From Candidatus Omnitrophota bacterium (GTDB lineage Bacteria; Omnitrophota; Gorgyraeia; Gygaellales; Profunditerraquicolaceae): a DNA stretch of 40,198 nt. Positions 1 through 40,198 of the stretch are shown here, in pieces. The stretch covers positions 1 to 40,198 of the forward strand of contig JAQUPI010000010.1 in the NCBI GenBank assembly GCA_028716705.1, given 5' to 3'. The notes under the pieces are model-generated. The model ran no database searches and was not told where the DNA came from. It saw nothing but the letters and a program-made list of their open reading frames with translations. A program made the translations under genes and the position numbers. Position 1 is the stretch's first letter. Each line of letters opens with the position of its first letter.

Positions 1-1052
1 TGAACCTGCGTTTCAAATTCCGGGTATGTCTTTCCTATCCGCACCAGGCCATTGTTCATTTCATTATATTTTATGACTTCAGGCAGATCCACGGAAACGA
101 CGGGCTTGCCCAGGGCATGGTATTCATTGAGTTTCGTGGGAAAAACAGTAGAGGTGTAATCGTTTATCTCATAAGGGATTGTGGCGACGTCAAAATATTT
201 GATGTAAGCCGGCAGCTCTGAAAACTCCTTTTTGCCCAAAAAGAAGATGTTCCTAAGGCCATCTACCGTAGAAACCTGTTCCTGGGCCGGCCCGATCAAC
301 ACAAATGACCATTCAGGATGATTAGCGGCCAGGAAAAGAAGCAATTTTAGGTCCACGTGCCGGTGTATCCCCCCGACATAACCGATTATCGGCCGGTTTA
401 TACCTCTTATATCAGCGGGAGGCTGCGAAGGGATATCTTCCTTTTCGCCAAAAACCCGGGTGTTGACCCCGAAAGGAAAAATATACACATTGTCATTCAG
501 GCGGCTGCACCTGTCTCTCAGGAATTCGCCCTGCACAAAGATCAAGTCGCTATTTTTTATTAATTCGTCCTCGGTCTTCTTTATCTTTCCGGGGTTATCC
601 GCTAACACGTGAAAATCAGCGATACAATAATAAACCAGCAATTTATGTTCCGTATTATCTATGATGTCAAGCGCTGTCCCCGTAGGAAGAAAGGTCCAGA
701 TTATCGGCTCGCGGAAATTCATCGCTTTCATCCACCTCTTTAATCCGCCGAGCAATAAATGGCTGTTTATCCAGCGGGCGATCCTGGAATAAGGAAAGGG
801 CAGGACAACGGGAGAATAAACGTAAAGGTTTCGCGCCTGTTCTCTAAACCCTTTGACGCTTTTAAGCCAGGCCACAAATCTCTTCTTCAAACGGGGAATA
901 TCTTTAAAATGGGGGACCCTTACGCCGGTATTTTCTATAAAAAGTACCCTGTTACCGTTTTGGGCAAACGCGGACATTACCTCCTGGTGCCCCTGCCAGT
1001 TAAAATCCCAGTCTATCGAAGAAATACAAATAATATCCTGGTTTCTTATCAT
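1..1052 (-). CDS. Glycosyltransferase (GT4/TuaH-like), truncated at the left window edge; absent from the supplied ORF track
   Basis: Minus-strand frame from ATG at 1052 stays open to base 1 (350 codons, no TAA/TAG/TGA). Translation begins MIRNQDIICISSIDWDFNWQGHQEVMSAFAQNGNRVLFIENTG... and contains ...IGYVGGIHRHVDLKLLLFLA...PTKLNEYHALGKPVVSVDLPE..., typical GT-B features. Confidence 0.85.
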   Translation of the reverse strand, partial: MIRNQDIICISSIDWDFNWQGHQEVMSAFAQNGNRVLFIENTGVRVPHFKDIPRLKKRFVAWLKSVKGFREQARNLYVYSPVVLPFPYSRIARWINSHLLLGGLKRWMKAMNFREPIIWTFLPTGTALDIIDNTEHKLLVYYCIADFHVLADNPGKIKKTEDELIKNSDLIFVQGEFLRDRCSRLNDNVYIFPFGVNTRVFGEKEDIPSQPPADIRGINRPIIGYVGGIHRHVDLKLLLFLAANHPEWSFVLIGPAQEQVSTVDGLRNIFFLGKKEFSELPAYIKYFDVATIPYEINDYTSTVFPTKLNEYHALGKPVVSVDLPEVIKYNEMNNGLVRIGKTYPEFETQV

Positions 1053-1058
1053 TTTAAT

Positions 1059-1271
1059 TTAATGAGCTTTTTTTCTGACAGAAAAAGCTTCCTTATTCTT
1101 TATCCAGCCGGTATAACGGTCCGAGTAAACGTACTGCAGGTTTTCCCTCCTGATCCCCGGGTCATTCGCCGCGAAACCCCTTAGAATATAATTCAATTTA
1201 TAAAGTTTATCAAGGATAAATTCATAGGTAGCATCATAGCTGGGTATACCGCAATTTATCACTTCTGTCAT
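1059..1271 (-). CDS. Small hypothetical protein (70 aa) between methyltransferase and glycosyltransferase
   Basis: The ORF track gives a start at 1295, but an ATG at 1271 overlaps the TGA of the upstream gene (ATGA), which suggests translational coupling. Fills the gap between 1268 and 1052. Confidence 0.5.
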   Translation of the reverse strand: MTEVINCGIPSYDATYEFILDKLYKLNYILRGFAANDPGIRRENLQYVYSDRYTGWIKNKEAFSVRKKAH

Positions 1272-2089
1272 TTCTTGTAACCTCTGGCGATCCATCCGGC
1301 GCGGTCTTTCATTCTCGTGACAAAGATGTCTTTAAATCCGGCCCGAGAAAACAGATCGTAGACCCCTTTTTTACTGAACCTGAATTCTATCGGCGCGCTG
1401 AAACGGTCATAAAGATCCCCTTTTAGGGAAAACGGGCCCCTCCCGAAATTAAAAGGTATCTTTTGCGCTATGGAGCTCGTGGCCACAAAGTTCCTCAAGA
1501 CCTTAGCCGGAAGAGAAAATAACATGAAAACAAATGGAGAAAGAAGCCACGACAGGATATATACGGCCTGCGGAGGCAGCTTCACGGTAAACAGGCGGAT
1601 AAGGCGCACTATTTTAACCGCAGCATATTTGAAGATATTGTCCGAATGGTCCTCGTAGAGATAAATAAAAGCCGGCGCACTTCTCTTGAGAATGCGCGCG
1701 ATCTCAGCTAAGCCGCGTCCGGGACTTACGGTATGATGCAGGACACCGAAGGAATATGCGAAGTCGAAAAGATTATCTTTTATTGAGATATCTAAAATAG
1801 AGCTTTTTATTATCCGGACATTCCTAAGACCAAAGGTTAATTCTTTTGTTTTATGTACCCCATCGCTTAAATCTATGCTAACTACCATAACGTGAGGATT
1901 ATTTTTTGCCATGATATACGTATCATAACCACATCCCGAACCGATATCTATACCCATTTTACCTCTTACTAGAGGCTCATTGATTGCTTCTTCCATTTTA
2001 TTGAAATGCCACTTATCGATGGACATAATATTTTTATCCTTAGCCCATAGAAATCCGTATGTTTTTGCAGTTTTTGCTATGCTATCCAT
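1268..2089 (-). CDS. Class I SAM-dependent methyltransferase
   Basis: MGIDIGSGCGYDTYIMAK motif I, VVSIDLSDG, DFAYSFGVLHHTVSPGRGLAEIARILK. Confidence 0.85.
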   Translation of the reverse strand: MDSIAKTAKTYGFLWAKDKNIMSIDKWHFNKMEEAINEPLVRGKMGIDIGSGCGYDTYIMAKNNPHVMVVSIDLSDGVHKTKELTFGLRNVRIIKSSILDISIKDNLFDFAYSFGVLHHTVSPGRGLAEIARILKRSAPAFIYLYEDHSDNIFKYAAVKIVRLIRLFTVKLPPQAVYILSWLLSPFVFMLFSLPAKVLRNFVATSSIAQKIPFNFGRGPFSLKGDLYDRFSAPIEFRFSKKGVYDLFSRAGFKDIFVTRMKDRAGWIARGYKK

Positions 2090-2142
2090 AATTTATTAAA
2101 GATGGATTGACCCCTTATTTTCTAAAAAATGACTATATCTTA

Positions 2143-3168
2143 TCAGTTGTCTAATATGTTATTATCTATTATATACTTTGATATTGCCTGCGCTACTATA
2201 CTATGCCCTATTGATGTGGGATGGATAATATCACGTTTCATATATAAGATTTTACTCTGTTTTGCTTCTCGTTTAAAATCTTTAATAAGGTCAATATAAT
2301 AAATACCTTCTTCTTTAAAGAATTGAGATAATGGTTTATAAGAATCTTCTTCTTTATTAATAATTTGGTTCTCAAGAGGAAATATAGTAAATAGTATTTT
2401 TTTCTTATGACTTTTAACTAGAGATATCATATCACTAAAAGCTGCCTTCCAATTCTTGAAATCTTCTGGCTTAATTTCGAAGTTATAATTTTCGAGATAG
2501 CGATGGTAGCCCGCATCGCCAAACCGCATTCTCAATCCGGTAGAAAAGAAATCGTAGAAGAACTTATACAGGTCGCTCCTTTGATAAAGAAAATCAAGAT
2601 ATCTTGCTTTCGAACCATCCCTGAGATTCTCTATGACCATATTAAACCAACTTTTTTTAAGTTTCGGTTTATTATTAATATAGTCATTTAGGCATACTCC
2701 AACAATAATAAGATCAGGGTTAACAGATAATCCCTTTCCTTTTATACTCTCGAGTTCCTGCCAGGTGTTATAGCCGCCCACCCCCGCATTTATTATTTCT
2801 ATACGCTTATTGGTTTTATCCGCCAAAATCTCACCTAATCGATTAATATACCTCTGGTCTTGTGGTAAATATGTTCCTGCTGTAACTGAATCACCTACTC
2901 CTAGTATCCTAAAAATATCATCGTGTTTATCACCTATCTCTTTACCGATAAAGCCTAAGGAATTATAATAAACTTTGATACCGTACTTATTAACGAAGGC
3001 GATGCCAGGCTTATTATCGTATATTCTACTATCTCCTGTTAAAATTAGCTTATCTGTTGATTTACTTAACCAAAAAAAAGCTTTTGCAGAAAATTCCAAT
3101 AATAAAATAAAGAAAAGCAGGATCAGAGAAAGAAAAATAATATATAATCCTTTTTTTCCTATCTTCAT
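2143..3168 (-). CDS. SGNH/GDSL-type hydrolase with N-terminal membrane anchor
   Basis: RILGVGDSVTAG block I, GVGGYNTWQE, GVCLNDY block III, RDIIHPTSIGH DxxH; N-terminal hydrophobic helix. Confidence 0.8.
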   Translation of the reverse strand: MKIGKKGLYIIFLSLILLFFILLLEFSAKAFFWLSKSTDKLILTGDSRIYDNKPGIAFVNKYGIKVYYNSLGFIGKEIGDKHDDIFRILGVGDSVTAGTYLPQDQRYINRLGEILADKTNKRIEIINAGVGGYNTWQELESIKGKGLSVNPDLIIVGVCLNDYINNKPKLKKSWFNMVIENLRDGSKARYLDFLYQRSDLYKFFYDFFSTGLRMRFGDAGYHRYLENYNFEIKPEDFKNWKAAFSDMISLVKSHKKKILFTIFPLENQIINKEEDSYKPLSQFFKEEGIYYIDLIKDFKREAKQSKILYMKRDIIHPTSIGHSIVAQAISKYIIDNNILDN

Positions 3169-3235
3169 ATAATTTACCTAATTGATAAAATCACAATGCA
3201 AATGCATATGGGATAAACTAATTTTACTTTATTTT

Positions 3236-4432
3236 CTAAGGACAACCTTTATCATTATCCAAACATTTATATAGATGTAAATACTCTCCCGCGATCTTTT
3301 CTATGGAAAATTCTTTTTTTATCTTTTCCCGGGCGTTATGGCCGAGTTCATTAATAAACTTTTCATTATTTAACAACTTTTTAAGTTTCGCAGCCAATTC
3401 CTCCATATTGTTCTTTTCAAAAAGCAGACCGTCCTTGTTATCTTCAATCACATAATCGGTAATTCCTGTTAACCTTGTTGCGATACAGGCTAATCCAGAA
3501 GACATGGCTTCTAAAAGTGCGTTTGGCAATCCCTCTCTTCTTGACGGCAATATAAAGATATCTGAAGCCTGATAATATTTTTCGATCTCTAAGGTTTTCT
3601 CAATAAAAATTATCTCATTTCCCATTCTAAATTCCTCTATTTCTTTAAGCAACTTATCAAATAAATTTGTATGAGTTTGAAAATATGTTGTATTAGTAGA
3701 GCCAATGAGAACAATAGATACATTGTTATTTTGTTCAGCCCTGATTCTCTTCCAGGCAGTTATCAGCAAATCAGCGCCCTTGTCTAAATAAAGAAATCCC
3801 ACAAAAATTATTATTTTATTTTCTTCAGGAAGTTGCAATTTTCTCCTTAGTGTTTTCTTCTCAACTGGGTTGCTTAATGGGATAAATCTTTTAGTATCAA
3901 CGCCGTTGGCGATAGTAAATAACTTTTTATCTGCTATGCCACTCTGTAAAAATCTTCGCGAAATAGCAGGGCTGACACTTATAAAAATATCTGCTTTTGA
4001 GAAGAAAAACAGCCTGAGCCTCCCAAACCTTTTATTCTGAATAGATACAGGATCATCGTCACCAAAAGACGTAATTTTTTGCATGATTTTCTTTTTAAAA
4101 ATCTTGGCCAAAATAATAAAAATTATATTTTTTTGTGAAAAACCATGGAAGTGTAATATATTAATTCTTTTTCTGATCTTTAAAAATACCCGGAGGAACC
4201 AGATTAAGGACTGAACTTTAGAAAATATATGGTTAGGTCGTATGATAACCCTGTATAAATTAACATTACCTATACATTCCCGCCTGGGGAGACTAAAATC
4301 ATGGGATGTTGTTATAACATAAAAGTTAATTTTCGTATTTAAGGCATTAATGAGTGTCCAAGCCTGAATACCACCACCGCTTATTTCTGGATAAAATGCG
4401 CCAGTTAGCATGCAAATTCCAATTTTATTCAT
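3236..4432 (-). CDS. Glycosyltransferase family 4
   Basis: GGGIQAWTLINAL N-terminal motif; ANGVDTKRF; FVGFLYLDKGADLLI; PSRREGLPNALLEAMSSGLACIAT. Confidence 0.9.
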   Translation of the reverse strand: MNKIGICMLTGAFYPEISGGGIQAWTLINALNTKINFYVITTSHDFSLPRRECIGNVNLYRVIIRPNHIFSKVQSLIWFLRVFLKIRKRINILHFHGFSQKNIIFIILAKIFKKKIMQKITSFGDDDPVSIQNKRFGRLRLFFFSKADIFISVSPAISRRFLQSGIADKKLFTIANGVDTKRFIPLSNPVEKKTLRRKLQLPEENKIIIFVGFLYLDKGADLLITAWKRIRAEQNNNVSIVLIGSTNTTYFQTHTNLFDKLLKEIEEFRMGNEIIFIEKTLEIEKYYQASDIFILPSRREGLPNALLEAMSSGLACIATRLTGITDYVIEDNKDGLLFEKNNMEELAAKLKKLLNNEKFINELGHNAREKIKKEFSIEKIAGEYLHLYKCLDNDKGCP

Positions 4433-4470
4433 GGGTTTAAATTTATTAGATATAGCAATAAGTTGAAGAT

Positions 4471-5673
4471 TTAATACATAAAATAATTTTTTTGTTTATT
4501 TAAAAAATTATAAATCTCTTTCGCAACACACAAATGCCCGTATTTATTCCAATGATATTCATTTTCAATATAAAGGCGCTCTTTTTTATCTGCGTATTTC
4601 CTAAGGCCTTCTGTCAAATCTAATACCATCACATCTTCCTTATCACATATCTCTATCAGAGTCTTCTGGGGATTATCTATATCGTAATCTTCCGGAATAA
4701 GTTTATACTGATTCATTATTAAACGCCACCTGAACCCTTCCGTCTGAAATTGATCAGGGATAGTCACAACAAGTAATTTTATAGAATTATCATCAGCGAA
4801 CTTCTTTATATCTCTTAAAATTCTACCCGTGAATTCCCACTCTTTTTTTACCTCTTCAGACATATGTTTTGAATATAGACTTAATTTATCAGGCAACAGG
4901 TCAGGAACAACTACATTCATTTTTATTAACATTTTTTTAAGTACCAGAGATTCCTTTATTTTATTTGTAATAAAACAATATAATCTACTATATTTTCTAA
5001 CAAAAGCTTTAATATTCACAAAGAGATAATTTGTATTTTCTTTTATCCTATTTGCAAGCCAACCATCGATAACTGTGTAAAGACTCCCTAAATAGTTGTC
5101 TTTAATATCATTACTCATACAAAATCCTATGACGACAATATCCGGCTTAAATTTTATACCTTTTTCTTTAAGGAATTCAAATTCCTGAATTGTATTATAT
5201 CCCGATACCCCAGAATTAATCACTTCATAACGATAATTTCCATAATTCTTATTCTTTAGCAATCTCTCAATGACTTTAGGATAAGTATCTTCCATCTGGA
5301 CTTGCAAACCTGCAGTAAAAGAATCTCCAAGAACTAATATTCGAAAAACGTTCGAAGGTTTATCGTAAGAATACTCGTAATCCCTCAAGCCTTTTGAATT
5401 TATTTTAATTTTAGTATTAAAATTGAAGTCGGTTTTAAATATGCCGTTGAAATTTGGGGTATATTCATATCCTAAAGTATCGCTTGTTCTGTATAGATAC
5501 CGTGGGTGTTCGAAGGAATTCCCTCCGATCTTTAAAAATCTTAATAAAACTTCCGCTAGGGCTAAAGCTATAATTAAACTAGCTAACATTAAGATAAAGT
5601 TTAAAATAAGACTCTCGATTTTCTTATGTTTGTGCTGCATCTTGTTCCATTTTTTGAATAATCTATCAGCCAT
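4471..5673 (-). CDS. SGNH/GDSL-type hydrolase with N-terminal membrane anchor
   Basis: RILVLGDSFTAGLQV, NSGVSGYNTIQE, GFCMSND, EYHWNKYGH; hydrophobic helix near the N-terminus. Confidence 0.78.
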   Translation of the reverse strand: MADRLFKKWNKMQHKHKKIESLILNFILMLASLIIALALAEVLLRFLKIGGNSFEHPRYLYRTSDTLGYEYTPNFNGIFKTDFNFNTKIKINSKGLRDYEYSYDKPSNVFRILVLGDSFTAGLQVQMEDTYPKVIERLLKNKNYGNYRYEVINSGVSGYNTIQEFEFLKEKGIKFKPDIVVIGFCMSNDIKDNYLGSLYTVIDGWLANRIKENTNYLFVNIKAFVRKYSRLYCFITNKIKESLVLKKMLIKMNVVVPDLLPDKLSLYSKHMSEEVKKEWEFTGRILRDIKKFADDNSIKLLVVTIPDQFQTEGFRWRLIMNQYKLIPEDYDIDNPQKTLIEICDKEDVMVLDLTEGLRKYADKKERLYIENEYHWNKYGHLCVAKEIYNFLNKQKNYFMY

Positions 5674-5674
5674 A

Positions 5675-7180
5675 TTAATGGTGGTGACTGTTTTTTCTAT
5701 AAACTCTACGCAATAATTTTAAAAAACTTATTAAGAATGCTATTATAAATAATAATGGTGCTTTTACTAAATTACTGTGCTGTCTCAAGAATAACCTGAC
5801 TTCATTAAGAAATAAAATTAAATCTTTCCTTGATATCCCTATACCTATTTGAGTTTCAGAAAAATAATACCAATTTTTATAATTTCTTAGAAAATACAAC
5901 CTATTAATAAAAGACCTCATATAGAATCTTTTTGCCGTGTCTTCTATATCCGTGCGATTCAGTTGTCTAGTCTCGCATATAGGTATATCATCATGAGTCA
6001 AAAACCCCTTACTATAGAATCCGCTTCTGTGCCATGCAAAATCCTTCTTTAAGACACCGGCAGATACTATCATTTGATATAATTCTGTTCCCGGGTAAAT
6101 TGATGTAGGATTAAAAGAAATCATATCGCCTCTTAATATCTGTGAGAAATCATATGTTTCTTCCATCTCAGCATAGGTCTCCGTAGGAAAACCCAGCATA
6201 AAAAATGTTCCGACTCGTTCTATTCCTGCCTTTCTGGCAGCGTTAATTGCCTTCAAGGCCATATCTTTAGTGATATTTTTTTTAATAATATTCAATATCC
6301 TTTGGCTACCCGATTCTATACCAAAAGATATTTTATAGCATCCCGCATCCTTCATTAATTTGAATAAATTAATATCGGCAGATTCAACTCTCCCCTGACA
6401 TTCCCATTTAATATCGATCTTTCTATCTAGCAATTCTTCACAAATTTCTCTCGCCCATTCCTTATTAAGAGTGAATGTGTCATCCATAAAACGAAAATAC
6501 TTTTTACCGTAAGTACTAACTAATTCTTCTATGGAATTAATAAACTTCTGTGGAGTAATAGTTCTTATCCTCCTCTGCCAAAATTTAGGACTGCCGCAGA
6601 ATATACAGTCATTTGGACAACCGCGTGAACCCATTACGGAATACCTCGGATAACTTTTAATTGGCAAAAGAGACCAAGCAGGATTAGGTAAATCATCTAA
6701 ATCATTTATAAGCTCGCGAGGTTGATTGATTTTTACAACCCCATTCTTTCTAAATCCTATGCCTTTTATTTCGTTTAAACGCGGCTTCTGAGTGTTAAGA
6801 CAATCATGCAATTCCAAGGTGCTTAATTCGCCTTCTCCGATTACGACAAAGTCGAAATCATTAACATTCAAAAGAACATCATTCGGCAAAGCACTTATAT
6901 GATGACCGCCGCCAATAACTACCGCGCCATATTCTTTAGCGAAATGAGCTATTTTAAAAGCGACAAACCTATCATAAGTAAAAAAAGAAACCCCTACAAC
7001 ATCTGGTTTGGTAATCTTTATGTAATCCTTGATTTCATTTAAAGAATAATTCAGAATATCCGCATCTAAAATGTTAACCTCGTATCCTTTCGACTTTAAG
7101 AGAGCCGCAATAGAGGCAATACCTAAAGGCATTTCTTTCTCGCAAGATTGTCTTGGAGGATTAATTAATAATGTCTTCAT
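5675..7180 (-). CDS. B12-binding-domain radical SAM protein
   Basis: N-terminal LLINPPRQSCEKEMPLGIASIAALLKSKGYEV...GGGHHIS; radical SAM cysteines GSRGCPNDCIFCGSP; C-terminal hydrophobic segment. Confidence 0.9.
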   Translation of the reverse strand: MKTLLINPPRQSCEKEMPLGIASIAALLKSKGYEVNILDADILNYSLNEIKDYIKITKPDVVGVSFFTYDRFVAFKIAHFAKEYGAVVIGGGHHISALPNDVLLNVNDFDFVVIGEGELSTLELHDCLNTQKPRLNEIKGIGFRKNGVVKINQPRELINDLDDLPNPAWSLLPIKSYPRYSVMGSRGCPNDCIFCGSPKFWQRRIRTITPQKFINSIEELVSTYGKKYFRFMDDTFTLNKEWAREICEELLDRKIDIKWECQGRVESADINLFKLMKDAGCYKISFGIESGSQRILNIIKKNITKDMALKAINAARKAGIERVGTFFMLGFPTETYAEMEETYDFSQILRGDMISFNPTSIYPGTELYQMIVSAGVLKKDFAWHRSGFYSKGFLTHDDIPICETRQLNRTDIEDTAKRFYMRSFINRLYFLRNYKNWYYFSETQIGIGISRKDLILFLNEVRLFLRQHSNLVKAPLLFIIAFLISFLKLLRRVYRKNSHHH

Positions 7181-7195
7181 AATTCTTGATAAAGT

Positions 7196-8203
7196 TTATA
7201 TGCTCTCGGAACATCTTTTACAAATAAAACCCACTCCAGACGGTTTCTGATTATAAATCTTGCCTCTAAAATCCTGGTATTTTTCTCCTCTCCAGATTTC
7301 TAATAGACTTTCTTCCTTGACATTACCCAATACGTTCTCTTTTTTCCAATCATTACAACAGCTCACTACATCTCCATCCCACAAAATAGACATCATTGTA
7401 AACGGCCTATCTTCCAGTGTGCATCTGCGTATGATTTTTTTGTTATATCTCCTAACATTCAACTGACATATTAATTTTTCATCTAGGTTGCCCGAACGGT
7501 TTGCAGGAGATAAAAGCACATAAGGTAGATTGTTATATTTACAAAATTTCTGTCCGGACAGATAATCAAATTTTGTAAAATACCTTGTCTTTAAACAACA
7601 GATGCCTATACTAACGTCATACGACCTTGAATAATTTATAAAATTTGAAATATTATTTATAATAAGATTGTAATCCATTCCGGATACTTTTTTTAAAGTA
7701 TTATTTGTCCAGCCATGAATGCTGAAGGTTATATGATCTAATCCGGAATCCAGAATCGCGCTTGCCATCTCTTTATCCAGCATAGATGCGTTGGTATTTA
7801 TTGCGACTCTCGAAGATTTGCACTTTTCCTTTGCATATCTTATCAGTTCCCCTATCCTCTTATCCAAAAGAGGTTCGTTCATTAATGTAAGGTAAATATT
7901 TTCCACCTTAAAGTTTGCGCATTCATCAATAACTTTCTTAAATACTTGTAAATCCATAAAATTTTGGCTGCTATTTTTTCTAGTAACAGTATACGGACAA
8001 AAAATACAAGAGGCATTGCAAAAACCCGCAGTCTCAATTTCAACATTTATAGGAAATTCTGAACAAAAGGGCTTGGCATGATAACTCTTCCAACTTCTTC
8101 TGATATATTGGCTTAGATTATCTAAAGGGTATTTAATAAAAAACGGCAAGTAATAGTAGTAAACTTTTCTTATAATATTTAGCTTGCGAGTCTTATGCAT
8201 CAT
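7196..8203 (-). CDS. Radical SAM/SPASM-domain protein
   Basis: GFCNASCIFCPY CxxxCxxC; C-terminal SPASM-like SCCNDWKKENVLGNVKEESLLEIW...ICKRC. Confidence 0.88.
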   Translation of the reverse strand: MMHKTRKLNIIRKVYYYYLPFFIKYPLDNLSQYIRRSWKSYHAKPFCSEFPINVEIETAGFCNASCIFCPYTVTRKNSSQNFMDLQVFKKVIDECANFKVENIYLTLMNEPLLDKRIGELIRYAKEKCKSSRVAINTNASMLDKEMASAILDSGLDHITFSIHGWTNNTLKKVSGMDYNLIINNISNFINYSRSYDVSIGICCLKTRYFTKFDYLSGQKFCKYNNLPYVLLSPANRSGNLDEKLICQLNVRRYNKKIIRRCTLEDRPFTMMSILWDGDVVSCCNDWKKENVLGNVKEESLLEIWRGEKYQDFRGKIYNQKPSGVGFICKRCSESI

Positions 8204-8205
8204 TG

Positions 8206-9702
8206 TTAAGTAAATATCAACTTCAGTCTATTAGCTATAATCCTGACTGCTACTTTATCATCTTCATTAAACCCCAAGATAAACATGTAAGTAAATATAA
8301 AGAATGCTGCCTGCGCTAAAATAAACCATGGGCTTTTGACGATTAAGGCCTTAGATAAATATAATATACAAAATGAAACCATGCCTGCCCAAAGCGGTTT
8401 AAAGAATTTTAGGCTATATGGATGAAAACCATATAAATAGCGAACCTCTAAAATGATCAGCAATCCCATTAAAATAATAGATAAAGAATTTACAATAGCC
8501 GCCCCCAGTATCCCAAATTTAGGTATTAATATATAATTTAAAATAATACTTATTATAATTAAAGTAACCATATTTATAAAAATAATCTTTGTCCTCCCAA
8601 GCATAACTAAAATACAAGCACCAATTGCATCAGTGGCGGAGCTTATTAATAATGAAAAACTTAAAATTATAAATGCATTTGAGCCAATAACAAATTCTCG
8701 ACCAAAAATATTTAAAATCCTATTCGCATAAAAGGAAAATATTAAAAATAGCGGCACCGTCAAAGAAAAAAGCCATCTCGTAACTACCTTAAATATATGC
8801 TTCAATTCATCGATTCTGTCTTTCTCGTAAAGTTCAGACACTATTGGAGAGAAAACTGAAGTAAATGGAACAAAGAATATTGAGCACAGCACCGAAGTCC
8901 TTAATGCAATATTGTAAATGCCTACATCATATGTAGGTCGAAAATATCCTAACATTAATGTATCTATCCAACGGTATAAATAGTTAAAAATTAATATCGC
9001 AAACATGGAAAATGAATATTTTAGGAAATCATGACTGTTAAGTAAAGAAATCTTATCCATGGCGAATACCTTAAACCTCTTATGCAAAAAATAAAATGCT
9101 GCCCATAACGCGATTAATAAAGCGGCCAAATAAGAGAAGACTGCCGCATTAATTCTAAGACCGAAATAAAACAATATAACAAATAACAGGATATTAGATA
9201 AGGGTTGTAGTATGTTCTGGATTAAGACATTGTATTTGAGCGTACGGAATGCCTGAAAATAAGACAATGCTAACATTAAAATGGTAGATAAGGGAATACT
9301 AAATGCCAAATATTGTATAATATTTATTATTGAGGCATTCTTAAATAATTTGAGAGCTATCCCTTTAGACGCAAACAATATGCCAATTGAAGTGATAAAA
9401 CTTAAACAGATGCCCAATCTTATCCCTTTAAATAGAATAGCCTTTGCTTTATTTATATTATTAACTTTATACATGGAAGCATACCGTAATATTCCCGCAT
9501 CTAATCCAAATTTACCCAAAATAGCTGCAAAGCCTATAACTATTAACCCCAAGAAATACAGGCCGACCAATTCCGGGCCTAATAATCTAGCAAGGAGTAT
9601 GTTATAAATATATTTGAATATATTTTCTAAGATAACGCCTATAAATACTACCCCCGCTTGGGTTGTTATGCTAGATAAATTATCTTTAATCTCAATTTTC
9701 AT
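8206..9702 (-). CDS. Oligosaccharide flippase (Wzx/MATE-like), first copy
   Basis: Polytopic protein; LARLLGPELVGLYFLGLIVIGFAAILGKFGLDAGILRY; FRPTYDVGIYNIALR typical of Wzx. Confidence 0.88.
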   Translation of the reverse strand: MKIEIKDNLSSITTQAGVVFIGVILENIFKYIYNILLARLLGPELVGLYFLGLIVIGFAAILGKFGLDAGILRYASMYKVNNINKAKAILFKGIRLGICLSFITSIGILFASKGIALKLFKNASIINIIQYLAFSIPLSTILMLALSYFQAFRTLKYNVLIQNILQPLSNILLFVILFYFGLRINAAVFSYLAALLIALWAAFYFLHKRFKVFAMDKISLLNSHDFLKYSFSMFAILIFNYLYRWIDTLMLGYFRPTYDVGIYNIALRTSVLCSIFFVPFTSVFSPIVSELYEKDRIDELKHIFKVVTRWLFSLTVPLFLIFSFYANRILNIFGREFVIGSNAFIILSFSLLISSATDAIGACILVMLGRTKIIFINMVTLIIISIILNYILIPKFGILGAAIVNSLSIILMGLLIILEVRYLYGFHPYSLKFFKPLWAGMVSFCILYLSKALIVKSPWFILAQAAFFIFTYMFILGFNEDDKVAVRIIANRLKLIFT

Positions 9703-9708
9703 TTCGTT

Positions 9709-11607
9709 TTAATCAATAAACCTACGATGCCATAACTCAAGCATTAAAAGAGACCATAGTTGTTGGCTATAATCTATTTTTTGTCTTAAGTGTTGCTTAA
9801 TTATGTCCTTAATAAAGTCTGTATTAAAATACCCCCGATTCAAGCTTTTCTGTGATAAGAGCGTTTCAATTAATAAGCTCTTTAATTCTCCCCTAAACCA
9901 CTTACCAATAGGCACTCCAAAACCCATCTTCGGCCTATTAATATTCGCTCGAGGCACAAAATCTTTAATGATATTCTTCAATAAATACTTCTTGATCAAC
10001 CAGCTCATTTTGAAATCAACTTTTAATGATGCAACTAATTCTGCTAAACGATGGTCTAAAAAAGGCGAACGCGCCTCTAAAGAATTAGCCATAGTTGCTA
10101 TATCCATTTTAACCAATAGATCGTTTGGTAAATATGTGTTTGTATCTATATATAAAAACCTGTCTAGAAGTTCTAAATCCTCTGATTTATTAAAAAATGA
10201 TAATAAAATACCTTCGGGCTTATCTTCGGAAATGCTCTTTATAAATTCGTCCGAATATAGTCCATTTTGGAACTCATTATCGCAAATCGCAATCCAGCGC
10301 AGATATCGATCAAGTACGGGCAGGGTCACTCCTTTTAAAAAGCGCTTAAGTCGGTTAATTTTATTTTTTGAATATGGGCGATAAGGAATCCTGTTGATAA
10401 TCGGCTCGATAAAGCCGTGCCTCAAAAAAAGAGGTATTTTAGTATACCAGCAAGATATATATATTGCTCTATAACGCTCGTATCCTGCGAAGATTTCATC
10501 ACCACCGTCACCATTTAAAGCAACTGTAACATATTTCCTGGCCTGTTGTGCCACATAATAAGTAGGAATACAGGATGAATCAGCGAATGGTTCTCCATAC
10601 CGCTCTAATAATAGAGGTAATACTTCCAAGGCGTTGGGTCGCACAATAAATTCATTATGTTCGGTATCAAACCTCTTGGCAATATTCCTGGCATATTTTA
10701 GTTCGTTATAACCCTCTTCTTCAAAACCAATAGAAAAAGTCTTAACCTTTTTCTCCGTTAATTGACTCATTATGCCTACTATTGTGCTAGAATCTATCCC
10801 TCCGCTTAGGAATGCCCCCAATGGGACATCGCTGTATAAACGTTTGCGCACCGCCTCCTTAAGTAAACGAAGTACTTCTTCCGCCGCATCATTCCGGGAT
10901 ATATTTATTTTTCTAGCATAATCTAACCGCCAATATTGTTCTATAGTAATTTCTTTATCTTTTAAAATAAGAATGTGTGCGGGAGGCAACTTTAATACAT
11001 TGCAATAGATGGTCAACGGAGCAGGAATATACCCAAAGCTAAGATAATAAGGAATCGCTTGATAATTAATCTCTTTTTCTACAAATCCGCTTGCTAAAAG
11101 AGCTAAAAATTCAGAAGCAAAGCAGAATCTCCCGCTCTGGTAATAATACAGTAGCGGTTTCTTCCCGAAACGGTCCCGCGCAAGCAGCAGCATTTTGGCC
11201 CTTTGATCCCAGACGGCAAACGCGAACATGCCGTCCAGGTGTTTCGCACAATCAACGCCGTAATCTTCATAAAGGTGCAGGATGGTTTCGGTATCGGTAT
11301 TCGACTTGAACCTGTGGCCTCTTTCTTCAAGCCCTATGCGCAACTCCTTATAATTATATATCTCCCCGTTAAGGACCACCTGTATCGTGCCATCCTCATT
11401 TGACATAGGTTGATGTCCCGTATCAGAGAGGTCTATAATGCTTAGGCGCCTATGCCCTAAACCGACAGAGGGCGTTGCAGGGCCGTTAAGGTATACGCCT
11501 TCATCGTCAGGCCCCCTGTGCTTTAAACGGGAGCACATCCGGCGTAAAACCTCATCGCTTATCTTTCCCTGTGAATTGTAATCAATGATCCCGCAGATTC
11601 CGCACAT
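9709..11607 (-). CDS. asnB: Asparagine synthase (glutamine-hydrolysing)
   Basis: MCGICGI with Cys2 nucleophile; RGPDDEG; NGEIYNY; RDRFGKKPL; GAFLSGGIDSS PP-loop; NGDGGDEIFAGYERY. Confidence 0.95.
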   Translation of the reverse strand: MCGICGIIDYNSQGKISDEVLRRMCSRLKHRGPDDEGVYLNGPATPSVGLGHRRLSIIDLSDTGHQPMSNEDGTIQVVLNGEIYNYKELRIGLEERGHRFKSNTDTETILHLYEDYGVDCAKHLDGMFAFAVWDQRAKMLLLARDRFGKKPLLYYYQSGRFCFASEFLALLASGFVEKEINYQAIPYYLSFGYIPAPLTIYCNVLKLPPAHILILKDKEITIEQYWRLDYARKINISRNDAAEEVLRLLKEAVRKRLYSDVPLGAFLSGGIDSSTIVGIMSQLTEKKVKTFSIGFEEEGYNELKYARNIAKRFDTEHNEFIVRPNALEVLPLLLERYGEPFADSSCIPTYYVAQQARKYVTVALNGDGGDEIFAGYERYRAIYISCWYTKIPLFLRHGFIEPIINRIPYRPYSKNKINRLKRFLKGVTLPVLDRYLRWIAICDNEFQNGLYSDEFIKSISEDKPEGILLSFFNKSEDLELLDRFLYIDTNTYLPNDLLVKMDIATMANSLEARSPFLDHRLAELVASLKVDFKMSWLIKKYLLKNIIKDFVPRANINRPKMGFGVPIGKWFRGELKSLLIETLLSQKSLNRGYFNTDFIKDIIKQHLRQKIDYSQQLWSLLMLELWHRRFID

Positions 11608-11613
11608 ATCTAC

Positions 11614-13194
11614 TTATTTACCCGTAGGAACGATACTCTCTTTAAGTGCTTTGTATTTCATCCCGCAACCGGCGCATTTAGCCGCCTTCTTGCCGAACGC
11701 GAGCTTTACCCCGCATTTACATACCCACCCCTTGACCCTCGCCGGGCTGCCGTATGCCAGAGCGTACGCCGGGATATCCTTCGTGACCACCGCCCCCGCC
11801 CCCACAAAAGCGTATTCCCCTATCGTGTTTCCGCAGATGATGGTGGAATTGGCTCCGAGCGTCGCGCCCCGCTTTACGACGGTAGCCTTATACTCATTTT
11901 TCCTTTCTATGAAGCTCCTCGGATTGAAAACGTTCGTAAAGACCATGGAAGGCCCGCAAAACACATCGTCTTCTATTTGAACGCAGTCATAGATCGAAAT
12001 ATTGTTCTGGATCTTTACGTTATTCCCTATGCGGGCCTTTGAGCCGATGAACACATTCTGCCCTATATTGCACCCCTGCCCTATGACCGCCCCCTTCATG
12101 ACATGGGAGAAATGCCATACCTTTGACCCTTCGCCCAGTCGGGAAGGATCCTCAACGATGCTTGAAGGGTGTATGAAATATTTTTTTCTTTCCTGACCGC
12201 CGCTCTTCGGCGCCTTCAGCCATATAAGCGCGCCGTTATTTTCGAGTGATTGCTGGCAAGACTGCAATACCGAAAGGACCCGCAGCGCGCTCTTCGCGTC
12301 TGTCTTCGGCTTCCGGCGGCTTTTTACGCAATCTATAAAGTGCGCCGCTTCCAGGATAAGCGGCTCTTCCGGCTTAAAATCTATATTTTCCGCGTCTTCT
12401 TTTGTGGGAACGGGTACCCTTCCTATCCAGCTGATCTGGTGGCTGTAGAGCCTGAGCTTATTATCCCGGGCGACATCGTCAAATACCGCCATCTTCTTAT
12501 CGCCGACGACGATTAATTTTTGTTCTTTATAGGGGTGGAGCCAACTTACGAAAATATGGCCTTTTACCCCGCTCGAAAAGTTCAGGCTGCTCAACGTTAC
12601 ATCGGCGATATCGCGGTGGAGGTAATTCCCCCCGAAAGAAGAAACGCTCTCTGGCATTTCGTTAAGGAGCAGCAGGATAACGGAGATGTCGTGCGGAGCG
12701 AAACTCCATAATATATTCTCTTCCCTTCGGATCTTCCCCAGGTTGAGCCGGTTGGAATATATGTATTGTATGCGTCCTAATTCTCCCGACTCCATGGATT
12801 CTTTCAGCTTATTTATCGCCGGATGGTACTCCAGTAAATGACCTACCATCAGGATCGATTTCCTTTTCTCCGCCAGCTCATCGAGCTCAAGGCCGTCTTT
12901 TACAGTGAGTGACAGGGGCTTTTCGACAAAGACGTCTTTTCCCGATAAAAGAAGTTCCCTGGTTAAGCGGTAATGCGATTCAGCGGGCGTTGCCACTACC
13001 GCGGCGGTCAGCTGCCTGTTCTTCAGGACCTGCGTATATGAGGCCGTAATATTGACTCCGGGGTACTCTTTCCTTAATGCCTCTAGCCTGGCCGGGTCGC
13101 TGTCGCAGATCGTATCCAGGACGCCCAATTGAGAGAATACTCTCACCAGATTCTTCCCCCAATAGCCACAGCCTATTACCGCAACTCTTATCAT
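11614..13194 (-). CDS. Fusion: Gfo/Idh/MocA oxidoreductase (WlbA/WbpB-like) plus left-handed beta-helix N-acetyltransferase (WlbB/WbpD-like) with C-terminal zinc ribbon
   Basis: [20 protein letters not shown] Rossmann motif and EKPLSL; then [45 protein letters not shown] hexapeptide repeats; then WVCKCG...CAGCG. Confidence 0.88.
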
Positions 13195-14279
13195 AAATTC
13201 CTCCTGTTAGAATATTCCCTGGTTAATACCTCTATGAATTTTGGCGCGTTCGCGGAAACCGAAAACCTCTCCTCGACTGTCCTTCTGCCTGCGAGGCCTA
13301 TATCCCTGCGCAGGCCGGGGTTCTCGATCAAGATAGAAAGTTTCTCGATCCATTCTTTTTCATTGGAGGCAAAGAAGCCATTCTTCCCTTCCTCTATGAT
13401 ATCTATATTCCCGCCCACTTTCGAAACGACCGCGGGGACTCCAACGGACATGTACTGTATGGTTTTGAAGGGGGTCTTGGCCATCGAGCGTTCATCGTTC
13501 GGGAGGGGATATACGCCGATATCCAGCGACTGAAAGGCCTCCACATCGTTTTCCAGGCTCCATTGTTTATTCACGACCTTTACCCCGGGTATCGTGAATT
13601 CATCCCCTCCCCCGATCACCAGCAATTGAAAATCATATTTTTTCGCCAAGGCGGAGAAAACCCCTCTCAGCGACTTAAGGCAGTAGAGCGTCGTATGGCT
13701 GCCGATCCAACCGATCACCGGCCGCAAGGGATCTTGGCCGTAATCCCTGACCCTGAATTTTCCGGTATCGATGGAAGTGGGGATCACCGTAACGTTTTTG
13801 TTGGACCTGCTTACCAGCTCCTTCATATACCGGTTGCAGACTATGACATGGCTGCTTAAACTCACTATCTGGTAAAATCTTTTCTGGTAACGCAGCCGGT
13901 TGACGAATCTGTTGTCCCCCTTGAAATTCTCCAGGTAAACAGCGTCTTCAAAATCATAGATTATGGGTTTTTTTAGTTTAGAGAGTATCCATTCCATTAT
14001 CGCCGGCCCGAAGGGGAATGACTCGATATGCACGAATACCATGTCGTATTTTGAGGCGCTTGCGAGGTCGCGCAGGCGCTTGCAGAAAGCAAAAGTAAAA
14101 AATAGGGCTTTCTTTAAGGTATGGCCCTTCCTGTAAAGGATTTTAAAGAATTTAGAGGAAATAAAAGGCCGCATCGCGTACTCGATCCCCCGCTCCCCCA
14201 GGTAAGGCAGAAATTGCTCGATCCTGTAACGGTTGCTTGGGCCCTCCGTGGGATATGGAATGATGAAGAGTATTTTCAT
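13191..14279 (-). CDS. Glycosyltransferase (GT4-like)
   Basis: Pattern [76 protein letters not shown]. Confidence 0.87.
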
Positions 14280-15586
14280 TGTCTATTTCTGTCCGCCTCC
14301 ATGGCTGCCTTCCTGCCGCTGAGTATCGCCTCGTCCATCCAGAGATATTTCCATTCTCCATAGCGGCCCGCGCTGTAAACAGAATACCGCCTCAGGAATT
14401 TCTGTATAATGTCCAGGTTTCTAACGCGCTGGTGGTCGTAAATAACATAGGCGTATTTTATGTCGTCAGTGCCGATCAGCTTTACCTTCTGCCTGGGCTT
14501 TATGATCCGGGCAGAGATAAGGTCGGCGACCACTTTTTCTGTTATAGAGCGCTTAGAAATGGGCCTTTTTTGAGAATAGGATATTTCCGCCTGTATCGAA
14601 CTCCATCCTTTCGGAACAGTTGAAGCGGAAAAGTTCCTGGGGAAACTGATACGGAAAGGCGCGAACTTGTCTTCGGGGAAATATATCCAATGCGCTTTGT
14701 TTAAATTCGCGCCTTTAACCCCCAAGTTTACGCAAAAAACCGAATTATACCTGAGCGCTGCCGCGGCTGTCTTTACCTGAGACGGAATACCGTCGATCAT
14801 CTTCACTAATTCGGGCAGAGGTATGGTAGAGATCAAATCCCTGAAATAGGCCTTCCTCCCGCCGGTAAAGACAACGGATCTGTTGACCAGGTCGACCCTG
14901 GCGGCTTTTTCTCCAAGGTGAATTATCGCGTTTTTTCCCGCCAGCGCCTGCGGAATACTCTGGATCCCGCCCCGGCGGGGGTATTGGAATAAGGAGTTCG
15001 GGCCGAATTCTTCTTTTTGTATCGAAAGCGCCCCGGCGATCACCTGTTCAATTCTCGGCCGGGGAACCCGTACATCCAGCCAATCTGTGGTCAGCTCCCT
15101 GGCCCCGACGGTCCAGAATTTCCTGCTGTAAGGAAGATAAAAATTATCCGCTATCCCTTTGCCGAATGCTCCGTATATCCAGTCTTCGTAATTATCGTAT
15201 TTCCGGCGCGGGTTATTAAAAGTGCCGATGAATCCTTCAAGGCATTCGGAAATAATGCGGCGGGGAAGGCCGAAAGTATTGGCCTGAAACGGGTATTTTG
15301 TCAAAACCCCATGCGAATAGATCCATGCGGACCTTTTCCTCTTCTCTAATCCCGGGCGCTCCCTGCCCGACAAGAGCCCCAGGACATACTTATTTTTAGT
15401 ATGCAAAACGTGTATCCCCTTGTCAAAGGTGTAGCCCCCGATGCTGAGGGATCCGCAGGTGCCCCCGATCCCGCGTTCTTTTTCATATATAACTCCGCCG
15501 CGGCGGGAGGCGCTTAAGCCGGCTAAACCCGCGCCCAGGATCACGGTGTCTCTTGCTACGGGCAGGTCATTCATCGTTGAATTCAT
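14276..15586 (-). CDS. FAD-dependent oxidoreductase, protoporphyrinogen-oxidase/UDP-galactopyranose-mutase-like
   Basis: VILGAGLAGLSAS...VIYEKERGIGGTCGSLSIGGYTFDKGIHVLHTKNKYV; C-terminal YSAGRYGEWKYLWMDEAILSGRKAA. Confidence 0.8.
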   Translation of the reverse strand: MNSTMNDLPVARDTVILGAGLAGLSASRRGGVIYEKERGIGGTCGSLSIGGYTFDKGIHVLHTKNKYVLGLLSGRERPGLEKRKRSAWIYSHGVLTKYPFQANTFGLPRRIISECLEGFIGTFNNPRRKYDNYEDWIYGAFGKGIADNFYLPYSRKFWTVGARELTTDWLDVRVPRPRIEQVIAGALSIQKEEFGPNSLFQYPRRGGIQSIPQALAGKNAIIHLGEKAARVDLVNRSVVFTGGRKAYFRDLISTIPLPELVKMIDGIPSQVKTAAAALRYNSVFCVNLGVKGANLNKAHWIYFPEDKFAPFRISFPRNFSASTVPKGWSSIQAEISYSQKRPISKRSITEKVVADLISARIIKPRQKVKLIGTDDIKYAYVIYDHQRVRNLDIIQKFLRRYSVYSAGRYGEWKYLWMDEAILSGRKAAMEADRNRQ

Positions 15587-16442
15587 TCAAATACTCTCTT
15601 AGCGCCTCTTCCCAGGGCCGCATTTTTATCCCCAGCAATTTTAACTTGTAATTATCCACTACTTCCGAACGCGGCCTCGGGGCCGGCAGGGGAAAGGCTG
15701 CCGACGATATCGGCTTGATAGCCACGTTATTTTTTTTCAAGTATTCGACGATCTTACAGGCGATGTCATAGCGCGACGCCTGGCCTTCGTTGGTAATATG
15801 GTATAAGCCGTAGCGGGCCAGGTCCACAACCTTAAGCATGCCTTCAGAGAAATCTTTGGTGTAAGTAGGGCAGCCGAACTTATCATTGACTACCGATATG
15901 GCGTCTTTTGTCTTAAGCAGTTCCACTATCTTGGCCACAAACTTCTTGTCTTTTTTCCCTCCGCCGATCATCCAGCCGGCGCGGAATATGAAATATCTCC
16001 TCAGCAGGCAGCGCACGGCCTTTTCTCCCTCGTATTTAGACTTTGTATAAATGCTTATCGGCGAGGGCGCGTCGAATTCGTTGTAAGGCGCCTCTTTTGT
16101 GCCGTCGAATACCCCGCAGGTACTTACATAAACCATGGCGATATCGTATCGCTGGCAGCTCAACGCGACATTCTCCGTGCCCAGGGTGTTTATTTTATAA
16201 GCGTGGTCTACTTCTATCTCGCATCTATCCACGTCAGTCTCGGCTGCGGCGTGGAAAATTAGATCGGGCTTGGAGCGCTTAATGAAATCATTCACGGCTT
16301 TTAGATCGGTAATATCCAGGTAATCCATTGCCGGGGTGGTTGAGCCGATGTCGGTCGGAGATACTTCGTAGCCCTTTTTTGCCAATTCCTTGCATAATGC
16401 CGTCCCAAGCATTCCCGCGGCCCCTGTCACCAATACTTTCAT
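15567..16442 (-). CDS. RmlD/RfbD-like SDR (dTDP-4-dehydrorhamnose reductase family)
   Basis: VLVTGAAGMLGTALCKEL; LIFHAAAETDVDRCE; VSTCGVFDG; YTKSKYEGE (YxxxK); GWMIGGG. Confidence 0.85.
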   Translation of the reverse strand: MKVLVTGAAGMLGTALCKELAKKGYEVSPTDIGSTTPAMDYLDITDLKAVNDFIKRSKPDLIFHAAAETDVDRCEIEVDHAYKINTLGTENVALSCQRYDIAMVYVSTCGVFDGTKEAPYNEFDAPSPISIYTKSKYEGEKAVRCLLRRYFIFRAGWMIGGGKKDKKFVAKIVELLKTKDAISVVNDKFGCPTYTKDFSEGMLKVVDLARYGLYHITNEGQASRYDIACKIVEYLKKNNVAIKPISSAAFPLPAPRPRSEVVDNYKLKLLGIKMRPWEEALREYLNEFNDE

Positions 16443-16451
16443 TAAAACCTC

Positions 16452-17675
16452 CTATTTTGATAATTCCAGGTAAATACGCCGGTATTTATCTATCCCGTCG
16501 CTTAACGAGAAATATTTCCTTGCCGCTCCTACGCAGCGTTCCCGCAAAACGCCGTTCTCCTTAAAAAGGCGCGTTAACTGTTCCGCGCAGGAACGATATT
16601 CCTCATCGGTAAATTCTTTTATGACCAACCCGGCCTTTTCCGCATCCAGCATCCTATCGCTGTCCCCGATCCCCTTGTTTATCACCACAGGCAATCCGCT
16701 GGCCAGGAATTCCGCCAGTTTTGTGGGGGAAGAAGCGTACTTGGATACTACCGGCTTAATGAAACAGATTGCGCAATCCGCGGACCTGAGGAACTGCGGG
16801 ACTTCCGAGAAATCCGCTGTCTTGATCGTAAAATCCCCTGCCGAAAGCCCTTTTCGCGAAATAGCTTTTCTGGCTATCCCGTGATCGCTCATCGTCAAGA
16901 TAAGGAAGTGCGCGTTCGGGATGATCTTCCCGGCGCAGCTAAAAAAATCTATCATTTCGCTCAAAAGATACCACGTCCCCAGAGAACCGGAATAGACAAA
17001 AACGAATTTTCCTTCAAGCCCAAGTCTGGATTTCGCTTCTTTTCCCTCAGCGCGTTTAAAGCGGGATATGTCCACGCAACAGGGGATGATCCGGGTTTTA
17101 TCGCGAAGATTCAATGACGGCCGGTTCTCAACGAGCCAGTCTTTCATCTTTTGCGTCAGGACCACCACGCGGTCAGAGCTGGCGAGTAATTTATTGTCTA
17201 TTGAGATCATCGCTTTATATAAAAAAGAGCTTCGGCCTTTCCACATTCCGCCTTCCACGTAATCCTCCGCCATAAAGCCCCTTCTGTCATATAGCATCTT
17301 TTTACGAAAAAACCGGCTTACGATATAACCGATAACTGAAGCTACCTCGGATCGGCAGTGGATGATCGCTATATCCTCCTTGACCGTGTAAAACGCGGCG
17401 GCAAAAACCCCGCACACAATGTTAAAAGCCTTTGCCAAAAGATAAGGTTTACGGTAATAATTGAGCGAGTGCCAGATGATATTATTCTTTGCAAGATCAT
17501 CGCGCATTATTTCTTTTTGCCGGCCGGACCGCAAAAGACGCGGTTTATCAAAAGAAAGCCAATGAAAAATATACCCGTCCCCCGATAATTCCTTCAGGTA
17601 AGGGATAACCTGCGACTGGGGGATCGGCTCCAGCGCGCTGTCATAAGAAATATAAAGGACCTTCACGGCTCTCAT
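16452..17675 (-). CDS. Glycosyltransferase (GT4-like)
   Basis: VLYISYDSALEPIPQSQVIPYLKELS; FVYSGSLGTWYLLSEMIDFF; PTKLAEFLASGLPVVIN. Confidence 0.85.
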   Translation of the reverse strand: MRAVKVLYISYDSALEPIPQSQVIPYLKELSGDGYIFHWLSFDKPRLLRSGRQKEIMRDDLAKNNIIWHSLNYYRKPYLLAKAFNIVCGVFAAAFYTVKEDIAIIHCRSEVASVIGYIVSRFFRKKMLYDRRGFMAEDYVEGGMWKGRSSFLYKAMISIDNKLLASSDRVVVLTQKMKDWLVENRPSLNLRDKTRIIPCCVDISRFKRAEGKEAKSRLGLEGKFVFVYSGSLGTWYLLSEMIDFFSCAGKIIPNAHFLILTMSDHGIARKAISRKGLSAGDFTIKTADFSEVPQFLRSADCAICFIKPVVSKYASSPTKLAEFLASGLPVVINKGIGDSDRMLDAEKAGLVIKEFTDEEYRSCAEQLTRLFKENGVLRERCVGAARKYFSLSDGIDKYRRIYLELSK

Positions 17676-19138
17676 TTATAAAATAACATCCTTATCTTAT
17701 TGCGTACCTTATCCATGATCCTGCGGTAGATCAAGAAACGCAGCATTTGGTTCTCGATCTCCTGGACAACGGGCAGCATGTACACCCATGCTATCAGATA
17801 ATTAAAAGGCCGGATCCCGCGCAGGGTCTTCGCTATCGTGCGGCGCTTGACGAAGCGTTCTATCGACTTTCCCTTCTTAAGCGCTCTTACGCGTTCTTTC
17901 CTCGTGAAGTATGGCGTTTCAAACACGGGGTTGCAGGACATCTGAATGAATGAACCCATGTTCAAATATACTTCCGGATCTATCAGGAAGTAATTTTTCT
18001 CTTTGACCCAGGTGAAAAGTTCGGTTGAGGGCAAAGGTATGAGGTTAAAGAAATTCACGTGCGATATAGGATAAGACAGCGCGATATTGACCGAATCCTG
18101 GAAATCCCCGGGTGTTTCTTCCGGGGAGCCGACAATAAAAAACAGGCTGACAAAAAAGCCCAGGTCGCACGCCTCCCCCACCGCCTTCTTTATCACCTCG
18201 ATGGTCTCGCCCTTCTTTATGCTCTTCAGGACTTTGTCATTACCCGCTTCCACGCCAAAGCCGAGCCGTTTAAAGCCTACTTCCTTCATGCGCTTTAGTA
18301 TCTGGCGGTCGACCTTGTCCGCCCTGACCCCGTTACCGCACATGATCACCAGGCCCTTGAGGCTCCTTCGCTCTATCTCATCGCATAATTCAAATATCCG
18401 GTCCCGGTTAAAAGTCGGATTATCTTCCTGCAGGTCAAATTCACGGTAACCCCGCCTGTACCAATATTCAATTTCGTCCGCTATACGCGCGGCGCCCCTT
18501 GCCCTGAATTTCCTTCTTGTCACAGACGCTGTACAGTAGATACATGCGTAGGGGCAGCCCCGGGAAGAGACTATGCACACCCCGTAGCCGTACTTTCCCA
18601 GCTCAAATCCGTCATATTTTGGGTAGGGCAGCATATCGAGAGAGACTTCCTGGTTCGCGGAAAGGGAGTTTTCAATGATCCCGTTCGCGTCCCTGTAGAT
18701 CAATCCCGGTATCCGCGATAATTCCTCGCCGCGGCATAGGGAAAACGCCGGCAGCTCGCCTTCCTGCATGATCCCAAAGTCTATTGCCGGGCACTCTTTT
18801 AAAACTCCCGATTTCATAGTGGATACGTGCGGCCCTCCGACCAGGATGGGCATGCCGGGAAAATCGCGCTTTATGGAATTTATGAACTTATAGTGCTTTT
18901 TATACATAAAGCTCATCATCGAGATGCCTATCAAATCGGGCTTGGCGGCCAGGATGCATCTCCTCAGCTCCTCTTCGGTATGCCCCAGGGTCATATCAAA
19001 AACGGAACACTTGACGCCTTGGGATCTTAGGAATTCGGCAATATAACCTATGCCGACAGGAATAACCGGCATGGTAAATTTCGTTGAGGGGTACGCGAGG
19101 TTTACGAGCAGGACATTATTGAACCGGGACATTATCAC
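17672..19138 (-). CDS. B12-binding-domain radical SAM protein
   Basis: MPVIPVGIGYIAEFLRSQGVKCSVFD...LVGGPHVS; SSRGCPYACIYCTAS. Confidence 0.9.
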   Translation of the reverse strand: MIMSRFNNVLLVNLAYPSTKFTMPVIPVGIGYIAEFLRSQGVKCSVFDMTLGHTEEELRRCILAAKPDLIGISMMSFMYKKHYKFINSIKRDFPGMPILVGGPHVSTMKSGVLKECPAIDFGIMQEGELPAFSLCRGEELSRIPGLIYRDANGIIENSLSANQEVSLDMLPYPKYDGFELGKYGYGVCIVSSRGCPYACIYCTASVTRRKFRARGAARIADEIEYWYRRGYREFDLQEDNPTFNRDRIFELCDEIERRSLKGLVIMCGNGVRADKVDRQILKRMKEVGFKRLGFGVEAGNDKVLKSIKKGETIEVIKKAVGEACDLGFFVSLFFIVGSPEETPGDFQDSVNIALSYPISHVNFFNLIPLPSTELFTWVKEKNYFLIDPEVYLNMGSFIQMSCNPVFETPYFTRKERVRALKKGKSIERFVKRRTIAKTLRGIRPFNYLIAWVYMLPVVQEIENQMLRFLIYRRIMDKVRNKIRMLFYK

Positions 19139-20525
19139 CTTTCTGTTCCGCGAAATAAACGACCGCGGATGCGATAAAAATGAAATAAAGCGGCATGATC
19201 ACCGACCTGTGCCTGAATGTCGTGCCGACATTCGCCTCAGCCAGGGAATATAAAGAGGTTACCATGATCAAAAACGCCGCGAGGACCGCTGAATCCTTTT
19301 TTTTAGATTTAAAACTCAGGAAAATTCCGGCAAAGAAGAAAGGGATCAGCGCGTACCAAAGCAGTATCTCTATTCTTGCCATGCTCTGCAAAAGCGATCC
19401 TCCCGACCAGGGAAATGGCGAAAACAAGAAATAAAAAAGCCCTTTGAGCAGCGCTTTCAGCCATGTAAACGGTGTCATATAGCTTGTGAAACTGCCGGTC
19501 CTGTACACGGGTCTGGTATATACAATATCCGGAAAGATCTTATAGACGTTTCCTCCGGTAAGAAAGGTCCCGGAGTTCCTTGAAATAGTCGCGTTTACCA
19601 GATTTACCGTCCTGGCGCGGACAAAACCTCCAAGCGGTACGAATAAATTTGCCAGTAAAAGGAGAATAACGCAGGCGAGGATCAAGCCGCGCATATTCGT
19701 CCTGACCGGCGGATAACGCAAAACCTTTATAAGAAAGATCAAACCGATCCAAAGCAGGCTGAACATCGCGAGCTGAGGCTGGTAAATGATAAAAACCAGG
19801 GCGGCGGCGGAAAACAGGATGAAAAAGCTTAAAGTGAACTTCCTGTAGATAGCTACGCCGGCCAATACCACGGCAAGCATGGAAAGGATGCTCATCGGCT
19901 CTTTGCTGTTGTTGACCGACCATAGGAATATGGATGGCCAGAACATCGTCAACGCGGCGGCGATCCTGGCTGCCGCCGCGCCGCAGCACCTCTGCGCGAT
20001 AAAAAAAATGAAAAAAGCGCTCGCGACTCCTGCCAGGCAATTAAGTATTATCCCCAATAAGGGTATATAGCCGAACAAATAATACAGCATCGCGGACAGA
20101 TACGTCTGTGCGGTAAAAAAATATTTTCCCAGGGCAACCTGGTCATCGCTGGAAAAAATATTCCTTTCGCCCTTCCAGTATTCCGAGAGTATCCAGCCGT
20201 AAGCGGAATAGCCGGCGGCGTCTCCTGAGATTACCGTTTCCCCCGGATTTACATGGACGGAATCCGGCCTAAATAAACCGCTCCCGTAAGAAACAATGAA
20301 GAATATCAAGGCCGCGATTATCCTGATAGACAACCCCGATACAAAGAGGGTAAATAAGAATCTGCGGTCTCCCGGGGCGGAAAGCGAGCGCAGGCAAATA
20401 CCCATCGCCGTGATCACGCATATCAAAAGGAGCAGCCAGGGGAAAAAGAAAATAATCACAACGGAAACGGCGCCTAAAATAACCGCGAAGGCCGTCTTAA
20501 GGACCTTATTGTTTTTTTCCGACAT
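19116..20525 (-). CDS. Polytopic membrane protein, GT-C superfamily (GT39/ArnT-like) glycosyltransferase candidate
   Basis: Multiple predicted TM helices; GDAAGYSAYGWIL in the first large loop; ARIAAALTMFWPSIFLWSVNNSKEPM as in PMT_2-type proteins. Confidence 0.65.
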   Translation of the reverse strand: MSEKNNKVLKTAFAVILGAVSVVIIFFFPWLLLLICVITAMGICLRSLSAPGDRRFLFTLFVSGLSIRIIAALIFFIVSYGSGLFRPDSVHVNPGETVISGDAAGYSAYGWILSEYWKGERNIFSSDDQVALGKYFFTAQTYLSAMLYYLFGYIPLLGIILNCLAGVASAFFIFFIAQRCCGAAAARIAAALTMFWPSIFLWSVNNSKEPMSILSMLAVVLAGVAIYRKFTLSFFILFSAAALVFIIYQPQLAMFSLLWIGLIFLIKVLRYPPVRTNMRGLILACVILLLLANLFVPLGGFVRARTVNLVNATISRNSGTFLTGGNVYKIFPDIVYTRPVYRTGSFTSYMTPFTWLKALLKGLFYFLFSPFPWSGGSLLQSMARIEILLWYALIPFFFAGIFLSFKSKKKDSAVLAAFLIMVTSLYSLAEANVGTTFRHRSVIMPLYFIFIASAVVYFAEQKGDNVPVQ

Positions 20526-21429
20526 AATAAACAGCCGCGCTCATCAGATGAGCGCTTTTTTTCCTGCGCAAAAATAGATCCAGGTATTTCAACCAGAAAA
20601 AGAGCCATCCGGACAGGTAAAACGCGATCCTTTTAAAAAGTTGGCCGTCTGAAAAGCTCATCACAAAAGTAACCATTAACCTGGCCATGGCTGAACCCGG
20701 ACCGGAAGCGACCCCGCTGGATATCTTTTGATAACCTTCCATCTCTGACTCAAGGCCGGAAAGCGTAAAGCGCCTGAAATCACTGGGAGAGCTGTGGTAT
20801 GGCTGGATGAAAGGTATGCTCACATAAACCAGGCCTCCTGGCTTAGTTACGCGGTAAATTTCGCCCAGGACGGCCGAGGCGTCAATTACATGTTCGAGAA
20901 CCGCCTGGCATATCAGGATATCGAAACTTTGGTCTGGAAACGGCAGCTTATGCGCGTCAGCGATCATATCCACTTGCGGCGAATCTTTTATATCAATGAC
21001 GACCCTGTCCGAAAAACCAAAATATTTGAGGTCAGAGCGCCTGATGCCCCCGATAAACAAAGCGAGCGGGGATTTAACCGTCGTATTCCCCAATAACGCT
21101 TTTCGTATTTCGGGAAAACTTGTATTTAATGAGAAGGAGGGCGGCTTCAGCAAGCCTGCCAAGCGCGAAAGAAATGCGCCTTTAACGAACCTGCTTACGC
21201 CAAGGCGGATCTTTTCCTCCTGTATCATCCGCTCTCTGACCCTGGCTGTTTCGGGATCGAGCAGGACCGGCTTTCCTGTTTCGGTCATGGAAAAGAGGTG
21301 GCCGCATTTCGGGCAGCACAACACCTCTTTCTCTTTAAACCGCACCCTGCATTTCGGGCAAACGAGAATACTGTAAAATTTTGTGTAATCGCGTAAATTT
21401 TCTTTCATCTTATCCCCGGCGCTTTTCAT
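20506..21429 (-). CDS. SAM-dependent methyltransferase with N-terminal Trm112-like zinc ribbon
   Basis: LVCPKCR...CCPKCGHLF; DMIADAHKLPFPDQSFDILICQAVLEHV; start may be the internal ATG at 21408. Confidence 0.83.
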   Translation of the reverse strand: MKSAGDKMKENLRDYTKFYSILVCPKCRVRFKEKEVLCCPKCGHLFSMTETGKPVLLDPETARVRERMIQEEKIRLGVSRFVKGAFLSRLAGLLKPPSFSLNTSFPEIRKALLGNTTVKSPLALFIGGIRRSDLKYFGFSDRVVIDIKDSPQVDMIADAHKLPFPDQSFDILICQAVLEHVIDASAVLGEIYRVTKPGGLVYVSIPFIQPYHSSPSDFRRFTLSGLESEMEGYQKISSGVASGPGSAMARLMVTFVMSFSDGQLFKRIAFYLSGWLFFWLKYLDLFLRRKKSAHLMSAAVYYVGKKQ

Positions 21430-22525
21430 AAAGTATCTTAAATTCGTCCCGCATCTTCCCTAAAGAGAATTCTTCCTTTAGCCGGCTCCTTGCCTGCCTG
21501 CCCATGGTTTTTGCCAATTCCGGATCGCGCAGAAGTTTTTCGACCGCCCCGGCCAATGCCGTTTTATTCCTGGCTTCAACGATAAAACCGCTAACACCGT
21601 CCATGACCGCTTCCGCGTTACCCCCGACATCGGTGGCGACAACCGGAAGCCCCGCCGCCATCGCCTCAAGGATGGCGCAAGACATCCCTTCCCTTATTGA
21701 AGAATTAACGAAGACATGGGCGCAGGAAAGTATCTCTATCGCGTCTTTACGTAATCCGGTGAATATAACGTTCCGGGAAACGCCTAATCCCCTGGCGTAT
21801 TCCGCCAGGTGCGGCTTTAGCGGCCCCTCGCCGACGATCAGCAGTTTGATATCCTCGTTTTTATGGTTTTTTAAGATCAATGCCATCGCTTCCAGTAAGT
21901 AATCAAGGCCTTTGGCAGGCTTTAGATTAGCGACGGCTGTCAGGACCTTCGTATTCTCCGTAATCCCGAATTCCTTGCGTATCAAAAGGGTGCCGGCCAA
22001 AGAAAACCTTTTATCGAAGCGCTCAATATCAATGCCGTTATGTATCAATTTTACTTTGAGCGGGCTGGCTTTTTCCCGCTCGACGACAAACTGCATCACT
22101 TTCAGGGAATTGACCGTTATCGCGTCGGTAAAATGGTTGCAAAACCTTTGCAGGGCGAAATGCGGCCAGCGCATCCAATCGTCATAATTCCTTCTTCCTG
22201 AAATTACGAATTTTACCTTACAGAGTTTGGCTATTAACGGCCCCCAAGTGTTCGCGTCGAAAAGGAACGTATGCACTATATCGAAACGCTCCGATACAAG
22301 CAGGCCGCGGAGCCTGAAAGGTATAGAAAGGTCGAAGGGCCCGTTCGCGTTAAGGCAGAAGAAATCGATCCTATCCCCCCTCACCCGGTCAAACATCTCT
22401 CCCGGACGGTAGAGGCAGCAGATCGCGGTTGAATAACCAGCGGCCTTCAGCGCCCGCGCCAGCCCAAGCACCTGGTTTTCCGTCCCTCCGACATCTAAAG
22501 TAGGTAAGATAAAAAGGATTTTCAT
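21410..22525 (-). CDS. Glycosyltransferase family 4
   Basis: LPTLDVGGTENQVLGLARALKAAGY; HNGIDIERF; VNSSIREGMSCAILEAMAAGLPVVATDVGG. Confidence 0.93.
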   Translation of the reverse strand: MKILFILPTLDVGGTENQVLGLARALKAAGYSTAICCLYRPGEMFDRVRGDRIDFFCLNANGPFDLSIPFRLRGLLVSERFDIVHTFLFDANTWGPLIAKLCKVKFVISGRRNYDDWMRWPHFALQRFCNHFTDAITVNSLKVMQFVVEREKASPLKVKLIHNGIDIERFDKRFSLAGTLLIRKEFGITENTKVLTAVANLKPAKGLDYLLEAMALILKNHKNEDIKLLIVGEGPLKPHLAEYARGLGVSRNVIFTGLRKDAIEILSCAHVFVNSSIREGMSCAILEAMAAGLPVVATDVGGNAEAVMDGVSGFIVEARNKTALAGAVEKLLRDPELAKTMGRQARSRLKEEFSLGKMRDEFKILYEKRRG

Positions 22526-23964
22526 TCGTTTCTAATGATGAAAAACGGCGGCCGGAAGACAACGGTCAATTCTTTCAGCAAAACCAGTATTCCCAGGTAA
22601 ACCGAGGCCAAAGCCGCTAACTTTACGGTCAGCAGGATGCCGGAAACCCTGAACAGGCCGGAAAGGAAGAATACGGCAACGCAAGCCAAAAGTATCCTGA
22701 AAAGGCTTAATGCCGGCAAAAAAGCGTTAAAGCGCTTCAAAAGGTACGACCCGGATATCAACAACCCGATGCCCATGGCGATAGTCGTGGCCAGCGCTGC
22801 CCCTGTTATATTGAACCTGGGTACCAAAAGATAATTCAGTACGAAGTCGATAATAAGGATTATCCCGGTTATTTTTATGGAATCGCCGGGCAGTCCTCCT
22901 CCCGAGATTATCGTGGTAGAAACAAGTATCATGGCCAAAAATACCACCCCAAAGATGACGATAGACAGGGCCGCCGCGCCCGGGGCGTAGGCCTGCGAAT
23001 AAAGGAGCGTGATGATGCCTTTGGCGTTCGCGGAGATCAATACCGCCGACAGCGCCAGGAATATTCCGCAATAACGGAAACTCCCTCTGATATATTTTTT
23101 TGTCTTAACATTATCCTTGACATGGGTAAATTCGGAAATAAAGGGGAAAACAACGTAGCTTATCGGCACGATCACCAGATAAGGTATCCTCGCGATAGTC
23201 AGGGCCGCGTTATAAAAACCCGCGTAAACGTTCGCCAGGGACCTGTCCGAAAGCGCCTTAAGAAGGAAAAGGTCGGTATTCAGAAGCAGGTTTATGATCG
23301 CGGTGTAGGCGATTATCCAGATCTCGAATTTGAATATTTTTGATACCGGGAATTTGTCCGCCGCCGGGCCGATGCCAAAGATGAAAATGGCGATCGCCAG
23401 GGCAAGGAATGTCGAGAAAACAAAGCCCCAGACTACGCCCGTCAGGGAAAACCCCATAAAGACAAAAGCGATTATTAAAAGAGCTTTTACCGTGCTGTAC
23501 AGTATTTCCAGTACGCACTGCTTTTTAAACTGCTTCAGGCCGTTGGCGTATCCGACGAATACCCCGTATAAAGAATAAAATAATATCATCGGCGATATGA
23601 TCAGGAAATAGCGCGCCAGGTCCCGGTCATTGAACAGCCTGGAAAACAGCTTGGCGCATGCCAGAAAGGCGAGGAACGCGAGGCCTCCTATAATTAGCTG
23701 CAGCCTGAATGAGGCGTTCTTTATGCCGGAGGCGAGCGAAACCTGCTCGGAGATAAATTTCGAAGTGGTCTGGTTGATCCCCCCTATCAATACCAGGCTG
23801 ACAGTGGACGCGACCCCGATCACGATGCTGTATACGCCGAACAGGCCCGGGCCTAGCGACCGCGTAAGGACAACATAGATGATATAACCGGTAACCATGA
23901 AATAGGCTTTTGAAAAGAGCAGGAATAACGCCCCTTTTGTGATCGTGATCGGTTTCTTTTTCAT
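22522..23964 (-). CDS. Oligosaccharide flippase (Wzx/MATE-like), second copy
   Basis: Polytopic; VLTRSLGPGLFGVYSIVIGVASTVSLVLIGGINQTTSKFISE. Confidence 0.9.
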   Translation of the reverse strand: MKKKPITITKGALFLLFSKAYFMVTGYIIYVVLTRSLGPGLFGVYSIVIGVASTVSLVLIGGINQTTSKFISEQVSLASGIKNASFRLQLIIGGLAFLAFLACAKLFSRLFNDRDLARYFLIISPMILFYSLYGVFVGYANGLKQFKKQCVLEILYSTVKALLIIAFVFMGFSLTGVVWGFVFSTFLALAIAIFIFGIGPAADKFPVSKIFKFEIWIIAYTAIINLLLNTDLFLLKALSDRSLANVYAGFYNAALTIARIPYLVIVPISYVVFPFISEFTHVKDNVKTKKYIRGSFRYCGIFLALSAVLISANAKGIITLLYSQAYAPGAAALSIVIFGVVFLAMILVSTTIISGGGLPGDSIKITGIILIIDFVLNYLLVPRFNITGAALATTIAMGIGLLISGSYLLKRFNAFLPALSLFRILLACVAVFFLSGLFRVSGILLTVKLAALASVYLGILVLLKELTVVFRPPFFIIRNE

Positions 23965-23980
23965 TTCGCTTGCTTCTCTT

Positions 23981-25147
23981 TTATTTTGAGAAAATATGGT
24001 TTATCCTGGATTCTTCCAAAAGGAACCTGGCAACCTCGGGCCTCATCAATATATTCACGGGCATCTTCCCTTCGGAGAGGGATCTCCTTATGCGTGTCCC
24101 GCTAATTTCCTCATGAAAACCGGCCGGATGCGGGCAAGTTTTCTCCGTTACCACATCCTTGCATTTTTTACAATAATACGGACCGCTGAAGCGTAAAATA
24201 TCAATGCCCAGATCTCCTACTTCATCGAAAATATCGTGAGCGGCGTATTTACCGTAAAAACCCCCTACTCCGGCATGGTCTCTTCCTACTATAAAATGCG
24301 AGCACCCGTAATTTTTTCTGATCAAAGCATGGAACACGGCTTCACGCGGCCCGGCAAATTTCATCGCGCAGGTTAGCGCTGACAAAATTACGCGGCGCGC
24401 GGGATAATAACTTTTAATGAACCTCTGGTAACCCTTCATTATCACCTCCGGCAGGAAATCTCCCGGCTTTGTCCTGCCGATCAACGGATGGATGAATAAA
24501 CCGTCGGTTATCTGAAGGGCGGCTTTCTGCAGGAATTCGTGAGCCCGATGCACGACATTGCGCGAATGGAACGCGGCTACGGTATTCCAGCCGTTTTCAA
24601 TAAAAATGCGGCGCGTCTGCCTCGGTTCGAGCGCGAAAGCGGGAATGCCGATCTGCGGCATCCCGATTACTTCGAGTTCTCCTCCTACAAAAACCTCTCC
24701 TTTTGAAATAAAACCTTTCACGCCCGGATGACTTTGATCTGCGGTAGAGAATATCATCCTTGCGTCAGAAAGCTTATCCGGGATAAACTTGTCTTTTACG
24801 CGCAAAATGGCGGCCGGCTTGTCCTTATGTTTTAAAACCAGTGCCTCTCCGGCCCTTACATTTTTTGCGGTCTTTTTAGGAATATCAAAGGTGATCGGGA
24901 CGGTCCAAACCAGTCCGCTCTTTAAACGCTTATTTTTTAAAACGGAGGAGTAATCATGGCGGTCCATAAAGCCGCTCAGGGGGCTGTAGGATCCGTCGGC
25001 GATCCTGGCCACATCCATTGCCATTTCATCGCTGATTTCAACGGCGTAGCGCCTATTCACGGAGCGCAGAACCGATCTTTTCCTGTCTCTGTTGACCCTC
25101 CGGTCAATAAGCACTCCGCCGTGAGGAACGGGTAATTGGCTTATCAT
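23981..25147 (-). CDS. sat: ATP-sulfurylase (sulfate adenylyltransferase) family protein
   Basis: SYSPLSGFM; AFHSRNVVHRAHEFLQKAAL (canonical QTRNPxHRAHE altered); FAGPREAVFHALIRKNYGCSHFIVGRDHAGVG; CKKC...CPHPAGFHEEISGTRIRRSL. Confidence 0.9.
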   Translation of the reverse strand: MISQLPVPHGGVLIDRRVNRDRKRSVLRSVNRRYAVEISDEMAMDVARIADGSYSPLSGFMDRHDYSSVLKNKRLKSGLVWTVPITFDIPKKTAKNVRAGEALVLKHKDKPAAILRVKDKFIPDKLSDARMIFSTADQSHPGVKGFISKGEVFVGGELEVIGMPQIGIPAFALEPRQTRRIFIENGWNTVAAFHSRNVVHRAHEFLQKAALQITDGLFIHPLIGRTKPGDFLPEVIMKGYQRFIKSYYPARRVILSALTCAMKFAGPREAVFHALIRKNYGCSHFIVGRDHAGVGGFYGKYAAHDIFDEVGDLGIDILRFSGPYYCKKCKDVVTEKTCPHPAGFHEEISGTRIRRSLSEGKMPVNILMRPEVARFLLEESRINHIFSK

Positions 25148-26895
25148 AGTTTTCGCTTCTCTTTCCGCAGCTTGGATATGCTGGGGAATACCTCTCTTTG
25201 AGTAAACTTCAGATCAGAAAGGGTATCGTTATCCGACCAGGGCCTCCCCTTTGTCTCCAGATATCCCAGCGCGTACCTTTTATTCGAGAGATTTTCGAAC
25301 GCCTCGGTCAAAAAGCTCATCAGTTTTCCCTCCCTGATGATGGAGTCCATTTCTTCGTGTAAGATTTTGGCTCCCCTGGCGGATACTTTGGCTAACCCGA
25401 TAAATTCCGCGTCACTGAGGTTGTTCTCGATATCTTTGCCGATACGGATGATCCTGTCGGAGCGGATCACCACTTTTTCATCTTCGGCGTCAAAGCGCTT
25501 CTTTCTATCCACAACCAGGCAAAAATCGTCCGGGCGCTTAAGGAGATCGTCCAGTATGTGCCAATCGAAGACGATATCGCCGTATAAAATCAGGAACGCG
25601 CCGTCAGGCTTACCCGACATCCACAGCGACGCCAGCATGTTCGTGGTAAGGTACCAGGGGTTATAGATAAAATTGACTTTATGTCCGCCGCTGCGGAGAT
25701 AGTCTTCAAGCTGCAAAGAATTGTAGCCTGTAACTAAAAAGGTATTTTCCTGCCCTATTTGGCATTTTTTTAAATTTTCCAGCTGGTGTTCAATGATGGT
25801 CTGCCCGCCCACATCCAGCAGGCATTTATGCTTATGGGTAGTAAGCGACCCGAAGCCGGAAGAAAACCCCGCGGCCAGGATCTTAACTTTAATTCTTTTA
25901 TCCATGTATCTATCTACCCCTCTGCGAAGCTGCGATACGGTGTTTATGGCTACCAGCGGATTCTTGCCCAATGCCGTTTCCTCGGAAAGCATGACGTAAT
26001 CCGCCCCGTCAAGAAAAGCATTGCTGATGTCGGATACCTCGGAAAAACTCGGGACGTCGCTGTTCATCAGGGAAGGTATGAATTGCGAGGCAGCGATGAC
26101 CGGTTTATCGAACTTACGGCACCTGGCGATGATCTCTTTTTGCGCCAGAGGCAGCACGCTGCGGCCGATTTCTGTTTCGAGGTCTCCACGGTCTATCATT
26201 ATGTAATCGGCGAACTCAAGGATATCATCGAGCTTTTCGATCGCCTCTCTGGTCTCGACCTTAGCGACTATTTCTATCCGTTTATCGACCAACTGCGATT
26301 TGATCCTCCTGACCTGTTCCGGGTTGCGCACAAAGGATAACCCCAACAGGTCTATTTTTGTCTCAATCGCCACATTTATCAATTCCATATCACGTTCAAA
26401 AATAAAAGGTATCCCGTGATGTATATCCGTCAAGTTCATACCTTTGCCGTTTACAAGCTTTCCCGCCGTCAAAGCCCGCAATTTAATTTCATTGTTCGTG
26501 ACAGCGATTACCTTCATCTTTACTGTCCCGTCGCTGCACGAAAAGATCTCGCCTTTCTTTATTAATCTAAAGAGATTATCGTATGTGAAATTTCCCGGTT
26601 TCAGGATGATTTTCTGGCCATTCCTGAAAATCAGCGGCTTCTTAAGGTTGCTTATCCGTATTTTGTTCCCGGGAAGGTCCAGGAGGATTTTAATACCGCG
26701 CGCCAGATATTTACGCAAAAGCATGATCATCTGGCGTATCTCCTCCTTCGTACCGTAAGAGCCGTTTATCCTGGCTATCGACATCCCGTTTTTCTGGAAT
26801 TCGACGATATTCCGCGGGTCCTTGATGATCTGCGGGCTTATCGTACAAACTACGCATTTGTTCCGGTCATCTGTCATGCGTTTCTCCTTGTTCAT
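25144..26895 (-). CDS. Fusion: pyruvate-kinase A/B-domain-like barrel (aa ~1-334) plus nucleotidyltransferase domain (aa ~335-583)
   Basis: PK-like CTISPQIIKDPRNIVEFQKNGMSIARINGSYG, LLDLPGNKIR, LSFVRNPEQVRRIKS, VAKVETREAIEKLDDILEFADYIMIDRGDLETEIG, IAASQ, DGADYVMLSEETALGKNP. Then NTase-like IKILAAGFSSGFGSLTTHKHKCLLDVGGQTIIEHQL...YNPWYLTTNMLASLW...LYGDIVFD. Confidence 0.9.
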   Translation of the reverse strand: MNKEKRMTDDRNKCVVCTISPQIIKDPRNIVEFQKNGMSIARINGSYGTKEEIRQMIMLLRKYLARGIKILLDLPGNKIRISNLKKPLIFRNGQKIILKPGNFTYDNLFRLIKKGEIFSCSDGTVKMKVIAVTNNEIKLRALTAGKLVNGKGMNLTDIHHGIPFIFERDMELINVAIETKIDLLGLSFVRNPEQVRRIKSQLVDKRIEIVAKVETREAIEKLDDILEFADYIMIDRGDLETEIGRSVLPLAQKEIIARCRKFDKPVIAASQFIPSLMNSDVPSFSEVSDISNAFLDGADYVMLSEETALGKNPLVAINTVSQLRRGVDRYMDKRIKVKILAAGFSSGFGSLTTHKHKCLLDVGGQTIIEHQLENLKKCQIGQENTFLVTGYNSLQLEDYLRSGGHKVNFIYNPWYLTTNMLASLWMSGKPDGAFLILYGDIVFDWHILDDLLKRPDDFCLVVDRKKRFDAEDEKVVIRSDRIIRIGKDIENNLSDAEFIGLAKVSARGAKILHEEMDSIIREGKLMSFLTEAFENLSNKRYALGYLETKGRPWSDNDTLSDLKFTQREVFPSISKLRKEKRKL

Positions 26896-28568
26896 TCTTT
26901 AACATATCCGAGCTTTTTCAGCATTTCGCGTGTCGCGGCTATTTCATCCTCGGTCAAGCCCGAGGATGACGCGCCGGAGGCCTCCGATTTCTGTCCTGAG
27001 CATGCCTCGCTGTACTGAGGCTTATTCCTGCTTAAATGATCCCGGCCGTAGATATCATCGATTATTTTGCCGTCGAAATCCGTAGGAACGGGCAGTCCCA
27101 TCATGTAAAGAATATTGGCAGCGATATCCAGGATCCTGATCTTGCCGGGAAATGGATCACGCCTGGATATTGCCGGCCCGCTGGCAATGAAGATCCCGTC
27201 TATCCGGTGCGTGGCGCTATTGCCATAGGAGCGCTCTATGATCCTGTTCGAGATGAACGCCGCGCCGCCAAGGACATGGCAGTACTCATGGGCGGCTTTA
27301 AGGTAAAGATCAGCCGCGCCTTCGACGCATGGGCCGGAAAAAAGCTCATTTTTTGTCAGGATTTGCGCTATGAACTTTGTCTTCCTCAGCTCATCCTTAA
27401 GCCGGCTTATTGTTTCATCGTAATCCTTTGGCAAGACCGTGCCCTGCGGTTCCCGGCCTTTAAGGTTGATATTCACCTGCCCCATATGAGAAAGGCTGTA
27501 CGCTTTCGTCTTTGCCCAATTTATGTCATTCTCATTTAAGAAAAAACGGCCAAAGACCCGTTTACCGCCTGCGATATCCCCCGTCTTCGCCCGCCTGTTC
27601 TTCTTCAAGCGCAGCAGCAGCCGGTAGACGTTCGCGGGCGTGAATCCCATCGAAAATAAAAGGTATTTTAACCGTGAGAGCGGCGTTTTGCGGATAGAGA
27701 TGTATCCCTCCCTTAAAAGCCAGGTATTCAGATTTATCCATTTATAGACCGGACCGAGCCCGTGGTCGGACATGATAATGATATTAGTATTCTCTGCGTC
27801 TACAAGCTTGAGCATCCGGGCTATGCCGTCGTCAACTTTTCTGTAGACCTTGAGAAAGACATCCCGGTATTTTTCCGATTCCTTTTCATCAAAATCGGGG
27901 TGTTCAGGGTCTAAGAGGTGCCAGAGTTGATGCTGTATATGATCGGTCTCATTGATCACGGTCATCAGGAAATCCCACGGTCTTGTCCGCAAAAAATACA
28001 AAGTCGTCTCCACCCGCTGCTCGATAAGGGCGCAATAATCGTTTATCAGCTCTTCGATATTCCCTTTAGTATAGAAATGAGCGGGATAGATCCTGTACTT
28101 TCCGATATGCGCGCGGATCTCCTCCTTGAGGCTTGCGGGATAGACAAAATCCGTCTTATCCAGGTCGCTAAAATTGGGGGTAAATAAACCGGTGATCATG
28201 AACCCATTCACCTTTTCCGCGGGATAAGTCATCGGCACGTTAATAACCCCCACGTTCTTACCGTGACCGCTTAAGATCTTCCATAAAGAATCGCTTTGTA
28301 TCCTGCGGGAATTCGAAGGAAGCATGGCATAACTTCCCTCCTGACGGTACTGATAATCAAAAAGACCGTGCTTGCCGGGATTTTTTCCGGTATAAAAGGA
28401 AGTCCACGCGGCGGGGGTAAGCGGAGGATAAACGCTTTCCAGCTCCGAGTAACACCCATTTTCCATCAGCGACCTTAAAGCCGGAAGCTGGCCATCGGAT
28501 ATCCAGCGCTTGATCAACCGGAAACTTACTCCGTCAAGGCCGATTACGAATACTTTATTTTTATCCAT
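26892..28568 (-). CDS. Type I phosphodiesterase/nucleotide-pyrophosphatase-like (alkaline phosphatase superfamily)
   Basis: VFVIGLDGVSFRLIKRW; PPLTPAAWTSFYTGKNPGKHGLFDY with Thr nucleophile; IIMSDHGLGP. ORF opens at 28616, but ATG at 28568 (MDKNKVFVIGLDG) is the more likely start. Confidence 0.88.
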   Translation of the reverse strand: MDKNKVFVIGLDGVSFRLIKRWISDGQLPALRSLMENGCYSELESVYPPLTPAAWTSFYTGKNPGKHGLFDYQYRQEGSYAMLPSNSRRIQSDSLWKILSGHGKNVGVINVPMTYPAEKVNGFMITGLFTPNFSDLDKTDFVYPASLKEEIRAHIGKYRIYPAHFYTKGNIEELINDYCALIEQRVETTLYFLRTRPWDFLMTVINETDHIQHQLWHLLDPEHPDFDEKESEKYRDVFLKVYRKVDDGIARMLKLVDAENTNIIIMSDHGLGPVYKWINLNTWLLREGYISIRKTPLSRLKYLLFSMGFTPANVYRLLLRLKKNRRAKTGDIAGGKRVFGRFFLNENDINWAKTKAYSLSHMGQVNINLKGREPQGTVLPKDYDETISRLKDELRKTKFIAQILTKNELFSGPCVEGAADLYLKAAHEYCHVLGGAAFISNRIIERSYGNSATHRIDGIFIASGPAISRRDPFPGKIRILDIAANILYMMGLPVPTDFDGKIIDDIYGRDHLSRNKPQYSEACSGQKSEASGASSSGLTEDEIAATREMLKKLGYVKE

Positions 28569-30376
28569 CGCGCTAATCTGCTGAAAATAAACGCCCAGGC
28601 TGCCCAAGACAACCATTGCAAAAGGCCTAATCCCCTGAAATAATAAAACAGGCTGAAGACCGGGTCAAAGGCCAAGCGCGGCCAGCCGGAATACTCTTTA
28701 CTGTGAAGCGTGATTACGCTTATTTTATCCTGCTTGCGGCCGCGCAGGACATCCATGATCCCGCCTTGGGCAGCTTCCGGATTCAGCGCTGACCCTGCAT
28801 CCAGATGGAAGGCATTCCATACATAAGTCGCGGAGCGCAATCCGTGATTGTCCGTGCCGCCTACCATCAACAACCCGTTTGCCCTCGAAAAGGCATAGAT
28901 ATCCCCGGCGATCTTCTTTTGCCCGGGAAGGCGGATCTCAGACCTATTCGCGATCTCGAATCCGTCCACGCCCATCCCTGCCAGGTCCGCCAGGGAATAA
29001 TGTTTATGGGTTCCGGACCAATAGTGCGGGACGATCACGACGCCTCCTAAGGCATGCGTCCTGTATACGGCTTCTTCCGGGCCATATTCGGCGGCGGGTA
29101 TATCCTCTCCATGCCCGAGAAGCAATAAATGTATTTTCTCCCCTCTATATTCCTGTCCCGGCATTAACAAGAAATTAATATGTTTCTCTTTAACTGCCTC
29201 CATGCTCGACTGAGCGCCCTTTGTTGTATCGTAATCGGTAACAAAGGAACCTTGAAAACCGGAACGCAGGTGCTGGTATATCATCGAGGCAGGCTTCCAT
29301 TGCCAAGGGTAACTTGTGTTTGTATGAGTATGCAAATCAATTATGAGATCGTTTTTCGACCTGCTTACTATCTTATAAACCGGCAGCCTTCCCGAAAACA
29401 TCGACAGTTGCGTAAAAATAACGCAGGCAACCGCGGTTATGAAAATCGCCGTTTTATTCCTTAGCCGCTTTTTCTTGAGAGAGGCGCTCCTGAAGATGAT
29501 CAGCAGAATGGCAGCGCATGCCCATAACGACCAGGATAACTGCTGGGCCGTGATATTGCCGGAAAGGTTAAAATACGCCGCGAGCCCAAGGTAAGGCTCA
29601 AAGATCAGCCTGATGGCCGGATATTGCAGGGTAAAACCCGGGTCAAGGCTTTCCGCGGTAACCGGATGCACCAGTGAGAAAGGCCTGTGCATAATGGCTG
29701 CCGCGAAAAGAAAAAGAAAGATCCAGAGGTATATCTGCGGCAAAGGTATTCTCGCCTCTTCTTTTTTATTGATAAACAGCAGATAGCAAAGAACGGCGCA
29801 GGCCGTTCCCAGGGCTGCCCCGGCCGCGACATCGCTCAGAAAATGCGCCCCTAAATATACCCTGGAATACGCCATTAAACCCCCCATGACGAACAGGAGC
29901 GCCTTAATATAAAATTTTCTCGAATAAATAATAAAGGGAAAAATCAGCGCGAAAGCGGCTGCCGCGTGTCCGGAAGGGAACGATTCTCCCCGGGAATCTA
30001 CGGACGTTACCTTGCGCAGATCGAGGTTATACACCTCCTCGAATGGCCTGGGTTTATAGGTATTCCTCTTGATCAAACCGGCCGAATAAGAAACTAAAAT
30101 ATAACTTGCGATCGCCGCCAGCGCGATAACAGTCAATATTTTGAGGCGTTTGCAGAATACGCCTGATAAAAAAATGGAAAAGACGCCGCCGATAAATAAA
30201 AGGTTCCCGGGAAACTCAAAAACGGAGAAAAATCTGTCTAAAAAAGAATTGTACCAGACAGCGTTTATTTCCCTTATCAGGTGTCTATCGAATAGAACGG
30301 AAACGATAAACAGCGCCGAGAGGGCCAAAAAGGTATAAAAAACCGTTTTTTTTGGGAAAACCCGCTTCTCAACCAT
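28544..30376 (-). CDS. Fusion: membrane PAP2-type phosphatase plus PHP-domain metal-dependent phosphoesterase
   Basis: PAP2 motifs KRNTYKPRP, SFPSGH, SRVYLGAHFLSD, then further TM helices, then PHP motifs DLHTHTNTS, PGQEY, VPHYWSG, GGTDNHG, then a C-terminal hydrophobic helix. Confidence 0.9.
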   Translation of the reverse strand: MVEKRVFPKKTVFYTFLALSALFIVSVLFDRHLIREINAVWYNSFLDRFFSVFEFPGNLLFIGGVFSIFLSGVFCKRLKILTVIALAAIASYILVSYSAGLIKRNTYKPRPFEEVYNLDLRKVTSVDSRGESFPSGHAAAAFALIFPFIIYSRKFYIKALLFVMGGLMAYSRVYLGAHFLSDVAAGAALGTACAVLCYLLFINKKEEARIPLPQIYLWIFLFLFAAAIMHRPFSLVHPVTAESLDPGFTLQYPAIRLIFEPYLGLAAYFNLSGNITAQQLSWSLWACAAILLIIFRSASLKKKRLRNKTAIFITAVACVIFTQLSMFSGRLPVYKIVSRSKNDLIIDLHTHTNTSYPWQWKPASMIYQHLRSGFQGSFVTDYDTTKGAQSSMEAVKEKHINFLLMPGQEYRGEKIHLLLLGHGEDIPAAEYGPEEAVYRTHALGGVVIVPHYWSGTHKHYSLADLAGMGVDGFEIANRSEIRLPGQKKIAGDIYAFSRANGLLMVGGTDNHGLRSATYVWNAFHLDAGSALNPEAAQGGIMDVLRGRKQDKISVITLHSKEYSGWPRLAFDPVFSLFYYFRGLGLLQWLSWAAWAFIFSRLARWIKIKYS

Positions 30377-30379
30377 TCC

Positions 30380-31516
30380 TTAAAGCCCCCGCTGTTTAAT
30401 GCGTTTAAATAACTCTTCTTCTATCTCCGGGAATTTACCGCTCAAATTAGTCTTTTCTTCCTTGTCCTTTTCCATATCGTATAACTCGCGCTTATCGGTT
30501 GCGGGATTGTAGACCAGCTTCCATTTTTTTGTCCTTACGCAGAAAATATTGGGCTCATAGGGAGACGGATAAGGCCCGTCAAGGCCGGCCGTCTCAACAT
30601 ACGCCTCCCTGTCAAGGGTATCCTGGCCGTTAATGACCGGCAAGAGGCTTTTTCCCGTCATGCGCTTATTCCCTTCGTTAGGACTGATGTTCACGATATC
30701 CATGATCGTAGGCGCGATGTCGATCGTCCTCACCTGGGTCTCGATCTCCAAACCTACCGGAAGCCGGGCGGGATAAACAAAATAACACCATACCCTTAGG
30801 GTATAATCATAAGTGTATATTCCGTACGCCTTCTCTCCCGGCTTCTCTCCTACGCTGCATCCGTGATCGGTAAGGATCACGAAAAGGTCATTCTTATACA
30901 ATCCCAGTTTTCCGGCTTCGGAGATTATTCCCGCGACATATTCTCCGGCCTTCTTTACGTACTGCTCGTAATTCTTTTCGTTTAACTTCTGATTATTGAA
31001 GTATTTTTCGTCAAAATCGCCGAATTTCCGGATCACGTTCTTGACGATCTCGCGATGGATATAACTGTAATGCAGGTACACAAAGAAAGGCCTATCCGCG
31101 CAATCCTTCTTCAGCCGGGCGAGAATAGAACTATGGCGCTCCAAAAGGTCATCCTTATGTTCGTCATGCACGAGGACTTCGTCAAGTCCCTGCGATGGAG
31201 CGGTAAGGGGGCTCATCAGGTCCGCCGCGGTATAATACCCGTTTTCTTTCAGATGCGCCGGCAATGTACGGCAATTCTTGTTGTCGAATTTAACGCTTTT
31301 GTAATAGGCGTCTACCCCTGTCTGGCTGCCGAGCATCCCGGAAAAAATGGCGTGCAGGGACGCGATGGTATACGGCGCGTGGGTGATCATCCCTGAAAAT
31401 AATACCCCGTCACGCTGGATCTCCGAAAATACAGGAGAACAGCTGCGTTTGTCGGAGCGTACCATGTCTACCGTGATCATGATTATGTTCGGTTTCTTTT
31501 CCATAGAGTGCGGCAT
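30380..31516 (-). CDS. Sulfatase-fold alkaline-phosphatase-superfamily protein without a formylglycine signature
   Basis: NIIMITVDMVRSD; APYTIASLHAIFSG aligns to the sulfatase C/S-x-P-S-R block with Thr at the nucleophile position; VILTDHGCSVGE; KWKLVYNPATDKRELYDMEKDKEEKTNL. Confidence 0.85.
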   Translation of the reverse strand: MPHSMEKKPNIIMITVDMVRSDKRSCSPVFSEIQRDGVLFSGMITHAPYTIASLHAIFSGMLGSQTGVDAYYKSVKFDNKNCRTLPAHLKENGYYTAADLMSPLTAPSQGLDEVLVHDEHKDDLLERHSSILARLKKDCADRPFFVYLHYSYIHREIVKNVIRKFGDFDEKYFNNQKLNEKNYEQYVKKAGEYVAGIISEAGKLGLYKNDLFVILTDHGCSVGEKPGEKAYGIYTYDYTLRVWCYFVYPARLPVGLEIETQVRTIDIAPTIMDIVNISPNEGNKRMTGKSLLPVINGQDTLDREAYVETAGLDGPYPSPYEPNIFCVRTKKWKLVYNPATDKRELYDMEKDKEEKTNLSGKFPEIEEELFKRIKQRGL

Positions 31517-31521
31517 CCTCC

Positions 31522-32472
31522 TTACGATTTCAAATCCCGGTTATAATCCATGTCGAACCACATCGCGAATAAGATCAGCTGCAGGGAAGAAATGAGGCAG
31601 AATACGCTGATCACTACGCTGGGAACGGAAATATATCCCCTTGAGAATTTTGCGATGAATAAGCCCATCAAGAAAATCCCCGTCAGGAAAAGGACAAAAC
31701 CCATAAAATAGAAGAAAACCAGCGGATGGAAATCGCGTATGATATATTTTTCCTTTAACCTCCAGATGAACCGCTTCAGCAAAAGCAGCGAAAGGGTCGG
31801 GATCACTTTGTATAATCTTATCCCGGAATCCTCGCCGATATTATAGATCGGTTTTATGGAGACGTCCTTGATGCGGCAATTGATCACATTAAGCCTGACC
31901 AGGAGGTCATTGGGATAACCGTAGCGTTTATAGATACCATCCAGGGCCAGATGCCTTAAGGCCTCGTTGCTTATCGCCGTGTATCCTGTCTGGGAATCGG
32001 CAATGTGCCAGTATCCGGATGATATCTTCGTTAAAAGCGAAAGTACGGAATTGCCCAGGTACCTTAACTTAGGTATTTTCTTCCAGGCCTCTCCGTAAAT
32101 CAAGCGGTTGCCCTTGGCATAGTCGGCTTTACCATCGGCAACGGGATCAACGATCAGGTTTAATTCTTCGGGGTCCATCTGCGCGTCCCCTGCCATCACG
32201 CATGATATATCCATATTTAGCTTCAAGGACTCTTTGTACCCGGTCACTATCGCGCCGCCGACGCCCTTATTCTTTTCATGGCAGATAAGGACCAGCCTGT
32301 CTTTATACAGCGGCATAATAGCCCTGACCTTGGCCGCCGTAGCGTCTTTGCTGCGATCGTCAACGACGATTATCTTGTCTACGAATTGCGGGATGGTAGT
32401 GATAACGCGCTCGATTAACCCTTCTTCATTATAGGCCGGCACGACAACGCAAACTCTTTTGTTTTTATACAT
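31522..32472 (-). CDS. GT2-family glycosyltransferase with two C-terminal TM helices (polyprenyl-phosphate-sugar-synthase-like)
   Basis: VCVVVPAYNEEGLIERVI; IIVVDDRSKDAT; KNKGVGGAIVTGY; AGDAQMDPEEL; two C-terminal hydrophobic stretches. Confidence 0.9.
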   Translation of the reverse strand: MYKNKRVCVVVPAYNEEGLIERVITTIPQFVDKIIVVDDRSKDATAAKVRAIMPLYKDRLVLICHEKNKGVGGAIVTGYKESLKLNMDISCVMAGDAQMDPEELNLIVDPVADGKADYAKGNRLIYGEAWKKIPKLRYLGNSVLSLLTKISSGYWHIADSQTGYTAISNEALRHLALDGIYKRYGYPNDLLVRLNVINCRIKDVSIKPIYNIGEDSGIRLYKVIPTLSLLLLKRFIWRLKEKYIIRDFHPLVFFYFMGFVLFLTGIFLMGLFIAKFSRGYISVPSVVISVFCLISSLQLILFAMWFDMDYNRDLKS

Positions 32473-32497
32473 ATCTACCGCGACCTCCCTCTCCTTT

Positions 32498-33553
32498 TTA
32501 TCTCGAGTTCAAAAACGCTGCTACTTCCCGCATAGGGGAAATCCAGATACGATCCTGCCTGTATGCGTTCAGGCATTTTAAGAATTCTCTATAGAACTCA
32601 AGCCTGGATTTGATCACGCAGGGATGAAAATTAAAAACACCCATCCCTCCTATTTCAATAATCCTTTCAATTGTTTTCCTGAATAGATCCAGCGCTTCGC
32701 TGCCGGACATCCTCTTGTCGCGGAATAGATCCGTATCCTGAAGCGTTACCGGAAACTCCCATATACACATTGGGGAAAATCTAAAAGGGAAACAGGCCCC
32801 GGAAGCCGTCTTCTCCCGGTCAAAAGCCCTGAAAGAGCTGTCGTAAATAAATCCCGCCTCATCTAGAACTTTAAGCAGCTCCAGGGAAAGCGACAGGGCA
32901 GGCGCCCGGAATCCAAAAGGCTTAAAAGGCAGGTAATCGGTTGCCCGCAGGACTTCGCGCCTGATGGATTCAGGCTTGCGGTAACCGAAGGCGATGTCGT
33001 GCGTAGCTCCGTGCAGCCCGATTTCCGCCCCCAGGCCGGAGATCTCCTTAAGCCATTCGCCGGAAACCTCATAATCTCCTTCGGTAAGTATATTCACCGT
33101 GGGCCGGATATCGAAATCGCGGTCCATCCGGATAAGGTCCGGAGAAAAAGTATAGCCCTCTGAATAATCAATATCATGCGTAATACAGAATACCGCCCTA
33201 TGCCCTTTCCAATCGAATCCCGGAGCTTTTGTTTTTTGCTTGATTTCCTGTATTTCATCAAAGAAAAGGCCGCCTTTTTCCCGGGTGTGTTTAAGCCCCG
33301 CCCGCTGGAGCGTCTTTATCATATCCGTGATGATAAACCTGGCCTTTGAGCCGCAACGCTTCAATACTGACTGAATGCAGCGCATCGCCCAGACGCGGCC
33401 CCGGCAAGGATAGCGTAGATCCAGGGATTCTCTAAGGAAATCCATCTTCTTCGAAACCAGCGCGATGAAATCCTCATCCGCTTCTTTTTGGAGCCAGAAA
33501 CTCAGGTTCTGGATTATCCATTTTTCTTCCGGGACTTGCCTTTTCAGAGCCAT
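32498..33553 (-). CDS. Polysaccharide-deacetylase-family protein
   Basis: CITHDIDYSEG; GAEIGLHGATHDIAFG (HxxxH); FGFRAPALSLS. ORF listed from 33646, but the ATG at 33553 overlaps the upstream stop (TAATG). Confidence 0.85.
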   Translation of the reverse strand: MALKRQVPEEKWIIQNLSFWLQKEADEDFIALVSKKMDFLRESLDLRYPCRGRVWAMRCIQSVLKRCGSKARFIITDMIKTLQRAGLKHTREKGGLFFDEIQEIKQKTKAPGFDWKGHRAVFCITHDIDYSEGYTFSPDLIRMDRDFDIRPTVNILTEGDYEVSGEWLKEISGLGAEIGLHGATHDIAFGYRKPESIRREVLRATDYLPFKPFGFRAPALSLSLELLKVLDEAGFIYDSSFRAFDREKTASGACFPFRFSPMCIWEFPVTLQDTDLFRDKRMSGSEALDLFRKTIERIIEIGGMGVFNFHPCVIKSRLEFYREFLKCLNAYRQDRIWISPMREVAAFLNSR

Positions 33554-35004
33554 TATTCGTCTCCCCGAACTGAAAAATCCATGATCCTTAACCCCGCTTT
33601 GGTTATTCTTTTTAAATCCGAAAAACTGCGTATTCTGAAGAGCCATTTAGCCAGGTAGACCGGGCGCCAGTAAAACCAGCGATGCAGCGCCTTCTCGTAA
33701 TAAGCCAGCTCGTCAGGCTTGAGGTCGCAGAAAGTTTCCGTGAAAAAACTGCTGGAATGCAGAGTAGCCAGGTCAAGGCTAAAGCCGTCTTTTATCTCGG
33801 GGTGCCTTTTGGAGACTTCCTCAAATAAAGGCGTGCCCGGGTATGGCGTAAGGATGCCGAAAGTAACGGTCGTCGGGTCAATCTCTTTCAGGAACCGGAT
33901 CGTCTCTTTTATCGTATTTTTGTTTTCTCCGGGATGGCCCACCATGACGTGCGCGTGGGTATTGATCCCGAGCTGCTTCGCCCATTTAAACGCGTCGCGT
34001 ACCTGCTCAAGGGTAATTCCTTTCCTGATATTATCCAGGATCTTCTGTACGCCGGTTTCCACTCCGAACTTTATCGTATGACACCCCGCCCGCTTCATAA
34101 GCCGCATGTCTTCCCGGTTGATCGAGCCGATCTTTACGCTGCACAACCAGCTTAGGCCCATCTTCTCTTTTATCATCGTTTCAAAGATCTGCCGGTTACG
34201 GTTTTTTAAGGATGTGAACATTTCATCGCGCAGGTATACTTCCCGGTAACCCTGCCGGATGAACCTGCGAAAACCTTCCAGCACGTTTTCCGCGCTCCTT
34301 CCCCTTACTTTGAATCCGTAAAAAGGCGGCGACATGCAAAAGATGCACTGTCCGGGGCATCCGCGCGTGGTCAAGTCCGTAACATAGGGGTATCTTTTAA
34401 TTACCGGATTGAAATAATCCGCTCCCCTGGGGAGCAGGCTCCAATCGACAAAGGGGAGATCATCGAGATTCTCTATAAAAGGATACTGGGCGTTGATTAC
34501 CGGCGATGAATCCTTTTTGTAACCGATACCTAATAGGTCGTGCCAGCGCGGATCGCCTGAACCCAGCGAGTTTATCAGGTCCCGGATGATGAATTCCGGC
34601 TCCCGCCTGACTATGATATCGACTCCCGGATCCTTGAGACAAAATTCCGGCATGAAGGTCGGTGCCGCTCCGGATACGACCGTTCTTAACTTTTCATTGG
34701 AATCTTTCAGTATCCTGAGGACTTTGGCGTCTTCCGCGAAGGTCATGACCGAAGAATTTATCACCACCGCGTCGAACGCCTTTGTTCTGGCGACCGCCCC
34801 TTCGACCGTGATATGCTGGGCGGAAGCATCGATGACTTCGGCATCATGGCCCTGATCTTTTATGACCGTTGCCAGAAGGAGCAGCGGATAAGGAGGCGTT
34901 TTGGCCCCTCCGATGCGTTTTCCTTTGCACCAGCAGCCGTAGATCGCGTCCCTTACGACATTTCCGGAGCTTAAACTGGGTGGATTCAGGATCAAAACTT
35001 TCAT
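33553..35004 (-). CDS. B12-binding-domain radical SAM protein
   Basis: VLILNPPSLSSGNVV...LLLATVIKDQGHDAEVIDAS; TTRGCPGQCIFCMSP. Confidence 0.9.
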   Translation of the reverse strand: MKVLILNPPSLSSGNVVRDAIYGCWCKGKRIGGAKTPPYPLLLLATVIKDQGHDAEVIDASAQHITVEGAVARTKAFDAVVINSSVMTFAEDAKVLRILKDSNEKLRTVVSGAAPTFMPEFCLKDPGVDIIVRREPEFIIRDLINSLGSGDPRWHDLLGIGYKKDSSPVINAQYPFIENLDDLPFVDWSLLPRGADYFNPVIKRYPYVTDLTTRGCPGQCIFCMSPPFYGFKVRGRSAENVLEGFRRFIRQGYREVYLRDEMFTSLKNRNRQIFETMIKEKMGLSWLCSVKIGSINREDMRLMKRAGCHTIKFGVETGVQKILDNIRKGITLEQVRDAFKWAKQLGINTHAHVMVGHPGENKNTIKETIRFLKEIDPTTVTFGILTPYPGTPLFEEVSKRHPEIKDGFSLDLATLHSSSFFTETFCDLKPDELAYYEKALHRWFYWRPVYLAKWLFRIRSFSDLKRITKAGLRIMDFSVRGDE

Positions 35005-35018
35005 TTTTATATCAAAGC

Positions 35019-35189
35019 TTAATTTTCCAATTCCCGAATGTCAAAATATCTTGAGCATTGTGTATATCTGCCTTTTTTGCCCTTAATCAAGAGCCGGATC
35101 AAAACCTTGCGCAATAACCTCGAAAAAAAAGCGGATCTGCCGAGCGAAAGGTTAAAGAGCCTCAAAAGTATTAATTTGCCGGGCGTCAT
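35019..35189 (-). CDS. Small basic hypothetical protein (56 aa), below the ORF-track cutoff
   Basis: Frame read directly: MTPGKLILLRLFNLSLGRSAFFSRLLRKVLIRLLIKGKKGRYTQCSRYFDIRELEN*. ATG overlaps the upstream TGA (TGATG); fills the only gap between 35189 and 35004. An earlier in-frame ATG lies at 35195. Confidence 0.55.
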   Translation of the reverse strand: MTPGKLILLRLFNLSLGRSAFFSRLLRKVLIRLLIKGKKGRYTQCSRYFDIRELEN

Positions 35190-36118
35190 CAGCATTCTTG
35201 TCCTTCTTCCAGGCCTGCCTCAAGATAATTAATGAGGAGGTGCAGGCAGTAGCGGTCATCCAGCCACTGCGGGGTTATTACCGCCTCTTCGCCGAGGCCG
35301 GCCAGGTAATAATCGCGGATCTTCCGGCTCAGGCAGATCGAGGGAAAAGGATAGATGTATTGGGTATTCCTGCTTCCTTTTCCGGGATCTATCGATCCCC
35401 GGCTGTTCAATTCGCGCTCAAGGCTGAGTACCGCTTTTGCTACTGCGTCCTTGACCGGGGATTCCCGGCTTTTCAAATAAAATTTATGCATATACCAGAT
35501 AGTGAGGCTCAGGTATCCGGCGTCTTTCCCGCCGTATTCAGGGAAAAAACCATCAGGGTCCTGTCTCTTCAAAAGATGATCGATCTTCCTTCCGGAGGCG
35601 CTTTTAAAACGCTCTTGTCCCGTCAGGGTATATATATTATAAAGCGCAACCGCGGCTGCGGCTGTCTGGTTCGATACGGAAAAGTTATCGTTGCCCGAAA
35701 GCCATTCAGCGCTCTTTATGAACTCGTTCGCGTACTTCAGTCCGATGGTCAACACTGATTCCGTGACTGCTGCGGCGGTAAAGGCGGTGGCGCAGAAACT
35801 CCTCTCGAACGGGTACGCTTCGTTCAGGCTGCCATCACTATTGCGGATGGAAAGCCAGAATTTAACCGCTGCCTCGGCCCACCTGTATAAAGGCTCTTTT
35901 TTTTGATATCTTGTTCCGGAAACTTTTGCGTAAAGCAGGGCCAATAAATACGCGGCTTCCTGAAAATTGGCGCAGGCAAAATCCGTCACTTTATAATGCC
36001 AGTAAGCGCGGTCAAAACAGCCGTAAGTAGGCGAACCCGGAGCCCTGTCTCCAAAACCCAGCGCCCGCGGTACTGTCCCTAAAGCGATCTGCCTGAAAAT
36101 TGAAGTATCTTTATCCAT
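35189..36118 (-). CDS. Hypothetical alpha/alpha-toroid-like protein (prenyltransferase/terpenoid-cyclase-like repeats)
   Basis: Repeated helical segments with WLSIRNSDGSLNEAYPFERSFCATAFTAAAV and HLLKRQDPDGFFPEYGGKDAGYLSLTIWYM (xDGxF-type repeats). Confidence 0.6.
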   Translation of the reverse strand: MDKDTSIFRQIALGTVPRALGFGDRAPGSPTYGCFDRAYWHYKVTDFACANFQEAAYLLALLYAKVSGTRYQKKEPLYRWAEAAVKFWLSIRNSDGSLNEAYPFERSFCATAFTAAAVTESVLTIGLKYANEFIKSAEWLSGNDNFSVSNQTAAAAVALYNIYTLTGQERFKSASGRKIDHLLKRQDPDGFFPEYGGKDAGYLSLTIWYMHKFYLKSRESPVKDAVAKAVLSLERELNSRGSIDPGKGSRNTQYIYPFPSICLSRKIRDYYLAGLGEEAVITPQWLDDRYCLHLLINYLEAGLEEGQEC

Positions 36119-36695
36119 TTTTATTTTCCCATACGTAAAATCTATAACTGCGGCCTATAAAATCAAAACCTTGCTTCTCCAGGAAGCCTTCGGATTCATA
36201 TAAGCGCGCTGCTTCCGGAGAATAGGTCTTAGTCCAGCAGCCGCGGATTTGCATGCTTCTCAGGCGGTCCTTGAAGGCGCGGATCAGCAACCTGCCTATT
36301 CCCCTGCCCTGAAATTCGTTTTTAACGCACAAAGAAACGAGTTCCGCCTTAAACGGAGAAACAAAGCTGCGTTTGGCCTTAAAAAACAGCTTTAACCAGG
36401 GATAATTCTGCCGCGGACGGGTTATCAGGCATAAAAAAGTACGCATCGCCTGAGGCAGAAGCTTTAGGCGTTTTATCTTTTCATGATCATAAGCCCCAAA
36501 AATAAAACCCGCGGGCGAATCCCCCTCATAAGCCATAAGCCCGAAACCGAGCCTTCCGTCCAATAAGATCCCATAATAATAATTTTTGACAAAGTCGTAT
36601 CCCAGGCTCGTTGAATAATCTCCCTCGAAAAGCCGCATATGCATGCCGGCTATTGAGGGCAGGTCTTGGCTTGAAACCGTCCGTATATCAATCAT
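36111..36695 (-). CDS. GNAT-family N-acetyltransferase
   Basis: ELVSLCVKNEFQGRGIGRLLIRAFKDRL (motif A); YSPEAARLYESEGF. Confidence 0.87.
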   Translation of the reverse strand: MIDIRTVSSQDLPSIAGMHMRLFEGDYSTSLGYDFVKNYYYGILLDGRLGFGLMAYEGDSPAGFIFGAYDHEKIKRLKLLPQAMRTFLCLITRPRQNYPWLKLFFKAKRSFVSPFKAELVSLCVKNEFQGRGIGRLLIRAFKDRLRSMQIRGCWTKTYSPEAARLYESEGFLEKQGFDFIGRSYRFYVWENKNG

Positions 36696-37345
36696 TTTCG
36701 CAATTCATACAATAAAAACGTATTTAAATGCCTTGATGGCAAAATAAACGGCGCTCCCAATACCGTCTTCACCCTGAAATAAGCTTTAAGTTTTTTCAGG
36801 ACTGAACCGATCTCATTTACGTGTTCTTTCCTGCAGAGTTCTTCGTAATCGATCTTGAATTTCCCCGATATGTATTTTTTTACCGTGAGCTCGCGGCCGA
36901 TCTTGAACAACAATCCATCGGTAGGCAGCCCGACCACAAACCTGCCGTTTTCTTTTAAAACGCGCCGCGCCTCAATGAGGCAGCGGTCGAGCTCAGCGAT
37001 GTGCTCCAGGACCGAAAGAGAAACAATGCAATCTACGCTGTTATCTTTTAGGGGTATCGCCGCCGCGTCCGCCTGGATCAGGCCGCAAACGCCGTGCGGA
37101 TACTGGGCCTCGACCTTCCTTAAAAGTTCCATGCTTATATCTATTCCGACCGCCTTTTCATTCTTCGCGTGATAGGCAAAATGTTCGCCAAAGCCGCAGC
37201 CTAAGTCCAAAACGATCCGGTTTGAACTGCCGCACAACCTTGCGGCCAGGAAGTGCTTGCTTTTCTCTATCCGTGATATCAAGGGGTTCTTTTTATATAA
37301 ATACCTGCTTACTTCTTCCAGGATCTTATCCTTGCGTTCATCCAT
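36692..37345 (-). CDS. Class I SAM-dependent methyltransferase
   Basis: VLDLGCGFGEHFAYHAK; VGIDIS; DCIVSLSVLEHIAELDRCLIEARRVLKENGRFVVG. Confidence 0.9.
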   Translation of the reverse strand: MDERKDKILEEVSRYLYKKNPLISRIEKSKHFLAARLCGSSNRIVLDLGCGFGEHFAYHAKNEKAVGIDISMELLRKVEAQYPHGVCGLIQADAAAIPLKDNSVDCIVSLSVLEHIAELDRCLIEARRVLKENGRFVVGLPTDGLLFKIGRELTVKKYISGKFKIDYEELCRKEHVNEIGSVLKKLKAYFRVKTVLGAPFILPSRHLNTFLLYELRK

Positions 37346-38588
37346 GGCTTATGAGATCGAATAGCGGTTTGTACTCCCGGCTGAGCCGTTCCAGTTCGAA
37401 CCTCTCAGAACCTTTCAGGGAATTCTCGGCGATAAAATCATAACGGCTGCGATTGCAAAACAACAGTTCGATTTTTTCCCTCATCGCCGGTATATCGTTC
37501 CGCTTTACCAGAAAACCGTTGAAGTTGTCGCGGATCACCTCGCTGATCCCGCCTATATCGGAAGCTATGACCGGGGTGCCGCTTGCCATCGCTTCAAGAA
37601 TCACCACCGGCATACCTTCCGCCTGCCCGTCCCGGGAACCGACAGAAGGCACGACTACCGCGTCCGCGAGCCTGAGCAGTTCCATTTTCTTCCTGCCCGA
37701 AACCAATCCCAGGAACCTTACGTCACAGCTTAGCCCTTTGGCTAACCGGCGGAGTTCTTCTTCCTGCCCCCCGCCTCCCGCGATCATCAGGGTGGTATCC
37801 GTATAACCGGCCGCGGCCGAAAACAGGCATTTTAGCCCCTTGGTTGATATCAACCGGCCAAGATAAAGGATGGTCTTTTCCGAGCTTATCCCGTATTTCG
37901 ACCTCAGTGTGAATTTCGGGGTTTTGCGCAGATCCTCGAACCTGTCTAATGATATACCCATCGGCAATATGGATATCCGCTCGCTTAATTTCCGGCGCAA
38001 TGACCCGGGATAGACTTGAAGCGTTTCCTCCTTTATGCAGCTGCTTACCGCTGTTATAAGGTCGCTGTTATTGATGATGAAGCGGGCGATCTGCCTTCCG
38101 ATTATTCCCTTTTTTAATAAAAACGCCCACCCCGAATGGAGACTCAGTATATGTTTTTTACCGCAAAATCTGCGCAAAAGCGCTCCGATCAACCCTGAAG
38201 GGAAACACCAGTGCGACCAGATAATATCGCATTTTCTTAAGGTTACCGCCGAATAAATGTATGCGGAAAACATGTAGAAAACAAGCTGCGCCTTCGCCAA
38301 AACTGAACTCTGAAAATTATTCAACATCCCGTCGCCGTAGCAGAGGCTCTCCCATTTCCGGAAGAAAAAGAATCCAATACGGTTTACCTCAATGCCGTCA
38401 TTTGCCCCCTGCTCAACGGGAATATGGCCGCGGTCATTCGCGCGGGGGGCAACTACTTTAAAACTAAAGCCATGCTTGCATAAGGCCTCCAGCAGCTCAT
38501 AAATAAATACGCCGGCGTAATCATGGCTGGAGCGGGGGAAAGAACTGGTGATCACGCAGACTTGCTTTTTGCCTTCGATATATTTCAT
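37338..38588 (-). CDS. Glycosyltransferase family 4
   Basis: VCVITSSFPRSSHDYAGVFIYELLEAL; LYLGRLISTKGLKCLF; VVPSVGSRDGQAEGMPVVILEAMASGTPVIASDIGGISEVI. Confidence 0.93.
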   Translation of the reverse strand: MKYIEGKKQVCVITSSFPRSSHDYAGVFIYELLEALCKHGFSFKVVAPRANDRGHIPVEQGANDGIEVNRIGFFFFRKWESLCYGDGMLNNFQSSVLAKAQLVFYMFSAYIYSAVTLRKCDIIWSHWCFPSGLIGALLRRFCGKKHILSLHSGWAFLLKKGIIGRQIARFIINNSDLITAVSSCIKEETLQVYPGSLRRKLSERISILPMGISLDRFEDLRKTPKFTLRSKYGISSEKTILYLGRLISTKGLKCLFSAAAGYTDTTLMIAGGGGQEEELRRLAKGLSCDVRFLGLVSGRKKMELLRLADAVVVPSVGSRDGQAEGMPVVILEAMASGTPVIASDIGGISEVIRDNFNGFLVKRNDIPAMREKIELLFCNRSRYDFIAENSLKGSERFELERLSREYKPLFDLISHG

Positions 38589-40198
38589 TTTATCCCCGCG
38601 GGCTCGGCTAAATTATTTCTCTCGATTACTTCGTGCAAATATCCGGTTAATTTCCGGGCGGGATCCCGGAATTCATCCTTATCTATTAAATTACGCTGTT
38701 CACGCGGGTCGCCGCCCAGCTCGTAGAGCTCATATGTGTTATTGCGCATGTTAAAGATAAGCTTCCAGTTCCCTTCTATCGCCGCGAACCTCTGGAACGA
38801 GCCTATCGGCCCGCTTACAGCCAGGTTATCCCAGGCATCCGTTTCTCCCTCAAAGAGCGCGGCGAAATTCTTCCCCTGATAATAATCGGGCTTTTCTATG
38901 CCGGAAAGGTGTAACAGGGTCGCGTTCAGATCTATGAGCTGGACATTCTCCGAAATGGCAGATCCCGTTCTCCGCGGCATCAGGATAAGCAGGGGTACAT
39001 GTATCTGTTCATTGTAAGATGTGCTGTTATGATATTCCCCTCCGTGTTCCCCGAATTCCTCCCCATGGTCAGCCAGGATGACAAATATGGTCTTGTCGGC
39101 AAGTCCCCGCTTATTTAATTCTTCATAAAAATCGCCTACCAGTTTATCGGTGTATGATATTTCATTATCATACCTGTCCAGATTAGAATCCCCGAAATCG
39201 GTTATCCCGGGATGCCGGGTATATGGATGATGCGGATACGGCAGGTGCATCCAGAGAAAGAATTTATCCGCCCGGGCCTTGTCGATCCTTTCCAGCGCCG
39301 CCGGGATGAAAGGATCCTCGCTGTTCCATTCCGAAGGAGGCGAATCCGGAAAATAAAAGTCGTCGTAACCCCTCACGAATACATCCCCCAATTTATAGAA
39401 AATGACCGAGATCGTATGGTAGCCGTTCTCCTTAAAAAGTTCCGCCATGGTCTTCCCCTGATGCTTCCACTTCTTTCCGGCAAAAGGCTGATACTGCGAA
39501 AGCATAAAAGACGGCATGGAGGTGCGCGTATGGCAAGCCTGGGCGTAAGCATGCTTAAAAATATACGCGTTCTGTGACAGCTTATCCATAAAAGGGGTGG
39601 TTTTGCGGTGATAACCGTAACAGCCCATATGATCCGGCCGCAAGGCGTCAATTATCAGGATGACCACATTGTGGCCTTCCGCCATCCCGGGCGCGCCCGT
39701 TTTAACGGAGGGCGGTATTTTCGCGCCCTTGTAATCCCCGCAAAAGCCGTTCTCATCGATACCGTTACCCGGTATCTCCCCGGCCTGCGGGCTTATTTTT
39801 TTATTAAAGTCGTCACGGTCCCCTCCGCCGAATACAAAGGTATATTTATCCCCATCGAGATCAATGACGCGTTTTAAGGTATAAAGCATGAAACGCTCTA
39901 TCGATGTCTGGTCAAAGCTTAATCTTTTTACATTCTGGCTAAGGTCGAAGTTAAAGAGCGAAAAAAACGCGGCGCATGCCATGAACAGCACCATAAGCCT
40001 GCCGCGGGTAGTTGCCGCAAGGTCAATCCGCGTTATTTTCTCAGGCGAGACCGAGAATAGGATGAACTGAACCAGGAAAAAAATGGCCAGGGCCATAATA
40101 AGGTGAAGGAAGAAATTCTGATTAAAGAATAAGCGTGAATTTATCCAATACAAAAACAAGAATAATATTATGTAACCGGTTACCTTAAGCAGCCGGGT
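38585..40198 (-). CDS. Membrane-anchored sulfatase/LTA-synthase-like alkaline-phosphatase-superfamily protein, truncated at the right window edge
   Basis: NVVILIIDALRPDHMGCYGYHRKTTPFMD; LADHGEEFGEHGGEYHN; N-terminal TM helices. The listed start at 40159 is TTG; the frame stays open through 40198, so the true start is probably outside the window. Confidence 0.87.
   Translation of the reverse strand, partial: TRLLKVTGYIILFLFLYWINSRLFFNQNFFLHLIMALAIFFLVQFILFSVSPEKITRIDLAATTRGRLMVLFMACAAFFSLFNFDLSQNVKRLSFDQTSIERFMLYTLKRVIDLDGDKYTFVFGGGDRDDFNKKISPQAGEIPGNGIDENGFCGDYKGAKIPPSVKTGAPGMAEGHNVVILIIDALRPDHMGCYGYHRKTTPFMDKLSQNAYIFKHAYAQACHTRTSMPSFMLSQYQPFAGKKWKHQGKTMAELFKENGYHTISVIFYKLGDVFVRGYDDFYFPDSPPSEWNSEDPFIPAALERIDKARADKFFLWMHLPYPHHPYTRHPGITDFGDSNLDRYDNEISYTDKLVGDFYEELNKRGLADKTIFVILADHGEEFGEHGGEYHNSTSYNEQIHVPLLILMPRRTGSAISENVQLIDLNATLLHLSGIEKPDYYQGKNFAALFEGETDAWDNLAVSGPIGSFQRFAAIEGNWKLIFNMRNNTYELYELGGDPREQRNLIDKDEFRDPARKLTGYLHEVIERNNLAEPAGIK

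Follow-up and report, generated by a model that had tools for sequence, protein, structure and literature searches.

A block of about 9.4 kb within a surface-glycan cluster of an Omnitrophota bacterium is sharply set off by its composition, and both of its edges lie inside genes. We put the probability at roughly two in three that an AT-rich cassette here replaced the resident content of a variable slot, with crossovers inside asnB and inside a methyltransferase gene (MT). The DNA analysed (henceforth 'the window') comprises 40,198 nucleotides and is the whole of contig C10 of a 1.87-Mb MAG in 90 contigs, which is 93.6% complete with contamination estimated at 0.66%. The named relatives among the best matches of the window AsnB are Candidatus Omnitrophota.

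Maximum-likelihood segmentation of the whole window returned exactly two GC breaks, at 1766 (dLL 52) and 11121 (dLL 340), and these separate a left flank, an island and a right flank with GC of 0.455, 0.328 and 0.492, respectively. The GC drop near 1740 and the rise near 11.1 kb in the original prediction are therefore real. As host background we sampled the same MAG in 20 stretches of 20 kb each (mean GC 0.477), where GC below 0.34 occurred in just 0.14% of 3-kb windows. The tetranucleotide correlation with the genome was 0.75 for the island compared to at least 0.82 for host pieces of the same size, and 0.95-0.96 for pieces of the right flank; GC3 was 0.29-0.33 in genes wholly inside the island versus 0.51-0.64 in the right flank. 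Both of these measures, which had been proposed as checks, thus place the island off the host background, and its composition is extreme for, and alien to, the host genome. The intergenic gaps of the island (53, 67, 38, 1, 15, 2 and 6 nt) are larger than those of the right flank, where 16 of the 23 junctions overlap (Mann-Whitney p 0.006), so the wider spacing predicted for the island also holds, on gap lengths that depend on mechanically assigned start codons. No integrase, transposase, tRNA, Rfam RNA, att-like site or strong or flanking repeat was found among the island genes and at the borders, and both junction regions are unique within the host MAG.

Table 1. Positions of the island, its junctions and the genes in and around it
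Feature	Position	Strand	Remarks
AT-rich island, GC 0.328	1767..11121		cassette with the neighbouring portions of MT and asnB
Left compositional junction, best 1766	1721..1793		3-unit support interval; MT codons 99-123
Right compositional junction, best 11121	11069..11176		3-unit support interval; asnB codons 144-180
Glycosyltransferase GT3, constant downstream module	3..1052	-	cut by contig end
SAM-dependent methyltransferase (MT), 273 aa	1268..2089	-	spans left junction
SGNH/GDSL protein 1 (SGNH1), 341 aa	2143..3168	-	52% identical to the gene directly after asnB in G348 (L191)
GT4-type glycosyltransferase, 398 aa	3236..4432	-	Pfam
SGNH/GDSL protein 2 (SGNH2), 400 aa	4471..5673	-	Pfam
B12-binding radical SAM protein, 501 aa	5675..7180	-	Pfam; best family match about 40% identity
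Radical SAM / SPASM protein, 335 aa	7196..8203	-	Pfam
Polysacc_synt (Wzx-type) flippase, 498 aa	8206..9702	-	Pfam
asnB-like amidotransferase, 632 aa	9709..11607	-	GATase_7; spans right junction
Gfo/Idh oxidoreductase fused to hexapeptide acetyltransferase (GfoAT), flank	11614..13194	-	Pfam
Constant upstream module: GT5, NAD-oxidoreductase-like, SDR, GT6, radical SAM 2 (rSAM2)	13191..19138	-	

All island genes are of types found in glycan clusters, as judged by Pfam. Transcription runs from right to left, in the flank through rSAM2, GT6, SDR, the NAD-oxidoreductase-like gene, GT5 and GfoAT to asnB, and then through the flippase, SPASM rSAM, B12 rSAM, SGNH2, GT4, SGNH1, MT and GT3. The upstream module recurs in identical order in the relative G348 (L191; 48-65% identity), and in several relatives MT is immediately followed by GT3. 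The flippase, glycosyltransferase, SGNH and radical SAM genes sit in a polysaccharide-type cluster, as expected for an exposed structure, and the product of the cassette is predicted to be exported to the cell surface. Elsewhere in the window, we observed that 25144-26895 (minus strand), in the glycan cluster, encodes a fusion of a pyruvate-kinase barrel (PF00224) and a MobA-like NTP transferase (PF12804). The gene adjoins an ATP-sulfurylase (23981-25147); in a sample of 126 other genomes of the order, no homologue of the fusion reached E≤1e-60, and host contig C22 carries a weaker 36% match. A further gene (28544-30376, minus strand) encodes a PAP2 phosphatase domain, the only domain shown by Pfam, with a long C-terminal extension that by eye resembles a PHP-type domain.

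The right junction lies close to where the glutaminase domain of asnB ends (Pfam GATase_7, residues 52-172). When the break was fitted inside each border gene alone, the best positions were codon 107 of MT (1768) and codon 162 of asnB (11121), and since these single-gene fits coincide with the window-wide breaks, the steps are sharp and the profile is step-like rather than gradual, as had been anticipated. GC3 in asnB is 0.57 in codons 1-160 and 0.33 in the rest, and in MT it is 0.30 in codons 1-108 and 0.56 in the rest. The log-likelihood gain of the asnB step is 16.1 compared to a maximum of 9.8 in 243 sampled host ORFs of at least 200 aa, and that of the MT step is 9.8, a value as high as which was seen in one of the 243. 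Homologues of asnB differ in GC3 between halves by about 0.02 on average and have no comparable step, so the step in the window gene is not intrinsic to asnB. In relatives of MT the difference between halves averages 0.00 (SD 0.08), and G389 alone is similar (-0.22). The MT of this genome (contig C1, L230) has a GC3 of 0.41 in its N part and 0.63 in its C part and is directly preceded by an AT-richer gene; perhaps this border underwent a separate swap in G389. Three host genes also stood out for strong GC3 steps within the gene (LLR 9.3-9.8), at C12:3863-4633, C9:10187-11779 and C8:2175-2963, which by reading of the sequence are MreC-like, peptide-binding-protein-like and ABC-ATPase-like, respectively.

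The borders had been predicted to fall inside conserved motifs of the two genes. Their location within asnB and MT is confirmed, but the motif part holds only loosely: conservation across the support interval is at the 85th percentile in MT and the 51st in asnB, where the motif RDRFGKKPL (codons 144-152) is at the outer edge of the interval. The exact DNA runs that asnB shares with its homologues are longest around codons 260-280, away from the junction, and those shared with relatives of about 60% identity reach at most 26 nt, with no listed run at the junction. We therefore rejected the targeting of crossovers by conserved motifs, which is unsupported for asnB.

The affinities of the two halves of asnB are suggestive of incongruence. 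The N half is closest to G005 (69% identity) and G222 (68%), about 8 points above the expectation based on the C half (z 2.2 and 2.1, respectively). The C half clusters with G030, G049, G160, G021 and others (support 84/93), and its grouping with G222 and G005 is marginally rejected at an AU p of 0.045, which is not decisive because it is one of several contrasts tried. The tree of the N half (160 columns) has no resolution, with AU p values of 0.27 for G222 and G005 and 0.10 for the group of the C half. The half-gene phylogenies that had been suggested thus place the C half elsewhere, but the N half rejects neither placement and the conflict is not significant. For MT, whose halves were compared by pairwise identities only, G348 is in relative terms the nearest genome to the N part (z 2.55), and the best relative of the neighbouring SGNH1 lies in G348 as well; this is consistent with a swap, at a strength limited by the fact that G348 is closest for several host-side genes too. 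G348 was rejected as the donor, since the asnB AU tests give no support to it and the affinity of SGNH1 and the MT N part does not discriminate. A displaced asnB C half was also sought elsewhere in the host genome, where the other full Asn_synthase match, on contig C17, is a distant paralogue only.

The neighbourhoods that we read in other Omnitrophota share a frame, with GT5 and asnB upstream and GT3, with or without a preceding MT, downstream, and with differing genes in between. The slot holds six genes in the window, seven in G093, four in G030, three each in G222 and G090, two in L101 and none in G170 and G306, where GT3 directly adjoins asnB. Pfam scans cover four of the relatives' slot proteins, and the other labels given here come from reading of the sequence or from similarity to window proteins. 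The slot of L101 contains GT2 and a radical SAM protein; that of G222 an acetyltransferase, a transglutaminase-like protein and a flippase; that of G090 a transglutaminase-like protein, GT4 and a radical SAM protein; that of G030 a flippase and two methyltransferases among its four genes; and that of G093 a flippase, an SGNH protein, a polymerase-like membrane protein, GT2 and a radical SAM protein among its seven. On the G348 contig asnB is followed by its SGNH1 homologue, a transglutaminase-like protein and the contig end. The same locus thus carries different genes of similar function in G222, G090, G093, G030, L101, G170 and the window. Since MT-GT3 lies far from asnB in G160, and on contigs without asnB in several relatives, the frame is recurrent and not universal. 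The nearest relatives found have about 60-65% protein identity.

The flippases in the slots of G093, G222 and G030 are 42-49% identical to each other, and the window flippase has no match to them at 1e-10; by this comparison it is unrelated to the slot flippases of relatives. Of 383 other Omnitrophota, only 6 had a match to the window flippase at E≤1e-30, with identities of 25-34%. The transglutaminase-like protein occurs in the slot of four genomes (47-49% identity) and is absent from the window slot. Queries with the G222 proteins for displaced resident genes elsewhere in the host (a MAG 93.6% complete) gave no match for the transglutaminase-like protein and only 22-26% identity for the flippase. 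A GC change point lies 8 bp from the asnB 3' end in G348 (L191, at about 7130), and in G090 (L188/L189) one follows the asnB stop by 94 bp. A phylum-wide GC drop downstream of asnB was rejected: it is absent from 28 asnB loci when these are compared to the upstream side (Wilcoxon p 0.72).

With sharp intragenic steps at both ends and a slot that varies among relatives, replacement by recombination fits best. The island would represent the locally specific part of the surface-glycan cluster, in a slot bounded by asnB upstream and MT/GT3 downstream, and the resident genes of this slot would have been swapped for the flippase, SPASM rSAM, B12 rSAM, the two SGNH genes and GT4. The donor would have been more AT-rich than the host and was probably another member of the Omnitrophota. 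Most likely, a donor fragment spanning asnB, the cassette and MT recombined with the host copy, with one crossover near codon 162 of asnB and the other near codon 108 of MT, and the expected outcome would be in-frame chimeric flank genes and an altered exported glycan. That a foreign cassette occupies a variable slot is very probable; that the crossovers within asnB and MT were homologous is probable. The cassette swap put forward in the original prediction is accordingly upheld by composition, intragenic steps and gene order, but not as regards recombination at conserved motifs in asnB.

An assembly chimera, in which a host contig was joined to a related AT-rich Omnitrophota contig at short identical stretches of asnB and MT, could in principle produce the same mosaic, and the 90 contigs of the MAG, the presence of both border genes in other Omnitrophota and the length of the left flank, just 1.8 kb, would all be compatible with it. 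However, the assembly would have to have been misjoined twice independently, in frame and at corresponding sites, between genomes that share only short exact runs, of which none was listed at the asnB junction, and we therefore regard a chimera as unlikely; the uniqueness of both junction regions in the genome, the low contamination estimate and the recurrence of the window gene order in other genomes also argue against it.

Non-homologous or stepwise gain of genes, with the steps in asnB and MT produced afterwards by amelioration of codon use or by a local bias in mutation, is similarly improbable. Low GC is common in flippase and glycosyltransferase genes (PMC3715488, PMC11898729) and the half-gene trees of asnB are without significant conflict, both as this explanation would have it, but amelioration affects whole genes whereas the steps are sharp and intragenic, the asnB step is absent from homologues in other genomes, and tetranucleotide use is alien too. 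Insertion of an integrative element, transposon or phage would account for the foreign composition and for nothing else that we observed: the island genes are all of glycan-cluster types and neither the hallmark genes, tRNA, att-like sites or flanking repeats searched for nor defined ends were found, so we rejected the identity of a mobile genetic element and consider such an insertion very improbable.

Replacement of the slot content has parallels in known systems. For replacement flexible genomic islands of aquatic prokaryotes, homologous recombination in the borders has been proposed (Lopez-Perez et al. 2014, PMC4033161). The window island fits this kind in its surface-glycan functions, constant chromosomal location, lineage-specific genes, conserved borders and lack of hallmarks of illegitimate recombination at the borders. 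Those islands, however, were described between strains of a single species, where the islands are nearly identical and synonymous SNPs peak at the borders, whereas the relatives of the window island are about 60% identical and the evidence at its borders is compositional. In Salmonella rfb/O-antigen clusters GC is lowest centrally and junctions lie inside shared flank genes such as rml (PMC3715488), which resembles the low-GC central flippase and glycosyltransferase block within shared flank genes seen here, with GC higher away from the centre; the genes are different, the window flanks being asnB and MT, and no O-antigen polymerase was recognised in the window cassette. O-chain clusters of Pelagibacterales, likewise from uncultured aquatic bacteria, also have GC below that of the genome, but mostly vertical inheritance with old transfers was inferred for them (PMC11898729). 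The best NCBIfam model of the window asnB, TIGR03108, points to XrtA/PEP-CTERM exopolysaccharide clusters, but its score of 643.5 bits is below the curated cut-off of 816.9, on which ground we rejected the gene as an XrtA/PEP-CTERM amidotransferase, and the window genes that were scanned included no recognisable exosortase.

Swapping of surface genes is familiar from other systems; what appears to be new is a recurrent slot for it in Omnitrophota, and a non-exhaustive search of the literature gave no account of islands of this kind in the phylum. A tentative extension is that surface-glycan cassettes recurrently recombine into the slot downstream of asnB across the phylum, between border genes of about 60% protein identity; if true, this would mean active DNA exchange and switching of glycan type in an uncultured phylum. 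The two mapped crossover intervals provide a concrete locus where metagenomes could be used to examine surface-glycan switching in these possibly predatory or symbiotic bacteria, and the results suggest that asnB and MT could serve as anchors to locate the type-specific part of such clusters.

Giant ORFs are already known in Omnitrophota (PMC10066038), and two very long frames came up in this work. A flippase-like match at G347:C45:80005-81459 (L249) falls inside a frame that stays open for 24,502 aa, possibly a giant ORF that overlaps or contains it. On host contig C6 (L066, L196), a single frame on the minus strand of bases 1-40000, identical in both stretches, is open for at least 40 kb, or at least 13,300 codons, and a segment with a GC of 0.34 (C6:4219-8411) lies within it.
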